Below are positions 1 through 64,000 of a stretch of DNA of 64,000 bases, one piece after another (positions within the stretch are counted from its first letter, which is position 1; every line of letters begins with the position of its first letter). Location of the stretch: NCBI RefSeq assembly GCF_014199945.1, contig NZ_JACHOR010000003.1, positions 186,001 through 250,000 of the forward strand, written 5' to 3'. The position numbers were made by a program, and so were the translations under genes. This stretch comes from Brevundimonas variabilis. Lineage in GTDB: Bacteria > Pseudomonadota > Alphaproteobacteria > Caulobacterales > Caulobacteraceae. The notes under the pieces were generated by a model that saw only the letters and a program-made list of their open reading frames with translations, did not search any database and was not told the origin of the DNA.

Positions 1-728
1 TCAAAGACCACGATATGGGCTGCTGCGAGGTCAGTGACGTGGATATAGTCGCGTAACGCCGAACCATCTGGCGTGTTGTAGTCGGTTCCGTATACCTGAA
101 GCGGAGGCCTCGTGCCCAGCGCTGCGCCAATCGCGAGCGGGACGAGATGGGTTTCGGGCTCGTGCGCCTCGCCAATGTCGGCACTGGCGTCCGCGCCAGC
201 GGCATTGAAGTATCGCAAAATCGCATAACGCGTATCCGACACTTCTCCTGTCCATCTCAACGCACTCTCGAACGCCAGTTTAGTGGCCCCGTAGGGGTTG
301 ATGGGAACCGTTGGCGATGCCTCGGTCAGCCTGGGCTGAGACCCGGGGTCTCCATAAACTGCAGCAGTCGACGAAAACAGAAACCGCCTGACACCATGTC
401 TTTGCAGATGCTGAAGAAACGAGATGCCCTTGGAGACATTCTCCGAATAATAATGGAGCGGGTCCCGAACCGAGGCCCCAACGAGGCTTTTGGCCGCGAA
501 ATGCATCACGCCGTCGATCGCGTAGTCCTCAACAGCACGCGCAACAGCTTCGGCACTTGCGATATCCCCTTCGATAAGAGGTCCGTACCGGACTGCCGTG
601 CGCTGGCCTGTCGAAAAATCATCCAGCGTTACCGGCAGATAGCCGCGTTCCGACAACGCCTTGCAAACATGGGACCCAATGTATCCGGCTCCGCCCGCCA
701 CCAGGATCGCTCTTCCATCCGTTTGCAT
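1..728 (-). CDS. galE: UDP-glucose 4-epimerase (GalE/ExoB), 3' end beyond window
   Basis: Interconverts UDP-glucose and UDP-galactose in the cytoplasm and so supplies UDP-galactose for the EPS made by the neighbouring glycosyltransferases; in succinoglycan loci this enzyme is called ExoB. The reverse-strand translation from the ATG at 728 begins with the Rossmann motif GGAGYIGSH near residue 9, then shows an SSTAAVYG catalytic serine/threonine segment, NPYGATK with the Tyr-x3-Lys pair, and YFNAAGAD. About 242 residues are present and the frame is open at base 1, so roughly 80-90 C-terminal residues lie outside. An ATG at 732 is in another frame. The short-chain epimerase family is certain; the exact nucleotide-sugar substrate is inferred from motifs and context. 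Confidence 0.93.
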   Translation of the reverse strand, partial: MQTDGRAILVAGGAGYIGSHVCKALSERGYLPVTLDDFSTGQRTAVRYGPLIEGDIASAEAVARAVEDYAIDGVMHFAAKSLVGASVRDPLHYYSENVSKGISFLQHLQRHGVRRFLFSSTAAVYGDPGSQPRLTEASPTVPINPYGATKLAFESALRWTGEVSDTRYAILRYFNAAGADASADIGEAHEPETHLVPLAIGAALGTRPPLQVYGTDYNTPDGSALRDYIHVTDLAAAHIVVF

Positions 729-837
729 TCATCGCTCCGAAAAAAAAGGCAGCTTACAATCTTAACTAATCAAAAATGGTGATAGAGCTAAACTTTAGCC
801 TGTGCGACCCGCAACTCGTGCCAAAGATGGAAACAAC

Positions 838-1128
838 ATGGGTACCCCTGCCCGCCGTGACCCGAATCCGCAACCGGTCCGTACAGAAGCGGGTGATACG
901 AAGAGCTCAGACATAGAGCCGTTTGAGATCGGGGGTAGACCCAGGAACCACGACCGTTCGAACACCCGCGCTTTTCCAACCACTATTGACGCGCGCTGGG
1001 AAGGGCCGCCGCCTCCGACACGCTGGTCGCGCCGTCGCACTCTGGCCTTCGTGATCGTCGTCTCGGGCCTCCTGTGGACAATCATCATTGCCGCCATTGT
1101 CGGGGGGATACGCCTGATCGCCACCTGA
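838..1128 (+). CDS. Small tail-anchored membrane protein (WSRRRTLAF type)
   Basis: Predicted 96-residue protein with a long polar, proline-rich N-terminal region and one C-terminal hydrophobic segment of about 22 residues, preceded by a basic cluster (RWSRRRTLAF) and containing LWTIIIAA. This suggests a cytoplasmic body with a C-terminal membrane anchor. The ATG at 838 is preferred over an upstream in-frame GTG at 802 that has no ribosome-binding site. It sits between galE (divergent) and the priming sugar transferase (same strand). Its last 35 residues align with the 53-residue protein at 26901-27062 (WSARRTLAFVVV, LWSAIAI), so it is one of a set of small proteins associated with this locus. 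Function unknown. Confidence 0.6.
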   Translation: MGTPARRDPNPQPVRTEAGDTKSSDIEPFEIGGRPRNHDRSNTRAFPTTIDARWEGPPPPTRWSRRRTLAFVIVVSGLLWTIIIAAIVGGIRLIAT

Positions 1129-1204
1129 TCGGCTGGCAAGGATAGTGCAATGCCCGCTCCGTCGTCAGCCTTGTTGGCACGACTTGTACGGAAATGGCAC
1201 GTGT

Positions 1205-1882
1205 ATGACCCTACATCTCTGTCTCGACAGCATGGTCGCTAACCGACGTGGCCGTCGCCCAGAAACCGGAGCGAGGCTGGAACCCTACCGAGTCCTGGAA
1301 CTGCTGCTTGTAACCCTCGCGCTGATTTTCCTGCTCCCCCTCCTTGTTATCCTCGCGGTGGCTGTAAAGGCCACATCCCGCGGGCCGGCGCTCTATCGTC
1401 AGGATCGTCTCGGTCTGGATGGTCGCTTGTTCGGGTGCCTGAAGTTCAGGTCCATGCAGATCGATGCTGGAGAAAGACTGGCTGCCCTCCTGGAGACTGA
1501 CCCGATCGCGGCTCAAGAGTGGGCCGTCTATCGGAAGCTAACGAATGACCCCCGCATCACGCCCCTGGGTCACTTCCTTCGCCGCAGCAGCCTTGACGAA
1601 CTACCCCAGCTTTTCAATGTTCTGACCGGTGAAATGAGCCTTGTTGGCCCTCGCCCGATCGTGGTGGACGAAATCCATTATTATGGACGTCACATCTCGA
1701 CCTACTGCAGCGTCCGCCCTGGCATTTCCGGCCTGTGGCAGATCAGCGGGCGCAGCAACACGACCTACCGTCGTCGGGTGGCGTTCGACCGGCTTTACGT
1801 GAAGAGGAAGTCATTCGGTCTGGACGTCGCCATTACGCTCAAGACCATTCCTGCGGTGTTGACTTCGCGTGGCGCGCGCTGA
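1205..1882 (+). CDS. exoY: Undecaprenyl-phosphate sugar-1-phosphate transferase (ExoY/WcaJ type)
   Basis: Priming enzyme that transfers a sugar-1-phosphate, usually galactose or glucose, to undecaprenyl phosphate at the cytoplasmic face of the inner membrane and so starts EPS repeat-unit synthesis. About 225 residues: one N-terminal membrane segment (residues ~28-50) and then the bacterial sugar transferase domain with KFRSM, a Lys-Leu-x-Asn-Asp-Pro-Arg-Ile-Thr stretch, [26 protein letters not shown] and the C-terminal [14 protein letters not shown]. The domain is complete and lacks the long N-terminal part of WbaP. ATG 1205 (weak GGAA upstream) and ATG 1232 are both possible; GTG 1145 would add an unlikely cysteine-rich extension. 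Sugar identity cannot be read from sequence. Confidence 0.9.
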
Positions 1883-2006
1883 TGTCTTGATATCGACACG
1901 CGGCACGTCCAAGGCTTCAAGGGTTCGAAAGCGCCCATCCCGGCTCGCATAAGGGATCAAGGCGCTGGACACGGTCTCTCTGAATGCCAAGCGGAATGTT
2001 CCAGTC

Positions 2007-2126
2007 ATGGTTGCTATCGTTCTGGGTGCGCCTGTCATTCTCGTGCTGATGATGGTGATCCTCTGGCCAACAGTCTCGAAATGGCGCAGTCGACGCAGAC
2101 GGCGTAAAAACTCCTACTGGAAATAA
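2007..2126 (+). CDS. Possible 39-residue single-span membrane peptide
   Basis: Short frame ATG 2007 to TAA 2124-2126: a hydrophobic segment of about 18 residues (IVLGAPVILVLMMVILW) followed by a strongly basic tail with RSRRRRRK. The composition is that of a single-span peptide with a cytoplasmic basic end. It lies between the priming transferase and a glycosyltransferase on the same strand, 14 bases before the next start. A GGA about 11 bases upstream is a weak ribosome-binding site. It matches the pattern of small membrane peptides elsewhere in this window but has no clear sequence similarity to them, and it could be chance. Confidence 0.35.
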   Translation: MVAIVLGAPVILVLMMVILWPTVSKWRSRRRRRKNSYWK

Positions 2127-2140
2127 TAGATCGTGCTCGC

Positions 2141-3040
2141 ATGACAGACATGCCCCAAAAATCCGCGATCGATGTCTGCATCTGTACATTTCGACGTGCC
2201 AGCCTGAGCGTAACGCTCGAGTCAATTCGCGAACAGACCGGCTGGCTTGGGCCAGTCAGGATCATTGTTGCCGATAATGACGACACGCCATCTGCACTGC
2301 CACTCGTAGAAGCGGCGCGTCAGACTGGGCTGATCATTCATTACGTCCATGCACCAGCTCGAAACATTTCGATTGCCAGGAATGCTTGTCTCGCAGCGAC
2401 GGAGGCTCCGCTTGTTGCCTTTATCGATGACGATGAGGTTGCCCACACAACCTGGCTGGATGAGCTGGTGGCCGCGCTCAACGCCGATCCCCGCCTCGTC
2501 GCTGTCTTTGGGCCTGTGCGCGCACTGTACCCCGAACATGCGCCTGCATGGGCCCGGAAGGCGGACCTCCATTCTACCGAGCCCGTCATTACGCCCGCAG
2601 GGGTGGATACTGGGTATACCTCCAACGCCATGGTTCGGGCCAATGCGCTGGCCGGTCAGCGGTTCGACGAGGCCCTCGGTCGATCAGGCGGAGAAGACAC
2701 TGATCTGTTCACGCGCCTTCACAAGCAAGGGGCTCGCTATGGCGTCGCTCCGAAGGCCATCGTCTTTGAGGCCGTGGCTTCAGACAGGCTGAATACACGC
2801 TGGCTGGCGACCCGCGCCTTTCGCTCGGGCCAGACCCATGCCCGGCGCTTCTTGGCGGGCATCAACACGCGGACCAGAGCGTTTGCTGTTGCCGCAGCGA
2901 AATGCCTGTACTGCATGGCTTTGACCCTTCTGTATGCGGGTTCGCCCAGTCAGTGGCGGAGGGCGTGGGTTCGGGCATCACTGCATGCGGGCGCAGCAGC
3001 ACGATTGTGCGGGTTTCGAGAGGGTCGGCTTTATGGCTGA
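2141..3040 (+). CDS. Family 2 glycosyltransferase
   Basis: Predicted 299-residue GT-A-fold enzyme that adds a sugar from a nucleotide-sugar donor to the lipid-linked EPS intermediate at the inner membrane. The N-terminus VCICTFRRASLSVTLESI is the usual GT2 opening strand and helix; IVADNDD and FIDDDE (about residues 48 and 96) are the nucleotide-binding and DxD metal-binding positions; GEDTDLFTRL near residue 186 is the GT2 acceptor-side ED motif. Hydrophobic stretches near the C-terminus (AVAAAKCLYCMALTLLY) may lie on the membrane. Its stop overlaps the next gene by 8 bases, indicating translational coupling. Donor and linkage are not predictable. Confidence 0.85.
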   Translation: MTDMPQKSAIDVCICTFRRASLSVTLESIREQTGWLGPVRIIVADNDDTPSALPLVEAARQTGLIIHYVHAPARNISIARNACLAATEAPLVAFIDDDEVAHTTWLDELVAALNADPRLVAVFGPVRALYPEHAPAWARKADLHSTEPVITPAGVDTGYTSNAMVRANALAGQRFDEALGRSGGEDTDLFTRLHKQGARYGVAPKAIVFEAVASDRLNTRWLATRAFRSGQTHARRFLAGINTRTRAFAVAAAKCLYCMALTLLYAGSPSQWRRAWVRASLHAGAAARLCGFREGRLYG

Positions 3041-4097
3041 GATCGATTCAGACCAACCGCATCCCAGGCGTCAGCCAGCGGATGGCTCCCAGATGCCTAA
3101 GGATGTTCCGATCCTGCTGTTCTACGATGGCTATGAGGAAAAGGCGATCCCCGGTCACCTGGGGCGCCTCTACTCGAATGCTCGACGGTTGGCCCGACAA
3201 GGATGGAGAACATTTCGAGGGCGGCAGACGCACACCGGGTTCTACACGGCCTTCCTTGGACTCAAGTCATCGCTTGAAGCCATCGGATATCGCGTTCGCG
3301 TGAACGACTTCGCCGCCGCCCGGGCCAATCCCGATCGTCCCATCGGGATCGCCGGCTTTCCCTCAGTGATCGACAAGGTTCGCCTGCCAAATCCCTATGT
3401 GTTCGGGCCAGGAGACTACGGGGCAGACGAACGCGCGCGCCGGGTCGGGGCGGATCCAAACGCTCGCATCCTGACCCAACCGTGCCAATGGGCCGTAGAT
3501 TACAATCAGCAATGGGTGGGCGATAAGGGCGCTGTCTATTTCGCTGGTATCGACGTGAATGCTTGGCCCGACGTATCCGAACGACCCAAAACGTTCGACT
3601 TCCTTGTCTACGACAAGATTCGATGGCATCGGGATACGCGCGAGGCCACAGTCCTGAACTCTTGCCTGGCGCATCTTGATGCTCGCGGGATGACTTACAC
3701 CGTCAAACGCTACGGTGAGCATCATGTCTCGGCATTTCGCAGTGCGGTGCAGCAAAGCTCGGCACTTCTCTTCTTGTGCGAACACGAGACCCAAGGGTTG
3801 GCCTACCAGGAAGCGATGTCCAGCGGGCTTCCTGTTCTCGCATGGGACGACGGCGATCTGGTCGATCCGTTCCAGAAGTCACGGGCTCCCGTTGATCTTA
3901 AGGTCAGTTCCGTGCCTTATTTCGACAAGCGCTGTGGCATGACGTTTACGATGGCGGATTTCGAAAACGTACTTGACGAGTTCTGGGAAATGCGAGCGTC
4001 TTTTCGTCCACGGGACTATGTTTCAGACACCCTTTCTCTGGAGAGATCTGGACAGCTCTATGTTCGCCTGCTCGCCGCAGCTGGAGCTGGCCGCTGA
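3033..4097 (+). CDS. GT-B-type glycosyltransferase (family 4/1 like)
   Basis: Predicted 354-residue glycosyltransferase acting on the EPS repeat unit. The C-terminal half has the GT-B nucleotide-sugar pocket: SSALLFLCEHETQGLAYQEA, with the Glu-x7-Glu-type arrangement, followed by MSSGLPVLAWDDGD. The N-terminal half (ILLFYDGYEEKAIPG, then GRLYSNARRLARQGWRTFRGRQ) is less typical, and classical GT4 signatures are only partial. The ATG at 3033 overlaps the upstream gene by 8 bases; in-frame codons further upstream lie inside that gene. Its 3' end overlaps the convergent polymerase gene by 40 bases (4058-4097). Confidence 0.8.
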   Translation: MAEIDSDQPHPRRQPADGSQMPKDVPILLFYDGYEEKAIPGHLGRLYSNARRLARQGWRTFRGRQTHTGFYTAFLGLKSSLEAIGYRVRVNDFAAARANPDRPIGIAGFPSVIDKVRLPNPYVFGPGDYGADERARRVGADPNARILTQPCQWAVDYNQQWVGDKGAVYFAGIDVNAWPDVSERPKTFDFLVYDKIRWHRDTREATVLNSCLAHLDARGMTYTVKRYGEHHVSAFRSAVQQSSALLFLCEHETQGLAYQEAMSSGLPVLAWDDGDLVDPFQKSRAPVDLKVSSVPYFDKRCGMTFTMADFENVLDEFWEMRASFRPRDYVSDTLSLERSGQLYVRLLAAAGAGR

Positions 4098-5434
4098 CTG
4101 TTCAGTGAACCTTTGTCTGCCGCCGCAGAACCTCGGCCTGCCCTGCCAAGGCGGATTTTTCTCGCGGCTGGATGAACGGCTGCCAGATACCCGGACGCCG
4201 CTGTGACCCCGATCAGGATCCCAGATGAGCCAAACGGACCCGTGATCGTCTCAACTTTGGCACGCGCAACAAGAACGACAGCTGACGCCGCGAGGAAAAT
4301 CCCGGCAGTTGTAGCCTGCGCTCCCATATTGCGGATAATCACGCGCGCCATGCCAAATCCCAGGCAAAGCAGCGTTAAGACCAACCCAGCAATTCCAAGA
4401 TCAACGGCCAACTCCCTGTAGGTGTCGTGAAAGTTGAATCCGGCACCAGAAGACAAACCCGCCCAGCGCAACAGGCCGATCGTTTCTGTCCCAGACCCAA
4501 GCCAGGTGGATCGATACCCATATCCCAAAACAGGACGCGCGCTGATCATCTTGTCTGCGTGAGCCCAGAGATAGTCCCGGCCCGTCAAGCCGATGTCCTT
4601 GCCGAGAACGTCGACGACAAACCACTCATAAAGCCGAACGAGGTCGGACTGGATCAGCCATAGAGGCAGGGCAAACATCAGCACCATAACGCCCAACATG
4701 AGCTTGGATCCTGCCGGCAAACGAAACGCCAAGGCCAGGAGCAGAGCGGCCATGAGGAACAAAATGGTCGTTATGACAGCCCCGCTGGCGAAGGTGTAGG
4801 CCAGCACGAACGCTGCAAAAGCCGATGCCGGCAAAGCAAGCAGTCGTATCCAGCGCGCTTCCGTTGTCGAGAAAGCCGTCATCACAGCACTGCAGACTGC
4901 GAGTTGGCAAAGCTGCCCCATCTCGTTCTTGGATCCCAGGACGCCGATGAGAACCGGGCCTTGCGGCGAGCCGCCCTGGCGACCGGAGATGAGGCAGAGC
5001 AAAAGCACCAGCAAGGTGCTGAAGAACACGATCCTGAGAAATGTTTTTGGGGTCGTCACGCTGGCTAGGGTGACGGCCGCCGCGAACGTTATCGCCAATT
5101 GCGTGCCATATCGGAAAGATATCCCTGGCTCGGTCGACCATAAAGCCGACAAGGGTGCCAAGGCCGCTACCAGCAAAATCGGCCAACAGCGGAACAGACC
5201 TGTGATTACCGTGAGAGGCGCTAGGGCGACGATGCCCATCGTCGCCGCCATCATGAGCAAAGGTGCAATGGGACCGAGCAGGCTCAACCAGGATGCCGTA
5301 AACAGCAGGTATCCGCAGGCAATAATCAGTCCATTCTTGGCACCAATGTGCGGACCAGCCGCAGCGGGGCGGACAAAACGCTTTCCCCTCGCCAGTGGCA
5401 CGTCGACGGGACTGAAGGAAATGGCAGGCCTCAT
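4058..5434 (-). CDS. O-antigen ligase / Wzy-type EPS polymerase (first copy)
   Basis: Predicted 458-residue polytopic inner-membrane protein with about ten hydrophobic segments, of the O-antigen ligase/polymerase superfamily (ExoQ-like), which joins lipid-linked repeat units in the periplasm. The diagnostic part is the large periplasmic loop: SARPVLGYGYRSTWLGSG, then NFHDTYRELAVDLGIAGLVL, where the conserved histidine follows the Wzy_C pattern. The C-terminal ~40 residues are polar and read through the 3' end of the convergent glycosyltransferase gene, so this tail is probably dispensable. The start is shared with the divergent control region 5435-5653. A second homologue lies at 16840-18291. 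Confidence 0.85.
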   Translation of the reverse strand: MRPAISFSPVDVPLARGKRFVRPAAAGPHIGAKNGLIIACGYLLFTASWLSLLGPIAPLLMMAATMGIVALAPLTVITGLFRCWPILLVAALAPLSALWSTEPGISFRYGTQLAITFAAAVTLASVTTPKTFLRIVFFSTLLVLLLCLISGRQGGSPQGPVLIGVLGSKNEMGQLCQLAVCSAVMTAFSTTEARWIRLLALPASAFAAFVLAYTFASGAVITTILFLMAALLLALAFRLPAGSKLMLGVMVLMFALPLWLIQSDLVRLYEWFVVDVLGKDIGLTGRDYLWAHADKMISARPVLGYGYRSTWLGSGTETIGLLRWAGLSSGAGFNFHDTYRELAVDLGIAGLVLTLLCLGFGMARVIIRNMGAQATTAGIFLAASAVVLVARAKVETITGPFGSSGILIGVTAASGYLAAVHPAARKIRLGRAGRGSAAADKGSLNSQRPAPAAASRRT

Positions 5435-5653
5435 GCCGAAGCCTTAGAACTGACGAACCTATCCATCAAGCCGATACTCCAGTCGCAGATATTGGAGGCG
5501 TGGAAGCAGGGATGCTTTTCCTTGGCATCAACCACGTGCGCCGGGTAAGTTCTTAGGGAGCATGAGGTCGCCGACGGTGGCACTCTGTCAAGGTGCTGAC
5601 AGCCGGTTTATGCGGCTTTGTGTTGTTCGACCACGGTGTTAACAAAGCCGCAA

Positions 5654-6577
5654 ATGTCTCCGCTCGTCAGCGTCATAATGCCGGCCCGAAACGTCGAGCG
5701 GTATATCGATACAGCCATCACGAGTGTGCGCGGGCAAAGCCTCGGTTCGTTCGAGTTGATTGTCATCGACGACGGATCCTCAGACCAGACGGCCCGGATT
5801 GTCGAAAGGCACTGCGCAAAAGACAGCCGTGTCCGTCTCATCTCTGGAAAAGGCCGCGGTCCAGGGGCCGCACGCAATCTGGGATTCGCGTGTGCAACCG
5901 GGCGCTGGCTTGCCGTAGTCGATTCAGATGACGAAATTCTGCCCGACAGGTTGGCAACACTCGTAGACGCTGCAGCCAACAAGGCTCATCTCGTTGCAGA
6001 CAACCTGGTCGCCTTTTACGACGATGGGCGCACGCCGCATGCCTGGCTCAATGGGAGTTCCTGGGAGCAGGCCCATGTCATCTCGCTGAAAGCCTTCCTG
6101 CTGGCAGGGATAGAGGGCGATGCCACAGATCAACCTGGCTACCTCAAGCCCCTTTTCGACAGGCTCTGGCTAGAGCAACAAGGCCTTCGATATGACGAAT
6201 CCCTGACGATCGGAGAAGACTACGATCTGGTGGCGCGCGCGCTGGCGCAGGGTGCAATCTACCAGTTCATTCCTGAAGCGGCTTATCGCTATCGTCGGCA
6301 TTCCGCGTCCACGTCGCACCGGATCACGCCGGCACAACTGGAGGCCATGATCGGTGGGTTCGAACGACTACGGACCAGCCTCTCGGAGAATGAAGCGTCA
6401 GCTCTGGATCGACGCGTCTCGAGCCTGGTTCTTGATCAGAGGTTTCTCGGCATCGTGGAAGACACGAAGGCCGGTTCGGTTCTGACGCTCTTCAAGGCCT
6501 TCCAGGACCCGGGTTTACGCAGCCGACTGTTCCGAGCCGCAGCTGGCGGGCTCGCGAGGCGTCTCCGCGGCTCTTGA
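5654..6577 (+). CDS. Family 2 glycosyltransferase, ExoO-like
   Basis: Predicted 307-residue GT-A glycosyltransferase similar in layout to ExoO of succinoglycan synthesis. The N-terminus reads PLVSVIMPARNVERYIDTAI; the metal site is VVDSDDE near residue 95; a later GYLKPLFDR and IGEDYDLVARAL (about residue 190) carry the ED acceptor motif. The same KPL-x-DR and GEDY-x-L signature occurs in the enzyme encoded at 15875-16843, so the two are paralogues. The ATG at 5654 is chosen because it begins just before the conserved first strand; an in-frame TTG at 5618 would add a cysteine-rich leader. It is alone on its strand, between a divergent polymerase and a convergent operon. Confidence 0.85.
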   Translation: MSPLVSVIMPARNVERYIDTAITSVRGQSLGSFELIVIDDGSSDQTARIVERHCAKDSRVRLISGKGRGPGAARNLGFACATGRWLAVVDSDDEILPDRLATLVDAAANKAHLVADNLVAFYDDGRTPHAWLNGSSWEQAHVISLKAFLLAGIEGDATDQPGYLKPLFDRLWLEQQGLRYDESLTIGEDYDLVARALAQGAIYQFIPEAAYRYRRHSASTSHRITPAQLEAMIGGFERLRTSLSENEASALDRRVSSLVLDQRFLGIVEDTKAGSVLTLFKAFQDPGLRSRLFRAAAGGLARRLRGS

Positions 6578-6602
6578 GTCACTCACATCATGATTACAGG
6601 CA

Positions 6603-6639
6603 GTGAACTGACCTCAATGGACCTTTCGGGTCAGTTCAC
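6603..6639. terminator. Hairpin between convergent genes, likely bidirectional terminator
   Basis: Perfect 11-base inverted repeat: GTGAACTGACC at 6603-6613 and GGTCAGTTCAC at 6629-6639, with a 15-base loop. It lies in the 69-base gap between the convergent genes ending at 6577 and 6647. There is no T-tract on either side, so an intrinsic terminator is not proven; the position and perfect stem favour transcript termination or 3'-end protection. Confidence 0.55.
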
Positions 6640-6646
6640 CGCAGCA

Positions 6647-7636
6647 TCAGGGGCGGCGGCTCATCCGCTCCCGCCAAAAGCCGATCGACCATCCGAGATG
6701 CATAGCCATTGCGGCAAAGCCAGACAGCAATCCGCACAGGCTTGGCCCTGCCGTCACGCTGGCCACCACGCCCCCGACAATCGAAGCCGTAGCCCAGGCC
6801 AGAGCGGGAAACGCGAGGAGTGCTGAGACCGGCAAAACGGTCGCCAAAGGGATCCCAATGACGGCAGCGACCACAGCAGGCAGAACCAGAAGAGGAAGGG
6901 CCTGTCTTGGCCGCAGACGTTGCCGATGGAGAGCCAGCGTTCTGGCACGCCCACGGCCGTAGTTCACATACTGCCGGAACAAGGGCGCGATTGCTCGGCG
7001 GGGTAGATATTCGATTGCCAGTTCAGGCTCCAGCCAGATCCGGCCCCCACTTTTCGTCAACCGAAGATCGAACTCTGCATCCTCGTTATGAGAAAAGCTC
7101 TCGTTGTAGCCACCGAGCGCGAGAAAACGATCGAGCCGGAAAAGGGCGTGGTGACCATGGTCAACCCACCCCCCCTGCCCGCCCATTCGGTGGGCCGCAC
7201 CGCCCGTGCCGATGCGACTGTTCTGGGCGGTCGCAGCCGCTCGCTGGAAACACGTTTCAGCAACCGTTTTCATCGGGACGACAACTGAGTCCGCTGCGTG
7301 CTTCTGGGCAATGAATGCCAGCCCAGCGGCATAGTCATCCGGGTAGCGCGCATGTGCATCGATACGAATGAGGTACTGACGCCCGGATCCATATTGGTGC
7401 GCTGCTGCGTTCACACCGGCGGACTGAAGCCGGGCGGGATTGTGCAGAAGCCGGATGTTCCGGGCGAGCGCCCCCTGCTTAAGGACTATATCCTGGCTGC
7501 CGTCCGTGCTGCCGCCATCGGCCACGATGATCAAATCGTCGGGGCTATTCTGCGAACGAAGTTGTTCCAACAGATGCGGCAAGTGCCGGGCCTCATTCAG
7601 GCACGGGATAACGATCAGGAGACCATCGGCACTCAT
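6647..7636 (-). CDS. exoA: Family 2 glycosyltransferase with membrane anchor, ExoA-like
   Basis: Predicted 329-residue enzyme resembling succinoglycan ExoA, which adds a glucose to the lipid-linked intermediate. The N-terminus LLIVIPCLNEARHLPHLL, then DGGSTDGS (UDP binding), IRIDAHARYP (DxD-equivalent, DAH), and SHNEDAEFDLRL (acceptor ED motif) are typical. The C-terminal third has two or three hydrophobic helices (ALPLLVLPAVVAAVIGIPLA and following), as in ExoA proteins. Its ATG overlaps the stop of the upstream ExoL-like gene by 4 bases, so it is the third gene of an operon that starts with the nucleotidyltransferase at 9923. Confidence 0.82.
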   Translation of the reverse strand: MSADGLLIVIPCLNEARHLPHLLEQLRSQNSPDDLIIVADGGSTDGSQDIVLKQGALARNIRLLHNPARLQSAGVNAAAHQYGSGRQYLIRIDAHARYPDDYAAGLAFIAQKHAADSVVVPMKTVAETCFQRAAATAQNSRIGTGGAAHRMGGQGGWVDHGHHALFRLDRFLALGGYNESFSHNEDAEFDLRLTKSGGRIWLEPELAIEYLPRRAIAPLFRQYVNYGRGRARTLALHRQRLRPRQALPLLVLPAVVAAVIGIPLATVLPVSALLAFPALAWATASIVGGVVASVTAGPSLCGLLSGFAAMAMHLGWSIGFWRERMSRRP

Positions 7637-8769
7637 GCTGCGACACGTCCTGCCAGTGCCGAAACGAGACTCCGACAGGTCTCCCGATCGCAGATCAGGT
7701 CAGACCTCGGTATTTCAGTCGCCGCCACCACCAAGGCTTCGTATTCGAGCGGAGAGAGTTGAACCAACCGGTCCCTGAGGTCGCTCGCATTGTCCAGGAC
7801 CAGTCCTGCTCCCCTCGCCTCCAGCCATCTGGCCGTCTCCAAGCCAGCCAACGCGATAATGGGGCGATTGAATGCCCCACCTTCATAGAGGCGGTTTGGC
7901 AAGAGCCACGAGGAGTTCAATCCCTCTTCGAAAAAATCAATCGCCCAGACAAAATGAACCTGCTCGTAAAGGCTTGGAAGATCGGCCGCCGTGTACTCGC
8001 CGCCAAAGCGGATGCCGGGCAGGTCGGCGACCTCCCTTTCAAAATCGTCAAAGACCGCAGGGGACGGCCGGCCGGATATCAGAACTTCAATCCGGCCGGC
8101 TGATGCCGCTGCCATTTCAGAAAGCAGAGTCAGAGACTTGCGGCACCGAAGCATGCCAAACCATCCGACAATCCAGGGGGGTGCTGCCATGGGAGCGGTG
8201 TTCGGCATCGCACCCTCACCTTCCAGTGACACCAGCCGGTTCTCGATCAGGAGGCAATTGGCCTGGCCAGGATACTGGACGCTGAAATAGTTTCGTTCGA
8301 ACGCGGGTGAGCTGACAATCACGCGCGAAACTCGCTTTAGCAGGAACTGTTCGAGGCTCCTCAGGCATCGGGAAGCGAGGCCGGTCCCCAACATCAAACG
8401 GTGAACATCAAGGCACTCGTAATGCAGCGGTACCCGCGAGCGCCCTAGGAGCGCTACCCAAGCCAGCAGCAACATCTCAAGGTTCCTGGCGATCACGATA
8501 TCCGCATCGCGGACAAGATCGCGGAGGCGGACAGGCTTCAGGATCCAGGAAGCAACCTTCACAGCCCTCTGTGCAAAGGCACCATCGGCTGTGGTCCCTA
8601 ATCCGAAGACCTTGGGGTCACTGGTGGCGATCGGTCGGCGATGAAATCCGGCCGTCAGCACCTTTGCGCCCCCTGCTTCGAGCATGATCACTCTCCGACG
8701 GACTGCCGGATCAGTGAGGTCAGGAACGAGATAGGCGATCGAAGACAGCACTGGCGTTTCGACACTCAC
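7633..8769 (-). CDS. exoL: Glycosyltransferase, ExoL-like (GT-B)
   Basis: Predicted 378-residue glycosyltransferase that resembles ExoL of succinoglycan synthesis in length and layout. The N-terminus has IAYLVPDLTDPAVRRRVIML; a middle segment ARNLEMLLLAW and HYECLDVHRLML fits this family, and WIVGWFGMLRCRKSLTLL begins the C-terminal domain, followed by FFEEGLNSSWLLPNRLYEGG, which corresponds to the donor-binding loop. It overlaps its neighbours by 4 bases on both sides (start with the nucleotidyltransferase stop, stop with the exoA-like start), so all three are translationally coupled. An alternative is that it acts on the lasso product rather than EPS; the sequence does not decide. Confidence 0.75.
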   Translation of the reverse strand: MSVETPVLSSIAYLVPDLTDPAVRRRVIMLEAGGAKVLTAGFHRRPIATSDPKVFGLGTTADGAFAQRAVKVASWILKPVRLRDLVRDADIVIARNLEMLLLAWVALLGRSRVPLHYECLDVHRLMLGTGLASRCLRSLEQFLLKRVSRVIVSSPAFERNYFSVQYPGQANCLLIENRLVSLEGEGAMPNTAPMAAPPWIVGWFGMLRCRKSLTLLSEMAAASAGRIEVLISGRPSPAVFDDFEREVADLPGIRFGGEYTAADLPSLYEQVHFVWAIDFFEEGLNSSWLLPNRLYEGGAFNRPIIALAGLETARWLEARGAGLVLDNASDLRDRLVQLSPLEYEALVVAATEIPRSDLICDRETCRSLVSALAGRVAA

Positions 8770-9923
8770 GTGCGATTGCCCTCGTGGTCCCGACCTGGGC
8801 CGGCCGTCCCGGCTGCGCGGCGGAGCAGATCGCTCCCGACCATTGCGGCCAGATCAGCGATGAACTGTGACTTTCGATCCACGAGATTGAAGAGGAGATC
8901 TCGCCGTTTGGGCCAAACGATGGATGGGTCATCGGGACAAATGATCATTTCGCCAAGCGTAGCATCTGAAACCCGCGTCAGGATCGCTGCATGCTCGGCA
9001 TCGGGCAGGACTGCAGGCCCAAGGATCAGCTTGGCACCCCGCGTCGCCAGCCGAAGCGTATTGGCTAGGCCCTGCAGCTCGGCTTCCAGCATGATATCGC
9101 GCCAAGGGACCCGTGAAGGCCCATGCACAAGAGCAACCAGATCGAGAATGTAGCGCAACGCCGGTTCGCGATGGTGAAGAGCCTTTGCACAACTCATCGC
9201 CGCAAGGAGCGCTGAGTGTACAAGCGACAGCGTCGGCACAGGCTGTCCGGCCAAGATCACGTCGTGTCGCTGATCGAAGAAACGTGCAGGATGTTGTGGC
9301 AGTGGACAGCCAGGCTGCTGGACCCTGTGGTGAAGGTCGAGCGTGACTGCGGCCAGATCGACGGAGTCAAAATGTTGCTCACCGAGGCCCAGTTTCCACC
9401 ACAGGGACCGACAAACCGGAGAGAGCTTATACTCAACGCCAGCGAGCAGTTGCCCTGCCCTGTCGAAGTCAGCAAGGTCGACGAGGAGATCAAGATCTGA
9501 AGAGGGACGATGGAACATCGACCCGTAGGCCATCTGTTGAAGCACGGCACCCTTGAAGACGATAACCGGGATGCCCGCTGCCTCCAGTTGCGGCAATATC
9601 TTTCGCATGGTCAGGAGGTTTGCGCCTCCCCACCGGGTGGTCATGTTCTGCCAGGCGCTGAACCATTGCGCGATGTGTGGCGGCAATGCGACGCCATTTT
9701 CGGTCAGGGCTCGCAGCACGAGCCCTCCGACCCTGTGCTGCATCATCGCATCACAAAGACTATCCCATTCCGATGAATGAGGTGCCCGTGGCTCGGGCCC
9801 CGGCAACCCGAGGCCTTGCCGGACGTATTGAATCAACAAATCTTTGGTCATCACCCCTGGACCAAAACCCAGCCTGGACTGCCCTTCGTCAAACGAGCGC
9901 TCCTGAGTGTCCAAGGCAGCCAC
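8766..9923 (-). CDS. Nucleotidyltransferase-fold protein (PF14907 type), divergent to the lasso cluster
   Basis: Predicted 385-residue cytoplasmic protein of the uncharacterised nucleotidyltransferase family found beside lasso and EPS clusters. The diagnostic run is IPVIVFKGAVLQQMAYGSM followed by RPSSDLDLLVD (about residues 138-172), where the two aspartates of DLDLL are the NTase metal ligands; AKALHHREPALRYILDLV follows. In the Bacillus pseudomycoidin cluster a homologue (PsmN) is reported to add a hexose to the kinase-phosphorylated lasso tail. Here it heads an operon with two glycosyltransferases yet lies 230 bases from the lasso precursor on the opposite strand. GTG 9923 and ATG 9851 both have AGGG-type sites close upstream; the ATG gives 361 residues. 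Confidence 0.75.
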   Translation of the reverse strand: MAALDTQERSFDEGQSRLGFGPGVMTKDLLIQYVRQGLGLPGPEPRAPHSSEWDSLCDAMMQHRVGGLVLRALTENGVALPPHIAQWFSAWQNMTTRWGGANLLTMRKILPQLEAAGIPVIVFKGAVLQQMAYGSMFHRPSSDLDLLVDLADFDRAGQLLAGVEYKLSPVCRSLWWKLGLGEQHFDSVDLAAVTLDLHHRVQQPGCPLPQHPARFFDQRHDVILAGQPVPTLSLVHSALLAAMSCAKALHHREPALRYILDLVALVHGPSRVPWRDIMLEAELQGLANTLRLATRGAKLILGPAVLPDAEHAAILTRVSDATLGEMIICPDDPSIVWPKRRDLLFNLVDRKSQFIADLAAMVGSDLLRRAAGTAGPGRDHEGNRT

Positions 9924-10087
9924 TATCCCTAAAAGAAAAGGTCGACCGACACTCTGGCCATCGCTAACAACTCCTTCCCATTGATCACCGTTTCGGGCAA
10001 CCGCCCAATCTTGAACAAAATTTTTTCGCGCGCTTGGGGAAAGATTGGCGCTTTCGGCGCAGTTCTTGCTAAAGTGTAAACGCTGGC

Positions 10088-10116
10088 TTGACAGCCTGCG
10101 CGCTTAAGCTAAATGT
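10088..10116 (+). promoter_or_regulatory. Candidate promoter of the lasso precursor gene
   Basis: TTGACA at 10088-10093 is a consensus -35 element; TAAATG (10110-10115) or AAATGT (10111-10116) lies 16-17 bases downstream as a weak -10. Transcription would start about 30 bases before the precursor ATG, and AGGA at 10142-10145 is a well-spaced ribosome-binding site. The divergent nucleotidyltransferase promoter must lie in 9924-10087. Confidence 0.45.
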
Positions 10117-10153
10117 CTAGACTGCTAAACCTCTGTACAGACAGGAAAAACCT

Positions 10154-10285
10154 ATGACCAAGACCTACGAAGCCCCGAAAGTGACCGACCTCGGCACCTT
10201 CGAAGAAATCACCCAGTCGGCCTTCACCGGCACGCGCGGCGACTTCCGCGCTCTGCAAGGCCAACTGCAGCCCATCCTGAGCTAG
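10154..10285 (+). CDS. Lasso peptide precursor
   Basis: A 43-residue precursor, too short for ordinary gene callers. The leader (residues 1-21) carries the YxxP-type recognition motif (Tyr5, Pro8), then Leu13-Gly14, and the penultimate Thr20 required for leader cleavage. The core (residues 22-43) would start SAFTGTRGD: Ser22 supplies the alpha-amine and Asp30 the side-chain carboxylate, giving a nine-residue macrolactam, with a 13-residue tail that ends QPILS. An RGD sequence falls at the end of the ring. The C-terminal serine matches substrates of lasso-cluster HPr-kinase homologues. Ser at core position 1 is less usual than Gly; a ring from Ala23 to Asp30 is possible but would put Thr20 at -3. 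Confidence 0.88.
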   Translation: MTKTYEAPKVTDLGTFEEITQSAFTGTRGDFRALQGQLQPILS

Positions 10286-10333
10286 GACGGCTTGTTCCCA
10301 TCGGCTTGCGCCGGGGGGATGGCACTGAGTAGG

Positions 10334-10363
10334 AAAACGGGGCTTAACAGCCCCGTTTTTTTT
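10334..10363 (+). terminator. Intrinsic terminator/attenuator after the lasso precursor
   Basis: An 11-base stem, AAAACGGGGCT (10334-10344) pairing with AGCCCCGTTTT (10349-10359), loop TAAC, with the T-tract continuing to 10363. It lies 49 bases after the precursor stop and 48 bases before the B1 start, all on the same strand. Partial read-through would make precursor mRNA exceed maturation-enzyme mRNA, as is common in RiPP clusters. Confidence 0.85.
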
Positions 10364-10410
10364 GGCATCAGTTTTGCTTTGTCCTGCGCAACGCAAACAA
10401 GGCGCTCGAA

Positions 10411-10698
10411 ATGACCATGTCTAAGACGTACGAAAAAAAACCTTCCGTCGTTGCTTGTGAGCTGGATGGAGGATCCGTGTTGCTCGATCTTGATACGAGC
10501 CGATATTTCGGGCTCAATACTGTTGGTCTCGTTGTTTGGGAGCATCTGTCGATGCCGCAAACGATCGGGCAACTGTGCAAGATCGTCGAAACCACGTTTG
10601 ATGTTTCCGAAGACATCTGTCGTCCTGATCTGGAACAGCTTATGGCGCAGCTTCTTGAGCGTAAACTCGTGACGTCGCAGGTTGGGTCCGCTGTCTAA
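10411..10698 (+). CDS. Lasso B1: PqqD-like leader-binding protein (RRE)
   Basis: Predicted 95-residue RiPP recognition element of the PqqD family, which binds the leader and presents the precursor to the B2 protease. The family layout is visible: a strand ending GGSVLLDLDTSRYFGLN, then VGLVVWEHLSMPQTIGQLC, then DICRPDLEQLMAQLLERKLV. The start is ATG 10411, with AAGGCG 7 bases upstream, or ATG 10417. Its first residues (from Met3, MSKTYEKKP) closely resemble the first residues of the precursor leader (MTKTYEAPK), which may be chance or a mimic of the bound leader. Its 3' end overlaps the B2 frame by 17 bases. Confidence 0.88.
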   Translation: MTMSKTYEKKPSVVACELDGGSVLLDLDTSRYFGLNTVGLVVWEHLSMPQTIGQLCKIVETTFDVSEDICRPDLEQLMAQLLERKLVTSQVGSAV

Positions 10699-11098
10699 CA
10701 CCTTGGCAAACCGATTTGGCTGGCGCGTAGTCTCTCTTTTCTGCCTTGCGGTCTTTGTCGTGGCCCTCAAGGTTTTTCCTTACAGAACCATCCAGCGATA
10801 CATGCCCAGGGGCGGGCTGACGGTTGCTCCGCGGTGGCGTCAGGTCCAGATCTTCTCTCATGTCGACTGGGCATCCCGGAAGGTGCCGGGCGCAACCTGC
10901 CTTCCCCAGGCACTGACGGGTTATCTTTTCCTTGCCCTTCTGAAGCTGGACTGTCGTATCCGGATCGGTGTGGCCAAGTCGGCTAAGGGCGGGTTCAGGG
11001 CTCACGCGACGCTGATGAGCGGTGACGCCATAATTCTTGGCGACAGTCCTGACCGGGACGAATTCGTCACACTGACCGAACTGAGACCAGGCCAATGA
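10682..11098 (+). CDS. Lasso B2: transglutaminase-like leader peptidase
   Basis: Predicted 138-residue cysteine protease that removes the leader after Gln21. The fold is the transglutaminase-like core of lasso B2 proteins: nucleophile Cys73 in ATCLPQAL, His108 in FRAHATL, and an acidic residue of GDAIILGD (Asp115 or Asp121) for the triad. A hydrophobic N-terminal helix (VVSLFCLAVFVVALKVF) may attach it to the membrane. The only start that keeps the helix is TTG 10682, within the end of B1, indicating translational coupling. The stop overlaps the cyclase ATG by 4 bases. Confidence 0.87.
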   Translation: MGPLSNTLANRFGWRVVSLFCLAVFVVALKVFPYRTIQRYMPRGGLTVAPRWRQVQIFSHVDWASRKVPGATCLPQALTGYLFLALLKLDCRIRIGVAKSAKGGFRAHATLMSGDAIILGDSPDRDEFVTLTELRPGQ

Positions 11099-12957
11099 TC
11101 CGGGGCATTGCCGGGCTGGTGTCCACAAACGGGACGCCCGTGGACGCTGACCATGTGGAGCGCATGCTCACAGCCATGGGGAAGCGCACGGACAAGATCC
11201 ATGGACTTTATCAGTCCAGGCTCGCGGCGTTTGGCCTGGGGGGACCAGTCTCTGATACATGGCCGATCAAGTGCAGCGGCGCGAATCTTGTGTCGATTGC
11301 CGACTTGCGGCTCGATAATCGGAATGAACTGGCTGAAATCCTTGGCTGCAACGCCAGTGACGACGCCGTATTGTCAAACGCCTATCAGACATGGGGCGCC
11401 GACTGCGTCACTCACATTCACGGCGATTTCTCTTTTGCCTTCTGGGATGAAGACAAATCAGAGCTTTTTCTTGCCCGTGATAGATTCGGCGTCAGACCGT
11501 TGGTCTATACCATTGGCGACGGATGGTTTGCTTTTGCGTCAGAGGTCAAGGCCCTTCTGGCCCTGCCCGAGGTTGCCCGCGAAAGCCCGGAACTGCGTAT
11601 TGCCGAGTTTCTTTCCGGCAGGATGCCTCAGGTCAGTGAGACCATGTTCACCACCATTCATCGCCTTCCGGGCGGGCACCAGATGGTGGTACGAGCCGGT
11701 AGCAACGAAGCCACGCCCGCCCCCTATTGGACGTGGCAACTCCCGCCACAAACCATTTCCACCACGCCCCACACGACTCTGGCAGAGCTCTTCACGGACG
11801 CCGTCAATCGTCGAGCGCCAAAGGACAGCCCGACTGCCGTTACGCTCAGCGGAGGGTTGGACTCGTCTGCCGTGGCAGCGACCATGGCCAAGTATCGAGG
11901 CCACGGGGACCCGCCAGTGTCGACCTTCTCCTTGGTCTTCGACAAGTATCCCGATCTATCGGAGCGCAGCTATATCCAGTCACTCCTCGACCTCGGGAGC
12001 TATGACCCGCATTTTCTTGATCTTGAAACCGAAGACCCTTTCGAGAATTTCTCCGAACTGCTTTCTCGTCAGGACGGCCTTTTTCAAACGGGAGGACTCG
12101 GCATGGGCAGGTCACTGCTCGAGGGACTCCCGCCTGGGACCGTGGTTCTCGATGGACATGGCGGCGACGAGGTCATTTCGCATGGCTACGAGCGCCTCGA
12201 TGAACTCGCCGAGCAGGGACGATGGCGTCAATTCTGGACCGAGGTGAAGGGTGCGAGCCTCATGGCGGGCGCCAACCCTATCAGGGCCCTGGTCGATTTT
12301 TACGCTCTCTACGGTCGGGGCGGATGGTTGGTCAAAAAGCTGCTGAAGCGTTTCGCCCGCCGATCCGATCTTGCGAGCGCAGCCCCATCTATCCTGAGCG
12401 ACCGACTGGCGACGAAGCTGGCTGGATCTGCTGCGGACAGTGTCGACGGAGGGCCCCGGCCATCCGCCAGAGCCAAACACATGGCCGTCCTGGGCTGGCC
12501 GGGCCAGCAGCATGTCCTCGAAGTTCTGGACAGGGATGCTGCGGGACGGGGCCATGAAGCCCGGTCTCCGTTCTGGGACGAGAGACTGATCGAATTCATG
12601 CTGTCCGTCCCCGCCAGCGAGAAGCTGAAAGGGGGCCACACGCGTCGCATCATGCGAGATGCGATGGCAGACCGATTGCCCGACTTAATCCGCTGGCGCC
12701 AGGACAAGCATGATTTCAATCATCATTTTGCGCGAGGCCTGAAGTCCAGCCCAGCCGCTTCAGCCCAGCGGTTTCAGGATGAAGCTGACCGGTTGTCGCG
12801 GTACATGAACCTGCCCGTCATCGCCAGTGCTCGCGAACGCATCATCCAGTCGGGGGCCAATGCCGACGGAAACGATGTGAACATTCTTTGGCGAGCCACC
12901 GCTGTTGCGGAATGGTTATCCTACGCAGATCAGAACGGGATCAGGGTCGTCGAATGA
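11095..12957 (+). CDS. Lasso C: asparagine-synthetase-like macrolactam synthetase
   Basis: Predicted 620-residue ATP-dependent cyclase that adenylates the Asp30 side chain and forms the amide with the core N-terminus. The N-terminal glutaminase-like domain starts MIRGIAGLV, so the catalytic Cys2 of true asparagine synthetase is missing, as expected for lasso cyclases. The synthetase domain has the PPi-loop SGGLDSSAVA at residues 252-261 and a later DGHGGDEVISHGYERL. It overlaps B2 by 4 bases at its start and the kinase by 4 bases at its end. Length and domains agree with known lasso C proteins. Confidence 0.93.
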   Translation: MIRGIAGLVSTNGTPVDADHVERMLTAMGKRTDKIHGLYQSRLAAFGLGGPVSDTWPIKCSGANLVSIADLRLDNRNELAEILGCNASDDAVLSNAYQTWGADCVTHIHGDFSFAFWDEDKSELFLARDRFGVRPLVYTIGDGWFAFASEVKALLALPEVARESPELRIAEFLSGRMPQVSETMFTTIHRLPGGHQMVVRAGSNEATPAPYWTWQLPPQTISTTPHTTLAELFTDAVNRRAPKDSPTAVTLSGGLDSSAVAATMAKYRGHGDPPVSTFSLVFDKYPDLSERSYIQSLLDLGSYDPHFLDLETEDPFENFSELLSRQDGLFQTGGLGMGRSLLEGLPPGTVVLDGHGGDEVISHGYERLDELAEQGRWRQFWTEVKGASLMAGANPIRALVDFYALYGRGGWLVKKLLKRFARRSDLASAAPSILSDRLATKLAGSAADSVDGGPRPSARAKHMAVLGWPGQQHVLEVLDRDAAGRGHEARSPFWDERLIEFMLSVPASEKLKGGHTRRIMRDAMADRLPDLIRWRQDKHDFNHHFARGLKSSPAASAQRFQDEADRLSRYMNLPVIASARERIIQSGANADGNDVNILWRATAVAEWLSYADQNGIRVVE

Positions 12958-13940
12958 GCTTATCTGACAGCCACCAAAGCCCCATCCCTCAGTCGGAACA
13001 GATCGCTGTGCATCATCACTATCGTGCGTTCGGTTTGAACATTCGCTCGACCATGCCGATTGCCGAACTCATGGCCGCGGCCATAGATCCTGCCGACGCG
13101 GTTGACCTCGAAATCGTTCAGGAGGCTGGCAAATGTCCGTTCGGGGTGGAGGATAACCCGTTCGATTTTGCGCTTCACGAAACTCCGGATGGGACAGATT
13201 ATCTCTACTGGCTCCAGGTGGGAACATTCCGGATCGTAGGCAATCGCCGGATTGAATGTGACCTCAATCCGGGCGTCGGCCCTGACCTTGCGTCCTTGCC
13301 GCTCCTCGGGATTGTCATGGCCGTTCTCCTGCATCGCCGTGGCATGATGGTGCTGCATGGGAGCGCCGTGAAGATCGGCGAAAAGGCTGTGGTTTTCCTG
13401 GGTGACAAGGGAGCCGGAAAGTCAACGACGGCGGCGTCACTGGCATCTGCTGGACGCGCCATCCTCACAGACGATGTTGTCGCGCTGAATCGCATGTCCG
13501 ACGGCAGCGTCTGCCTCCTGCCCGGGCATGCTCAGGTGAAACTGTCTCAGGAGGCAACCGATCACATGCGGCTGCCTGAATCGCGGGTCCTCGACAGACC
13601 TTTTGAAACCTATGACAAGCACCGGTACGTGTTTGAAGCGCCGTTCGACACAACACCCATATCCGTCTCGGATATCTTTATCCTGGAGCGAGGAGACCTG
13701 GGAGCAGAAGCCCTGACGAGCAGCGCAGCCCTGACGTCCCTGATGCGATACTCCTATCTCGCTCGATTTGGATCAGAAATGTTCAAAGGTGCGCAGGCTG
13801 CCGAGTTTCTCCACTGGTGTGCTGCCGTTACGCGCGCCATTCCGGTCAGCAGACTGACAGTGCCATCCGATCTGGCCGGTCTTGATCGGCTGGACGGATT
13901 TCTGCGGGACAGATCGGGTGAAGCTACGGCCCAGCCATGA
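12954..13940 (+). CDS. Lasso K: HPr-kinase-like precursor kinase
   Basis: Predicted 328-residue protein homologous to the C-terminal domain of HPr kinase. HGSAVKI at 135-141, the Walker A motif GDKGAGKST at 150-158 and LTDDVVAL at 171-178 are the expected motifs. Lasso-cluster homologues (paeninodin PadeK, ThcoK) phosphorylate the hydroxyl of the C-terminal serine of the precursor, and the precursor here ends in Ser43. The N-terminal 120 residues form the extra domain typical of these lasso kinases. The ATG at 12954 overlaps the cyclase stop (ATGA); the 3' end overlaps the exporter start in the same way. Kinase family is clear; the Ser43 target is inferred. Confidence 0.87.
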   Translation: MSLSDSHQSPIPQSEQIAVHHHYRAFGLNIRSTMPIAELMAAAIDPADAVDLEIVQEAGKCPFGVEDNPFDFALHETPDGTDYLYWLQVGTFRIVGNRRIECDLNPGVGPDLASLPLLGIVMAVLLHRRGMMVLHGSAVKIGEKAVVFLGDKGAGKSTTAASLASAGRAILTDDVVALNRMSDGSVCLLPGHAQVKLSQEATDHMRLPESRVLDRPFETYDKHRYVFEAPFDTTPISVSDIFILERGDLGAEALTSSAALTSLMRYSYLARFGSEMFKGAQAAEFLHWCAAVTRAIPVSRLTVPSDLAGLDRLDGFLRDRSGEATAQP

Positions 13941-15763
13941 GCGTCGAGACCGGCATCCATAGCGCTTCCGGCCAGGCCAAACGCATCTGGCGGGTCGCAA
14001 AGTTTGTTTGGCCATTCACGCGGTCACGGGCCGTCCTGTCTCTGGGACTGCTGTTTGCTGCCGGACTGACCGAAGGTTTTTCGATCCTGCTCGTGATACC
14101 AATCCTTGCAGGGCTGATGCCCGGTGCCACCGAAGTGGATATCTCCATCAGCTCAATGCTGCCTGGCATTTCCGACATACCCGACATTCAGATCGGTCTT
14201 CTGCCACTCTTGAGCTTGCTCGTGATTGCTGTTGCGCTTCAGGGTGCACTCGCGCGTTTGAGCAATATTGCGATTGTCGACACGACCCTCAATGCTGCCC
14301 ATCTGATGCGGACCCAACTTTTCGAAACCGTCGGATATGCCCGATGGCAGGCGATCATGATGGGAAGGCATGCAGACATCACGCACGTCATGACGATGGA
14401 TGTTGATCGCGTCCATGTCGTTCTGAGTTGTCTGCTTTTCTCGGTTCAGGCCATCGTCATGCTGACGCTCTACATAGCGCTGGCACTCTTCGTCTCACCG
14501 ACCATGACTGCTGCAGCGGTGATTTTTGGCGGGCTGTTCGTAATCTTCCTGCATCCGCTCCGGACCTTTGCGTCAAGATACGGTGAAAGGCTCAGTAAGC
14601 AACGACAGGCCCAGTACCGCACGATTGGCGAATTTCTAAACGGGCTGAAGGTTGTCAAAAGCCTGAATGCCGAAGATCGGTATGTCGAGGCTTTCACGGG
14701 CAATTCTTCGCAGATAACAGGCGACCTGAAGAGACTGGCTCGCGTCAAGGCTCTGCCGCCCTATCTGTTCCAGATTTTCAGCGCTGTGGGTGCTGCCGCA
14801 TTCATATATGGCGCTGTGGTTTTCGTGAAACTGCCGATCGAACAGATAGCGGTGCTGCTTTTCCTTTTCATGAAAATCGCTCCGAGGTTCGCAAACCTTC
14901 AATCCGATTATCAGGAGATCATCATCAACGTTGGCGGATATGACAACGTTGCGGCCGTGATCGCCGGCTACAGGAATGATCAGGACGTTCCGTCAGCAAC
15001 GGAAGATGGCAAGCTGGGCCTGCGGAACGAAATCGCATTTGACGACGTCACGTTCCGCTACAACGCGGATACTGCTCCCGTTCTCGACGGCGTCAATTTC
15101 GTTGTCCCTGCTCGACAGATCACGGCCCTGATTGGTGCCTCCGGTAGCGGCAAGAGCACTGTTGCGGATCTGATGATGGGTCTCCTTGAACCGACTGAAG
15201 GTTCGATCCGGATCGATGGTGCCGATTTGACCAGCACTCTTGGGCGGGCTTGGCGCAGCGGCGTCGCCTACGTGCCCCAGGACGCCTATCTGGCAAATGA
15301 TACGGTGCGGGCGAATCTCCTGTTCGCCCGTCCCGACGCATCAGAAGCTCAAATGTGGCACGCCCTCGATCAGGCCCAGGCGGGCGATCTCGTCCGCAAA
15401 CTGACGGCCGGCCTGGAAACCGAGGTTGGCGAAGACGGACTTCGCCTGTCAGGCGGAGAGCGACAGCGGATTGCCCTCGCAAGGGCATTGCTGACAACGC
15501 CGGAGGTTCTCATTCTTGATGAAGCCACCAGCGCGCTGGATTGGCAAAATCAGGCCCTTATCGCGCACGCCATTGAGTCCTTGAGGGGCACAATGACGGT
15601 CATCACGATTGCACACCGGCCTTCAATGATCGGCTTCGCTGACTGGGTCGTGGCGATTGTCGACGGGAAAGTTGTTGAAACCGGGCCCTTTTCAGCCTTC
15701 GCGGCCAATGAGGACAGCCAACTGTCTCGCCTGATCGCGGGTGAAAACGCCAGCACGCAGTAA
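13937..15763 (+). CDS. Lasso D: ABC exporter (fused permease-ATPase)
   Basis: Predicted 608-residue half-transporter that should export the mature peptide and give self-immunity. Six membrane spans occupy about residues 25-320. The ATPase domain has Walker A GASGSGKST, a Q-loop in AYVPQDAYLAND, the signature LSGGERQRIALARALL, Walker B VLILDEATSALD and the H-loop ITIAHRPS. There is no N-terminal C39 peptidase domain, consistent with a separate B2 protease. It is the last gene of the A-B1-B2-C-K-D series and overlaps K by 4 bases. No isopeptidase or TonB receptor gene, usual in exporter-less caulobacterial lasso clusters, is next to it. Confidence 0.92.
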   Translation: MSVETGIHSASGQAKRIWRVAKFVWPFTRSRAVLSLGLLFAAGLTEGFSILLVIPILAGLMPGATEVDISISSMLPGISDIPDIQIGLLPLLSLLVIAVALQGALARLSNIAIVDTTLNAAHLMRTQLFETVGYARWQAIMMGRHADITHVMTMDVDRVHVVLSCLLFSVQAIVMLTLYIALALFVSPTMTAAAVIFGGLFVIFLHPLRTFASRYGERLSKQRQAQYRTIGEFLNGLKVVKSLNAEDRYVEAFTGNSSQITGDLKRLARVKALPPYLFQIFSAVGAAAFIYGAVVFVKLPIEQIAVLLFLFMKIAPRFANLQSDYQEIIINVGGYDNVAAVIAGYRNDQDVPSATEDGKLGLRNEIAFDDVTFRYNADTAPVLDGVNFVVPARQITALIGASGSGKSTVADLMMGLLEPTEGSIRIDGADLTSTLGRAWRSGVAYVPQDAYLANDTVRANLLFARPDASEAQMWHALDQAQAGDLVRKLTAGLETEVGEDGLRLSGGERQRIALARALLTTPEVLILDEATSALDWQNQALIAHAIESLRGTMTVITIAHRPSMIGFADWVVAIVDGKVVETGPFSAFAANEDSQLSRLIAGENASTQ

Positions 15764-15874
15764 GCCGTTGTCGGTGTTATCCCTGGGTCGGCGGTTGCAA
15801 GGACAATGACTTCATTGGCTTTGCCCGTTCCAGAGTTTTTATCAGATCTGCCTCGTCATTCAGACGACACCAGT

Positions 15875-16843
15875 CTAGCTGGGCGTACGCAGGCGACCCA
15901 CGGTTCTCAACCAGCCCTGCTCCGCGAGCTGTACTGCCAGATATCCAGCAACCTGCGCCGACGTCAGGGTCGAGATCGCCCCGGCCACGTCATGTGACTT
16001 GACGGCCTCGATCAGACGCCGCCACTGGAGTCGTTGGTCAATGCCGAGGTAATGCCGCTGCAGGGCGCTGCGCGCCTCCTGCGACAAGCCATCGAGTTGC
16101 ATCAGGTTCCGGTCGCTGTTCCGCAGCGCAAGAAGGTCGTCGATGGAGTGGCGACCACTCAGGGAATCTTCCCGTGTGACAGCGACATAACCCAGAGGTC
16201 CTGCCAGACGCAGTTTCCCCCCTGCCGCAAGCACTCTTGCATAAAGGTGGTAGTCTTCACCAAGCCGCAAGCCGGTGTCGTATGCGAGGCTGTTCTTGGC
16301 GAGAAAACCACGGTCCATCAGCGGTTTGATGAAGCCAAGTTCCTGCCGGTACTGTCCGCGGCGACTGATGTTTCCGGCTATGAATGAGGCAAGGTCGATC
16401 TCGGTCAGGGCTCCGACTTGCGGATCAGGCGTCAGGGCCTCGGGCTCCTCGTCGAGGGTGACCCGGATCAGCTCATCTGCGATCATTTCCACGTCGCCCG
16501 AGACAGCGAGCAGGCGGCCGATACGGCCCGGCAGGAAATAGTCGTCTGAGTCCAGCACACAGACCCATTTCGCCGTACACAATGCCAGTGCCCGGTTCCG
16601 GGCAGCGGCCGGGCCGCCATTGACCTCCTGGCGCAGAACCTTCAACCGCGAGGTTCCGTCATCAGCCTGAAGCGCCACGTTCGCGGTGTCGTCGCTGGAA
16701 ACATCATCGATGACCCAGACCTCGGAGACCTCGGGCTCGGCCAGTGCGGACCGGACGGCCCGCGCGATCGTGGTCTCGGCGTTATAGGCCGCAATCATGA
16801 CGGCGACGGTGGACGGGACGTTGGCGTGCACTTCAGGCTTCAT
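15875..16843 (-). CDS. Family 2 glycosyltransferase, ExoO-like (second copy)
   Basis: Predicted 322-residue GT-A glycosyltransferase. Conserved points: VAVMIAAYNAETTIARAV at the N-terminus, VIDDVSSDDT, NGGPAAARNRAL, the metal site VLDSDDYFLPGRI, then LGFIKPLMDR and LGEDYHLYARVL. The last two segments match the enzyme at 5654-6577, marking the pair as paralogues. The ATG at 16843 overlaps the polymerase stop by 4 bases; longer in-frame readings run through the polymerase gene in another frame and have no GT features. It is the distal gene of the minus-strand run that begins with the outer-membrane protein or secreted protein near 22310. Confidence 0.87.
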   Translation of the reverse strand: MKPEVHANVPSTVAVMIAAYNAETTIARAVRSALAEPEVSEVWVIDDVSSDDTANVALQADDGTSRLKVLRQEVNGGPAAARNRALALCTAKWVCVLDSDDYFLPGRIGRLLAVSGDVEMIADELIRVTLDEEPEALTPDPQVGALTEIDLASFIAGNISRRGQYRQELGFIKPLMDRGFLAKNSLAYDTGLRLGEDYHLYARVLAAGGKLRLAGPLGYVAVTREDSLSGRHSIDDLLALRNSDRNLMQLDGLSQEARSALQRHYLGIDQRLQWRRLIEAVKSHDVAGAISTLTSAQVAGYLAVQLAEQGWLRTVGRLRTPS

Positions 16844-18291
16844 CCGTGCCGAACGGCTCGTCCCGCGCGTTTGCCCGGGAGCTCTCGACGAATAGGCTTC
16901 TGGGTATCGTGTTTCGTCTCTCGTGGCGAGACACCCGTGCGACGTTGTTGATGTCGAATTGGACCTTTGGCGTCGATACCGGCCCAGGACGTAGCCGCCC
17001 TGTAGACTAGCCCCAGAAGAAAGGCCCAGACCAGAGCAACTGAGTAAATCTGGGCCGGGTAGTCGACCATGCCCTGAAGCAGCATGAACCCCGAAACCAT
17101 GAACAGTGGAAGCATGGCTGTACGCATGTCTGGCCTCAGACGAGCAACGGTGACAAGCACAAGCCATACGCCGCCGATCAGGGCCATAAGGAGTCCAACG
17201 ACGCCCGCCTCGAGGATCCATTGCAGTGCCAGATTGTGGACAGCCCGCACGTTCCACATCACGCCATCATTTTCCGGCGTCAGGAGAAGCCGGGAAATCC
17301 GCGGGACGGTTCCCAGTCCCTGACCAAACACCGGGTTTGCCGACACGGCTTCGGCATAGGTGGCCATTATGACGCTGCGGTTCGTAACCTCCTCTCCGAC
17401 CGACCCCATCCGAAGGAGAACGGCGCTCGCACTGTAGGCAACGACCAGCAGACCGCCGAGGACGAGCCCGGTCAGAAGCAGCCTCCTGCCCCGCAAGACG
17501 GAACGGTGAGTCAGCCAGGTCCAGACCCGCCTGCCCGCCCAGATCGCCCCAAGGAGCGCCATGATCAGGATCGCGGAACGGGAGGCTGTAAGCAGCAGCG
17601 TCCCGGCCAGGATAACGCCCGCCGCTACTGAGGTCAGCAATCCGGCATTCAGCGCCCCCTTGCGGGACTGAAGCTGTCGGTCGATCAGGGTCATCCAGCA
17701 CAGCAGTCCAAGCGAGAGGACGCAGGCGGCGACATTGGGGCTGACAAAGGTCCCCGTCAGGCGCGCGATCCCGTCTACGGACCGGGCCGACATGGCAAAC
17801 AGGATCAGCGCCCAGAGAGCCCAGCCGACGGTCAGCCAGACAAGGCGGTGCAGGGTGCTCGTCATGCGCTCGGCCGTCGAGGCATGGCGGTAGGCGAGAA
17901 GGAAGATCACCAGCAAGCCGAGAAGCTTGACGATCTCGACCCAGGTCGCCTCGGGATCGATCGACAGCGTATTCAGCCCCGCCCGCTCGGCAATCCACCC
18001 CGACGCCAGCCAGTCCGAGCCTGGAATAACAGACACCACCGCGAGAACGAGCAGGCCAGCGAAGGCCACAGCGGGCCCTCGCAAATCGCGCCAGTACGCC
18101 GTGGTCAGCCCCACCCGCCCGCGCACGAAGCCATAAGCCCCGATCAGGGCGATCACAGCCGTGAGGAGCGTCGCTTCAAACTGTCCGCTGGCACCACCCG
18201 CAAGATGTGCTCCTGTGACAAGCACTGGCACCGACAACGTCAGTGCATGTTCCTTCAAGCTCTCTGCCAACGTTCGGGTCGAACGAGACAT
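16840..18291 (-). CDS. O-antigen ligase / Wzy-type EPS polymerase (second copy)
   Basis: Predicted 483-residue inner-membrane protein with ten or more hydrophobic spans. The Wzy_C region is clear: LLTASRSAILIM, a large periplasmic loop with ANPVFGQGLGTVPRIS, then VHNLALQWILEAGVVGLL, with a conserved His near residue 395. It probably polymerises or ligates the EPS repeat unit in the periplasm. The ATG at 18291 (MSRSTRTLAESL) is chosen because it is 10 bases after the stop of the upstream tyrosine autokinase; the 30-codon in-frame extension overlaps that gene and has a biased Ser/Thr/Arg composition. It differs strongly from the polymerase at 4058-5434. Confidence 0.87.
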   Translation of the reverse strand: MSRSTRTLAESLKEHALTLSVPVLVTGAHLAGGASGQFEATLLTAVIALIGAYGFVRGRVGLTTAYWRDLRGPAVAFAGLLVLAVVSVIPGSDWLASGWIAERAGLNTLSIDPEATWVEIVKLLGLLVIFLLAYRHASTAERMTSTLHRLVWLTVGWALWALILFAMSARSVDGIARLTGTFVSPNVAACVLSLGLLCWMTLIDRQLQSRKGALNAGLLTSVAAGVILAGTLLLTASRSAILIMALLGAIWAGRRVWTWLTHRSVLRGRRLLLTGLVLGGLLVVAYSASAVLLRMGSVGEEVTNRSVIMATYAEAVSANPVFGQGLGTVPRISRLLLTPENDGVMWNVRAVHNLALQWILEAGVVGLLMALIGGVWLVLVTVARLRPDMRTAMLPLFMVSGFMLLQGMVDYPAQIYSVALVWAFLLGLVYRAATSWAGIDAKGPIRHQQRRTGVSPRETKHDTQKPIRRELPGKRAGRAVRHG

Positions 18292-18301
18292 GGTTATGCT
18301 T

Positions 18302-20518
18302 TCAGGCCGTGTAGTACTTCTTGACGGACGAGTAGTAGTAGCCCGGGTCGCCATAGCCATAGCGGGACTGCTGGTTGACATCGACCTGGGTCAGCACCAC
18401 GCCCGCGACATAGGCATCGGACTGCTCCAGGGCCTTGAGAGCGGCATCGGCCGCCTTCGCCGGCGTCTTGCGCCAGCGCGTGAGGAAGACCACCGCATCG
18501 GATCGGCTGGCGAGCACCCGGGTCTCGGCGATGGCGAGCACCGGAGCGGTATCAAGAATGACCAGGTCAAACTCGGCACGGAGCTGGTCGAGCAGCTTGC
18601 CCATGGCGTCGGTGTTGAACACTTCCTGGGGCGTGAACTCGCGATAGGCGATGGGCAGAACCCAGGCACCCGAATTTTCGCCCTGCAGAAGCGCGTCCTT
18701 CAGGGCGACCTTGCCATCGAGCACATCGAGCAGGCCTACCTCGGCTTCGACCCCGAGGAGCTTGCTGACGTTGCGGCGACGGATATCACAGTCCACGATC
18801 ACCACACGCGCGCCAGCCTTGGCACCAGAGATCGCAAGGCAGACCGCTGTTGTTGTCTTGCCCTCTCCCGGAAGGGCCGAGGTGATGGCGATGACCTTCA
18901 CCGGATCCCCTACCCGCGCGTACAGGATCGAGGTTCGCAGATTACGGAACGCTTCGGCAAACCCCGACAGGGGGCGCGCAATCAGATAATCGGTTGGCAG
19001 GAGCTTGCGGTCCTTGCCTTCTGCAATCGACATCAGCAGCGGGATGGACCCGAGGGTCTGGAGCGAGAGGCGGCTCTCGATATCCTCAGCGGTCAGCAGA
19101 CCGTCGTCCAGCATCTCGACGAAAACAACGACGATCAATCCGGCCGCCATGGCCAGGATGAAGCCCAGCGCGAGGTTGACTGGCACATTAGGCGATGTCG
19201 GGCTGCCGTTGGCACGCGCTTCGGAAACGATCCGGCTGTCAGCAGTGGCACCACCCGCTTGGGCAGACGTTTCCTGATAGCGCTCCAGCAAGCCCTCATA
19301 GAGGGTCCTGACAGACTCGGCATTGCGCTCCAGCTCGTTGAGCCGGACGCTGGCGGCATTGTTACCGGCCAGCGTGCCCCGCGCCCGTCCGAGCGTCGAC
19401 TGCACCGAAGCCGTACGATCACGAGCGACCTGCGCGCGAGCCTCGAGGTTGGAGATAACCCGCCGGATTTCAGCGGCAATCTGGCCATCGATCGCAGCCA
19501 GTTCCTGGCGGGCACGGATGAGCTCGGGATAGCGTGGACCGTAGTTGGCTTCCAGGTCAGCAACACGCGTTGCGACCGTAGAGCGCTGCCCGCGCAGCTG
19601 GGAGACCACCGAAGACTGCAGGGCCTCACCCACATCGTCACCGATCGAGCCCCGGGCGAGCTGGTTCCGGGCTGTCCGAAGACGCGCTTCTTCGACCGCC
19701 TGATCCGCCCTCGCGGTCGCGAGTTGCTGGTTGTAGGTCGAGATTTCCTGCTCGGTCAGGGTCGTCCCGGACGAGCTCAGAAGGTTGTTTGCGACACGGT
19801 ACTGTTCGACCGCGGTCTCGGCCGCAAGAACCTCGGCACGCAGCTCGTTGAGTCGGGTGCTCAGGAAGGTGTTCGCCTGATTGGTGGCCGAGTATTTGGC
19901 TTCAACCTGGTTCAGGATGTACTGCTCGGCAAAGGCATTGGCGATCCGCGCCGACTTCTCGGGATCAAGCGATGTAAAGCCGACACCGACAATGTAGGTC
20001 AGACCCGACCGTCGCACGCTCAGCCCGCCTCGAAGTGCGGATGTCGCTCGCTCGCGGCCGGCTTCGATGTCCTCAGGCGTGCGGGGGAGCTCCGGCCGTG
20101 GCAGGGTCTGGCCCTGAAGACGCGCAAACAGCTGGTCGAGGCTCGACGGGGGCCTGAGGGCCCAGTTGAACTCGGGGTCATTCTCGAGGCGAAGATTGGT
20201 GGCGACCTGGCGTGCCAGTCCGCGCGATTGCAGGACTTCGACCTCGGTATCGATCACGCCGGACTCGATCGGCAGTTCCGACAGGACCTCGGTCGAGGCC
20301 ATGACGTTTTCCTGGCGTGTATTGAACATCACGCGGGCTTCAGACGAATAGCGCGGCGTCGCCTGCATCGTCACCAGCAGGGCAACGAGGAAGATCGCGA
20401 GCGCAATGCCGCCGAACAGCCGCATGCGCCTGCGAAAAATCGCCAGCAGATTTCGCAGGTTGAAGAGATCGCTGCCACCGCGAGCGGACGCAGTGGAGCT
20501 CTCGTTCATCATCGTCAT
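18302..20518 (-). CDS. exoP: Wzz-type chain-length regulator fused to a tyrosine autokinase (BY-kinase)
   Basis: Predicted 738-residue inner-membrane protein controlling EPS chain length and export (ExoP/Wzc class). Spans near residues 34-54 and 425-447 bracket a long periplasmic coiled-coil region. The C-terminal cytoplasmic kinase has Walker A SALPGEGKTT (about 545), Walker A' VVIVDCDIRR and Walker B LVILDTAP, and ends in a tyrosine cluster (YGYGDPGYYYSS, then YY near the end), the expected autophosphorylation tail. It lies directly upstream of the polymerase (10-base gap) and 36 bases downstream of the outer-membrane beta-barrel gene. All hallmark motifs are intact. Confidence 0.93.
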   Translation of the reverse strand: MTMMNESSTASARGGSDLFNLRNLLAIFRRRMRLFGGIALAIFLVALLVTMQATPRYSSEARVMFNTRQENVMASTEVLSELPIESGVIDTEVEVLQSRGLARQVATNLRLENDPEFNWALRPPSSLDQLFARLQGQTLPRPELPRTPEDIEAGRERATSALRGGLSVRRSGLTYIVGVGFTSLDPEKSARIANAFAEQYILNQVEAKYSATNQANTFLSTRLNELRAEVLAAETAVEQYRVANNLLSSSGTTLTEQEISTYNQQLATARADQAVEEARLRTARNQLARGSIGDDVGEALQSSVVSQLRGQRSTVATRVADLEANYGPRYPELIRARQELAAIDGQIAAEIRRVISNLEARAQVARDRTASVQSTLGRARGTLAGNNAASVRLNELERNAESVRTLYEGLLERYQETSAQAGGATADSRIVSEARANGSPTSPNVPVNLALGFILAMAAGLIVVVFVEMLDDGLLTAEDIESRLSLQTLGSIPLLMSIAEGKDRKLLPTDYLIARPLSGFAEAFRNLRTSILYARVGDPVKVIAITSALPGEGKTTTAVCLAISGAKAGARVVIVDCDIRRRNVSKLLGVEAEVGLLDVLDGKVALKDALLQGENSGAWVLPIAYREFTPQEVFNTDAMGKLLDQLRAEFDLVILDTAPVLAIAETRVLASRSDAVVFLTRWRKTPAKAADAALKALEQSDAYVAGVVLTQVDVNQQSRYGYGDPGYYYSSVKKYYTA

Positions 20519-20554
20519 AATCTTACCGTCTTACCGCTAGCTGGACGCAGAGCA

Positions 20555-21784
20555 TCAATACTGTGCGACGAGAGACACTAGGACGCGATTAGCTGTGAAA
20601 TCGTTGATGGCGTTCAGGCCATCAGACTCGCGCGACTCGTAATCGTAGGCGGCTGTAAGGCCAAACCGGCGATTCATGAGGTAGGTTGCTCGCAAGGTCC
20701 CGAAGACACGGGCGTTCTCGCGGTCGATCGTGTCAAACTCCTCGACCGTCCGGCCCAGCCGGGCCCCCAGGATGATGTTCCGGCGCAGTTCGTAGTCGGC
20801 AGTCACCTGAAGCGTCGTATTGAGGAAGCCGGCCGTTCCAACAATGCCGGAGTCTCCGACGGAACGGTCACCCGTCAGGCCGAGTGTGAGAAGCGGCGAA
20901 GCAAAGTATTCCAGTCGGGCATTGGCGCTCAGTCCGCTGAGCTCTCCGTACAGCGGGTTGTCATACTCCTGCTGTAGATAGCCGACCCCGGCCTCGCCCC
21001 GGACGAGATTCGAAAGCTCGAAATTCGCGCCGACGATGGCATTGAATCCGCTGGAGTCGCGGTTGGGCGTCCGCAGACTTCCTGCGTCATCAAACTGCCG
21101 GTCGTTCCAGCTAACCCGCCCGAACAATGCCGTCGCGGGGCTGATCGCGTAGTCCAGCCGCGCAAGCGTCTCGTAGGTGGTCTGGTCGCGGTCGTCCTGG
21201 TCGACCACCGCGCCACCGATCGACCGGCCGTCATCGTAGTCGAGTTCGACGATATCGAAGCGTCCGGTCGCTCGCAGGCGGTTGAACGCATGGGCGACAC
21301 CCACATAGCCGGAGCGGGCGTCGTATTCGATCGGGTCCGCGATCGCCTGGGGGGTATTGGAAGCCGTCCGTGGCTCGAAGAGTCGGGCATAGTCAGCGCC
21401 GCCGGTAAGCTGGGTTTCGCGCTGCACATCTACGCGTCCGGATGCTCCGACCTTCCATGTTTCCGAGTTTTCGTCGGTCAGGTCGGTGTAACGCGTGAAC
21501 CCCGCTTCAGCCGTGGCCCGCAGAGCATGGCGGCTCCAGTCCGATTCGACGTCAACCGACGGCGTGAAGCGCACATAGCTGTCGTAGCCGACGTCTCCCT
21601 GAAGCTTGGGATAGACCATCATCGTGCCCGCGCGAATGCCAAGAGCCTCGAGCTCCGGCCGTCCACGCTGAGTGACGGCGACATTGCGGTCGCGGGCGAA
21701 CAGGTCCGTCTGCTGCGCCACCGTAACTGAGGGCGCAGACAGCAGGAACAGTCCCGACGTAGCGAGAAGGACTTTGGAGTTCAT
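20555..21784 (-). CDS. Outer-membrane beta-barrel protein (BBP2-like) of EPS export
   Basis: Predicted 409-residue secreted protein: a signal peptide (LLATSGLFLLSAPSVTVAQQ, with cleavage near AQQ) and then a repetitive, aromatic-alternating beta-strand protein that ends VLVSLVAQY, a typical outer-membrane C-terminus. The family is the beta-barrel group often found in alphaproteobacterial EPS loci, where it may form the outer-membrane exit or help the Wza channel. The ATG at 21784 directly precedes the signal peptide; longer readings up to 21913 overlap the next gene. Specific function is inferred from position. Confidence 0.75.
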   Translation of the reverse strand: MNSKVLLATSGLFLLSAPSVTVAQQTDLFARDRNVAVTQRGRPELEALGIRAGTMMVYPKLQGDVGYDSYVRFTPSVDVESDWSRHALRATAEAGFTRYTDLTDENSETWKVGASGRVDVQRETQLTGGADYARLFEPRTASNTPQAIADPIEYDARSGYVGVAHAFNRLRATGRFDIVELDYDDGRSIGGAVVDQDDRDQTTYETLARLDYAISPATALFGRVSWNDRQFDDAGSLRTPNRDSSGFNAIVGANFELSNLVRGEAGVGYLQQEYDNPLYGELSGLSANARLEYFASPLLTLGLTGDRSVGDSGIVGTAGFLNTTLQVTADYELRRNIILGARLGRTVEEFDTIDRENARVFGTLRATYLMNRRFGLTAAYDYESRESDGLNAINDFTANRVLVSLVAQY

Positions 21785-21815
21785 AACGATGTCTCGAGCT
21801 TTGGAGGGCGAACGT

Positions 21816-22310
21816 TTAGTCGGGGGCGTAGTCGGAACCGGAAGCGCTCGCCGGGGGTGCGCCATTGCCAGCACCGGCAATGCCGCCGGTCGGTCCGGCT
21901 GCGGCGGGTCCACCGAGGGCCGTGGTGACCGTTGTCAGGAGATCGTCGATCGCCGCACAGCCGGACCTGTTCCAGGTTCCCAGCTGGCGATCCACGAGCG
22001 CGCAGCTCTGGGCGGCGAGCGTCAGCCGCAAGGCTTCCTGCACCAGAATGGCGGGAGCCGCGCTTTCGATGATGTCGCCTTCCAGGGCCTCGGTTACCCG
22101 GGCCTCGATGATGCTGGCCTCAGACGACGCTGCGACCGCTGTCGTCCGCGCTGTGTCGATCGAACGCCCCATGACACCGGCCAGATCGAGCGCGGTTATG
22201 GTATTGGCTGCCGCCACACGTTGCTGTGCCGCCGACATGCCGGTAGCGGCTACCGCGGGCACCGAGAGGGTCAGACCAATGCCGACCGCAAGGCTCATCC
22301 ACATCTTCAT
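21816..22310 (-). CDS. Secreted protein of unknown function in the EPS operon
   Basis: Predicted 164 residues with a Sec signal peptide (MWMSLAVGIGLTLSVPAVAA), then an alanine-rich helical domain with two cysteines in AAQSCALVDRQLG and WNRSGCAAIDD, and a flexible Gly/Ala/Pro-rich tail. The two cysteines could form a disulphide. The gene is 31 bases upstream of the outer-membrane beta-barrel gene and on the same strand, so it is probably cotranscribed and periplasmic. I do not recognise the family. ATG 22310 and ATG 22304 are both possible; extensions to 22355 lack a signal-peptide layout. Confidence 0.6.
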   Translation of the reverse strand: MKMWMSLAVGIGLTLSVPAVAATGMSAAQQRVAAANTITALDLAGVMGRSIDTARTTAVAASSEASIIEARVTEALEGDIIESAAPAILVQEALRLTLAAQSCALVDRQLGTWNRSGCAAIDDLLTTVTTALGGPAAAGPTGGIAGAGNGAPPASASGSDYAPD

Positions 22311-22519
22311 CGCATCTGTCTCCCTCTGACACGGTCCGTCTCGCCCCCATGACATGGAAATGGGCTCTGACGCACTGAAATTCGGCTATTTTGCCCCAGT
22401 CAAACGCAATCCGGTCACCCGCACTTGTGTTTTCATTCGGGACCGTCATAGCATTTCTCGCGCAATCTTGCATAAACAGAGCCAGGTGCTGCGCCTGCCA
22501 GACAATTTGTAACGGCCCC

Positions 22520-22855
22520 ATGACGCTCGAAGAATTTCGTCGAACCTGGATAAGGGATCACGTCGGGGCTGAATCGGCCCCCGCACCAGTCCCCGCCGCC
22601 GCACCCCTGCCCAAGCGGCTCATGTTCGTTCCGCCGCAGGAAACCAAGCTCGTTCCGCGGATGGTCTTCCGCGAAGTCTTTGTTTCCCCACCACCCGTCG
22701 ACAGAAAACCCCGTGCTCGCATGCGTCAGGTCGGGGTTCGCCTAGCTTGGGCGATAGCAGCCTGCTTCGCGGCTGCCGTCATGGGTTTGGGTATGTCCAA
22801 GATTTTCGACTATGCGCCAACCTATATGAGCAAGTATCTCGGCACGCTGCACTAA
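22520..22855 (+). CDS. Small membrane-anchored protein of unknown function
   Basis: Predicted 111 residues: a polar, proline-rich N-terminal region (APAPVPAAAPLPKRLMFVPP) followed by a hydrophobic span (LAWAIAACFAAAVMGLGM) near residue 80 and a short tail. The layout is of a cytoplasmic domain with a C-terminal anchor. It is a single + gene between two minus-strand EPS operons; its stop overlaps the convergent gene by 4 bases. The ATG at 22520 is chosen because longer readings have a cysteine-rich leader. No family recognised. Confidence 0.5.
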   Translation: MTLEEFRRTWIRDHVGAESAPAPVPAAAPLPKRLMFVPPQETKLVPRMVFREVFVSPPPVDRKPRARMRQVGVRLAWAIAACFAAAVMGLGMSKIFDYAPTYMSKYLGTLH

Positions 22856-23448
22856 GGTGCCGGCTCTGGCGCTGTCGATTCCATGGTGCGCCTGAGCCGA
22901 CGCGCAGTCAGACTTCCGACCATTCGACCGTCGGGATCACGCGCTGTCCGAGCCAGAGCATCAAAATCCCAGGACCGGCGTGGATAGACCGCCCGAAACT
23001 CTTCAAGCGCTGCCTTTCGGACGTCCTGAGAGGCACTCGACCAGTGGTCGAGGACGAAACCGAGGCGCCAGAGCGTGATCTCTGATCCGAGAGGCTCCAC
23101 GGCATAAGACCGCAGGATGGCTTGATTGGCCGTCTGGTCCAGTTCCCCGCGCGTCAGAGCCGAAAGGTAGGCCACCCTGAGCAGGGCCGCACCATCCAGG
23201 GGGCGTCGGGCGAGAGAGGCCTGCGTCAGCGCAGACACGCGCTCCGCGTCCGATGGATCCAGGGACTGAGCCTGAAGGACATCAGCAGCGACACGGTCTG
23301 ATCGTGTTGGCACCGTTGCTGGATGTAAAGAAAGGGAAATCGTGACTGCCAGGCCGGCAATCAGCAGACAGGCTGTCGTGCCTGCCACCTTTATTCCACG
23401 ATGTCGCGAAGCGCGGGAACTCGTGCGGTTCGCTACAGTCGAATCCAT
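22852..23448 (-). CDS. Membrane-anchored periplasmic helical protein of unknown function
   Basis: Predicted 198 residues: a basic N-terminus, one span (TACLLIAGLAVTISLSL, about 30-46), then a soluble helical region with TPR-like spacing (ALTQASLARRPLDGAALLRVAYLSAL). The region would be periplasmic. The ATG at 23448 lies inside the last codons of the transglutaminase-like peptidase gene (16-base overlap), so the two are translationally coupled. Similar unassigned proteins accompany this peptidase in EPS loci; a role in assembling or processing the polymer is inference. Confidence 0.6.
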   Translation of the reverse strand: MDSTVANRTSSRASRHRGIKVAGTTACLLIAGLAVTISLSLHPATVPTRSDRVAADVLQAQSLDPSDAERVSALTQASLARRPLDGAALLRVAYLSALTRGELDQTANQAILRSYAVEPLGSEITLWRLGFVLDHWSSASQDVRKAALEEFRAVYPRRSWDFDALARTARDPDGRMVGSLTARRLRRTMESTAPEPAP

Positions 23449-24218
23449 TGCAGGAGGTCTCCTGGCCGCTGGCGTGCCTGCCAGACAAGTCTTGCCTGCG
23501 ACCAGTGCAGGACGCGACTGTCGCGGTTGTCGAGAACATAATCCCCATCCGGGAACGCCAGCAACAGGACTGCGTGATCCTCGCCCTGCGGTGTGCGCGC
23601 CAGGGCGATGGACAAACGATCCGGTGAGATCCCTGCCCGGATCAGGGCCTCGCGCTTGGCAAGGACATAGTCTTCGCAATCGCCGGCCAGGCGCGCACCC
23701 CGACGGATCCGGGGCACGGCCCAGACATCGGGTCGACCATAGAGTGACTTGTCTGAGACGGGCGTGATGGACCGGTTCAGCGCCGCATTGATCGTCTCTA
23801 CGCGTGCGAACTCTTCAAGTGAGGGCTCCCGGGTGTCGCTCGCCAGACCGCCAAGGAAGTTCCGGTCGCCGCTCCCGGGCGTCGAGGCGCGGGTGGCCCG
23901 GGGCTGCCGGATCGAGCCCGGCTGGGCTCTGTTGCCAGCTCCGAGAAGAAGCTCCTGCCATGCCAGACCTCGCGCCTCGCTGACGGACCGCGCGACCTGG
24001 CTGAGGCTTTCTGAAGGTCCTGCACAAACCACGGGCTCACGGTCACAGAAGTCCAGAAGGCCCATGGGAGGCGCAGTTGCCTGCTGAACGGGCTGTTCCC
24101 CCCAGGCTTGTGGCGCACGGGTGCGAGGGCCGTCTGCTTCAGCGTATGCCGGTCCGATGTTCCACATCGCAGCGGCGGCAGTGATCAGGCACATGACAAT
24201 TGGGGATCGGCTTGACAT
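23433..24218 (-). CDS. Transglutaminase-like cysteine peptidase, C93 family
   Basis: Predicted 261-residue secreted cysteine peptidase (BTLCP). A signal peptide (VMCLITAAAAMWNIGPAYAEA) is followed by a linker and the catalytic domain with Cys in LAGDCEDYVLAKREAL, His in EDHAVLLLAF and Asp in DYVLDNRDSRVLHW, the full triad. The best studied member, LapG, clips a surface adhesin under c-di-GMP control, but no LapD-like receptor or LapA-like adhesin is seen here. In EPS loci the role is unknown. It starts the minus-strand pair with the gene at 22852-23448 and faces the Wza gene across the divergent region 24219-24362. Confidence 0.85.
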   Translation of the reverse strand: MSSRSPIVMCLITAAAAMWNIGPAYAEADGPRTRAPQAWGEQPVQQATAPPMGLLDFCDREPVVCAGPSESLSQVARSVSEARGLAWQELLLGAGNRAQPGSIRQPRATRASTPGSGDRNFLGGLASDTREPSLEEFARVETINAALNRSITPVSDKSLYGRPDVWAVPRIRRGARLAGDCEDYVLAKREALIRAGISPDRLSIALARTPQGEDHAVLLLAFPDGDYVLDNRDSRVLHWSQARLVWQARQRPGDLLQWIRL

Positions 24219-24362
24219 TCTGTCCTCGCGACCGGTTTTAGATTGTAGCGAACGTTAACCCACGCCTCGCTAACAAACTGTGACAGTTTGGATACCTCAA
24301 CTGAAAGGCTGGCGACCTGCTCCCGGGCAGGCTATCGCACAGGACATGTTTGGACTGGCTTG
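24219..24362. promoter_or_regulatory. Divergent control region between the C93 peptidase and wza
   Basis: This 144-base AT-richer stretch separates two divergently transcribed EPS gene sets, so it must carry promoters for both. It includes GTTAAC near 24255. I could not assign -35/-10 elements with confidence. Confidence 0.35.
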
Positions 24363-24929
24363 ATGATCACTCGACGCAAAACCTTGCTGGGACTTGGCCT
24401 GTTGGTTGGCGGCTGTGCTTCGGTTCCGCTCGGCGGTGCCGGTGAAGACACGGCAGAGGATCGGGTCCTCGACGATTACAGGCTCGGTGCAGGAGACAAG
24501 GTCCGCGTCACGGTCTTTGGTGAGCCTTCCCTGACGGGAGAATTCCAGGTCAGTAGTGCCGGGAAGCTTTCGCTTCCGCTTGTTGGTGACCTGCAGGCGT
24601 CGGACCTGACGGTCGCCGAGTTCCAGCGCTCGGTCGAGGTGTCCCTGCGCAATGGATATCTGCTTGACCCGCGCGTGAGCGCAGAGGTTTTGACCTATCG
24701 GCCGTTCTTCATCCTTGGCGAGGTCGGGTCGCCGGGGACCTATCCTTATGCTGCTGGTCTGACAGTGCTCAATGCGGTCGCCACGGCCGGCGGATTCACC
24801 TACCGCGCCAATACCGGCCGCGTCTTCATCCGGCGCGCCGGTGGCAGTGCCGAGGAAAGCTTTGCCCTCACGTCGCGGACGCGGGTCGCACCGGGTGACA
24901 CCATCCGGATTGGCGAGCGGCTATTCTAG
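24363..24929 (+). CDS. Wza-type polysaccharide export lipoprotein, short form
   Basis: Predicted 188-residue outer-membrane lipoprotein of the Wza/GumB/ExoF class. The signal ends in LLVGGCASV, a lipobox with Cys near residue 19. The polysaccharide-export domain is visible as DYRLGAGDKVRVTVFGEPSLTG, then LSLPLVGDLQASDLTVAEFQ, and a SLBB-like segment with FILGEVGSPGTYPYAAGLTV. It is shorter than Wza (about 380 residues) and lacks the C-terminal helix region, so the outer-membrane pore may need the beta-barrel encoded at 20555-21784. ATG 24363 directly precedes the twin-arginine-containing lipoprotein signal. The phosphatase gene follows after 11 bases. Confidence 0.9.
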   Translation: MITRRKTLLGLGLLVGGCASVPLGGAGEDTAEDRVLDDYRLGAGDKVRVTVFGEPSLTGEFQVSSAGKLSLPLVGDLQASDLTVAEFQRSVEVSLRNGYLLDPRVSAEVLTYRPFFILGEVGSPGTYPYAAGLTVLNAVATAGGFTYRANTGRVFIRRAGGSAEESFALTSRTRVAPGDTIRIGERLF

Positions 24930-24940
24930 GACGGACCGGT

Positions 24941-25762
24941 ATGTTCCGGCGCAAGCAAACGCCACCCTCCGGTCAGCGACTGCGAAACTGTTCTGTCCCG
25001 GCAAATACAGTCGTCTGGGCGGTCGGCGATGTCCATGGGCAGGACGATCTTCTGGAATGCCTGTTGTCCGTGATTAGGACGGACTTGCAGAAACCCGAGA
25101 ATCTCCATCGCAGGGTCGTCTTCCTTGGCGACTACGTCGATCGCGGTCTCGGCAGCCGCAAGGTGATCGATATGCTCATAGCCCTGCGTGCAGAACTCGA
25201 GGCTCAGAAGGTCGAACTTGTGACACTGATGGGCAACCACGAGGCCCTGCTGCTCCAGTTTATCGACGAGCCGGTAATTGGCCCCGACTGGATGGAACTC
25301 GGCGGACGTGAGACGCTTCTTTCTTACGACGTCTCTGTTCCTGCGAACAATGACCCTGAAGGCTGGGTCGAGGCCTCGACCAATCTGCTGAAGTCCCTTC
25401 CGCTTGATCACCTGGAGTTTTTCGAGACACTGCCCCTCAGTGAGACGGTAGGGGATTTTTTCTTTGTCCACGCGGGTGTGCGGCCTGGCGTGAAGCTGGA
25501 AGATCAGACCGCCAAAGACATGATGTGGATCCGCGACGGCTTTCTCAGGGATAGTCGCAGCTTTGACAAGATAATCGTCCACGGACACACGCCGACTGAG
25601 GATGTTTATGCCGATGACCGCCGAATTTGTGTCGATACCGGCGGGTATGCCACGGGCGTTCTTTCTGCGCTCCGACTTCAGGCCCGGACCCAGCTGGTCG
25701 TACAGACCCGCCGCAACCGGGATCGTGTCAGGCTGCAGTCTCGCCCACTTCTGGCCGATTAA
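24941..25762 (+). CDS. Calcineurin-like metallophosphatase (serine/threonine phosphatase type)
   Basis: Predicted 273-residue cytoplasmic phosphoesterase with two metal ions. The full signature set is present: GDVHGQDDLL (about 28), FLGDYVDRGLGS, LMGNHEALLL, and a late VHGHTPTEDV. It resembles bacterial PPP-type serine/threonine phosphatases and Ap4A hydrolases. It follows wza by 11 bases, so it is part of the EPS export operon. An attractive inference is that it counteracts a kinase of the locus, though the tyrosine autokinase would normally need another phosphatase class. Confidence 0.85.
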   Translation: MFRRKQTPPSGQRLRNCSVPANTVVWAVGDVHGQDDLLECLLSVIRTDLQKPENLHRRVVFLGDYVDRGLGSRKVIDMLIALRAELEAQKVELVTLMGNHEALLLQFIDEPVIGPDWMELGGRETLLSYDVSVPANNDPEGWVEASTNLLKSLPLDHLEFFETLPLSETVGDFFFVHAGVRPGVKLEDQTAKDMMWIRDGFLRDSRSFDKIIVHGHTPTEDVYADDRRICVDTGGYATGVLSALRLQARTQLVVQTRRNRDRVRLQSRPLLAD

Positions 25763-25818
25763 GGCTCTGGCACAACGATTGCTCGCTACAGCGACGCACG
25801 CGGTCAAGGGTCTCTGAT

Positions 25819-26898
25819 TTGGACAATCATCAAAGCTGGCAGAGGGCCTATACGTTTGCCGTAAGGCGAGAGTGGGCCGAGCGGGGGATGGTAACCCTGC
25901 TGTCTCTCGCGACAATCATTGTCGGCATCGTCGTCTATTCGAACTGGACGAACCGCTATGAGCATGTCTTCCGTCCGATTGCCGGCCTGTCCTACGAACG
26001 CCCCCAGTCTTTGGGAGGCACAGCGATCTCGGACATTTCGGAACCCCTCACCTACCAAATGATCAGTGCGAACGATGCGTACCGCTTCAATGCGTCGGTT
26101 CCAGTCTCCAGTCTTCCGCTGGTCAATGCGCGGCCGTTCATCCTGCCGGCATCACTGCCCGCCGCCGATGCCGTGCGCGCGCTCGACTGCCTGACGGCTG
26201 CGATCTACTATGAGGCTGCGTCTGAAAGTCTGGCGGGGCAGCAGGCGGTCGCACAGGTCATCCTCAACCGTGTCCGTCATAACGCCTTCCCGAACAGCGT
26301 CTGCGGCGTTGTCTTCTCGGGCTCGACACGCAAGACCGGGTGCCAGTTCACCTTCACCTGCGACGGAGCGCTTGCCCGCAAGCCCAGTGCTTCAGGCTGG
26401 GCTCGGGCGCGCGCTGTCGCAAGGGCCGCGCTGACGGGCTACGTCTCGCCATTGGTTGGCCAGGCAACCCACTATCATACCCTGTGGGTTGCACCCTACT
26501 GGAGCCCATCCCTCGACAAGGTGGCCAATATCGGCGCCCACACCTTCTACCGCTGGAAGGGCGTCTCAGGTCGGCCGGAGGCCTTCAATGCGCCCTATGC
26601 CGGAGCCGAGCCGGTCTTTTCTATGACAGCGCGAGTCGAGGACGATGACAGCCTGCCCGTCGAGGACCTCACACTAAGCGAGGCTGTGCCTGAAGTGGCC
26701 GGTGCCCCGATGGTCGAAGCCGATCCCATCGTCGTGCTTGCTCCCCCAGAGCCCAGAGCGGCTCCAGTCATCAGTTCGAATGCCACCAGCGAGGCTCCAG
26801 CCGAAGCGAGCGTGACGCCCGCTGCACCGCCTCCGGCTGCCACCGTTCCCACGATCGAGCCCGAGCGTCGCCGACGCATCGCAGCGCCATCCTGGTGA
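25819..26898 (+). CDS. SleB-type cell-wall hydrolase, membrane anchored
   Basis: Predicted 359-residue protein: a short cytoplasmic N-terminus, one span (VTLLSLATIIVGIVVYSNW, about 25-42), a linker and the Hydrolase_2 (SleB/CwlJ) domain: LTAAIYYEAASESLAGQQAVAQ, then VILNRVRHNAFPNSVCGVVF, CQFTFTCDGAL, and ATHYHTLWVAPYW. Glu in YYEAA is the probable catalytic residue. The C-terminal tail is Pro/Ala-rich. TTG 25819 has AAGGG 8 bases upstream and is preferred; upstream codons overlap the phosphatase in another frame. ATG 25888 would remove the cytoplasmic part. It may open peptidoglycan for the EPS machine. Confidence 0.78.
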   Translation: MDNHQSWQRAYTFAVRREWAERGMVTLLSLATIIVGIVVYSNWTNRYEHVFRPIAGLSYERPQSLGGTAISDISEPLTYQMISANDAYRFNASVPVSSLPLVNARPFILPASLPAADAVRALDCLTAAIYYEAASESLAGQQAVAQVILNRVRHNAFPNSVCGVVFSGSTRKTGCQFTFTCDGALARKPSASGWARARAVARAALTGYVSPLVGQATHYHTLWVAPYWSPSLDKVANIGAHTFYRWKGVSGRPEAFNAPYAGAEPVFSMTARVEDDDSLPVEDLTLSEAVPEVAGAPMVEADPIVVLAPPEPRAAPVISSNATSEAPAEASVTPAAPPPAATVPTIEPERRRRIAAPSW

Positions 26899-26900
26899 TC

Positions 26901-27062
26901 TCAGTGGCGCAAGGCCGCCTGGCTGAGGATCGCGATCGCCGACCAGAGAGAGGTTGAGGACACGACGACGAAAGCCAGCGTGCGCCGGGCCGACCAAGGC
27001 TGGTCGATCGGGGGCTCCGGATAGGTAAGCCGTGAACCCCAGGGCTGATGCCGGTTCGACAT
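26901..27062 (-). CDS. 53-residue tail-anchored membrane protein (WSARRTLAF type)
   Basis: Found only by reading the reverse strand. ATG 27062 has GGAG 7 bases upstream, and the frame ends at TGA 26903-26901. A proline-rich hydrophilic half (TYPEPPIDQP) is followed by WSARRTLAFVVV and one hydrophobic segment with LWSAIAIL. The pattern matches the C-terminal part of the 838-1128 protein (PPPP, WSRRRTLAFVIVV, LWTIII). It lies 2 bases from the convergent SleB-type hydrolase. The recurrence and good ribosome-binding site make it a probable real gene. Confidence 0.65.
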   Translation of the reverse strand: MSNRHQPWGSRLTYPEPPIDQPWSARRTLAFVVVSSTSLWSAIAILSQAALRH

Positions 27063-27339
27063 TGGCGATCTCCGCTTGCTCGAACCCCAAGTCTTAACGG
27101 CGGTTCGTTAAGCGCTCCTAAATGCACAGGAGTAATCGCCTAGATCAGTCGGTCTACAGATCGCTGTGTCCGTTCAGGGCAGCGCAATCCTCACCCTGTT
27201 CGATATTGGTAAAGGACCATGGACGCGCCTTCGGACGCTTGCCGGTAACGATTGCAGACGCTGCGTGCCATCAGCCGGACCGGAAAGCCTTCTTTTTTAC
27301 GACGCCAATGACGTCCGAACACAGGCAGCCGGGCGAAGC

Positions 27340-28134
27340 TCAGGTCAGGCGATACCCGTGAAGGATCATCCGGGTATCCCTGTGCCGCCACGGCCCGGCC
27401 CACTCCACACTCCGTGTCGGCCAGATCTCTGCATAGGGCTTCAGAGCGTGAAAGGGGAACGTGGATGCCAGTTCGGCTGGGCGGAGCGTCCTGATCACGG
27501 CGTCATCGACCAGCCACGAGATCTCCTCGCCGGCCACGTACCGGATTGCAAAACGACGCCGCCCTGAAAAATCCCCGGGGATGAGATGATTGAAGGCATT
27601 GAACCGTGAGCCCGTGTGCACAGCGAGTTGCAGTCCCTTTGTCCCCACGATCTCGAAATCGATCTCGTGTGCGTCTTCGCCGTACAGATAGAGGGGTGCA
27701 ATGATGAGGCCCGGCAATCCCTGCGGCAGGGTCGCATCGACCTCGAACAATCCTGTCTTGCGCAGTTGATCGCTATTGGCCTGAACCGAGCCGGCCGCAC
27801 CCCGTGAAACGTTCAGGGCAAGATTGCCCTCCGAAAGGCTCACATTTTCCGACCGCCAGGGGTAGACGCCGCCGGCTTTGTCCCAGGTGGCCGGAGCCCA
27901 GGGATTGGACCAGACATTCGCCTGCAAAGGTCCGACTATGGGCGGGAGTGGGCCGAGGCGCGCGCGAAGCTGTCTTGGCTGACATTCAGCCTGTGCACAG
28001 GCCGAGCTCCCCACCGTGGCAGCCAAGCCCATGATGACGCTGCGACGCAGCAGGGATGTGCCAGGCGCTCGGGCAGTTGCGCCTTGTTGCGGACGGTTGG
28101 CAGCCTTGGGATCAGGATCGACATCTCCCACCAA
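27340..28134 (-). CDS. exoK: Secreted glycoside hydrolase family 16 (ExoK-like glycanase)
   Basis: Predicted 264-residue beta-glycanase that may trim the EPS, as ExoK does for succinoglycan. A hydrophobic segment (SVIMGLAATVGSSACAQA) follows a 30-residue N-terminal region with RR, suggesting a signal peptide. The GH16 catalytic motif is HEIDFEIVG near residue 155: the first Glu is the nucleophile and the later Glu the acid/base. YPWRSENVSLSEGNLAL and LFEVDATLPQGLPGLIIAPL are the jelly-roll strands. Later ATG or GTG starts are possible. It is transcribed with the genes upstream on the minus strand (TPR-like gene 223 bases away). Confidence 0.85.
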   Translation of the reverse strand: MVGDVDPDPKAANRPQQGATARAPGTSLLRRSVIMGLAATVGSSACAQAECQPRQLRARLGPLPPIVGPLQANVWSNPWAPATWDKAGGVYPWRSENVSLSEGNLALNVSRGAAGSVQANSDQLRKTGLFEVDATLPQGLPGLIIAPLYLYGEDAHEIDFEIVGTKGLQLAVHTGSRFNAFNHLIPGDFSGRRRFAIRYVAGEEISWLVDDAVIRTLRPAELASTFPFHALKPYAEIWPTRSVEWAGPWRHRDTRMILHGYRLT

Positions 28135-28357
28135 CTGAGACCCCTCTTCTGCTGAGCAGACCTGCGTCCAGTTCCGGTGCCATCAGATCAAGCCAACCAA
28201 GCCCAACAACTGCACCGTCTGGGCTCTGAATGCCATCAGCCTCTTCCCACAACACCCCGGATTGATCTTGGTGCCGGAGCGTTAGGTGAAACAGTCAACC
28301 TGGCCGCACAGACTTTCGCCCCATGGTCAATGTTGATGGATCCGTCTGGCCGCAACG

Positions 28358-29026
28358 CTATTGAGGCTCGACAAGCCCATCCCGGCGCAGAGCCTCAAGG
28401 TCGCTTATCCCCGATTGCGTGGCGACGGCATCGACGCCTGCAGCTCCCGCCGGCAGCGGCCCTGTTCGATTCTCGACCGTAACGGCATTGACACCAGCCT
28501 GTTCAGCAGCGCGAGGGCCCGTCGGGCCGCCTGCCAAGGCCGCTGTCTGGCTGGGTGTTGGCGCCAAAGATGTCTGCGACGCCGGCGTCAGGAGCGCCCG
28601 GAGCCTTGTAATGGCAGCGAGCCGGCGGGTGGCCTCTTCAGCAAGGCCAAAGCCTGTTTCCCGCTCTTCGCCATTGCGCGGCGAGGAGTCAGCGCGTGCC
28701 CTCACGAAATCGCCGTCCGCGATCACGGTGCGATACAGCGCATCGGCCTCTTCAAAGCGGCCGGTCTGAGCGTATGTCGCTGCCAGATTGAACCTCTGAA
28801 GGCTGCTCGACCGCTGGACTGCCGCCTTCTGCATCAGATTGGCAGCGGACCAGAAACGACCGCAGGCATAGGCGCTGCGTCCCAGGACGGGCTCTCCATC
28901 AACCCGGTAGGCCGGCGCTGTCAGGGCATAGATGGTGGCGGCAGGGTCATCGCAAGGTCCCGCATGTGCAGGCGTGCTGGCCAGGCCGGCGACAACCAAA
29001 CAGAGACCAACCGAGGCTACGCGCAT
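28358..29026 (-). CDS. Secreted TPR-like protein
   Basis: Predicted 222 residues: signal peptide (VASVGLCLVVAGLASTPAHA), a region with two cysteines (GPCDD and YACGRFW), and one or two tetratricopeptide-like helices (SLQRFNLAATYAQTGRFEEADALYRTVIADG is consistent with a TPR; shown here only as a short landmark: AATYAQTGRFEEA). The tail is low-complexity Ala/Gly/Pro. It would be periplasmic. No enzyme motif is present. Position between the protease and GH16 genes on the same strand suggests an accessory role in EPS export or processing. Confidence 0.65.
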   Translation of the reverse strand: MRVASVGLCLVVAGLASTPAHAGPCDDPAATIYALTAPAYRVDGEPVLGRSAYACGRFWSAANLMQKAAVQRSSSLQRFNLAATYAQTGRFEEADALYRTVIADGDFVRARADSSPRNGEERETGFGLAEEATRRLAAITRLRALLTPASQTSLAPTPSQTAALAGGPTGPRAAEQAGVNAVTVENRTGPLPAGAAGVDAVATQSGISDLEALRRDGLVEPQ

Positions 29027-29139
29027 GCTTATACTCCAGTTTCCATTACGGAATGCCGTTAACAGATTCTGAAGGACGTTTCCCGCTTGCTTCTCGCTCC
29101 GTCAACGAGATTCGCGTGAAAAGGTGCGTTTTGTCTCGA

Positions 29140-29949
29140 CTAGGGCACGACGTTTTCGATCGCGATGGCTGTGGTCGCACTCGGGTAGTGAGCGCTTTGC
29201 ACGCCTCGGCGCAGAACCGGCTGGCGGCCATCCAGAACGCCCAGGGTCTCGCGCACAAACCTCGCATGAGTGACGATGCCGATGTCCATTCGCTCGCGAT
29301 CGACTTCGACCTGCTGGGTCAGGAGCCCGGCAATGAGTCCATGCCGCGCGCGACCGTCTCGGCTGTCGGGCGCGCGCAGAACCGGCCCGCCTGAGTTTCC
29401 CGGAAAGACGGAGAAATCGAGGAGAAACGTCGGAGAGACTGCGGAAGCCCCGATCGGATAGGACGCAAGCCGTCCCATTCGAAGGATCGGAAAACCGGCG
29501 GCGTTAGAAGACAGGCCTCTGGGATACCCCAGTGCCATAAACTCTTCGCCTGGGGCGACCGCGTCTTGCGCAAAACTATCGTCATCGGCCAGGTACGCGA
29601 GGGGGATGGCCTTAGCGGCAAGTTCGGCGGGAACCCGAAGCTCGATGACCGCAACGTCGCGCTCTGGATGAGACGTCCAAAGGGGACGTCCCTCGCTGTT
29701 CCGGATGTTTACATCCGCGGGTGTGTAGGCCCATTCCTGATTGATTTCCGCCCTGAAGCCCACCTCCAGACTAGCGCGCGGCATTTCCTCAAACACATGC
29801 TTTGCCGTAACAAGGACAACGCGGACATGCCCATCCGGCGCCGTATCCGTCACCAGAAAGCCGGTTCCGATCGCTTTCCGGTTTCCTCCGACCTGCTGCT
29901 CGATCATGACTGTCGCCTCAATGACGGCGACTGAGAAGTCAGGCTCCAT
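29140..29949 (-). CDS. Trypsin-like serine protease domain protein
   Basis: Predicted 269-residue chymotrypsin-fold protease. The triad is visible: His in VLVTAKHVFE (about 50), Asp in HPERDVAVIEL (about 100), and Ser in FPGNSGGPVL (about 185). GTGFLVTD is the usual first barrel strand. There is no evident signal peptide in this reading, so it may be cytoplasmic or exported by another route; the family also includes degenerate regulators, but here all three residues are intact. A target is not predictable. The N-terminal Met is 29949, with the next gene (RTX-GH16) ending 237 bases upstream. Confidence 0.82.
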   Translation of the reverse strand: MEPDFSVAVIEATVMIEQQVGGNRKAIGTGFLVTDTAPDGHVRVVLVTAKHVFEEMPRASLEVGFRAEINQEWAYTPADVNIRNSEGRPLWTSHPERDVAVIELRVPAELAAKAIPLAYLADDDSFAQDAVAPGEEFMALGYPRGLSSNAAGFPILRMGRLASYPIGASAVSPTFLLDFSVFPGNSGGPVLRAPDSRDGRARHGLIAGLLTQQVEVDRERMDIGIVTHARFVRETLGVLDGRQPVLRRGVQSAHYPSATTAIAIENVVP

Positions 29950-30186
29950 GGACCACCCCTACACTTTGGCGCGTTACATTACCGAATGGAATTCGGCGCT
30001 CTTTTTGGTATGATTGAAATAGCCGCCGAATATATCCCTGCATCTCAGCCTGTGATTTACAGACTTCAAATGCCAAGAACTGACCAAAAGGAAATTCCAG
30101 CGAGCCTTTTGGGAACAACTGGATTAACCGCTGGAGTTTCGGTTTGGCCAAAGCGCGGACAGCGCTGTCTGAACAAGGACAACCCA

Positions 30187-31926
30187 TCACAGCAGAAAAC
30201 CATCTGCTGAGTGCTCAGTGGGAGCTATCGACAACCAGGCCAGCCCTTCCTGATGAGAGATATCGTGGAACGGGTTGCCAGCGATGCCGCCGAAATCGCC
30301 CAATGATCCAGAACTGCCGGCGTCTCCGTATCCAGCAGTCGATCCGTCATCCACGCTTTCGAAACCTGGTGGGGCAGCGAAATCACTTGATCCGATGAGG
30401 AAGTCATCAGCCCAATCAAGAACTCCGATGACCAAGGGCGCTGGTTTCGGTACCGCCATGTCGATCGTCGACGGACCGCTTTCGATGCCGTCGACGACTG
30501 CTGCATTCCAGCAGATCTGAAGGTCAGACCCCTTGTCTGGGGCAGTTGCGTAGGCCCAGGCGCGTACATAGTCGACCTGCATCAGGCCCGTGCCCGTCGT
30601 CTCATCCGGTGCTCCGCCCCAGGTCCCCCCGACCGCGAGATTCAACAGCATGTAAAAGGGACGGTGCATGCTGTCGGGCGTCGGCACCTGCGCTATCGCG
30701 ACACCGTCAAGGTAGAAGGTGATGTTCTGGGGGCCCCAGTCGACGCCGTAGACATGGAAGTCGGTCGTATCGACCCGGTACTGACCCGTCTGGAGAACGT
30801 GTTGGCCGTTCTCGATCGTGTGCGTGGAATAGTAGAAGGTATCCGGGTCCCGGCCTAGCATCTCGAAGACGTCGATCTCCGGCGGCCAGGAGCCATCTTC
30901 CGGCAGAAGCCAGAAGGCTGGCCAGAACCCCTGCCCTGCAGGCAGCGCCGCCCGGATTTCAAAGTATCCATACTGCTGCGCGAAGCTGGACTCAGTGGTC
31001 AGGAGGCCGGAGGTGTAGGTCTGGCCGCCCAGAAAGGGAGCGGCACTCGTGGTAACCGGGGCAGCCGTTATTGTGAGGACGCCATTTGCGATCGAGAAGG
31101 GATTCAACCCTAAAGCTCGACCCGATGTTCCCGCGAATAGAGGGTCAACATAGATCTGAGCTTCGCCGGCATGGTATCGTGACAGAAGACTTGCACTGTC
31201 GTTGTGGCTGTAGAACGTATCCCAGACACCACCCGAGGGTGACAGACGCAGACTGTCGAATTCTTCGCTGAACGTTTGCGTAAATCGCGACAGGTCGATT
31301 TCAAGCAGGAAATCCTGGGCTTCCAGCGACGTAAGGCTGACGTTCCTGAGGATCAGGATCTCGCCAGCTGTAAGGTTCAGGACGACGTCGCTGCCGGTCT
31401 GGCGTGCGATCGCCAGCACGTCACCAAAACTGTGCAGACCATAGCCAGCAAGCCGGATCTGGTCAGCACCCGCCCCAAAGTCGACGATGACGTCGCTGCC
31501 GTTGCCGCGAGACATGACAAACAGATCAGCGCCATCACCACCGATCAGCACATCATTGCCGCTCCCCCCATCGATCTGCTGACGGCCTCCGGTTCCCGTG
31601 ATGATGTTGTCGAGGTCATTCCCGATCGCGTACCAACCCCAACCCCCGTTCATGAGGAGGTTTTCCACGTGATCGGGCAGTTCGGCCGACGCCCAGACAC
31701 TCATCGTGTCAGTGCCGCCCCCAGCGGTTTCGCGGATGACGGCAGGCCCCGTCAGACCGTAAATGTCGTCACCGTCGCCACCGACCAGAGTATGGCCACG
31801 TCCGCCTGTCAGCGTTTCATGGATCGATGAGCCCGTGAGGACTTGCCCGGGCGTAGTTGCCGTCTGCCAACGCGAAGATGGCGCAGACTCATGCAATACC
31901 CGACCGACAGCATTGACGTAGGGCAT
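30187..31926 (-). CDS. exsH: RTX-repeat glycoside hydrolase family 16 (ExsH-like EPS depolymerase)
   Basis: Predicted 579-residue extracellular glycanase. Residues ~30-200 hold RTX calcium-binding repeats (GGDGDD, GGSGNDVLIGGDGADLF) and residues ~215-460 the GH16 jelly roll, with PEIDVFEMLG at about 350 carrying the catalytic glutamates; FWPAFWLLPEDG and YGVDWGPQNITFYLDG are family strands. There is no N-terminal Sec signal, so type I secretion is expected, as for ExsH of rhizobia. RTX repeats usually lie at the C-terminus, whereas here they precede the enzyme and the last 110 residues are Gly/Asp-rich without clear repeats. No type I secretion genes are in the window. A hairpin covers its ribosome-binding site (31935-31960). 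Confidence 0.87.
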   Translation of the reverse strand: MPYVNAVGRVLHESAPSSRWQTATTPGQVLTGSSIHETLTGGRGHTLVGGDGDDIYGLTGPAVIRETAGGGTDTMSVWASAELPDHVENLLMNGGWGWYAIGNDLDNIITGTGGRQQIDGGSGNDVLIGGDGADLFVMSRGNGSDVIVDFGAGADQIRLAGYGLHSFGDVLAIARQTGSDVVLNLTAGEILILRNVSLTSLEAQDFLLEIDLSRFTQTFSEEFDSLRLSPSGGVWDTFYSHNDSASLLSRYHAGEAQIYVDPLFAGTSGRALGLNPFSIANGVLTITAAPVTTSAAPFLGGQTYTSGLLTTESSFAQQYGYFEIRAALPAGQGFWPAFWLLPEDGSWPPEIDVFEMLGRDPDTFYYSTHTIENGQHVLQTGQYRVDTTDFHVYGVDWGPQNITFYLDGVAIAQVPTPDSMHRPFYMLLNLAVGGTWGGAPDETTGTGLMQVDYVRAWAYATAPDKGSDLQICWNAAVVDGIESGPSTIDMAVPKPAPLVIGVLDWADDFLIGSSDFAAPPGFESVDDGSTAGYGDAGSSGSLGDFGGIAGNPFHDISHQEGLAWLSIAPTEHSADGFLL

Positions 31927-31934
31927 GTTGCACG

Positions 31935-31960
31935 CTCCCGGAAGTTCAACTTCTTCCGGG
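31935..31960 (-). promoter_or_regulatory. Hairpin overlapping the ribosome-binding site of the RTX-GH16 gene
   Basis: On the minus strand, CCCGGAAG (31960-31953) pairs with CTTCCGGG (31944-31937) around an 8-base loop. The bases right after, AG, complete the ribosome-binding site GGGAG (31939-31935), 8 bases before the ATG at 31926. The first three bases of the site are in the stem, so translation could be limited when the hairpin forms. Confidence 0.5.
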
Positions 31961-32222
31961 ACAGTGAACGCTGATCAACCTTAAGGCAGGGACAACGGTC
32001 TTGGTAACTCAAATCTTAACAGCAGCGTTGACACTCTGTGCCAAGTCCCCGCCGAGCAACGCCTTCCCTCCTGAAACAGGTGCAGGCTTCAGATTTGTCC
32101 CTCTATCAACGACTCACTGAACACAGTAACGAAGACACGAGCCTGTCAGGCGGAACGATGCCTTCCATTTACGGTTTTGTAGTTGGGCAACAGCGAGGGT
32201 TGTCCGTGAGTAGGAGTTGCCT

Positions 32223-32366
32223 ATGCGCCAACACGCCTGGAAGCCCGCTTATTTCGACGTTCGTCGAACAAATCATCTGGACCGCGTGATGTTTTTCGGC
32301 GGAGCAATGCTTACGTCGTTGTTCTTATGGACGATAATCATAAATGGTGTGGCGCGGGTTTTGTAG
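32223..32366 (+). CDS. 47-residue tail-anchored membrane protein
   Basis: Found by reading the DNA. ATG 32223 has AGGAG 6 bases upstream (32212-32216), an excellent ribosome-binding site, and the frame ends at TAG 32364-32366. A basic hydrophilic half (KPAYFDVRRTNHLDR) is followed by one hydrophobic segment ending SLFLWTIIINGVARVL. The LWTIII string is identical to that in the protein at 838-1128, and the overall layout matches 26901-27062. It is 296 bases from the divergent RTX-GH16 gene. Probably an EPS-associated small membrane protein of unknown function. Confidence 0.65.
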   Translation: MRQHAWKPAYFDVRRTNHLDRVMFFGGAMLTSLFLWTIIINGVARVL

Positions 32367-32414
32367 CGCAACGACCCTCGTGTGGTGACGGTTGAGCAGC
32401 GAGAACCTCATCAA

Positions 32415-32555
32415 CTAGCGAAAAACGCTGACGCTCAGCCAAATGATGCCGCCCCAGAAGCTGATGGTCACGACACCAAGCAGGGCGAGAAGCGCATGTG
32501 TGACCCATCTCGGCTGAAGCTCCGGGTCAGAGGGCTCGTCGTCTGGCAGTCTCAT
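32415..32555 (-). CDS. 46-residue tail-anchored membrane protein
   Basis: Reverse-strand frame from ATG 32555 to TAG 32417-32415, with GGGAG 6 bases upstream. An acidic N-terminus (MRLPDDEPSDPELQPRW) precedes one hydrophobic segment (ALLALLGVVTISFWGGIIWL) and a short tail. It is convergent with the 47-residue gene, 48 bases away. The aromatic-Gly/Ile pattern in the membrane segment (FWGGII) resembles LWTIII of the other small proteins, but sequence identity is low. Function unknown. Confidence 0.55.
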   Translation of the reverse strand: MRLPDDEPSDPELQPRWVTHALLALLGVVTISFWGGIIWLSVSVFR

Positions 32556-33079
32556 CGTCGACTCCCACGTGCAAGGGACCCAATCACAGCGACCGTAGGG
32601 TAGGCATACCGTCCGCCGGATACCTTGATTTAGGTTAGTAGCCGTCAGGAACGAACGGGTGTGCCGAGCCCCATCAATAAGCCTGCTAGGTTACAGATCC
32701 GCGTCGCTTCTTCTTTGACCCCTGCCGCAACGACCATTGATGAGGATTGTGCAATTCCTCCAGCCAATTCACTCGGTGAGCGAGCACCAGCAGGTCTATG
32801 GGCGTTCAATATAGCTTCGGTGTGGATCGTGTGTTCGACGCCATCTGCCAGGAGAGGCGCAACGTATTCAGACATCCCGTTACAAGCTGACCTGTAGCGG
32901 GCAGGCCTCGGATGTGGGCGAGATGGATCGCGAGCGGGTCGAATTTGAGCCGCATGCCGTTTAGCGATTGTTCGCCTCTGCGGTGAGTTCCATTTCGGGC
33001 CCTCGGCTAAAGCTTAAGGTTAACGAACAGGAGGGGCAGACATTCGTTTTCCAGGATCCTGCGATTTGGAAGCGATGGG
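32556..33079. other. Gene-poor stretch between small-protein genes and the 311-residue orphan
   Basis: The only frame with coding appearance is the low-confidence 76-codon one at 32645-32875. The rest has no recognisable promoter, repeat or RNA. AGGAGGGG at 33029-33036 looks like a strong ribosome-binding site but is not followed by an ATG, GTG or TTG at a suitable distance; GGAAG at 33068-33072 serves the ATG at 33080. Confidence 0.5.
32645..32875 (-). CDS. Possible small hypothetical protein
   Basis: A 76-residue frame from ATG 32875 with reasonable amino-acid composition (HTEAILNAHRPAGARSPSEL, then AAGVKEEATRICNLAGLLMG). No good ribosome-binding site is present and a frame of similar length exists on the opposite strand, so this is only a candidate. 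No family recognised. Confidence 0.25.
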   Translation of the reverse strand: MSEYVAPLLADGVEHTIHTEAILNAHRPAGARSPSELAGGIAQSSSMVVAAGVKEEATRICNLAGLLMGLGTPVRS

Positions 33080-34015
33080 ATGTTCCGCCTTTTACCCCGT
33101 CAACGTCGGCTCTTTGAATCGGTCCTGGCCAAGCTGGGCGATCAGGAGGCGGCTTGGGTCGACGCGGTTCACATTTCAGCGGCAGCAGCAGCGATTGAAG
33201 CAGCGGGTCATCGAAACTTCGGAGAGCCTGGCCGACGGGTGTCGGAAATCAGTGGAACCGGCATTTCGGGCGATGTTCAACGGGGCTTGATCGCTAGGTG
33301 GATGCTGGACCTGCCTGTTCGTGTGGCGCGTGAGCAGCTTCCTCAGACTGTGCTCGATCTCTATCCGTTCTGGATCGATCAACTTGCAAACTGGCTATCG
33401 ACGCAGCACGGTGCTTACGACAGCGATTACTGGGCCAAGGATGTCAGGTTCGCACTGGCCTTGAGCGTGCCGGGAAATCGGACACAGACCATTGATCTGA
33501 TCTCGCATTGCAGCCCTGGACAGATCGTTCGCGATGCAGTGTTGCGCGCGAACCTGAGCACTCTGGCGCGTTACGTCATGTGCGGAGGGTGGCATCGGAA
33601 GTGGCTTCAGACCCATACCGAGAGTCGGCACCTCGATGACTTTCACGAAGCGGGCTGGAACCGGCTCTGGGTGACGGCGGCAGACATATGCAACTCCCGA
33701 CAACATCTGGCGGGCATGCTTGGATCAAGCTGGTTTTTCGATCCGCCACTTGAAACGATCAGCCCGAGGCTTGCCTATCTGCGACGCAATCCGGTCGCTG
33801 GAGGCGCCTTTCTGGCCGACCAGGGATCGGGCCCGACGCACACGGAGCGCGCCGCTGCCAAGTCTTCCACGCGCCGGGCGCTTATCGTTTCCGGCGAATA
33901 TGTCCCGCATAGCTGGCTCTTGGCCTGGCCCCGGAAAGCACTGCTGGTGTGGGCTGAGCAGAACCGCGACATCATCGGACTGCAATCGGGCGATGTGGTT
34001 GCGAAGGCTGCGTAG
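33080..34015 (+). CDS. Orphan 311-residue protein of unknown function
   Basis: Predicted soluble, mixed alpha/beta protein with GGAAG 7 bases before ATG 33080. It has several conserved-looking stretches: FWIDQLANWLSTQHGAYD, a Cys/His/Trp-rich centre (VMCGGWHRKWLQTH, then HLDDFHEAGWNRLW), and near the end YLRRNPVAGGAFLADQ, then SSTRRALIVSGEYVPHSWL and LAWPRKALLVWAEQN. No membrane segment or signal peptide. It is flanked by small membrane-protein genes and efflux genes, with no operon partner. I do not recognise the family; the many aromatic and histidine residues would suit a metal or ligand site, but that is speculation. Confidence 0.6.
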   Translation: MFRLLPRQRRLFESVLAKLGDQEAAWVDAVHISAAAAAIEAAGHRNFGEPGRRVSEISGTGISGDVQRGLIARWMLDLPVRVAREQLPQTVLDLYPFWIDQLANWLSTQHGAYDSDYWAKDVRFALALSVPGNRTQTIDLISHCSPGQIVRDAVLRANLSTLARYVMCGGWHRKWLQTHTESRHLDDFHEAGWNRLWVTAADICNSRQHLAGMLGSSWFFDPPLETISPRLAYLRRNPVAGGAFLADQGSGPTHTERAAAKSSTRRALIVSGEYVPHSWLLAWPRKALLVWAEQNRDIIGLQSGDVVAKAA

Positions 34016-34248
34016 GGTGGGCTCATCCGCCTGACCCAAACCAGACTCGACATTCTTGCGGGCGGATTCACTATCTGAGTCTTCAAGACCCCGACAGCGC
34101 ATCAGCAAGCCTTCTTTGATGTCGACCCGCCATCACCCGATGATCGTCCGCATCGCAGCGGCATCCCGCTCAGTGGTCACTCCGATCAAGTCAGGCTTTC
34201 GGCAGGACCAACCACAGTCTTCTGTGAAGTCTTGAGAGTTGGGGTCGG

Positions 34249-34365
34249 TCAGACCGTTTGCGAGTCCAGAACCCCGAGGCCTGCCAGCACGAGAACGCCC
34301 AGCGTCGCGATGATGAAGATGACGCGAAAATGCCTGTGCGCGAAATAGAGGATCTCGCCCATCAT
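34249..34365 (-). CDS. 38-residue single-span membrane peptide
   Basis: Reverse-strand frame from ATG 34365 (or 34362) to TGA 34251-34249. A short basic N-terminus (EILYFAHRHFRVI) precedes a hydrophobic segment (IFIIATLGVLVLAGLGVL). Its ATG overlaps the stop of the 57-residue gene upstream (34362-34535), so translation would be coupled. Small membrane peptide of unknown function. Confidence 0.45.
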   Translation of the reverse strand: MMGEILYFAHRHFRVIFIIATLGVLVLAGLGVLDSQTV

Positions 34366-34535
34366 CGTCCCATCTTTCCATCACGGGATTGAAGAAAGGG
34401 CCGTTTTGCAACCTCGGATGCAGCAAGAGCGGCGTCCGCGGCCAGCGAGCTTTTACCCTCCGCGACCGTTACCCCGTCCTCGTCGACCCGTTTCCATGAC
34501 CATCCGAAATCGTCACAGCCCGTGATCTGGACCAT
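34362..34535 (-). CDS. 57-residue small acidic/basic protein
   Basis: ATG 34535 has the strong ribosome-binding site GGGGAGAG upstream. The product (ITGCDDFGWSWKRVDEDGV, then SSLAADAALAASEVAKRPF) looks like a compact strand-helix protein with one cysteine. Its stop overlaps the start of the 38-residue membrane peptide, making a two-gene micro-operon. I do not recognise the family. In-frame ATGs at 34592 and 34556 upstream are less likely, given the clear site at 34535. Confidence 0.5.
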   Translation of the reverse strand: MVQITGCDDFGWSWKRVDEDGVTVAEGKSSLAADAALAASEVAKRPFLQSRDGKMGR

Positions 34536-34631
34536 CTGACTCTCTCCCCTTCGCTTCATCGCGTCCCTCGTCCCATTTTGAGAAGCCCGCATCGGTCAGT
34601 GCAATTCCCGATCCTGACTGACGTGAGGCAG

Positions 34632-34672
34632 CAGGCGTCAGGCGTCAGGCGTCAGGCGTCAGGCGTCAGGCG
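34632..34672. repeat. Tandem 7-base repeat (CAGGCGT) in intergenic DNA
   Basis: Five perfect copies of CAGGCGT from 34632 to 34666 and a sixth, partial copy (CAGGCG) to 34672. It lies between the micro-operon (start 34535, leftward) and the emrA promoter (34723, rightward), about 50 bases upstream of the -35 element. No gene reads through it. Copy number could vary by slipped-strand replication. Confidence 0.85.
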
Positions 34673-34722
34673 GGACGACCGGATGAAAAACCAGTGCAGT
34701 CACATTCCCTGAATCGTCACGG

Positions 34723-34751
34723 TTGATTTTTGGACGGTATCGTCCATTTTA
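34723..34751 (+). promoter_or_regulatory. emrAB-tetR promoter with TetR-type operator
   Basis: TTGATT (34723-34728) and ATTTTA (34746-34751) are a plausible -35/-10 pair at 17-base spacing. Between them, TGGACG (34731-34736) and CGTCCA (34741-34746) form a perfect inverted repeat around GTAT. The operon's TetR-family product (37463-38068) is the likely ligand-released repressor; binding here would block RNA polymerase. Confidence 0.55.
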
Positions 34752-34768
34752 AGAGCATTCCTCCCCGA

Positions 34769-35878
34769 ATGCCGGTATCCGACATGTCCATCGCCCTGAC
34801 CCTGAAGAAACGTCTGCCCTTAATCGCGGGGGTGCTGGTGCTGATCGCCGTCATCATCGGGACCGTCGTCTGGTGGCAGGGCAAACAACGCTGGGAAGCG
34901 ACCGACAACGCCTTCGTTCAGGCCGACACGACGCTGGTGAGCTCACAGATCGACGGCTACGTCATAGACGTTCTGGTCAAGGACAATCAGTCGGTTCAAT
35001 CAGGCCAGGCGCTGGTTCGCCTCGACGACGCTGACGCCAGGGCCAACCTCATCCAGGCTGAAGCCAACCTGGCGGCGCTGCTGGCGGCGGTTGATAATGT
35101 CGACGCCCGCGCAGCCCAGGAACAGGCCATGATCGCGTCGCGTGCGGCAGGCGTCACCCAGGCACGGGCACAGGCCAACCTGGCCAATGCGGAAGTCGAC
35201 CGTTACGGCAAGCTGGCGGAACAGGGCTGGGTCTCACAGCAGAGAATCCAGACCCAGCGTGCGCAGGCGGAAACGGCCGGAGCGTCGGTCGCCGAGGCTC
35301 AGGCCGCCCTGGTCGCGGAACAACGTACGGCCGGCGTTCTGAACTCGACCCGGACCCAAAGTCTGGCCGCCGTCGAACAGGCACGGGCGGGCGTGGAGCA
35401 GGCCCGGATCGCACTGGCGCGCACCGTCATCCGGGCCCCGGTCGCGGGCGTCATCGGCGCACGTGGTGTCCGGGCGGGTCAGTATGTGAGACCCGGGGGA
35501 CAGCTGCTGTCCATCGTGCCGCTGGGCGAGACCTATGTGGTTGCGAACTTCAAGGAAACCCAGCTGCATCGGCTGCGGCTTGGTCAAGCCGTAGAGATCA
35601 CGGCCGACGCCTTTCCCGGTGAGCCCCTGACCGGGCGTATCGATAGTTTCGCTCCCGCAACCGGGTCCGAGTTCGCCTTGATCCCGATCGAAAATGCTAC
35701 CGGCAACTTCACCAAGATCACCCAGCGGGTGCCGGTCCGGATCATCGTCGATCGCGGCGAGACAGGCGCGACCCTGCGTCCCGGCCTATCCGTCGAAGTC
35801 AAGGTAGACCTCAAGAGCCGGCCCGGTCCCGCGCCTTCGCGCGATCAGACGGCCATGTCTGATGGCACAGTCCGGTGA
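34769..35878 (+). CDS. emrA: EmrA-type membrane fusion protein of a multidrug efflux pump
   Basis: Predicted 369-residue periplasmic adaptor linking the EmrB transporter to an outer-membrane channel. One N-terminal span (LIAGVLVLIAVIIGTVVWW) is followed by a biotinyl-lipoyl-like half (VSSQIDGYVIDVLVKDNQSVQSG), a long helical hairpin (residues ~100-215), the second lipoyl half (VIRAPVAGVIGARGVRAGQYV) and a beta-barrel (IVPLGETYVVANFKETQL). ATG 34769 or 34784 may be used; neither has a clear ribosome-binding site and the -10 element is only 18 bases before the first. GTGA overlap with emrB. No TolC-like gene is adjacent. Confidence 0.9.
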   Translation: MPVSDMSIALTLKKRLPLIAGVLVLIAVIIGTVVWWQGKQRWEATDNAFVQADTTLVSSQIDGYVIDVLVKDNQSVQSGQALVRLDDADARANLIQAEANLAALLAAVDNVDARAAQEQAMIASRAAGVTQARAQANLANAEVDRYGKLAEQGWVSQQRIQTQRAQAETAGASVAEAQAALVAEQRTAGVLNSTRTQSLAAVEQARAGVEQARIALARTVIRAPVAGVIGARGVRAGQYVRPGGQLLSIVPLGETYVVANFKETQLHRLRLGQAVEITADAFPGEPLTGRIDSFAPATGSEFALIPIENATGNFTKITQRVPVRIIVDRGETGATLRPGLSVEVKVDLKSRPGPAPSRDQTAMSDGTVR

Positions 35879-37461
35879 CGGTGGTGACTCCGGACGCTGT
35901 TCCGGGCTCTGCCACCCAGCCATCGATCAACTGGACCGCCCTCCTTCTGGGGTTTGGCGGCATGGTGATCGGCCAGTTCATGGCGATCCTGGACATACAG
36001 ATCGTCGCCGCCTCCCTGCCCCAGATCCAGGCCGGAGTCGGAGCCAGTGCCGATGAGATCAGCTGGATCCAGACGGCCTATCTGATCCCCGAGGTCGTGA
36101 TGATCCCGTTGTCCGGCTATCTGTCGCGACTTTGGGGCACGCAGAAGGTTTTCCTGGTGTCCTGCGCCGGGTTCCTGATCATGAGCGTGGCAACCGGGCT
36201 GTCGACGTCAATCGAGGCGATGATCGTCTGTCGCGCGCTGCAAGGCTTCGTCGGCGGGGCAATGATCCCCGCGGTCTTCGCGATCGCCTACACCGCTTTC
36301 CCAGGCAAGCACCGGGTCAATGCCATCGTTGCGATCAGCCTGATCGTGACCCTGGCACCGACCGTCGGGCCGACGCTGGGCGGACATCTGACCGAGATGC
36401 TGAGCTGGCACTGGCTGTTCTTCATCAACGTCATTCCTGGTGCCCTGTCCCTTTTCCTGGTCTGGCGCTACGGCGACTTGGACAAGGGCGATCCATCTCT
36501 GGCCCAGGGTTTCGACTGGTGGGGTCTGAGCCTCATGGCGACCTTCCTCATGAGCATGCAGTTCGTGCTCGAAGAGGGCTCCAAGAACGACTGGTTTGCC
36601 GACGATCTGATCCTGTTATTGACAGTCGTGGCCGCTATCACCGGGCCGGCATTCGTCTGGCGATCGCTCGCCTACAAGAACCCGATCGTGGAGCTGCGCG
36701 CGTTTGCCAATTCCAATTTCCGGGTCGGGATGATGCTGACGTTCATCGTTGGAGCCATGCTGTTCGGGGGATCGTTCCTGATGCCCCTGTTCCTGGGTCG
36801 GGTCCGCGATTTCTCGGCCAGCGAAGTCGGGACGACGATGGTCATCTCGGGTCTGGCCATGTTCCTGACGGCTCCGATCGCGGGGCGGCTGGCGAGGTTC
36901 GTCGACATGCGGATCATGATGTGCGGGGGCTTTGTTCTTTGCGCATGGGGCATGTGGGATGCCCATTCCCTGACCAGTGAGTGGGGCTTCTGGGAGTTTG
37001 CGGGCGTACAGGCGACCCGGGGGTGCGGCGTGATGATTGCCATGATCGCGACCAATCAGATCACCATGGCCACCCTGCCACCGCACATGGTGAAGAATGC
37101 TTCGGGGCTGGTGAATCTCAGCCGAAATGTCGGCGGGGCTTTTGGCCTCGCGATCCTGAACACCTCGCTGACCCGGAACACGGCCTTGCACATGGGCGAG
37201 CTGACCGCTGGCATCAGCCAGACCAACGGTCAGGTCCAGCTAATGATCGCCGGGATTGCAGAGCGGATGAGCAATTCGATTGACCCCCAGGCAGCCGCCC
37301 TGAAGGCGGTGAACGGAATGCTGACCCGGCAGGCGACGACGCTGGCATTCGGGGATGCCTTCGCCCTGCTTGCCCTTGCCTCATGCGTAGCGGTCATTGC
37401 AGCGATCTTCGCCAAACCGGTCAAGGTCGCGCCGAACGCCCCGCCAAGCGAGGTGCACTGA
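35875..37461 (+). CDS. emrB: EmrB-type MFS drug/H+ antiporter (DHA2 family, 14 spans)
   Basis: Predicted 528-residue inner-membrane exporter driven by proton motive force. N-terminal span: LGFGGMVIGQFMAILDIQIVAASLPQIQA; DIQIVAASLPQI is the DHA2 motif around the membrane-embedded Asp. SGYLSRLWGTQKVFLV corresponds to MFS motif A and LVTLAPTVGPTLGGHLTE to motif C, typical of antiporters. About fourteen hydrophobic segments are present. It begins at GTG 35875, overlapping the emrA stop by 4 bases; the TetR gene follows by 1 base. Confidence 0.93.
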   Translation: MTVVTPDAVPGSATQPSINWTALLLGFGGMVIGQFMAILDIQIVAASLPQIQAGVGASADEISWIQTAYLIPEVVMIPLSGYLSRLWGTQKVFLVSCAGFLIMSVATGLSTSIEAMIVCRALQGFVGGAMIPAVFAIAYTAFPGKHRVNAIVAISLIVTLAPTVGPTLGGHLTEMLSWHWLFFINVIPGALSLFLVWRYGDLDKGDPSLAQGFDWWGLSLMATFLMSMQFVLEEGSKNDWFADDLILLLTVVAAITGPAFVWRSLAYKNPIVELRAFANSNFRVGMMLTFIVGAMLFGGSFLMPLFLGRVRDFSASEVGTTMVISGLAMFLTAPIAGRLARFVDMRIMMCGGFVLCAWGMWDAHSLTSEWGFWEFAGVQATRGCGVMIAMIATNQITMATLPPHMVKNASGLVNLSRNVGGAFGLAILNTSLTRNTALHMGELTAGISQTNGQVQLMIAGIAERMSNSIDPQAAALKAVNGMLTRQATTLAFGDAFALLALASCVAVIAAIFAKPVKVAPNAPPSEVH

Positions 37462-37462
37462 C

Positions 37463-38068
37463 ATGCCTCGGATCGCCGGACAGATCGACGAACGCAAGCG
37501 CGAGGCCATACTGGACGCCGCTTCGGAGCTGCTGGCCGAAAAGGGCCTGGCGGTGTCGATGGAGGAGATCGCGCGCCGCGCAGGGGTGTCGAAGCAGACG
37601 CTATACAACCGCTTCGCTTCCAAGACCGACATTGCCCGCGCCTTGGCCGAGCGGCGCTCCGATCTCATCACAGCGCCCCTGCGAACGACGGAGGAGCCCG
37701 AGGTGGTCCTGACCGCGCTTGCACGCGCTATGCTGGATAAGGCTGGCGAGCCGGATCAGAAGACCTCTATGCGCGGCCTTGCCCTGATTTCCCCACATGC
37801 CCCCGAGCTGGCATCAGCCGTCTATGACGCGGGGCCCGGCGAAAGTCTGAGGCGACTGGCGCAATGGCTGGCCGAACAGGACCGCCGGGGGATGATCCGG
37901 GTGCCGGATCCGGCCCTGGCGGCGGAAATGTTCACGGGAATGGTACTCGGTCATACCAATCTCAAACTGGTTCTGGGCGTCGATGCGGGGGTCACCAACA
38001 TCCCGGGCCGCGCCAGCGAAACGGCTCGACGGTTCCTTCGGGCTTTTGCAACGATGTCCGAAGGCTGA
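37463..38068 (+). CDS. TetR-family repressor of the efflux operon
   Basis: Predicted 201-residue DNA-binding protein. The N-terminal helix-turn-helix is clear: ILDAASELLAEKGLAVSMEE then IARRAGVSKQTLYNRFASK (about residues 13-52). The C-terminal domain is a ligand-binding helical bundle without further motif. The start ATG 37463 is 1 base after the emrB stop, so it is in one operon with emrAB and probably represses the promoter at 34723-34751 until a pump substrate binds. Length is usual for the family. Confidence 0.9.
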   Translation: MPRIAGQIDERKREAILDAASELLAEKGLAVSMEEIARRAGVSKQTLYNRFASKTDIARALAERRSDLITAPLRTTEEPEVVLTALARAMLDKAGEPDQKTSMRGLALISPHAPELASAVYDAGPGESLRRLAQWLAEQDRRGMIRVPDPALAAEMFTGMVLGHTNLKLVLGVDAGVTNIPGRASETARRFLRAFATMSEG

Positions 38069-38237
38069 GCGGCTGGGGTCGAGAATGACTGGATAGAAGC
38101 TGTGTCTCACCTTGCGGACGGCAAATCGCCCCCGAAATGCTGAAACAGGACCGAGTAAAGACGGATTGGTCAGAGCGCGTCTGCAAACCTCCAGCCATTT
38201 GGCTTCACGGCTTGACCTGATCCGAGCGCAGGCGGTG

Positions 38238-38261
38238 GGGCGGAGCCTTGCGGCTCCGCCC
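38238..38261 (-). terminator. Hairpin downstream of the flagellin gene
   Basis: A perfect 10-base inverted repeat, GGGCGGAGCC (38238-38247) and GGCTCCGCCC (38252-38261) with a TTGC loop, 17 bases after the flagellin stop on the minus strand and 170 bases after the tetR stop on the plus strand. No T-tract; the very stable stem probably ends or protects the flagellin mRNA. Confidence 0.6.
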
Positions 38262-38277
38262 ATCAGGTCTTTTGGCT

Positions 38278-39081
38278 TTAGCGGAACAGCGACAGCAGGA
38301 TGCTGCTCGACTGGTTGGCGATCGACAGCGCCTGGACACCCAGCTGTTGCTTGGTCTGCAGGGCGGTCAGCTTGGCGCTTTCCTTGGCCAGGTCGGCATC
38401 GACGAGGTTGCCGATACCGGTCTCGATCGAGTCCTGGAGCTTCGAGGTGAAGGTCAAGGCGCGCTCGAGCGACTGTGCCTGGCTACCGAGGCCTCCCAGC
38501 ACCCCCGTGAAGGCCGTGATGGCACCATCGACGATGGCTGCCGTGGCGCCGGCGCGAACGACGGCCCCGCCGGCAGTCGCGACCGTGATCGCTGCACCGG
38601 TGCCGATGTTCGCGGTGTTGCCCGTGGCGCCCGTGCTGGTCAGCACGGTCTGCTGGGCCGTGTTGGAGAACAGGTTCACGCCGTCGAAGGTTGAGCCAGC
38701 CAGCGCCTTGGTGATTTCGTTGCCGAGGGCATTGAAGTCCGCCAGGTAGGCGGTTTCGGCAGCCGAGCCGGCCGCCGAGGACTGGATGGAGACCGCGAGG
38801 GCCTTCTGTTTTTCGAGCGCTTCGACGATGGTCTCACCACCGGCCAGCGCGACATCGACGATGGATTGACCGCGCTGGATCGAGTTCTTGACGGAGTTCA
38901 GGGCGCCTTGTTCAGCGCGCTGGGCCGTCGAAATGGCGAAGATGGCACCGTTGTCCTTAGCGGACGAAACGTTCTTGCCAGTGTTGATCCGGTTCTGGGT
39001 CTCGCCCAGTTCGCGGTTCGTGCGGTTCAGGGCCTGCAGAGCAATCTGGGCGCCGCTGTTCGTATTGATGCTGTTAGCCAT
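38278..39081 (-). CDS. Flagellin (Caulobacter FljK/FljL type)
   Basis: Predicted 267-residue flagellar filament protein. The conserved N-terminal D0/D1 (SINTNSGAQIALQALNRTN, then LGETQNRINTGKNVSSAKDN) and C-terminal D1/D0 (DADLAKESAKLTALQTKQQL, then GVQALSIANQSSSILLSLF) are intact, with a short Ala/Thr/Gly-rich variable middle. The length is close to Caulobacter flagellins (about 273). Exported by the flagellar type III system without signal peptide. AAGGAAAGAGG lies before ATG 39081, and a sigma-54 promoter lies 69 bases upstream (39150-39165). No other flagellar gene is in the window. Confidence 0.95.
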   Translation of the reverse strand: MANSINTNSGAQIALQALNRTNRELGETQNRINTGKNVSSAKDNGAIFAISTAQRAEQGALNSVKNSIQRGQSIVDVALAGGETIVEALEKQKALAVSIQSSAAGSAAETAYLADFNALGNEITKALAGSTFDGVNLFSNTAQQTVLTSTGATGNTANIGTGAAITVATAGGAVVRAGATAAIVDGAITAFTGVLGGLGSQAQSLERALTFTSKLQDSIETGIGNLVDADLAKESAKLTALQTKQQLGVQALSIANQSSSILLSLFR

Positions 39082-39149
39082 TTTTGGCCTCTTTCCTTCT
39101 GGATATGCAGCCTCTTCTGAGGCCCGAGCGTTTTGCTCGACGCCACAGG

Positions 39150-39165
39150 TTCAATTGCCGTGCCG
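39150..39165 (-). promoter_or_regulatory. Sigma-54 promoter of the flagellin gene
   Basis: On the minus strand, CGGCACG (39165-39159), then four bases GCAA, then TTGAA (39154-39150). The RpoN consensus is TGGCACG-N4-TTGCW, so only two positions differ and the GG/-24 and TT/-12 pairs are kept. Transcription would begin near 39140, leaving a leader of about 60 bases. Caulobacter flagellin promoters are sigma-54 dependent. Confidence 0.7.
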
Positions 39166-39277
39166 CGAGACATTCCAGAAAATACTGAATGAATTCAGCA
39201 ATAGTCCGAAGGGTTCACCCGGCAGAATTCGCAGCCTCGGCAAAAAATTCCCTCGGTCAGGGCAGGATTGACCGACC

Positions 39278-40315
39278 CTAGGTGCGCCACTTCAAGCGCG
39301 TGGCTCGAACGGGATTGACGAAGGCATCAGTCCCACCGACAGCCCGGGCCAGAGCCATCTTGCACTGGAAATACCAGGCAGACGGCTGATCCGGCTCGCC
39401 GACGAAGAGCAATGGCTGGTGCAGGCTCGCGTGGGAATCCAGACGCCGCAGGATCGCAGCATCCTGCTCCAGAAAGGCGCGACCCAGCAGCGAGAGCGCC
39501 GGATACAGCCAGCGAAGCGGTCGCACCGAACTGTAGATGACGTTTCTCAGCATGACCCGACCCGGCGCGATCGGCGTGACCGTCGTGATGTTCAGCAGTT
39601 GGAGTCGACCACCCTGCACGCGTTCAATCCGCGTCGAGGGTAGCCGGAACTCTATGGTCACCTTCCGGTCTTGCCCGACCAGTTCATAGGCAGGCGCCGA
39701 GGCGAAGGCATCGGCCGCCGTCGCCGTGAAGCCGAACGGTGTCGGGACATAGTCCTTGGTCTTGACCCGCCGTCGGGGCGACGAACGCCACCACCACGCG
39801 GTATGGACCATCGGCACGTGGGCGGGATCGACCAGTCCTAGAACCGTCTGATCATAGTCGGCCTCCACCTCGATCTCCGAGCAGGCGATCATCGGGAAGC
39901 CTGGGGTACCGGCCTCGTCCTCGATCAGAGATGGGATCCCCGTCCCCTCGTGGCAAAGGCGACGGACCCAGACCAGACCCAGTCGCGATTCCACGACCCA
40001 GTCGGCATCGTCCGACACGATCGTGCCGGACCGGTCTCTACGCAGTAGGAGATCCTGACCGAAGAGCGTCACACCGACGGGCCCTTGGACGTCCCTGCTC
40101 CGTGCAACCGGGTACCAGGCCGCCGCCGGTGGGCCAAACCGGGCTGCCTTGCCTGCAACAACGCCCGTCGCCGGGACGTCGGCCTGGGATTGCAACGGAA
40201 ATCCATCCGGGGCCAAAACGTCTCCTGACGAAACAACGCCAAGGCCGGCCGGCCCGACGTCCTGAAACAAGATCGAGGCGGGAGGAACCAGATTCCCGTA
40301 GTCAAGCGTGACCAT
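39278..40315 (-). CDS. Ring-hydroxylating oxygenase-like protein lacking the Rieske domain
   Basis: Predicted 345-residue protein that follows the alpha subunit of Rieske oxygenases at both ends. Residues ~60-97 (AAAWYPVARSRDVQGPVGVTL, then FGQDLLLRRDRSG) match the strand before the Rieske cluster, but the text then passes in about 20 residues to ESRLGLVWVRR, the end of that domain. CxH and CxxH motifs are absent. The catalytic domain remains: DPAHVPMVHT with the two iron-ligating histidines, and FLEQDAAILRRL with the likely Asp. Without a [2Fe-2S] cluster electrons must come from elsewhere or the protein has another role. It lies between flagellin and a divergent histidine kinase. Confidence 0.7.
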   Translation of the reverse strand: MVTLDYGNLVPPASILFQDVGPAGLGVVSSGDVLAPDGFPLQSQADVPATGVVAGKAARFGPPAAAWYPVARSRDVQGPVGVTLFGQDLLLRRDRSGTIVSDDADWVVESRLGLVWVRRLCHEGTGIPSLIEDEAGTPGFPMIACSEIEVEADYDQTVLGLVDPAHVPMVHTAWWWRSSPRRRVKTKDYVPTPFGFTATAADAFASAPAYELVGQDRKVTIEFRLPSTRIERVQGGRLQLLNITTVTPIAPGRVMLRNVIYSSVRPLRWLYPALSLLGRAFLEQDAAILRRLDSHASLHQPLLFVGEPDQPSAWYFQCKMALARAVGGTDAFVNPVRATRLKWRT

Positions 40316-40455
40316 AGAGCTTCATATGCAGGAGTCGATCTGACACTGCCGCCCGCTGAACATTCTTGTGGCTCGCGCCTGCTGGAACGCCTTTTGCCAA
40401 TGCGACTTTAGCAAGCTGAGCCGAAGTTGCACGATCCCGATCTCCGGAGCCCTGT

Positions 40456-43284
40456 TTGTCCGTTCTCGATGCCTCAGATGGCGATGCCGAGTTTCTGAAC
40501 AGTGGCGGGCCGATCGGCGAACACCTGAGGGATGTTGACTGGTCTCGGTCGCCACTTGGACATCCTGCGACCTGGCCACAATCGCTCAGGGCCGTCTTCA
40601 GACTCTTGCTGCATTCCCGATTTCCCATGTTTGTAGCCTGGGGAGACGAACTCGGATTTCTCTATAATCAGCCCTATGCCGAAATCATCGGCAGCAAACA
40701 TCCCGAGGCCCTGGGTGGCCGGTTCAAGGACGCCTGGCCGGAGATCTGGTCCGACATCGAACCTCTGGTCGAAGCTGCCCTGGTGGGCGAGTCCTCGTTC
40801 CGGGAGAACCTGTCCCTGGTCATGAACCGCAAGGGCTTTCCCGAACAGACCTGGTTCACATTCAGCTATTCTCCGGTCCACGACGACAATGGGGCAGTCG
40901 CAGGACTGTTCTGCACGGTCGCCGAGACCACCGGTCAGGTGCTCGCGGAGGCGGCCCTGTCCGAAAGCGAGACCCGTTTCCGGAGCATGGCCGATAGCTC
41001 TCCTGTGATGATGTGGGTGACGACCCCGACCGGTCACTGCAGTTATCTGAACAAGCGCTGGTACGAGTTCACCGGACAGACCCCGGGTGCTGGAGAGGGG
41101 TACGGCTGGCTGGATGCCGTCCACCCCGATGATCGCGACGCGGCTGGAAAGATATTCGTCACCTCGAACGCAGAGCATCGCGACTACCAGGTCGAGTTCC
41201 GCATCCGGCGAGCGGATGGCGCCTATCGCTGGGCCATCGATGCGGCAGCAGCGCGTTTCTCCGAGACCGGCGAGTTTCTCGGCTATGTCGGATCGCTGCT
41301 TGATATCGACGAGCGTCGAGAGATGGAGCGCGCGCTTCGCGAAGCCAATGAGGGTCTCGAAGCCCGCGTCTCTTCGGCCATCGCCGAGCGCCAGTTGCTT
41401 GCCCAGCTTGTCGAGGGAACCGACGCCTTCGTTCAGGTGGTTGGGCCAGACTTCCGCTGGCTAGCCATCAACCGGGCTGCCGTCGACGAAATCGAGCGCA
41501 TCTATGGTGTTCGACCACGCGTCGGCGACTCATTCCTCGATCTGTTTGGGCACCAGCAGCACATTGTGAAGGAGGTTCGCGCCGTGTGGTCTCGCGCTCT
41601 TGCGGGCGAGGCATTCACCGAAGTCGGAGAGTTCGGCGACCCGGACCGCGAGCGCCGGGTCTACGAGATGAAGTTCGACGTGCTGCGAGACGCAGACGGC
41701 GTTCAGATCGCCGCCTATCAGTTCGTGACTGACGTGACGGAGCGCGTGCGTGAGCAGGAACGGCTCGCCGAAGCCGAACGCGCGCGGCGGGATGCCGACG
41801 AACTGTACAGGACCTATTTCGAGAACTCGCCGGAAGCCTTGTTCGTGATCGGCGTCGAGCCGGACGGCGACTTTGTGATCGAGGAAATCAACCCGGCACA
41901 CGAGGCGGGCGTGGGGCTGAAACTCGCGGATATTCGCGGTCGAAAGATTTCGGACATTCTCACAGAGCCGGTCGCGGCCCCTATCCTTGCTGCCTACACG
42001 CATGTGCTGGAGACCGGTGCCCTTTACCAGTACCGTGAACAACTTGCTCTCGGATCGGAGCCGACGCACTGGGACACATCCCTGGTTCCGATGCGCGACG
42101 AGACAGGCCGGATCGTGCGTATCATCGGCTCCAGCCGGAACGTCACGCGTCAGGTCATGACCGAAGAAGCGCTGCGGCAATCACAGAAGATGGATGCCAT
42201 GGGCCACCTCACCGGGGGGGTTGCGCACGATTTCAACAATCTCCTCACGCCAATCGTCGGTGCGCTCGACCTCCTGCAGCGCAAGGGACTTGGGGGTGAG
42301 CGGGAACAGCGGCTCATCGACGGAGCTGTCCAATCGGCAGACCGCGCCAAGATTCTGGTGCAGCGCTTGCTGGCCTTCGCGCGTCGTCAGCCGTTGCAGT
42401 CGGTTGCCGTGGATGTTCCGGGTATCGTCAACGGCATGGCGGATCTCGTCTCCAGCACCGCCGGCCCCCAGATCAGGGTCGTGGTGGACGTACCCCCCGA
42501 CCTGCCCTTTGCCCGAGCCGATCCGAACCAACTGGAAATGGCGCTGCTCAATCTGGCTGTGAACGCGCGGGACGCGATGCCGGAGGGTGGTACCTTGCGG
42601 ATTAGCGCAGCCATTGCAGCAGACTCGCCCCTCCTGCCCGCCGATCTTCAGCCTGGCCGATACATCATGATCTCTGTTGCGGACAGCGGTGTCGGGATGG
42701 ACGAGGACACGCTTGCCCGTGCGGTTGAACCCTTCTTCAGCACCAAGGGTGTGGGGAAAGGGACCGGTCTTGGTCTGTCCATGGTGCACGGTCTGGCATC
42801 ACAGCTCGGCGGAGCCATCACCATAAGCAGCCAGCTCGGTCGCGGCACCAATGTCGAGCTCTGGCTGCCCCAGACGGACGAAACCCCCGAAAGTCCAGGC
42901 ATCGCCCAGCCTGCAGCGCTGATCCATCAGCTGGGTACAGCCCTGCTTGTCGACGATGAGGAACTGGTCCGCGCCAGCACGGCCGACATGCTCGAAGACC
43001 TTGGCTATCGTACCTTGGAAGCCTCCTCCGGAGAGGCGGCCCTGGGCATGATCGAGAGCGGTGTCGAGATTGATCTCGTGGTGACGGACCACCTCATGCC
43101 GGGCATGACGGGTTCAGAACTTGCAAGGCAGATCCGGAAACTTCGCCCGGGCCTGCCGGTCCTGCTCGTGTCAGGCTACGCAGAGGTCGAGGGTGTGGCT
43201 GCGGACCTGCCCCGTCTGGTCAAACCGTTCAAGAAGCACGAGCTCGCCTCAAGCATTGGCACCCTCACGCCCGAACAGGGCTGA
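40456..43284 (+). CDS. Multi-PAS hybrid sensor histidine kinase with receiver domain
   Basis: Predicted 942-residue cytoplasmic sensor. Four PAS-like domains fill residues ~30-570 (for example ESETRFRSMADSSPVMMWVT and YRTYFENSPEALFVIG). Then the phospho-acceptor H-box GHLTGGVAHDFNNLLTPI (about 580), ATP-binding N-box LLNLAVNARDAMPEGG, G1 VADSGVGMD, F/G2 FFSTKGVGKGTGLGLSM, and a C-terminal receiver with DDEE, TDHLMPGMTG (phospho-Asp) and LVKPF. No membrane span. The start is TTG 40456 with CGGAG 7 bases upstream; no in-frame ATG is nearby. No response regulator adjoins, so its output partner is elsewhere. Signal unknown. Confidence 0.93.
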   Translation: MSVLDASDGDAEFLNSGGPIGEHLRDVDWSRSPLGHPATWPQSLRAVFRLLLHSRFPMFVAWGDELGFLYNQPYAEIIGSKHPEALGGRFKDAWPEIWSDIEPLVEAALVGESSFRENLSLVMNRKGFPEQTWFTFSYSPVHDDNGAVAGLFCTVAETTGQVLAEAALSESETRFRSMADSSPVMMWVTTPTGHCSYLNKRWYEFTGQTPGAGEGYGWLDAVHPDDRDAAGKIFVTSNAEHRDYQVEFRIRRADGAYRWAIDAAAARFSETGEFLGYVGSLLDIDERREMERALREANEGLEARVSSAIAERQLLAQLVEGTDAFVQVVGPDFRWLAINRAAVDEIERIYGVRPRVGDSFLDLFGHQQHIVKEVRAVWSRALAGEAFTEVGEFGDPDRERRVYEMKFDVLRDADGVQIAAYQFVTDVTERVREQERLAEAERARRDADELYRTYFENSPEALFVIGVEPDGDFVIEEINPAHEAGVGLKLADIRGRKISDILTEPVAAPILAAYTHVLETGALYQYREQLALGSEPTHWDTSLVPMRDETGRIVRIIGSSRNVTRQVMTEEALRQSQKMDAMGHLTGGVAHDFNNLLTPIVGALDLLQRKGLGGEREQRLIDGAVQSADRAKILVQRLLAFARRQPLQSVAVDVPGIVNGMADLVSSTAGPQIRVVVDVPPDLPFARADPNQLEMALLNLAVNARDAMPEGGTLRISAAIAADSPLLPADLQPGRYIMISVADSGVGMDEDTLARAVEPFFSTKGVGKGTGLGLSMVHGLASQLGGAITISSQLGRGTNVELWLPQTDETPESPGIAQPAALIHQLGTALLVDDEELVRASTADMLEDLGYRTLEASSGEAALGMIESGVEIDLVVTDHLMPGMTGSELARQIRKLRPGLPVLLVSGYAEVEGVAADLPRLVKPFKKHELASSIGTLTPEQG

Positions 43285-43396
43285 TCCGGCCATTCGGCTG
43301 GAACCTCGGCCAGGTTCGGCATCGCCCCACCGGACAGCCACATCGACCCGCTTTCGCGCCAGTTGACGGCGGAGCCTCTGCCGCGTTGATGCACCT

Positions 43397-44770
43397 ATGG
43401 CCAAACGTTCGACGACCGCACGAAAGTCGCTCTCGACTACAAACCTTGTAGCCCTTGGAGCAGAGCGGCTGGCCGACCTTCTGCTCGAAGCCACGGTTGG
43501 CGATGCCGGTCTCAAGCGACGTCTGAAGCTGGAACTGGCGGCCGAGGTCGGTCCCGCCGACCTGGCCCTGGAGATCGACAAGCGGCTGGCCGCTCTGGCC
43601 GCCAGCCGCACACGTGTGTCCTGGCGCAAACGTCCGGAGCTGATTGCTGACCTTCAGGTCCACCGGCGGGCCATCGTCGAAAAACTGGCTCCAAAGGATC
43701 CTGGCCTGGCCTTGGGAAGCCTTGTCGCCTGGTTTGACCTCTATCCGGGCCTGGATCAGCGCGTGAAGGACCCGAAGGGCGAGTTGGCCCTCGTGTTCTT
43801 CGATGCGGCCGAAAATCTCGCCGACGTCGCCTCGGCCGTCGGGCCGGACGATGCAGGAGCGATACTGGCCGAGGCGGTCGAGACACGGCTTTCGGACTGG
43901 GCCGGTTGGGTCGGCCGTGCTGCACCGTCCATGAGCATACCGGTGGCAGAGCGTCTTCTGGCCTTGCTGACAGACGGACGCGCCCGGCCGATCGGGCGAC
44001 GCGCTCTGGTCGTGCGAAAGCTCGCGGACAGGGCCGGCAATGCCATCGCCTGGGCGCGAACCTGGTCTGATGAAGATCAGCTCAAGCCCGACGTCGGCGC
44101 CGAAGTCGCTCGCCGGCTGGCAGCCGCCGGACTGGCGGAAACAGCCCGCGTCGCGCTCGACCAGTGCCGTCCCCGTCTCGGGCCGCCTGCGAGAAAGGGC
44201 GCTGCCGATACCCTGCCAGAGCCCTCCCCGGCGTGGGAAACCGCCGAGATTGCGGTGCTGGAGGCGGAAGGTCGATCGCCGGAAGCCCAGGACGCGAGAT
44301 GGGCGGCCTTTTCCCGTACACTCGACGTCGCCCACCTTCGCGATTTCGTCGCACGGCTCGCTGATTTCGATGACGTCGAGGCCATCGACCGGGCCCACGC
44401 CCTTGCCGCGAACTGGAGCGAAGCAGCGCGCGGTCTGGCCTTTCTGATGGAGTGGCCAGCCCTTCGCGAGGCCGCTGCGATGATCCTCGCCCGGGCCAAT
44501 GAATTCCGTAGCCTCAACGACAGTGTGCCCCTGTGGATTTCCCGGCTGGAAAGCCGGTATCCCGCCGCAGCCCTGGTGCTCGTCCGATCCCGCGCGCGCG
44601 CGCTGGCACCCCTGGGACCATCACGCGCCGAGGAGGTTCGGGCCCTTTCGATCGAGGCTGCCGAACTTGCGATCCAGGCGGGGGCCGTGGACGATCTTGA
44701 AAGCCATGCGGCCTTTATCGACAGTCTGGAAGCCATTGCCAGTCGGACCGGCCGACCGCGCTGGGGATGA
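43397..44770 (+). CDS. DUF6880-family protein
   Basis: Predicted 457-residue cytoplasmic helical protein. The opening is characteristic of DUF6880: TTNLVALGAERLADLLLEAT, KRRLKLELAAEVGPADLALE, then DKRLAALAASRTRVSWRKRP. The rest is repetitive helices (LVAWFDLYPGLDQRV, MSIPVAERLLALLTDGRARP) resembling a superhelical repeat. Family members are widespread in alphaproteobacteria and have no established function. The ATG at 43397 begins 112 bases after the histidine kinase on the same strand; cotranscription is possible but not shown. Confidence 0.8.
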   Translation: MAKRSTTARKSLSTTNLVALGAERLADLLLEATVGDAGLKRRLKLELAAEVGPADLALEIDKRLAALAASRTRVSWRKRPELIADLQVHRRAIVEKLAPKDPGLALGSLVAWFDLYPGLDQRVKDPKGELALVFFDAAENLADVASAVGPDDAGAILAEAVETRLSDWAGWVGRAAPSMSIPVAERLLALLTDGRARPIGRRALVVRKLADRAGNAIAWARTWSDEDQLKPDVGAEVARRLAAAGLAETARVALDQCRPRLGPPARKGAADTLPEPSPAWETAEIAVLEAEGRSPEAQDARWAAFSRTLDVAHLRDFVARLADFDDVEAIDRAHALAANWSEAARGLAFLMEWPALREAAAMILARANEFRSLNDSVPLWISRLESRYPAAALVLVRSRARALAPLGPSRAEEVRALSIEAAELAIQAGAVDDLESHAAFIDSLEAIASRTGRPRWG

Positions 44771-44858
44771 AGTACGCCTCTGGCCGTTCCCGGCACTTGT
44801 CGATATCCCTTGCGTCAGAGCGCGTATCCGGCACGCCAGATGAAAGCAGGCAATCGCC

Positions 44859-45785
44859 ATGACGGACGACCACAAGAAGATCCCGGCACCGGCCGTCGAC
44901 CTCTACACACGCTTCATCCACGGCGAGATCGGACGGCGGGCCTTCGTGCAGGGCGTGGGTCGCTATGCGGCTGCGGGTCTGACGGCCACGGCCATCATCG
45001 AGGCCCTGATGCCGAACTATGCCCTCGGGCAGCAGGTACAGAAGGACGATGAGCGGATCACGTCATCCTATGTCACCGTGCCTTCGCCCGACGGCCATGG
45101 CTTCATTCGCGGCTATCTGGTCCGTCCCTTCAGTGCCGATACCCGCAGTGCCACGCCCGCCCGGCTTCCTGGCGTCATCGTCATCCACGAGAACCGCGGC
45201 CTGAACCCCCACACCGAGGACGTCGCCCGCCGCTTCGCCCTGTCGAACTTCATGGCCTTCGCTCCGGACACCCTGACCTCGGTCGGGGGATATCCCGGCG
45301 ATGACTACAAGGGTGGCCAGCTGTTCGCGTCGCTCGACCGCGGAAAGATGACCCAGGACCTCGTCGCTGCCGCGCGATGGCTGAAGGCGCGCCCTGACTG
45401 CAATGACCGCATCGCGGCCACAGGTTTCTGCTTCGGCGGAGCCCAGTCCAATGCGCTGGCCGGTATTCTCGGCCCCGATCTGGCCGCGGCGGCACCCTTC
45501 TACGGCGGGGCAACGCCTGTCGCTGACGTGCCCAACATCAAGGCGGCCATCCTGATCCACCACGGCGCACTGGATTCACGGCTGGTCGCCGACTACCCGG
45601 CCCAGATTGCCGAACTGCAGAAGCACAATATCCGCCACGAAGGCCATCTCTGGCCCGACTCCGTCCACGGCTTCTTCAACGACGCCACGCCGGAACGCTA
45701 TAACGAGGTCACGGCCAAACAGGCTTGGGCCCGCACGCTGGAATGGTTCAACGAACACACGCGAACCCCGCAGTCCACGACCTGA
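44859..45785 (+). CDS. Dienelactone-hydrolase-family protein (YghX-like)
   Basis: Predicted 308-residue alpha/beta hydrolase. The catalytic Cys is in ATGFCFGGAQSN (about 188), the Asp in HGALDSRLVADY and the His in WPDSVHGFFND, the triad of this family. VIVIHENRGLNPHTEDVARRF is the oxyanion strand. The N-terminal 50 residues contain GRRAFVQGVGRYAAAGLTAT, a possible twin-arginine-like export segment seen in YghX-type proteins; whether it is cleaved is unclear. Predicted substrates are lactones or esters. It precedes the redox operon by 57 bases. Confidence 0.85.
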   Translation: MTDDHKKIPAPAVDLYTRFIHGEIGRRAFVQGVGRYAAAGLTATAIIEALMPNYALGQQVQKDDERITSSYVTVPSPDGHGFIRGYLVRPFSADTRSATPARLPGVIVIHENRGLNPHTEDVARRFALSNFMAFAPDTLTSVGGYPGDDYKGGQLFASLDRGKMTQDLVAAARWLKARPDCNDRIAATGFCFGGAQSNALAGILGPDLAAAAPFYGGATPVADVPNIKAAILIHHGALDSRLVADYPAQIAELQKHNIRHEGHLWPDSVHGFFNDATPERYNEVTAKQAWARTLEWFNEHTRTPQSTT

Positions 45786-45842
45786 TGCAGCGACGGAAAA
45801 CCGTCTATTGCAAATCACTCGCATCTAGGGCACTGAGCGGAT

Positions 45843-46493
45843 GTGTCTGAAGCCGCCGCTCCGATCCCGACCCGTTCGAACCCGAAGGCATCACGCGCCT
45901 TCTGGCTGAAACAGCTGCACAGCTGGCATTGGGTGTCGGCCGCAGTGAGTCTTATCGGCCTGATGCTGTTCGCAGTCACCGGCATCACCCTCAATCACGC
46001 GGCGCAGATCCCCTCCGAGCCCGTCACTGTCGAAACGACGGCAGTGTTGCCGGCGCCTCTGCTGGCTCGGCTGTCGACGCTTGCGGAAGAGACCACAGAC
46101 CCGGTTCCGGACGCGGTCGCGCGTTGGGCTGCCGATGCTCTCGACGTTTCGATTGCGGGCCTTCCGACCGAGACGTCGCCCGAGGAGGTCTATATCGCCC
46201 TGCCCCGGCCTGGCGGCGATGGCTGGCTGACGATCGACCGCTCGACCGGAGAGGCCCTTCGCGAAACGACGACAAGCGGCTGGATTGCCTATCTGAATGA
46301 CCTGCACAAGGGGCGGAATACGGGCCCGGTCTGGTACTGGTTCATCGATGTCTTCGCCGTGGCCTGCGTGATCTTCGCCGTCACAGGCTTTGCCCTCACC
46401 TGGATGCATGCCCGCCAGCGACCCTCCACATGGCCCCTGCTGGGCCTGGGACTTCTGGTTCCTGTCGTCATCGCCCTTCTGTTCATTCACTGA
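45843..46493 (+). CDS. PepSY-associated membrane protein of a redox operon
   Basis: Predicted 216-residue inner-membrane protein of the PepSY-TM group. An N-terminal span (LHSWHWVSAAVSLIGLMLFA VTG region, with HSWH), a periplasmic domain (residues ~55-150), then two C-terminal spans (FIDVFAVACVIFAVTGFALTW and LLGLGLLVPVVIALLF). Histidines in LHSWHW, LNHAA, LHKG and WMHAR are placed for haem binding, as in bacterial membrane ferric reductases. It starts at GTG 45843 and heads a tight operon with DUF2271, DUF4198, ApbE and a flavin reductase. Probably passes electrons across the inner membrane. Confidence 0.8.
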   Translation: MSEAAAPIPTRSNPKASRAFWLKQLHSWHWVSAAVSLIGLMLFAVTGITLNHAAQIPSEPVTVETTAVLPAPLLARLSTLAEETTDPVPDAVARWAADALDVSIAGLPTETSPEEVYIALPRPGGDGWLTIDRSTGEALRETTTSGWIAYLNDLHKGRNTGPVWYWFIDVFAVACVIFAVTGFALTWMHARQRPSTWPLLGLGLLVPVVIALLFIH

Positions 46494-46504
46494 CGAGTTC
46501 GCCC

Positions 46505-47026
46505 ATGCACAAGACACCTCTCCTGGTCTCGACCGCCCTGCTGGCCGCTGTCACGTCTCCGGTGCTGGCCGCGGACCTCTCGATCACGGTCGAGATCCCG
46601 CGGGTGAACACAGCCGCCTATCATCGCCCCTATGTTGCGATCTGGATCGAGCAGCCGGACCAGACGGCCGTTCGCACACTGGCAGTCTGGTATCAGGTCG
46701 CAGCCGGTCGGGGCGGCGAAGGCGAAGGCAAGGACTGGCTCAAGGACCTGCGTACCTGGTGGCGCAAGGGTGGCCGCGCCCTGACCCTGCCGGCGGATGG
46801 ACTGTCAGGCGCAACCCGGGCACCGGGCACCCAGACTTTGCGGATCCCCGGCGCGCGCCTGAACAGCTTGCCCGCTGGCCAGTACAATGTGGTCGTCGAG
46901 GCGGCCCGCGAACAGGGCGGGCGCGAGCTCGTCCGCGTGCCGTTCCGGTGGGGCGGGCCCGCCGCCCGAACCACGGCTGCCGGTTCCAGTGAACTCGGCG
47001 CTGTCGCTGTCGCCGTCACCCGCTAA
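46505..47026 (+). CDS. DUF2271 periplasmic protein with flavinylation motif
   Basis: Predicted 173-residue secreted protein: signal peptide (LLVSTALLAAVTSPVLAAD, cleavage near residue 23), then a beta-rich DUF2271 domain (ITVEIPRVNTAAYHRPYVAI, then WIEQPDQTAVRTLAVWY). Residues 98-104 read DGLSGAT, which fits the Dgx(S/T)GA(T/S) motif at which ApbE attaches FMN; the acceptor would be Thr104. DUF2271 proteins are among the reported ApbE substrates, and an apbE gene is in the same operon (47876-48904). ATG 46505 is 11 bases after the PepSY gene. Likely a periplasmic flavoprotein electron carrier. Confidence 0.85.
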   Translation: MHKTPLLVSTALLAAVTSPVLAADLSITVEIPRVNTAAYHRPYVAIWIEQPDQTAVRTLAVWYQVAAGRGGEGEGKDWLKDLRTWWRKGGRALTLPADGLSGATRAPGTQTLRIPGARLNSLPAGQYNVVVEAAREQGGRELVRVPFRWGGPAARTTAAGSSELGAVAVAVTR

Positions 47027-47036
47027 GGAGACTTCC

Positions 47037-47837
47037 ATGAAACGTTCGCTTGCCCTGCTTGCCCTGACCGCCGCTCTGGCGACGCCCTTTGGCGCACAGG
47101 CCCACCGAGCCTGGATGCTGCCGTCCGCCACGACGCTGTCAGGCACGGAAGCCTGGATCAGTATCGATGCAGGCGCCTCGAACCAGGTGTTTGTCGCCGA
47201 CCACGCTGCCCTTGGAACGGACAATCTGGTGATCTTGGCCCCGGATGGTTCGACGGTGACGCCTGCCAACATGATGCGGGGTCAGTATCGATCGACCTTC
47301 GACGTCCACCTGACCCAGCCCGGCACCTACAAGATCGCCAGCGTATCGGCGGGCATGTCTGCGAACTATACGCTTGATGGCGAGGCCAGACGGTGGCGCG
47401 GCCCGGTGGCTGACTTTCCATCCGCAATCCCGACCGGAGCGACCGATGTCCGGGCCACCCGCAACGTGAATCGGATGGAGACCTTCGCCACGCTCGGCGA
47501 GCCCACCGACAGCGTGTTCGCGCCCACCGGTCAGGGACTCGAGCTCGTCCCCGTCACCCACCCCACGGACCTGGTGGTGGGCGAGGCAGCGACCTTCACC
47601 CTGCTGAAGAATGGCCAGCCTGCTGCAGCCATGGACGTGACGGTCGCCCGCAGCGGTGCGCGCTATCGCGACAATCCGGGCGATACCACGGTCAGGACAG
47701 ACGCGGCCGGGCGATTCTCGATCACCTGGCCCGAGGCAGGCATGTACTGGCTGAACGCCTCGCAACGCGACGAACCCGAAGGAACAGCGCCTGCGTCGCA
47801 GGTCCAGTACACCGCCATTGTGGAAGTGCTGCCCTGA
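47037..47837 (+). CDS. DUF4198 periplasmic protein
   Basis: Predicted 266 residues: signal peptide (LALLALTAALATPFGAQA) followed at once by HRAWMLPSATTLSG, the DUF4198 N-terminal signature in which the histidine right after cleavage may bind metal. Immunoglobulin-like beta strands follow (VGEAATFTLLKNGQPAAAMD). Family members occur with TonB systems and ApbE operons and are thought to take part in metal handling. AAGGAG lies just before ATG 47037. It follows the DUF2271 gene by 10 bases. Confidence 0.83.
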   Translation: MKRSLALLALTAALATPFGAQAHRAWMLPSATTLSGTEAWISIDAGASNQVFVADHAALGTDNLVILAPDGSTVTPANMMRGQYRSTFDVHLTQPGTYKIASVSAGMSANYTLDGEARRWRGPVADFPSAIPTGATDVRATRNVNRMETFATLGEPTDSVFAPTGQGLELVPVTHPTDLVVGEAATFTLLKNGQPAAAMDVTVARSGARYRDNPGDTTVRTDAAGRFSITWPEAGMYWLNASQRDEPEGTAPASQVQYTAIVEVLP

Positions 47838-47875
47838 CCCGAGGCGGTGCTCGAGGCGCCCCACCGCCGATCGTG

Positions 47876-48904
47876 ATGATGGGCGGCGGCATGGACCGAC
47901 AGGACAACCGCGTCCTGATCCCGCCCACCGACCGAGCGCCGTCCCGACCACCCAGCGACCTGATCTGGGCGCTGCACGGCCAGACCATGGGCACAACCTG
48001 GTCGGTCCGCGCCGTCCCGGCACCGGGGACCGTTCAGGCGGACCTGCAGTCCGCAATCCAATCGGAGCTGGATTCGATTGTTGCGCTGTTCAGTCCGTGG
48101 GAGCCCGACAGCGAGATCCGGCGCTTCAACCTCGCCCCTGCAGGGACCTGGGCCCTGAGCGGCGACTTCTGGGACCTTCTGATCTCCAGCATGGAGCTCG
48201 CTGACGATACCGATGGGGCGGTGGATCCGACGCTGGGGGCACTCGTCGATCTGTGGGGCTTTGGACCACCCGGCCCCCGCGAGGACCTGCCCACGGACGA
48301 CGAAATCGGGATCGCCCTTGGCGTATCGGGCTGGCAGAAACTGCGGCTGCATCGCGCAGGCCAGGCTGCCGTCCAGCCCGGCGGGCTTTTCCTGGACTTT
48401 TCCGGCATCGCCAAGGGCCATGCTGTCGATCGTGTCAGCGAACGCCTGACCGCCCTCGGTGCCACGGCTCATCTGGTCGAGATCGGCGGCGAACTGCGGG
48501 GCATGGGCGTCAAGCCGGACGCTCAGCCCTGGTGGGTCGAGATCGAACAGCCACCCGGATCGCAGATCCCCCGCACTGTGGCGGCCCTTTTCGACGTCGC
48601 CGTCGCCACTTCGGGGGACTACCGGCGCGCCTTTATCCACGAGGACCGTCTTTACCCTCACACATTGAATGGACGCACGGGCAGGCCGGTCGACAATGGC
48701 GTCACATCGGTCACCGTGTTTCACACCAGTGCCATGCGGGCGGACGCCCTTGCCACCGCCCTGACCGTCATGGGGCCCGAGGATGGGCCGGCCTATGCGG
48801 AAGCGATGGGGCTCAACGCTCATTTCGTCTGCCGAACGGAAAAGGGGCTCGTCGAGCGAATGACCCCGGGCTTCGCGGCCATGATGGACGACGACGTCGC
48901 GTGA
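47876..48904 (+). CDS. apbE: FAD:protein FMN transferase
   Basis: Predicted 342-residue flavin transferase that moves FMN from FAD to a Thr/Ser of an exported protein. Key regions: LHGQTMGTTWSV near the N-terminus, LFSPWEPDSEIRRFN, DPTLGALVDLWGFG, then LDFSGIAKGHAVDRVSERL, VEIGGELRGMGVKP, and LYPHTLNGRTGRPV (metal and flavin sites). No signal peptide is obvious, so it could be cytoplasmic or tethered. GTG 47873 and ATGs 47876, 47879 and 47891 are possible starts. The natural substrate is the DUF2271 protein encoded just upstream. It overlaps the reductase gene by 4 bases. Confidence 0.92.
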   Translation: MMGGGMDRQDNRVLIPPTDRAPSRPPSDLIWALHGQTMGTTWSVRAVPAPGTVQADLQSAIQSELDSIVALFSPWEPDSEIRRFNLAPAGTWALSGDFWDLLISSMELADDTDGAVDPTLGALVDLWGFGPPGPREDLPTDDEIGIALGVSGWQKLRLHRAGQAAVQPGGLFLDFSGIAKGHAVDRVSERLTALGATAHLVEIGGELRGMGVKPDAQPWWVEIEQPPGSQIPRTVAALFDVAVATSGDYRRAFIHEDRLYPHTLNGRTGRPVDNGVTSVTVFHTSAMRADALATALTVMGPEDGPAYAEAMGLNAHFVCRTEKGLVERMTPGFAAMMDDDVA

Positions 48905-50256
48905 CCACGGACCTTTCGCGCCTCCTCTGGGCCGGACTGGCCATCGTGCTCTGGCTCCTGACCCTGGCGATGGTCACATGGAACGAGCGGCGGCGCAGGG
49001 CGTCCGAGTCCGCTCGGGCAACTATTCTCGCGACCGGGCAAGATGCCGTTCTCGTCGCCTTCGCCAGCCAGACCGGTCTGGCCGAGCAACTGGCCTGGTC
49101 GACCGCGGAAATCCTGTCGCGCGCGGGCACGGCAGCCCGCGTTGCCAACCTGGGCACCCTGACAGCCGCAGACCTGCGCGCCAGCCGTCGCCTTCTGGTC
49201 GTCGCTTCGACCACGGGCGAGGGCGACGCCCCCGACAGCCTGTCGGGTTTCGTGCGTCGGCAGATGAGCGCCCGTGGCGATCTGTCGGGCCTGTCCTATG
49301 CCGTGCTCGCCCTGGGTGACCGATCCTACAACGGCTTTTGCGGCTTCGGTCGCGCGCTCGACGGCTGGCTCAAGGACTCTGGCGCAACGGCCCTGTTCGA
49401 AAGAGTCGAGGTCAACGACGGCGATCCCGACAGCATCCGGCACTGGCAGCGCCAACTCGCAGCCCTGACCGGTCAGGCGATCGAGCCCGACTGGACGCCT
49501 GCGCCTTTCGAGACCTGGCGACTGGTCGAGCGCACCCATCTGAACCCAGGCAGTCCGGGCGGCGAGGCCCATCTGTTGTCATTCGAGCCGATCGGGTCCG
49601 TCGCCACCTGGGCGGCCGGCGACATCGCCGAGATCGCCCTGCCGGACCCGGCTGCACCGTCCCGCGAATACTCCGTCGCCTCACTACCCGTGGATGGACG
49701 TGCCGAATTCATCATTCGTCGGCTGGTCCGCTCCGATGGATCACCCGGGCTGGCTTCGGGATGGCTGACCCATGATCTTGTCGAAGGCAGCGAGATCGGA
49801 CTGCGCCTCCGCCGGAACACTGCATTCCACAGTCCGGACGCCTCTGCCCCTCTGATCCTCATCGGCAATGGAACCGGTATCGCCGGGCTTCGCGCGCACT
49901 GGCGCGCGCGTCGGGATGTCCGGCACGGGGGCACATGGCTCATGTTCGGCGAACGCTCATCCCTCCACGACGCCTTTCTGGACGAGGAACTTCAGGCCGC
50001 GCAGGCCAAGGGCGTCCTGACCCGCATCGACCGGACCTACTCTAGGGCCCCGTCCGACGGTCGTTATGTCCAGGCCCTGATCACCGAACAGGCCGAGAGG
50101 CTGAACGACTGGATCGTGCGCGGCGCGACCATCCTCGTCTGCGGTAGCCGCGAGGGGATGTCGGAGGGCGTGGATCAGGCTCTGGAGAGCCTCCTGGGCC
50201 CGGAACGCATCGAAGCCTTGCGCGAGGCCGGGCGATATCGTCGTGACGTCTACTGA
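48901..50256 (+). CDS. Membrane-anchored flavodoxin/FNR flavin reductase
   Basis: Predicted 451-residue diflavin reductase of the sulfite-reductase flavoprotein type. One N-terminal span (LLWAGLAIVLWLLTLAMVTW) anchors it with the enzyme in the cytoplasm. The FMN domain has FASQTGLAEQLA, VASTTGEGDAPDS and LALGDRSYNGFCGFGR. The FNR domain has REYSVASLP (FAD), LILIGNGTGIAGLRA (NADPH), and ends ILVCGSREGMSEGVDQAL. It would take electrons from NADPH and feed the PepSY membrane protein. GTG 48901 overlaps the apbE stop (GTGA); upstream in-frame codons lie within apbE. Confidence 0.9.
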   Translation: MTTDLSRLLWAGLAIVLWLLTLAMVTWNERRRRASESARATILATGQDAVLVAFASQTGLAEQLAWSTAEILSRAGTAARVANLGTLTAADLRASRRLLVVASTTGEGDAPDSLSGFVRRQMSARGDLSGLSYAVLALGDRSYNGFCGFGRALDGWLKDSGATALFERVEVNDGDPDSIRHWQRQLAALTGQAIEPDWTPAPFETWRLVERTHLNPGSPGGEAHLLSFEPIGSVATWAAGDIAEIALPDPAAPSREYSVASLPVDGRAEFIIRRLVRSDGSPGLASGWLTHDLVEGSEIGLRLRRNTAFHSPDASAPLILIGNGTGIAGLRAHWRARRDVRHGGTWLMFGERSSLHDAFLDEELQAAQAKGVLTRIDRTYSRAPSDGRYVQALITEQAERLNDWIVRGATILVCGSREGMSEGVDQALESLLGPERIEALREAGRYRRDVY

Positions 50257-50268
50257 TCTCAACGTTCT

Positions 50269-50281
50269 CACATATGAAAAG
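50269..50281 (-). promoter_or_regulatory. Candidate IclR-type operator before the GH53 gene
   Basis: Read on the minus strand: CTTTTCATATGTG. Its core TTTCATATGT recurs, with an inserted AT, at 54746-54760 (symporter/IclR divergent region) and more loosely at 55691-55705 (before the dehydrogenase), so it may be the site of the regulator at 54858-55631. Confidence 0.35.
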
Positions 50282-50381
50282 TTTTTTACCTGTTGAGACG
50301 AAAAGGGTTGTCGGCCGTGTGCTCGCCTGACACTCTTTGACCAGCCCACCCATCCGCGGTGGCGTGTTCGGGAGTGAGACG

Positions 50382-51539
50382 ATGACCAGCCTTGGACCCC
50401 GGTTTGCGGGAGCCTCGACGCTTTCGATCATGCTGGCCCTGCTGGCAGCTGCACCGGCTCAGGCTCAGGAAGCACCCCGGTTCTATTTCGGGGCAGACCT
50501 GTCCTATGTGAACGAGATGGAGGACTGCGGTGCGGTCTACCGGGTCGGCGGACAGGCCTATGACCCCTATGCCATCTTCGCCGAAACGGGCCACAACCTG
50601 GTGCGCGTGCGCATCTGGAACGATGCGGAATGGACCCGCTACAGCAACCTCGACGACGTCAAGGAAACCATTCGCCGAGCCCGCGCCGAGGGCATGCAGG
50701 TGCTGCTGGACTTCCATTATTCAGATGACTGGGCCGATGGCGACAAACAGATCGTGCCCAAGGCCTGGCGACCGATCCGTGATGACGTTCCGGCGCTGTC
50801 CAAGGCGCTCTATGACTATACGGTCGAGACCCTGACGGCGCTGGAGGCCGAGGGCCTGATGCCGGAAATGGTCCAGGTCGGCAACGAGACCAATCCCGAG
50901 ATGATGGGCGAACTGGACTGGAAGGAGTCGCGAGACGGCATCAACTGGCCCCGCAATGCTGCCCTCCTCAACGCCGGCATCAAGGCCGTTCGAGACGCAT
51001 CGGCGACCACGTCCATCAAGCCGCGCGTGATGCTGCACATCGCCCAGCCGGAAAACACCGAACCCTGGTTCACGGCGGCGAAGGCCCATGGCGTCACGGA
51101 CTACGATCTGATCGGCGTCAGCTACTATCGCAAATGGTCGACCAACGATCTCGCGGGCCTCGGCAGCACGATCCAGCGCCTGAAGTCAGGCTTCGGCAAG
51201 GACGTCGTCGTGGTCGAGACCTCCTATCCCTTTACCAATGACGGTGCCGATGCATCGCCCAATCTGCTGGGCCCCGACACCTTGCTGCCCGACTATCCGG
51301 CGACGGAGGCAGGCCAGCTGAAATACATGACCGATATCACCCAGGCCGTGATCTCAAGCGGCGGCACGGGGGTCGTCTATTGGGAGCCAGCCTGGGTCTC
51401 CACCGGGTGCTCGACGCGCTGGGGCGTGGGCTCCAACTGGGAAAACGCGACCTTCTTCGACTGGCGCCAGCAGAATGAACTGACCGAGGCCGGCCAGTGG
51501 GCCATGAAGACCTATCGCTGGCCAGGCGACACGCCCTAG
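50382..51539 (+). CDS. Arabinogalactan endo-beta-1,4-galactanase, GH53
   Basis: Predicted 385-residue secreted enzyme that cuts beta-1,4-galactan into galacto-oligosaccharides. Signal peptide (LSIMLALLAAAPAQAQEA) then the (beta/alpha)8 barrel: FGADLSYVNEMEDCG is the GH53 opening, VRVRIWNDAEW, LLDFHYSDDWADGDKQ, the acid/base Glu in VQVGNETNPEMM (about 167), and the nucleophile Glu in DVVVVETSYPFTN (about 280). ATG 50382 has GGGAG upstream. It is convergent with the KDPGal aldolase gene (24-base gap) and feeds the galactose catabolic genes to the right. Confidence 0.93.
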   Translation: MTSLGPRFAGASTLSIMLALLAAAPAQAQEAPRFYFGADLSYVNEMEDCGAVYRVGGQAYDPYAIFAETGHNLVRVRIWNDAEWTRYSNLDDVKETIRRARAEGMQVLLDFHYSDDWADGDKQIVPKAWRPIRDDVPALSKALYDYTVETLTALEAEGLMPEMVQVGNETNPEMMGELDWKESRDGINWPRNAALLNAGIKAVRDASATTSIKPRVMLHIAQPENTEPWFTAAKAHGVTDYDLIGVSYYRKWSTNDLAGLGSTIQRLKSGFGKDVVVVETSYPFTNDGADASPNLLGPDTLLPDYPATEAGQLKYMTDITQAVISSGGTGVVYWEPAWVSTGCSTRWGVGSNWENATFFDWRQQNELTEAGQWAMKTYRWPGDTP

Positions 51540-51563
51540 CGGCCCGACGCCGAGCGACAGTCC

Positions 51564-52181
51564 CTAAACGTCTCCGCGCCACGCCTTCACGAAGGCCGAG
51601 GCGCTGATACCGACATCCGCCGCGCTCTTGCCCGGTTTGAAGATGGCTGAACCAATCCCGAATCCGGATGCCCCGGCGGACCGCCAACCCGCAACGCTTT
51701 CGGGATCGACGCCGCCGACGGCATAGACCCGGGTCTGTAGGGGCAGGACGGCGCGGACCGCTCTCAGGCCTGCCGGCCCTGCGACCTCGGCCGGGAAAAG
51801 CTTGAGCGCGTCAGCCCCGGCTTCGAGGGCCGCAAACGCTTCGGAGGGCGTGAAGAAACCGGGGATCGACAGCAAGCCAAGCGCCTTGGCCTCGCGGATG
51901 ACCTCCGCGTTGGTGTTGGGCGAGATGATGATCTGCCCGCCCGCTTCCGCGACGCTTCTGGCGGCTTCGACAGTCAGAACAGTTCCCGCGCCAACGAGCG
52001 CCCGTCCCTCCAGCGCATCGCGCAGCTGGCGAATGCTTTCGAGCGGCCGGGGCGAGTTCAATGGCACCTCGAGACAGACGAACCCCGCTGCGACAATGGC
52101 CTCGCCGACCGCCACCGCCTCTTCCGGCTCGAGTCCGCGCAGGATCGCGATCAGCGGAAGGGTGTCCAGTATCTGGATCAT
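51564..52181 (-). CDS. dgoA: 2-dehydro-3-deoxy-6-phosphogalactonate aldolase
   Basis: Predicted 205-residue class I aldolase that splits KDPGal into pyruvate and glyceraldehyde-3-phosphate. Family motifs: LIAILRGLEPEEAVAVGEAI, VCLEVPLNSPRPLESI (general acid Glu), LVGAGTVLTVE, IISPNTNAEVI, and the Schiff-base lysine in DALKLFPAEVAGPAGLRAV (about 129), then VYAVGGVDPE. Length is normal. The start ATG overlaps the dgoK stop by 4 bases, so the two are coupled. It completes the De Ley-Doudoroff route. Confidence 0.94.
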   Translation of the reverse strand: MIQILDTLPLIAILRGLEPEEAVAVGEAIVAAGFVCLEVPLNSPRPLESIRQLRDALEGRALVGAGTVLTVEAARSVAEAGGQIIISPNTNAEVIREAKALGLLSIPGFFTPSEAFAALEAGADALKLFPAEVAGPAGLRAVRAVLPLQTRVYAVGGVDPESVAGWRSAGASGFGIGSAIFKPGKSAADVGISASAFVKAWRGDV

Positions 52182-53104
52182 TGGCTGGCCTCATGGATTC
52201 GCCACAGCCCCCGGGCTGTCGCCGTGTCTCCGTCTGCAATGCGGACGTCGGCGAAGCCCGCCATCTGCAGTGCAACGCTGTAGCGGTCGTTCAGGAGCCC
52301 GGTTCCGACCAGGGTCACGGGCGTCTCCCGGTCCGTGCCATGGGCCGCGACTTCGGCTCCGATCAGCAGTCCCGACAGGTAGTCGGCTGCAGCTTCCGGA
52401 CTGAGCCGGTCCGCCAGCGCTTCAACGCGCACAGAAAACAGGGCCGCGGTCAGGGCTGGATCATCGAGCCCGCGCGTCACGCCGGCCGCGAAGGCGTCGG
52501 GATGGGTTCCCGTCTCGCCCATGCCCGCCCCGAGGATGGTGCCCCTCCGGATCGCAGAGAACAGCTCTCCGGTCATGAAGGTGCGGTGATCGAGGATCCT
52601 GCCCTGCTGGGCGTCGATCCATTTCGAGTGGGTACCCGGGGCCAGGATCCGGTGATTACCATCCCCGAGGTCCAGACCCATGGCCTGGGTCTCCTCGCCC
52701 CGCATGACGTCCACCATCCGCCCGCCGGCCATGGCCTTCAGCCCGGGCACGAGGCGAACCTCGGGCCTGCCGTCCGGCGAAACCAGCCCCTTCGTCAGAT
52801 CGGCGATGCCGGCTGGCTCCGGCAGATAGGCCACTTCCCGCCATCGGCCCCGGGCGCCTGCCATACCGCAGACGAGGATGGGCAGCCGGTCCGTGAGCCA
52901 GCCCTCGCCGACCTCATCGAGGACACGCGCGAAGTCTCCGGGTCCAAGGCCGCCGCCTCCGCGCGGATCGGTGCGTGAGGCGAGGACATGCCCCCCCTCT
53001 CCGATCCGCATGACACGCAGGTTGGTCGTGCCCCAGTCGACGCCGACCAGAGCGGCCCCGTCGCCGGCGACCTTCACCTCACCACCAGATGGCATAGACG
53101 GCAA
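52178..53104 (-). CDS. dgoK: 2-dehydro-3-deoxygalactonokinase
   Basis: Predicted 308-residue sugar kinase that phosphorylates KDGal at O6. The N-terminal LVGVDWGTTNLRVMRI is the ATP-phosphate loop of the family; RTDPRGGGGL, LPILVCGMAGARGRW, ILAPGTHSKWI, FMTGELFSAIR and VGTGLLNDRY follow the DgoK pattern. ATG 53104 and ATG 53095 are both possible; either overlaps the end of the upstream symporter gene (26 or 17 bases). It forms a symporter-kinase-aldolase operon read leftward from 54668. Confidence 0.92.
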   Translation of the reverse strand: MPSMPSGGEVKVAGDGAALVGVDWGTTNLRVMRIGEGGHVLASRTDPRGGGGLGPGDFARVLDEVGEGWLTDRLPILVCGMAGARGRWREVAYLPEPAGIADLTKGLVSPDGRPEVRLVPGLKAMAGGRMVDVMRGEETQAMGLDLGDGNHRILAPGTHSKWIDAQQGRILDHRTFMTGELFSAIRRGTILGAGMGETGTHPDAFAAGVTRGLDDPALTAALFSVRVEALADRLSPEAAADYLSGLLIGAEVAAHGTDRETPVTLVGTGLLNDRYSVALQMAGFADVRIADGDTATARGLWRIHEASQ

Positions 53105-54668
53105 TCAGGAACAGGATCACGCCCACGCCTGCGATATTGAACCCGGTCGAGGTCCGGTAGCTGACGCCATCCAGCCTGATCTGCATCGTGCCCGCCTTGG
53201 GCGGCGACATCAGGGAGACGATCACCGCCGCAGCAAGCGACATCAGGAAGACGACTCCCACCCGGTTCATGAACGGGAAGGCGAAGATGTCGGCGAACTG
53301 CAGCCACCAGAACACAGCCGACAGCACGACCGAAAGGATGGCCCCCGCCAGCGCACCCGCTTCCGACGCCCGCCTCCAGAAGAGGCCCAGGATGAAGATC
53401 ACGACGATGCCGGGGGTGAAGAAGCCCGTGAACTCCTGAATGAACTGAAAGCCTTGCTCGAAGCTGCCCAAGAGGGGTCGCGCCGTCAGGATGCCGATCA
53501 CCATGGCTCCGATCGCCGCCATCCGGCCGACAAACACGAGATGGCGATCCGAGGCCCCCTTGTTGGCCTTGGCATAGAGGTCGAGCGTGAAGATCGTCGA
53601 GATCGAGTTCACCTTTGACGCCAGCGAGGCGATGATGGCCGCGATCAGGGCGGCAAAGACCAGGCCTTTCAACCCGGCCGGCAGCAGGTTCATCATCGAG
53701 GCATAGGCCTGATCGGTCGCGGGCTGGCCGGGCTGACCCAGGTTTGGTGCCAGGACCAGCGCTGCCATCCCCGGCAGCACCACGATCACCGGCATCAGCA
53801 GTTTCAGATAGGCCGCAAAGGCAATGCCCTTCTGGGCCTCACCGATCGACTTGGCCGCAAGAGCACGCTGGATAATGTACTGGTTAAAGCCCCAGTAGCT
53901 GATGTTCATGATCCACAGCCCGCCCAGCAACACGGCGATCCCCGGCAGGTTCACGAACTGTGGATTGTCCGGCGACAGGATCATGTCGAACTTCTCGGGG
54001 AACTGGGTCAGCAGGGTATTGAACCCGCCCAGTGCACCGGCCTCGCCGCCGATCTGGCCGAGCGCGATGTAGCCGATGATCAAACCACCGGCGACCAGCA
54101 GGACGACCTGTACGATGTCCGTCATGGCCACGGCCTTCAGTCCACCCCACAGCTGATAGGCCAGGGCGAACACCCCGATGGCGATGATCGCATAGGTCTG
54201 GTCGAGACCCGTCACGCCGTTGACGGCCAGCGACCCGAGCCAGAGGATCGAGGTCACGTTCACGAAGACGTAGAGCAGCAGCCAGAACACGGCCATCACG
54301 TTGCGGATTGTCGGTCCATACCGCTGCTGCAGGAACTGCGGCATGGTGATGATCTCGTTCCGGATGAAGATCGGCAGGAAATACTTGCCGACAATCAACA
54401 GCGTGAGCGCCGCCATCCACTCGTAGGATGCGATACCCAGTCCGATCACGAAGCCCGAACCGCTCATGCCGATGATCTGCTCGGCGGAGATGTTGGCGGC
54501 GATCAGCGATGCGCCGATCGCCCACCAGGGCAGGGTCTTGGAGGCCAGGAAGTAGTCGGTCGAGCTCTTGCTCGCTCCGGCCTTGTCACGCGACACCCAC
54601 TGGGCCAGGCCGAAGATGAAGACGGCATAGATGCCGAGGATCACGAGATCGATGGTGTCGAGCGACAT
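53079..54668 (-). CDS. Sodium/sugar symporter (SSS family)
   Basis: Predicted 529-residue inner-membrane transporter with about fourteen spans, probably for galactose or galactosides. Signature regions: LVILGIYAVFIFGLAQWVS, STDYFLASKTLPWWAIGASLIAANISAEQ, GMSGSGFVIGLGIASYEWMA, SYWGFNQYIIQRALAAKSI (SSS signature), and ASLASKVNSISTIFTLDLY near the second sodium site. ATG 54668 begins just before the first span; a 15-codon extension lacks features. It is divergent from the IclR regulator across a 189-base control region. Confidence 0.92.
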   Translation of the reverse strand: MSLDTIDLVILGIYAVFIFGLAQWVSRDKAGASKSSTDYFLASKTLPWWAIGASLIAANISAEQIIGMSGSGFVIGLGIASYEWMAALTLLIVGKYFLPIFIRNEIITMPQFLQQRYGPTIRNVMAVFWLLLYVFVNVTSILWLGSLAVNGVTGLDQTYAIIAIGVFALAYQLWGGLKAVAMTDIVQVVLLVAGGLIIGYIALGQIGGEAGALGGFNTLLTQFPEKFDMILSPDNPQFVNLPGIAVLLGGLWIMNISYWGFNQYIIQRALAAKSIGEAQKGIAFAAYLKLLMPVIVVLPGMAALVLAPNLGQPGQPATDQAYASMMNLLPAGLKGLVFAALIAAIIASLASKVNSISTIFTLDLYAKANKGASDRHLVFVGRMAAIGAMVIGILTARPLLGSFEQGFQFIQEFTGFFTPGIVVIFILGLFWRRASEAGALAGAILSVVLSAVFWWLQFADIFAFPFMNRVGVVFLMSLAAAVIVSLMSPPKAGTMQIRLDGVSYRTSTGFNIAGVGVILFLIAVYAIWW

Positions 54669-54745
54669 GAATGCAGCCTCCCCGGCTCGGCCCTGTTCAC
54701 CGGGCGCGCCCAAAGGCTAGGCTGCACAAAAGACGGCCGCAACCG

Positions 54746-54760
54746 TTTTTCATATATGTC
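54746..54760 (+). promoter_or_regulatory. Candidate IclR-type operator in the symporter/IclR divergent region
   Basis: TTTTTCATATATGTC. It lies 78 bases upstream of the symporter start and 98 bases upstream of the IclR start, so one site could control both. The motif is shared with 50269-50281. Confidence 0.35.
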
Positions 54761-54857
54761 TACGCATTTTACTGGCGACAACGTCGGTACAGTCGGCGAA
54801 GATCATCTCTTGCCATGACGAGACACCGATGGCGTCTCGACGCTGGAACAGGATGCC

Positions 54858-55631
54858 ATGACACCGACCGACGACGCCGAAGACCGCAAATACAGGGCCC
54901 CTGCTCTCGAGAAGGGGCTGGACGTCCTTGAACTGCTGTCATCCAACGGCGAGCCCATGACGCCGTCACAGATGTCGGCGACCCTTGGCCGGTCGGTCAG
55001 CGAGTTGTTCCGCATGATCCAGGTGCTGGAGTTTCGCGGCTATATCGAACAGTCCGCAGAGGGCTACCGCCTGACCAACCGGCTTTTCACCCTCGGCATG
55101 TCGCAGGCCCCGATCAAGTCGCTTGTCGATGTGGCCCTGCCGGTCATGCGCAGCCTGGCCGCCGAAACCTCGCAGTCCTGTCACCTGGTCGTCCCGTCCG
55201 GCGATCAGATCGTGGTGATTGCCCGGATCGAGGGACCGGGCGACCTCGGCTATTCGGTGCGGATCGGCTACCGACGCAACATCATCGAGGCGACCTCGGG
55301 ACTGATGTTCTATGGATGCGCGAACGAACGCCAGAAGGCCGTTCTGCATGCAATTCTGATCGACGGATCCGGAGCGCAGAAGGTCAAACGGTTCGTGGCC
55401 GCTGCCGAGACCGCTGCGGCGGCTGGCCACGTCGAACGGGCCAGCGATTTCGTACGCGGCGTCACCGATCTGGTCGCGCCGATCATGGGGGCGGACGGTG
55501 TGATCGCGACCCTGATTACCCCGTACATCGAACGCACACCCCCCACCTGCCCGCTGGATGAAACCGTGACCCGCCTCCGCGCTGCGGCTGCGGCGATCTC
55601 CGAAGAAATGAGCGCTGTCTCGCAGGCCTGA
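54858..55631 (+). CDS. IclR-family regulator of galactose catabolism
   Basis: Predicted 257-residue transcription factor. The N-terminal winged helix-turn-helix (ALEKGLDVLELLSSNGEPM, then SQMSATLGRSVSELFRMIQ, with FRGYIEQSAEGYRL as the wing) is followed by the effector domain (ALPVMRSLAAETSQSCHLVV, SVRIGYRRNIIEATSGLMF). Family members are released or activated by a pathway intermediate such as a 2-keto-3-deoxy sugar acid. It is placed between the leftward symporter operon and the rightward dehydrogenase operon and probably controls both and the GH53 gene. Confidence 0.9.
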   Translation: MTPTDDAEDRKYRAPALEKGLDVLELLSSNGEPMTPSQMSATLGRSVSELFRMIQVLEFRGYIEQSAEGYRLTNRLFTLGMSQAPIKSLVDVALPVMRSLAAETSQSCHLVVPSGDQIVVIARIEGPGDLGYSVRIGYRRNIIEATSGLMFYGCANERQKAVLHAILIDGSGAQKVKRFVAAAETAAAAGHVERASDFVRGVTDLVAPIMGADGVIATLITPYIERTPPTCPLDETVTRLRAAAAAISEEMSAVSQA

Positions 55632-55690
55632 TATGCGCCTTCGGCGTTGACTTGCTGCGCGCCCTACCCCATTTTCGCCTGCAGAAATCT

Positions 55691-55705
55691 CTTTCACTTG
55701 TAAAA
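55691..55705 (+). promoter_or_regulatory. Candidate IclR-type operator before the dehydrogenase operon
   Basis: CTTTCACTTGTAAAA, a looser form of the TTTCATATGT motif at the other two sites, 48 bases before the dehydrogenase ATG. AGGGAGG further downstream is the ribosome-binding site. Confidence 0.28.
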
Positions 55706-55753
55706 TAGCCTCGGTTGCCGTCGGGCAATCCGCGCCAGGGAGGCGCAGCCCGG

Positions 55754-56503
55754 ATGCCAGCCCTCTACAGCGATCTGAAGGGCCAGGTGGTCGTCGTGAC
55801 CGGCGGCGCGGGCGGCATCGGCGAGGCCATTACCCGGGCCTTCCACGCCCAGGGCTGCAAGGTCGGCGTGCTGGACATCGACACGGCGCGGGGGGAGCGG
55901 CTGCAGGCCGAACTGGGTGCCGGCGTTTGCTTCGTCCCGTGTGACCTGACGGATATCCCGGCCCTGAAGGCCGCGATCCAGACCATCCGGGATGCCTTTG
56001 GTCCGGTCGAGATCCTGATCAACAACGCAGCCCACGACGAGCGCCATGAGACGCTCGAGGTGACAGAGGCCTATTGGGACGGGCGCATGGCCGTGAATCT
56101 GAAACACCAGTTCTTCGCGGCCCAGGCCGTGCTTCCCGACATGAAGGCGGCGGGTCGGGGATCGATCGTCAACCTGGGGTCGACATCCTGGATCATCGGC
56201 CAGGGCGGGATGGCGGCCTACACAGCCTGCAAGTCCGCCGTGCTGGGTCTCACGCGCTCGCTGGCCCGCGATTTCGGGGCCTTTGGCATCCGGGTCAATG
56301 CCATCGCACCCGGGTGGATCATGACCGAGCGCCAGCTCGAGCTATGGGTCACGCCAGAGACCGAAAAGGAAATCTACGCCAACCAGTGCCTGAAGCGCCG
56401 GCTTGTCCCCGATGACGTTGCGCGTGTGGTCGTCTTCATGAGTTCCGAAGAGGCGGGCGCGATCACCAACCAGCATCACGTCGTCGACGGCGGCTGGACC
56501 TGA
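55754..56503 (+). CDS. SDR sugar 1-dehydrogenase (probable galactose dehydrogenase)
   Basis: Predicted 249-residue short-chain dehydrogenase that would oxidise D-galactose (or L-arabinose) to the lactone with NAD(P). The cofactor motif [11 protein letters not shown] is at residues ~14-24, NNAAH near 88, the catalytic Ser in NLGSTSWI, and Tyr-x3-Lys in [33 protein letters not shown] follows. It has the typical length. The ATG at 55754 is preceded by AGGGAGG at 10-base distance. It leads the dehydrogenase-dehydratase-lactonase operon (gap of 4 bases to the next gene), and this context, rather than sequence, gives the substrate. Confidence 0.85.
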
Positions 56504-56507
56504 TCCC

Positions 56508-58292
56508 ATGACCAAACCTCTTCGCAGCCGGGCCTGGTTCAACAATCCGGACAACCCCGACATGACCGCCCTGTATCTGGAGCGGTACCTGAACTATGGC
56601 CTGACGCGGCGGGAGCTGCAGTCCGACAAGCCGATCATCGGCATCGCCCAGACCGGCTCAGACCTCAGCCCCTGCAACCGTCACCATCTGGTCCTCGCCG
56701 AGCGCCTCCGCGAGGGTATCCGCGAGGCGGGGGGAATCGCGATGGAGTTCCCCGTCCATCCGATCCAGGAGACCGGCAAACGCCCGACGGCCGGGCTGGA
56801 CCGCAATCTGGCCTATCTGGGTCTGGTCGAAACGCTTTACGGCTATCCCCTCGACGGTGTGGTCCTGACGATCGGGTGTGACAAGACTACCCCGGCCTGC
56901 CTGATGGCGGCTGCCACGGTCGACATCCCCGCCATTGCCCTTTCGGTCGGCCCGATGCTCAACGGATGGCACAGGGGCGAACGTACCGGCTCCGGCACGA
57001 TCATCTGGAAAGCCCGGCAGATGCTGGCGGCCGGAGAGATCGATTACGAAGGCTTCATCGAACTGGTCGCCTCGTCTGCCCCCTCGGTGGGCTATTGCAA
57101 CACCATGGGCACGGCGACGACCATGAACTCGCTGGCCGAGGCCCTGGGAATGTCCCTGCCCGGTTCCGCGGCGATCCCGGCTCCCTATCGCGAACGGGCC
57201 CAGGTCGCCTACGAGACCGGCCTGCGAATCGTCGAGATGGTGAAGGAGGATCTGAAGCCGTCCGACATCCTGACCCGCGAGGCCTTTCTGAACGCCATCG
57301 TGGTCAATTCGGCAATCGGTGGCTCCACCAATGCGCCGATCCACCTGACCGCCCTCGCCCGCCATGCCCATGTCGATCTGCCGCTGCAGGACTGGCAGAC
57401 ACACGGGCTCCATGTGCCCCTGCTGGTCAATCTTCAGCCCGCAGGCACCTATCTGGGCGAGGACTATTTCCATGCCGGTGGCGTGCCGGCCGTCGTACAT
57501 GAGTTGATGCAGAAGGGGCTGATCCACGAAGGGGCCCTGACCGTCACGGGCAAGACGATCGCCGAGAACTGCGCCGGCCAGACGACCCACCTCCCGGATG
57601 TGATCCGGCCTTTCGACGCCCCTCTCAAGACCGACGCGGGCTTCGTCGTGTTCAGCGGCAACCTGTTCAACTCCGCCATCATGAAGCTGAGCGTGATCAG
57701 TCCGGAGTTCCGCGAACGCTATCTGTCCGACCCGGCCGACCCGAATGCGTTCGAGGGTCCCGCCGTCGTGTTCGATGGACCCGAGGACTACCACCATCGC
57801 ATCGACGATCCGGCGCTCGGGATCACCGAGCGGACGCTGCTGTTCATGCGCGGAGCCGGACCGATCGGCTATCCCGGGGCGGCCGAGGTCGTGAACATGC
57901 AACCGCCGGCCTATCTCATTCGTCAGGGCGTCACCGCCCTCGCATGCATCGGCGATGGACGTCAGTCGGGGACCTCGGGCTCGGCCTCGATCCTGAACGC
58001 CTCGCCCGAAGCGGCCGCTGGCGGCAATATCGCTCTTCTTCGGACCGGCGACCGGGTCAGGATCGATCTGAATACCGGCAGCGCTGATATCCTGATCTCC
58101 GATGCCGAACTGGACCAGCGCCGCGCTGCACTCGACGCTGCGGGTGGATATGCGTTTCCGGCGTCACAGACCCCCTGGCAGGAGATCCAGCGTGGCATGG
58201 TCGGGCAGCTGGAAACCGGAGCCGTGCTGGAACCCGCGATCAAGTATCACCGCATCGTCGACCGGTTCGGCCTGCCCCGCGACAGCCATTGA
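56508..58292 (+). CDS. Sugar-acid dehydratase of the IlvD/Edd family
   Basis: Predicted 594-residue iron-sulphur dehydratase. Cluster cysteines are in DLSPCNRHH (about 56), GCDKTTPAC (about 124) and [14 protein letters not shown] (about 197), the three-Cys pattern of [2Fe-2S] arabonate/xylonate dehydratases, and [14 protein letters not shown] is well kept. It would turn galactonate (or arabonate) into the 2-keto-3-deoxy acid. Classical galactonate dehydratase (DgoD) is an unrelated enolase-type enzyme, so this is a replacement. It overlaps the lactonase start by 4 bases (TTGA). Confidence 0.92.
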
Positions 58293-59161
58293 TCGCGTCT
58301 GTGACCGACACGCCAGAACTGATCTGGGACCTGAGGGCTGAACTCGGCGAAGGGCCGGTCTGGGTCGCACGCGACCGCGCCGTCTGGTTCGTCGACATCA
58401 AGGGCCGCAGGCTGCATCGCTATGGCGTGGACGACGGCTCGACGTCTTCCTGGGACACGCCTGATCAGACAGGTTTCGCCCTGCCCGCCGAAGATGGGAC
58501 CATGGTCTGTGGGGTCAGGGGCGGGCTGCAGACGTTCGACCCCTTAACAGGCCGGTTCACGCCCTTGATCGCGGTTGAGGCCGACCGCCCGCAGAACCGC
58601 ATCAACGATGGTTTTGTGGCGCCGGACGGCAGCCTCTGGTTCGGCACCATGGACGACAGCGAGGCCACGCTGAGCGGAGCCCTTTATCGCTATGCCGAAG
58701 GAGTCCTGACCCGTCACGATGACGGCTACCGGGTCACCAATGGCCCGGCCATGAGCCCGGATGGCCGGACCCTTTATCACAACGACACCACGCAACGCGG
58801 GGTCTACGCCTTCGATCACGAGGACGGCATCCTGAGCCGGAAACGACTGTTCGCAGAGACATCCGGCGGCTTTGCCGATGGTCTCTGCATCGACAGCCTG
58901 GGCGTGGTCCACGTGGGACTGTTCAACGGTTCGGGGATCGCGCGCTTTGCACCAACGGGTGAGGTCCTGCCAGGGATCGCCTTCCCGGCCCGTACGGTGA
59001 CCAAGGCGGCCTTCGGGGATGACGACCTGAAGACGCTCTACTGCACCACGGCATGGCTCGGTCAGGACGCTGCGACACGGTCATCCGAGCCGGCGCTTGG
59101 CGGATTATACCGGCTGCGGGTCGAGACGCCGGGTCTTCCTCAGGCGTTCGTCCGGCTCTGA
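58289..59161 (+). CDS. SMP-30/gluconolactonase-family sugar lactonase
   Basis: Predicted 290-residue six-bladed beta-propeller that opens the lactone made by the dehydrogenase. [33 protein letters not shown] is the family opening (metal-ligating Glu in LGEGPVW); [19 protein letters not shown] (Asn ligand), [20 protein letters not shown] and [20 protein letters not shown] (Asp ligand) follow the family pattern. The start is TTG 58289 overlapping the dehydratase stop, or GTG 58301. Cytoplasmic. It completes the oxidative half of the pathway. Confidence 0.92.
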
Positions 59162-59165
59162 CGTA

Positions 59166-59312
59166 TCAGACGACTGTGGCCAGCAGATCGAAGCCCAGCA
59201 TCGCCGCCCCGAACATCGCCCCGAAGGCGATCAGGAAAAAGATGGCTTCACGCCAGTGGTTGCCCCGCCGCTCAAGGTTCGGCACCGGCAGTTTGACAGG
59301 CAAATCACGCAT
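59166..59312 (-). CDS. 48-residue single-span membrane protein
   Basis: ATG 59312 has GGGAG 9 bases upstream; an in-frame TTG at 59357 would give 63 residues. A basic hydrophilic half (KLPVPNLERRGNHWREA) is followed by one hydrophobic segment (IFFLIAFGAMFGAAMLGFDLL). It is convergent with the lactonase (4-base gap). A CtrA-type box lies at 59383-59398, upstream. It resembles in layout, but not clearly in sequence, the other small membrane proteins of the window. Confidence 0.6.
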   Translation of the reverse strand: MRDLPVKLPVPNLERRGNHWREAIFFLIAFGAMFGAAMLGFDLLATVV

Positions 59313-59382
59313 CGTCCGCAGCTCCCGCGCCACAACCGCATAAGGGTGCACGGACAAGCTTGACGGAAGGTTGACTGGCAGG

Positions 59383-59398
59383 GTTAACCCCCGCTTAA
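59383..59398 (-). promoter_or_regulatory. CtrA-type box TTAA-N7-TTAAC
   Basis: On the minus strand, TTAA (59398-59395), seven bases (GCGGGGG), then TTAAC (59387-59383), the exact consensus for the cell-cycle regulator CtrA in Caulobacterales. It lies 71-86 bases upstream of the ATG at 59312 and partly inside the stop codon of the M20 gene. Confidence 0.6.
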
Positions 59399-60717
59399 GC
59401 CGCTGGCCTCTGCAGGAAGCGGATCGCGCTCATGGCATGGGCACGGACACCCAGTTCCAGCACATCCTCATTGACGTCGAAACCGGGCGAATGGTTTGGA
59501 GCGGCGGTCGCGGGATCAACGCCATCTGCGGTCCCCCCCAGATGGTAGAAGACGCCCGGAACCTCGCCCTGGAAATAGCTGAAATCCTCGGCCACGGTCG
59601 TGGGGGGCGAGGCCGGGTTCACATTGCCCGCTCCAGCCGCCTCCTCGAGCACCGGGGCCAGCCAGCCAGAAAGACCCGGATCATTGAACACGAGGGCTGC
59701 GTTCTGGCGTATCCCGAACTCGGAGGTCGCCCCATAGGCCTCGGCGACATGGCCGATCGCAGCTTCGGCCCGCTTCACCAGATCGTCTCTCTGGGCGATG
59801 TCGAAGGTCCGAAGGGTGCCGGACAGGACAGCCTGGTCCGGGATGATATTGTACCGCACACCCGCATTGACCGTGGCGATGGTGAAGACCGTCGGTGTGG
59901 TCGTCGGGTCGATGGTGCGGGCGGTCAGGGTGTTGACGGTCTCCACGACCTGTCCGGCCACGGCAATCACGTCAACACCGCGCCAGGGCCACGCCCCGTG
60001 GGTCTGCCGACCCTTGAGCACGATGTCGACCCGGTCCGACGCCGCCATGAAACCCTGCGGGCGATAGAAGATCGTTCCCGCCTTCCCGGGCACGACATGC
60101 AGGCCGAAGATCGCCTCGACCTTTGGATTCTCCAGCGCGCCTTCCTGAATCATCAGCCTGGCACCGCCCAGAGGCTCTCCCGGAGGGGCCCCCTCTTCCG
60201 CAGGCTGGAAGATGAAGACGACCGTGCCGGGCAGCTGGTCCTTCATCCCCGCCAGAACCTCGGCAGCGCCTAGCAGCATGGCGATATGGGCATCGTGACC
60301 ACAGGCATGGGCCACGGGCACCGTGGCACCCTGGTAGGTCCCCGTGGCGGTCGAGGCGAACGGCAAACCCGTTGCCTCCAGCACCGGCAGCGCATCCATG
60401 TCAGCGCGCAGGGCGACCACACGGCTGCCGCCTGCGCCGCCGCGCAGGACGCCGACGACGCCCGTCTTGCCGACCTCGGTCCGGACCTCCATACCCAGCG
60501 CCCTCAGCCTTTCGGCAACAAAGGCGGCCGTGCGGGTCTCGGCAAAGCCCAGTTCCGGGTTCTGGTGCAGATCGCGTCGCCAGGCGATGACCTGGGGCGC
60601 GATGGCAGATGCCGCCGCCCGAACCTCATCGGCCATGGCGTCCTGCGCCGAGGCGGTTCCGGCCGAGCCGAGCGTGAGGGCAATCGCGAGGGCAGCGAGG
60701 GACGGGCGCATGATCAA
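59395..60717 (-). CDS. M20-family amidohydrolase, secreted
   Basis: Predicted 440-residue zinc hydrolase of the aminoacylase/hippurate-hydrolase group. Signal peptide (LAALAIALTLGSAGTASAQ). Metal and catalytic motifs: RRDLHQNPELGFAETRT, ALRADMDALPV, AHACGHDAHIAMLLGAAEVL, FQPAEEGAPPGEPLGGARL (catalytic Glu), LKGRQTHGAWPW, and a final NHSPGFDVNEDVLELG. It would cleave N-acyl amino acids or peptides in the periplasm. ATG 60717 or 60711 starts. It is divergent from the ferredoxin gene. Confidence 0.92.
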   Translation of the reverse strand: MIMRPSLAALAIALTLGSAGTASAQDAMADEVRAAASAIAPQVIAWRRDLHQNPELGFAETRTAAFVAERLRALGMEVRTEVGKTGVVGVLRGGAGGSRVVALRADMDALPVLEATGLPFASTATGTYQGATVPVAHACGHDAHIAMLLGAAEVLAGMKDQLPGTVVFIFQPAEEGAPPGEPLGGARLMIQEGALENPKVEAIFGLHVVPGKAGTIFYRPQGFMAASDRVDIVLKGRQTHGAWPWRGVDVIAVAGQVVETVNTLTARTIDPTTTPTVFTIATVNAGVRYNIIPDQAVLSGTLRTFDIAQRDDLVKRAEAAIGHVAEAYGATSEFGIRQNAALVFNDPGLSGWLAPVLEEAAGAGNVNPASPPTTVAEDFSYFQGEVPGVFYHLGGTADGVDPATAAPNHSPGFDVNEDVLELGVRAHAMSAIRFLQRPAA

Positions 60718-60804
60718 TCTCCGGTCAGTTCAGGATGATGGGGCCGCGCGACGTCGTCACGCAAGCACCTTGCGCATCGCCCCCGACTCACCGATCTGCG
60801 TACC

Positions 60805-61170
60805 ATGGCCATCAAGACCGCAAAGACCGAATGGCGCGACGTCGTGCTGGTCTGCAAGAAATGTTCGAAGAAGCTGGACGGCAAGGGCTTCGGCCCTGAC
60901 GGCGATACAAGCCTGCGCAAGGCCCTGCGCAAATACATGAAGGTCAAGAAGGGCCGTAAGTCCGAGCTGGCCATCATCCAGACGGGCTGTTTCGACATCT
61001 GCCCCAAGGGCGCGGTCGTCGCGGTCAACGCTGCAAATCCCAAGGCCTTGCTGATCGTTCCCGCCGGTGCCGACCTTCTGGAGGTCAAGGATCGTCTGGG
61101 GCTTCAGGATCATCGCCGGGCCAAGTCCATGTTCAAGATCGTTGCGTCCGGCGGCGGCGGCGAGGTCTAG
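60805..61170 (+). CDS. Thioredoxin-like [2Fe-2S] ferredoxin
   Basis: Predicted 121-residue cytoplasmic protein of the thioredoxin-fold ferredoxin type (Shethna/FdxT-like). Four cysteines sit in the expected places: VLVCKKCSKKLDG (about 17 and 20) and TGCFDICPKGAVV (about 62 and 66). It probably binds a [2Fe-2S] cluster and carries electrons. Partner unknown. The ATG at 60805 has no strong ribosome-binding site. A DUF4169 gene follows after 9 bases. Confidence 0.83.
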   Translation: MAIKTAKTEWRDVVLVCKKCSKKLDGKGFGPDGDTSLRKALRKYMKVKKGRKSELAIIQTGCFDICPKGAVVAVNAANPKALLIVPAGADLLEVKDRLGLQDHRRAKSMFKIVASGGGGEV

Positions 61171-61179
61171 GCCGCAATC

Positions 61180-61401
61180 GTGAGCGAAATCATCAATCTG
61201 AACCGCGCCCGCAAGGCCCGCGCCAGGGCAACAGCTGGCGCGGCTGCAGCATCGAACCGTGGGCTGCACGGCCTCACGAAGGCGGAAAAGCAGGCCGCGA
61301 AGGCCGAACGTGATCGCGCCGCACGCCTTGTCGACGGCCACAGGCTTGAGCGTCGCGATCCGGATGCGACTGACCAACCGGAATCCGGGCGCTCCGAATA
61401 G
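61180..61401 (+). CDS. DUF4169-family small protein
   Basis: Predicted 73-residue basic, helical protein with the DUF4169 pattern: INLNRARKARARATA at the start, HGLTKAEKQAAKAERDRAAR, then LVDGHRLERRD. Such proteins are found across alphaproteobacteria and often lie next to the ribbon-helix-helix gene type found here at 63280. It starts at GTG 61180. Function unknown; cytoplasmic. Confidence 0.85.
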   Translation: MSEIINLNRARKARARATAGAAAASNRGLHGLTKAEKQAAKAERDRAARLVDGHRLERRDPDATDQPESGRSE

Positions 61402-61407
61402 CCTCGG

Positions 61408-62325
61408 CTATCCAGCCTTGGGGGCCTTGATCAACAGGCCCTGCCCGGCCAGCACCAGCGCAAGTCCCGCCAGTGCTGCCCAACCGAACGTGGCTCCCTC
61501 GAACAGAACCGACACCCCCATGGCAATCGGCGGCGTCAGGGCCGAGATATAGCTGGCCAGCGCATACCCTCTGGCCCGTGCGATCGTGAAATACAGACCG
61601 AACGCGATCACAGACCCGAACACCGAAAGGTAGAGCAGCGAACCCAGATAGGCGGCCGTCGGTTCGATCGTCCACTCCACCCCGGTTGCCATTCCGAAAA
61701 GGACCAGCAGACCCGTGCCATAGGCCATGGCCCAGGCCGTCGAGGGAATGACGGCAGACCCGGCCTGCTGGCCCCGGAAAGCGAAGAAATTGCCGAAGGC
61801 GGAAGCCAGCACGGCACAGAAGGCAAAGCCGACCCCAGCGACGGCACCACTGCCCAGTCCGCCCTCCTTAAGCGCCTCGGCCCCGGACAGGACTGCAACA
61901 CCGATCACGCCGAGCACGGCCCCGGCCCACGCCGCCATCGCAGCCTTCTGGCCCGCCGCAATCCGGAACAGGATCAGGTTCATCAGCGCCAGCGAGGCAA
62001 AGATCACAGCCACAACGGCCGAGGCGATCCGGCCTTCTGCTGCATAGGTGAAGCTGTAGCTGACCGAAAAGGCGAACATGCCTTGGAAAAGCGCGGCCAG
62101 ATGCTGCTGCCGGGTCAGCTTCAGCGGTTGCCGGAAGATCAGACAACCCACGAACAGCAGGATCGCAGCCAGTCCAAACCGCCAGACGATCGAGGCCACC
62201 GGATCGACCGTGCCGAGCTGGAGGGTGATCGCGAACCAGGTCGTACCCCAGATCATGGCGCAGATGGCCACCCCGCCCAGGGCAAGCAAGCCGGCAGACG
62301 GGCGGAAGGGTGTCCTGGCAGTCAA
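61408..62325 (-). CDS. EamA/DMT-superfamily transporter
   Basis: Predicted 305-residue inner-membrane protein with ten spans in two EamA repeats (residues ~12-140 and ~155-295). VAICAMIWGTTWFAITLQLG and IVWRFGLAAILLF are the first two spans of the fold; the second repeat starts VAGVGFAFCAVLASAFGNFF. Probably exports an amino acid or other metabolite. It is convergent with the DUF4169 gene (6-base gap). Substrate cannot be told. Confidence 0.9.
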   Translation of the reverse strand: MTARTPFRPSAGLLALGGVAICAMIWGTTWFAITLQLGTVDPVASIVWRFGLAAILLFVGCLIFRQPLKLTRQQHLAALFQGMFAFSVSYSFTYAAEGRIASAVVAVIFASLALMNLILFRIAAGQKAAMAAWAGAVLGVIGVAVLSGAEALKEGGLGSGAVAGVGFAFCAVLASAFGNFFAFRGQQAGSAVIPSTAWAMAYGTGLLVLFGMATGVEWTIEPTAAYLGSLLYLSVFGSVIAFGLYFTIARARGYALASYISALTPPIAMGVSVLFEGATFGWAALAGLALVLAGQGLLIKAPKAG

Positions 62326-62421
62326 GGCAGACTCATTTTCGGGCGGGGAGTTCCGGAGGGCTCCCGATGGACCGTTCGTACTGCGACTGCAATCACGTCC
62401 CGGCGGGAATCAGCTCGGTGA

Positions 62422-63171
62422 TCAGCCTGCGCGGAGCTTCAGAGCCATCCGCGTCTCTGCGGGCACAGCGTGGTAGAGACTGGCCGGCCGGATTCCCAGC
62501 CGGGCCCGCGCTGTCTCCAGTGGTTCGGCAAACAGAGCTTCATAGTTCAGGCCCGGCAGCCAGCGCGCGGCCCGACCGTTCCGGTACGCCTGCCAGACCG
62601 CCCGTCGCGCCGGGATTGCACGGTTCTCACGCTGGATTTCGCGGGCCGCGCCCCAGCCAATGGCAAGGAAACCCAGATTGCCAGTCTGCGCATACGAAAA
62701 GGACACCACACAGGCCTCACCAAGGGCGTCGGTCCCATATCCGGTCAGGACGTGCCAGATGTCATGCACGTCGCGAATTCGCCTGGAATACCAGACCACA
62801 GGATGCTGGGCGTCGACCGGCGCGCCGATCTTTCGCGCCTCGTCAGCCAGTCCTTCTGCCGTAAAGCCTCGCGCATTCCGGAAGTCACGATAGGTCGCGC
62901 CAACCGTCCCGGGCTCGAACTGCGCCAGCCAGGTCGGATCATCCAGATAATGAGCCAGTTCCTCGCGCAGGAACGCCTGCCGTCCGCCCTCCACCGTCCT
63001 CAGCATGCGGTTGTAGCCGCGCCCGATCGAGCGCCCCGACAGGGCACGCATGATCTCGAACACCTGCCGGGTGTCTTCCTTGTCAGCGATCAGCTTGCGG
63101 AACGCCCTGAGTGCCGTCAGTGGCCTGAGGCGCTGGGGTTCCATCCGTTGAAAATCGGCGGTGACGGTCAT
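62422..63171 (-). CDS. coq4: Coq4-family ubiquinone biosynthesis protein
   Basis: Predicted 249-residue cytoplasmic or membrane-associated helical protein. The Coq4 metal motif is in RIRDVHDIWHVLTGYG (HDxxH, about 138), after YRDFRNARGFTAEGLA and a helical N-terminal domain. Coq4 is reported to act in decarboxylation and hydroxylation of the ubiquinone ring. The ATG at 63171 is preferred. It is alone, 97 bases upstream of the EamA gene on the same strand. Confidence 0.88.
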   Translation of the reverse strand: MTVTADFQRMEPQRLRPLTALRAFRKLIADKEDTRQVFEIMRALSGRSIGRGYNRMLRTVEGGRQAFLREELAHYLDDPTWLAQFEPGTVGATYRDFRNARGFTAEGLADEARKIGAPVDAQHPVVWYSRRIRDVHDIWHVLTGYGTDALGEACVVSFSYAQTGNLGFLAIGWGAAREIQRENRAIPARRAVWQAYRNGRAARWLPGLNYEALFAEPLETARARLGIRPASLYHAVPAETRMALKLRAG

Positions 63172-63279
63172 CGTTGGCTCCGACGGTTGCTTTGTCCTAA
63201 GCCAAAACCGGGATCAGGTGAACACCGATCATGACGCAGCACATGGCCACGGTTCACGCTCCCAGCTATCGTCGACGAC

Positions 63280-63495
63280 ATGCTGAAGAAACGCTCCGTG
63301 GTCCTTGCCGGTCACGCAACATCCGTCGCTCTCGAGCCAGAGTTCTGGGCGATACTGGATCGGATCGCCGGGGAGCGCGACCTTAGCCATGCCGGTCTGC
63401 TCGTGTGGATCGACCAGACACGGGGACGACGACCGCTGGCGTCAGCCTGCCGGGTCCTTGCTCTGGAGTGGGCTGCAGCGCAACCGAAAGGATAG
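63280..63495 (+). CDS. Ribbon-helix-helix domain protein
   Basis: Predicted 71-residue protein of the RHH_4 group. SVVLAGHATSVALEPEFWAIL is the beta strand and first helix, ERDLSHAGLLVWIDQTRG the turn and second helix. RHH proteins bind DNA as dimers; this group is a stable alphaproteobacterial family without known targets. No toxin gene adjoins, so it is not an antitoxin on this evidence. Confidence 0.83.
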   Translation: MLKKRSVVLAGHATSVALEPEFWAILDRIAGERDLSHAGLLVWIDQTRGRRPLASACRVLALEWAAAQPKG

Positions 63496-63561
63496 TCCGA
63501 CCCGCAGGCCGGAGGGTGACGATCAGCAACCCCTCGCGCGGCATCTGATCGTCATGCCTTG

Positions 63562-63849
63562 CTAGCCTGCCGGCGCGGGGCTCGGGAGTTCCGGCATCTT
63601 CGGCGCTTCCGGCAGATCGGGTACAGATGGCGCTGGAACATCAATATTGACGTCCAGATTTGTATCCCCCGCCTCCTGCGTCGGCGCATTGTTGAGGAAC
63701 AGCACGGCCGCAATGATCAGGGCGATCACGACAAGTGCCCCGATGATCAGGCCTGCGCCTCCGCCACTTGATCTTTCCGCAGCGACATTGACCGTCGTCT
63801 GATGCACCTCGGCGGGACGTTCGGGCGGGATCATGTTGGGATCAGTCAT
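63562..63849 (-). CDS. Small single-span periplasmic-tail protein (first of a paralogue pair)
   Basis: Predicted 95 residues: polar N-terminus (TDPNMIPPERPAEVHQTT), Gly-rich turn, one span (GLIIGALVVIALIIAAVLFL), then an acidic/proline-rich tail (DTNLDVNIDVPAPSVPDLPE) probably in the periplasm. ATG 63849; a longer frame to 63954 runs through the upstream gene. The gene upstream (63860 onward) has the same layout, so this is a tandem duplicate. Function unknown. Confidence 0.65.
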   Translation of the reverse strand: MTDPNMIPPERPAEVHQTTVNVAAERSSGGGAGLIIGALVVIALIIAAVLFLNNAPTQEAGDTNLDVNIDVPAPSVPDLPEAPKMPELPSPAPAG

Positions 63850-63859
63850 GCCAATATCC

Positions 63860-64000
63860 TCAGTTCGAGCCAGGAACGGCAGGGGCGGACACTTCGGGAA
63901 GATCGACGTCAACATTGATATCGCGCGTGTCGTCGGCCGCACCGCTGCGGCCAAACATGAACCAGGCCAGCACGGCTACGACGACCAGCAGGCCGCCTAC
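63860..64000 (-). CDS. Paralogue of the preceding protein, 5' end beyond window
   Basis: Reverse-strand frame open at 64000 and ending with TGA 63862-63860. The 46 visible residues give the end of a span (GLLVVVAVLAWFMFG) and a tail (DDTRDINVDVDLPEVSAPAV) that aligns with the product of 63562-63849 (span, then DTNLDVNIDVPAP). Spacing of 10 bases to that gene suggests one transcript. The N-terminus lies outside. Confidence 0.6.
   Translation of the reverse strand, partial: VGGLLVVVAVLAWFMFGRSGAADDTRDINVDVDLPEVSAPAVPGSN

What the first reader, a model, noticed from the sequence alone, without database searches (positions are those of the whole stretch)
10280..13940. Precursor ends in serine, matching a C-terminal phosphorylation and possible hexosylation route
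HPr-kinase-like lasso enzymes (PadeK, ThcoK) phosphorylate the C-terminal serine, and the nucleotidyltransferase of the pseudomycoidin cluster is reported to add a hexose to that phosphate. Here the last residue is Ser43, the kinase Walker A loop is intact and the nucleotidyltransferase is adjacent. The expected product has +79.97 Da, and +162.05 Da more if hexosylated (about 2424.20 and 2586.25 by hand arithmetic).
Basis: partly seen in the sequence, partly recalled or inferred. Interest (0 to 1): 0.75.

Follow-up and report, generated by a model that had tools for sequence, protein, structure and literature searches.

The report
Phosphorylated lasso peptide in polysaccharide locus
This bacterium carries genes for a knotted "lasso" peptide whose last amino acid is very probably tagged with phosphate, and in its relatives these genes keep turning up inside the gene region that makes the bacterium's sugar coat, a link worth testing.

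Summary
A 43-residue lasso precursor (10154-10285) ends in Ser43 and heads a B1-B2-C-kinase-transporter run. The kinase has an intact P-loop and the His-Lys-Asp-Asp set. The nucleotidyltransferase is the next gene but divergent, on the minus strand.

C-terminal phosphorylation is well supported by comparison: 86 of 86 precursors recognised in 87 loci end in Ser, and among 41 unique cores only Asp9 and that Ser are invariant. In kinase-less lasso clusters of the same bacterial family, 0 of 19 precursors picked by eye end in Ser. Hexosylation is only possible: the nucleotidyltransferase is intact and tied to the kinase, but has a polymerase-beta-type fold and may add a nucleotide instead.

The cassette sits in an exopolysaccharide locus: polysaccharide genes flank 9 of 9 close relatives and 79 of 80 named loci, against 0 of 23 other lasso loci. 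A 2026 paper reports such a link in Bacilli; my searches showed none for Alphaproteobacteria. A new member of a known kind with an informative setting.

The parts
10154..10285 (+). Lasso precursor A, 43 aa: leader 1-21, core 22-43 (Ser1-Asp9 ring), ends in Ser43
10331..10362 (+). Strong hairpin with T run between A and B1 (probable partial terminator)
   Evidence: RNA fold -19.6 kcal/mol, z -4.25; not listed by the consensus scan
10411..10698 (+). B1, leader-binding PqqD-like protein
   Evidence: PF05402, 55.1 bits, cut-off 23.4
10682..11098 (+). B2, leader peptidase (start codon as listed, uncertain)
   Evidence: NF033537, 56.9 bits, cut-off 33; PF13471
11095..12957 (+). C, asparagine-synthase-like macrolactam cyclase
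   Evidence: PF00733, 156.4 bits; best NCBIfam hit a lasso cyclase model, below its cut-off (409.8 of 525)
12954..13940 (+). K, HprK-like peptide kinase (ATG at 12954 overlaps the stop of C)
   Evidence: PF07475 below cut-off (27.8 of 33.3)
13937..15763 (+). D, ABC exporter
   Evidence: PF00005 and PF00664
8766..9923 (-). N, nucleotidyltransferase NTP_transf_5, divergent from A
   Evidence: PF14907, 120.9 bits; model and fold
7633..8769 (-). GT4-like glycosyltransferase, overlaps the end of N by 4 bases; a general polysaccharide gene
6647..7636 (-). GT2 glycosyltransferase, overlaps the end of the GT4 gene by 4 bases
1145..6577 (.). Left polysaccharide flank: initiating sugar transferase, two GT2, Wzy-like, one ORF without a Pfam match
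15875..21913 (-). Right polysaccharide flank: GT2, Wzy-like, Wzz/tyrosine-kinase-like, beta-barrel porin

Best explanation
This is a lasso peptide cluster of the phosphorylated (paeninodin/pseudomycoidin) type. Inferred route: B1 binds the leader and presents the precursor to K, which phosphorylates the hydroxyl of the last residue, Ser43 (core Ser22), once or several times; B2 cuts after Gln21; C closes the Ser1-Asp9 ring around the tail; D exports the product. N adds a further group to the tail phosphate, a hexose as reported for PsmN or a nucleotide. Shown here: gene content, motifs, conservation of the terminal Ser, predicted folds, and the exopolysaccharide setting. Inferred: every chemical step and its order. 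Because the cassette lies in exopolysaccharide loci, the product probably acts at the cell surface in connection with the polysaccharide; that is the weakest step. The confidence given is for C-terminal phosphorylation by K; for hexose as the further group I would say about 0.4, for a polysaccharide-linked role about 0.5.
For: Complete cluster and motifs. Terminal Ser in 79 of 79 precursors of 80 named loci, in the 9 close relatives and in 2 of 2 found later; only Asp9 and that Ser invariant in 41 unique cores. Four cores with a six-residue longer tail still end in Ser. Kinase-less clusters: 0 of 19. K and N co-occur: the 10 genomes with close K are the 10 with N at E 1e-30 or better, of 299. 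Polysaccharide genes flank 9 of 9 close relatives and 79 of 80 named loci against 0 of 23 other lasso loci.
Against: No product is known. Related kinases BsfK and LppK phosphorylate Ser3, so the terminal Ser need not be the site. K is below Pfam's cut-off for HPr kinase. N was not found on the short contigs L131, L135, L151, L186 and L187. L187 shows only a weak GT2 match as polysaccharide neighbour. Most named loci are from one genus.
Confidence: 0.82

Rival explanations
1. K phosphorylates an internal Ser or Thr of the core (Ser1, Thr4 or Thr6), as BsfK and LppK do at Ser3, and the terminal Ser is kept for another reason, such as recognition by the cyclase or the exporter.
For: BsfK and LppK modify Ser3 (PMC10368454; PMC13381572). 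Thr/Ser is common at core position 6 (31 of 41) and at -3 from the end (33 of 41).
Against: No internal position has Ser/Thr in all 41 unique cores; position 3 has it in 9 of 41 and is Phe in the window. Kinase-less clusters of the same bacterial family lack the terminal Ser (0 of 19).
Confidence: 0.12
2. N transfers a nucleotide (or, like FKRP, a phospho-group from a CDP donor) to the phosphorylated tail, rather than a plain hexose; any sugar comes later from the neighbouring glycosyltransferases.
For: Polymerase-beta-type fold with MenT1, ANT(2''), LnuA and FKRP among the matches (Z 14.2, 12.8, 11.7, 8.7); DxD and a third Asp invariant in 23 of 23. In the window N overlaps two glycosyltransferase genes.
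Against: PsmN is reported to be needed for hexose on the phosphorylated Ser of pseudomycoidin (PMC9266682). A shared fold shows no reaction. The two glycosyltransferases are general polysaccharide genes: 19 of 289 genomes without close K have the GT4.
Confidence: 0.45
3. The exopolysaccharide setting is an accident of insertion into a variable locus and says nothing about function.
For: Gene order around the cassette differs between genera and polysaccharide loci exist without it: six GT4 loci of genomes without close K were read and have no lasso cassette.
Against: 9 of 9 close relatives against 0 of 23 other lasso loci of the same bacterial family have polysaccharide genes within about 9 kb. 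The setting recurs in several orders and is reported for Bacilli (PMC13381572).
Confidence: 0.35

Closest known systems
Paeninodin (PadeK), ThcoK and SyanK lasso clusters
   Same: Split B1/B2, HprK-like kinase with His-Lys-Asp-Asp, precursor ending in Ser; SyanK is from an alphaproteobacterium (PMC9266682 passages)
   Different: YxxP leader here, against WxxP in Bacillota paeninodin-like leaders (PMC13381572 passages); divergent N. SyanK cluster itself not compared
Pseudomycoidin cluster (PsmK, PsmN)
   Same: Kinase plus nucleotidyltransferase, terminal Ser
   Different: Bacillus; sequences not available here; hexose on the product not shown here
bsf cluster of Bradymonas (BsfK, BsfN)
   Same: Proteobacterial A, B1, B2, C, D, K, N; same kinase motif residues
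   Different: BsfK modifies core Ser3, Ile at -2, core ends in Asp; here Thr at -2, Phe3, Ser at the end
LPP and paeninodin-like clusters in capsule loci of Bacilli (PMC13381572)
   Same: HprK-like kinase, NTP transferase and leader-binding protein inside polysaccharide loci; role unknown
   Different: Alphaproteobacteria here; LPPs are linear, use a signal-peptidase-type leader peptidase (not searched for here) and are phosphorylated at Ser3

Membership tests
Lasso peptide cluster with split B1/B2 | Precursor with YxxP leader, Thr at -2 and ring acid at core 7-9 | tested here: met
Lasso peptide cluster with split B1/B2 | B1, B2 and cyclase genes | tested here: met
   PF05402, PF13471, PF00733 over cut-off; NF033537 over cut-off; the NCBIfam cyclase model is below its cut-off
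Paeninodin-type phosphorylated lasso peptides | Kinase with His, P-loop Lys and two Asp | tested here: met
   invariant in 25 of 25
Paeninodin-type phosphorylated lasso peptides | C-terminal Ser in the precursor | tested here: met
Paeninodin-type phosphorylated lasso peptides | Phosphate on that Ser in the product | not testable with these tools
   needs mass spectrometry
HPr kinase (Pfam PF07475 as defined by its cut-off) | Score over 33.3 bits | tested here: not met
   27.8 bits; related fold by structure comparison
Pseudomycoidin-type glycosylation | Nucleotidyltransferase gene beside the cluster | tested here: met
   PF14907 over cut-off
Pseudomycoidin-type glycosylation | Hexose on the phosphorylated tail | not testable with these tools
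   needs product or enzyme assay
BsfK-type ring phosphorylation | Conserved Ser/Thr at core position 3 | tested here: not met
   Phe in the window; Ser/Thr in 9 of 41 unique cores

The most novel reading that the evidence does not exclude
The phosphoserine tail is a covalent link: N and the neighbouring glycosyltransferases join the lasso peptide to a glycan of the exopolysaccharide, so that these lasso peptides are built-in peptide parts (primer, cap or anchor) of surface polysaccharides in several orders of Alphaproteobacteria, and perhaps in Bacilli too.
Probability: 0.1. Interest if true: 0.85.

Novelty: new member of a known kind. Interest (0 to 1): 0.5.

Why it matters
The biological role of phosphorylated lasso peptides is stated as unknown (PMC13381572). 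A family in which the terminal Ser is invariant and the cassette lies inside exopolysaccharide loci, in cultured Mesorhizobium, Brevundimonas and Asticcacaulis, makes a surface-polysaccharide role testable by gene deletion outside the Bacilli, where the link was reported.

Tried and rejected
A single-protein scan of genome contigs with K found nothing; an alignment of seven (A1) then gave 105 relatives, of which the tool kept 80. That scan used the pattern F[LM]GDK[GRM]AGK, so those P-loop letters are partly selected in the 80 loci; the His, the P-loop Ser and the two Asp were not in the pattern.

I first took the GT4/GT2 pair for part of the lasso cluster. Searches (GT4 also in 19 of 289 genomes without close K; six of those 19 read, all polysaccharide loci) showed it to be general polysaccharide equipment.

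A strict K motif pattern missed 2 of 80 (L138, L143); both are in alignment A3 and keep the residues. In some searches Thr at -2 and an acid at 7-9 were required, so those features are partly selected; the last residue was not. Precursors (kinase-less) were picked by eye: 19 accepted in 14 of 23 loci, none ending in Ser; the candidates I dropped include one in L178 that ends in Ser. Precursors (distant kinases) were also picked by eye: 9 accepted in 9 of 18 loci, all ending in Ser; 8 dropped, 3 of them ending in Ser. The polysaccharide queries come from the window, so the window is left out of the 9 of 9. In that call the distant-kinase loci gave 3 of 18 with at least one polysaccharide gene and 2 of 18 with two (0 at the stricter limit). 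No sigma-70-like promoter was found by A. A sequence search of solved structures gave only a chance hit for N.

Later check: three further hits at order level. Of the two new ones both precursors end in Ser; L186 has clear polysaccharide neighbours, L187 only a weak GT2 match; neither showed N, both contigs being short or cut.
Full report
Observation. The window holds a complete lasso cluster on the + strand: A 10154-10285, B1 10411-10698, B2 10682-11098, C 11095-12957, K 12954-13940, D 13937-15763, with overlapping ends from B1 to D. A ends in Ser43. The leader motif and Thr20 at -2 set the core as residues 22-43 and the ring as Ser1-Asp9. N (PF14907) is at 8766-9923 on the minus strand, divergent from A; its end overlaps a GT4-like gene by 4 bases, whose end overlaps a GT2 gene by 4 bases. 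A hairpin with a T run lies between A and B1 (10331-10362).

Source. G273 is of the window's genus. Its contig has the same length as a contig of Brevundimonas vesicularis NBRC 12165 (L111) and the same core. So the window is probably from a Brevundimonas (inference).

Kinase. Pfam gives Hpr_kinase_C below cut-off (27.8 of 33.3 bits), NCBIfam weak HprK-related hits. A profile of seven relatives finds HprK structures (E 1.2e-6). The AlphaFold model (mean pLDDT 87.9) matches phosphoenolpyruvate carboxykinases (best E 1.4e-8) and HprK (E 8.2e-6). His135, Gly150, Lys156, Ser157, Asp173 and Asp174 are invariant in 25 of 25. A His-Lys-Asp-Asp set is described as essential for the known kinases (PMC9266682, passages), and the same residues matter in BsfK, apart from some of its glycines (PMC10368454, parts 1-5 of 6 read).

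Terminal serine. Of 299 genomes of the family (the window's included), 26 have a K relative at E 1e-8 or better; 10 including the window's are close (E 4e-43 or better, the next 3e-27). The 9 others (L035-L043) each have a YxxP precursor beside B1 that ends in Ser. 79 of 80 have a recognised precursor and 79 of 79 end in Ser; L151 begins inside the cluster. With the window, L038, L040, L041, L042, L186 and L187 that makes 86 of 86 in 87 distinct loci. Most are one genus, so they are not independent. Among 41 unique cores only Asp9 and the last Ser are invariant. Four cores have a six-residue longer tail and still end in Ser. In kinase-less clusters of the same bacterial family 0 of 19 precursors accepted by eye, from 14 of 23 loci, end in Ser. 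In the more distant kinase group 9 of 9 accepted, from 9 of 18 loci, do.

Nucleotidyltransferase. The 10 genomes with close K are exactly the 10 with N at E 1e-30 or better, of 299; ten more have weaker matches. N is in 77 of 80 named loci, 76 on the strand opposite to K; the three without are contigs of 4.5 to 12.3 kb. Its DxD and a third Asp are invariant in 23 of 23. The model (mean pLDDT 91.1) has a polymerase-beta-type fold: MenT1 Z 14.2, rmsd 2.7 over 179; ANT(2'') 12.8; LnuA 11.7; FKRP 8.7. N is intact and tied to K, but its chemistry is open.

Setting. The window's flanks are an exopolysaccharide locus: initiating sugar transferase, several GT2, two Wzy-like, Wzz/kinase, outer-membrane barrel. 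With these as queries (E below 1e-20; stretches of about 11 to 21 kb), 9 of 9 close relatives have two or more such genes, against 0 of 20 lasso loci without close K (18 kb each), 0 of 3 other lasso loci of this genome and 2 of 18 distant-kinase loci (3 of 18 have one or more). Of 80 named loci 79 have one or more and 77 two or more; the exception, L135, is a 4.5 kb contig. Pfam on nine proteins of the Mesorhizobium ciceri locus shows UDP-glucose dehydrogenase, GT2, polysaccharide export protein and Wzy, beside N; three have no family and one is a hydantoinase. The GT4 gene is in all 10 close-K genomes and in 19 of 289 others; six of those 19 were read and are polysaccharide loci without the cassette. 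So the cassette is optional in such loci, but was nearly always seen within one.

Literature. [quoted passage not shown] BsfK modifies Ser3 (PMC10368454), as does LppK (PMC13381572, passages). PMC13381572 reports paeninodin-like clusters in capsule loci of Bacilli, roles unknown, a biofilm role being only speculation (passages). My ten searches listed no paper that I recognised as describing the link in Alphaproteobacteria; I judged listings by title and start of abstract except the papers named, and PMC9723273 (passages), which counts Erythrobacter lasso clusters and polysaccharide genes but in those passages does not connect them. The original paeninodin and pseudomycoidin papers were not held.

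Verdict. C-terminal phosphorylation is very likely, hexosylation possible. It is a new member of a known kind; the repeated exopolysaccharide setting is the more interesting part.

Noticed in passing
L109, L128, L154 (about 7.2 kb), L159 (about 1.4 kb): Four Erythrobacter-type cores have two Cys (core position 4 and in the tail, LTCG...) and a six-residue longer tail, a possible ring-tail disulfide in a phosphorylated lasso peptide.
   Followed up: no
L044, L048, L049, L050, L051, L052, L057, L060: The more distant kinase clusters have WxxP-type precursors with very short cores rich in Ser/Thr and ending in Ser (for example ...GSDGITSAS), perhaps an unusual small lasso group.
   Followed up: partly
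L062, L063, L064 (own genome): Three more lasso leader peptidase genes in the same genome, each with one or two ordinary-looking precursors not ending in Ser and no polysaccharide neighbours.
   Followed up: partly
window 10331-10362: Strong terminator-like hairpin between the precursor gene and B1, which may keep the precursor transcript in excess.
   Followed up: partly
window 23433-31926: A C93 transglutaminase-like peptidase, a cell-wall hydrolase, a trypsin-like protease and two GH16 hydrolases follow the polysaccharide genes.
   Followed up: no
window 2934-4097: ORF of 387 aa without a Pfam match that recurs in polysaccharide loci of G273 and G119.
   Followed up: no
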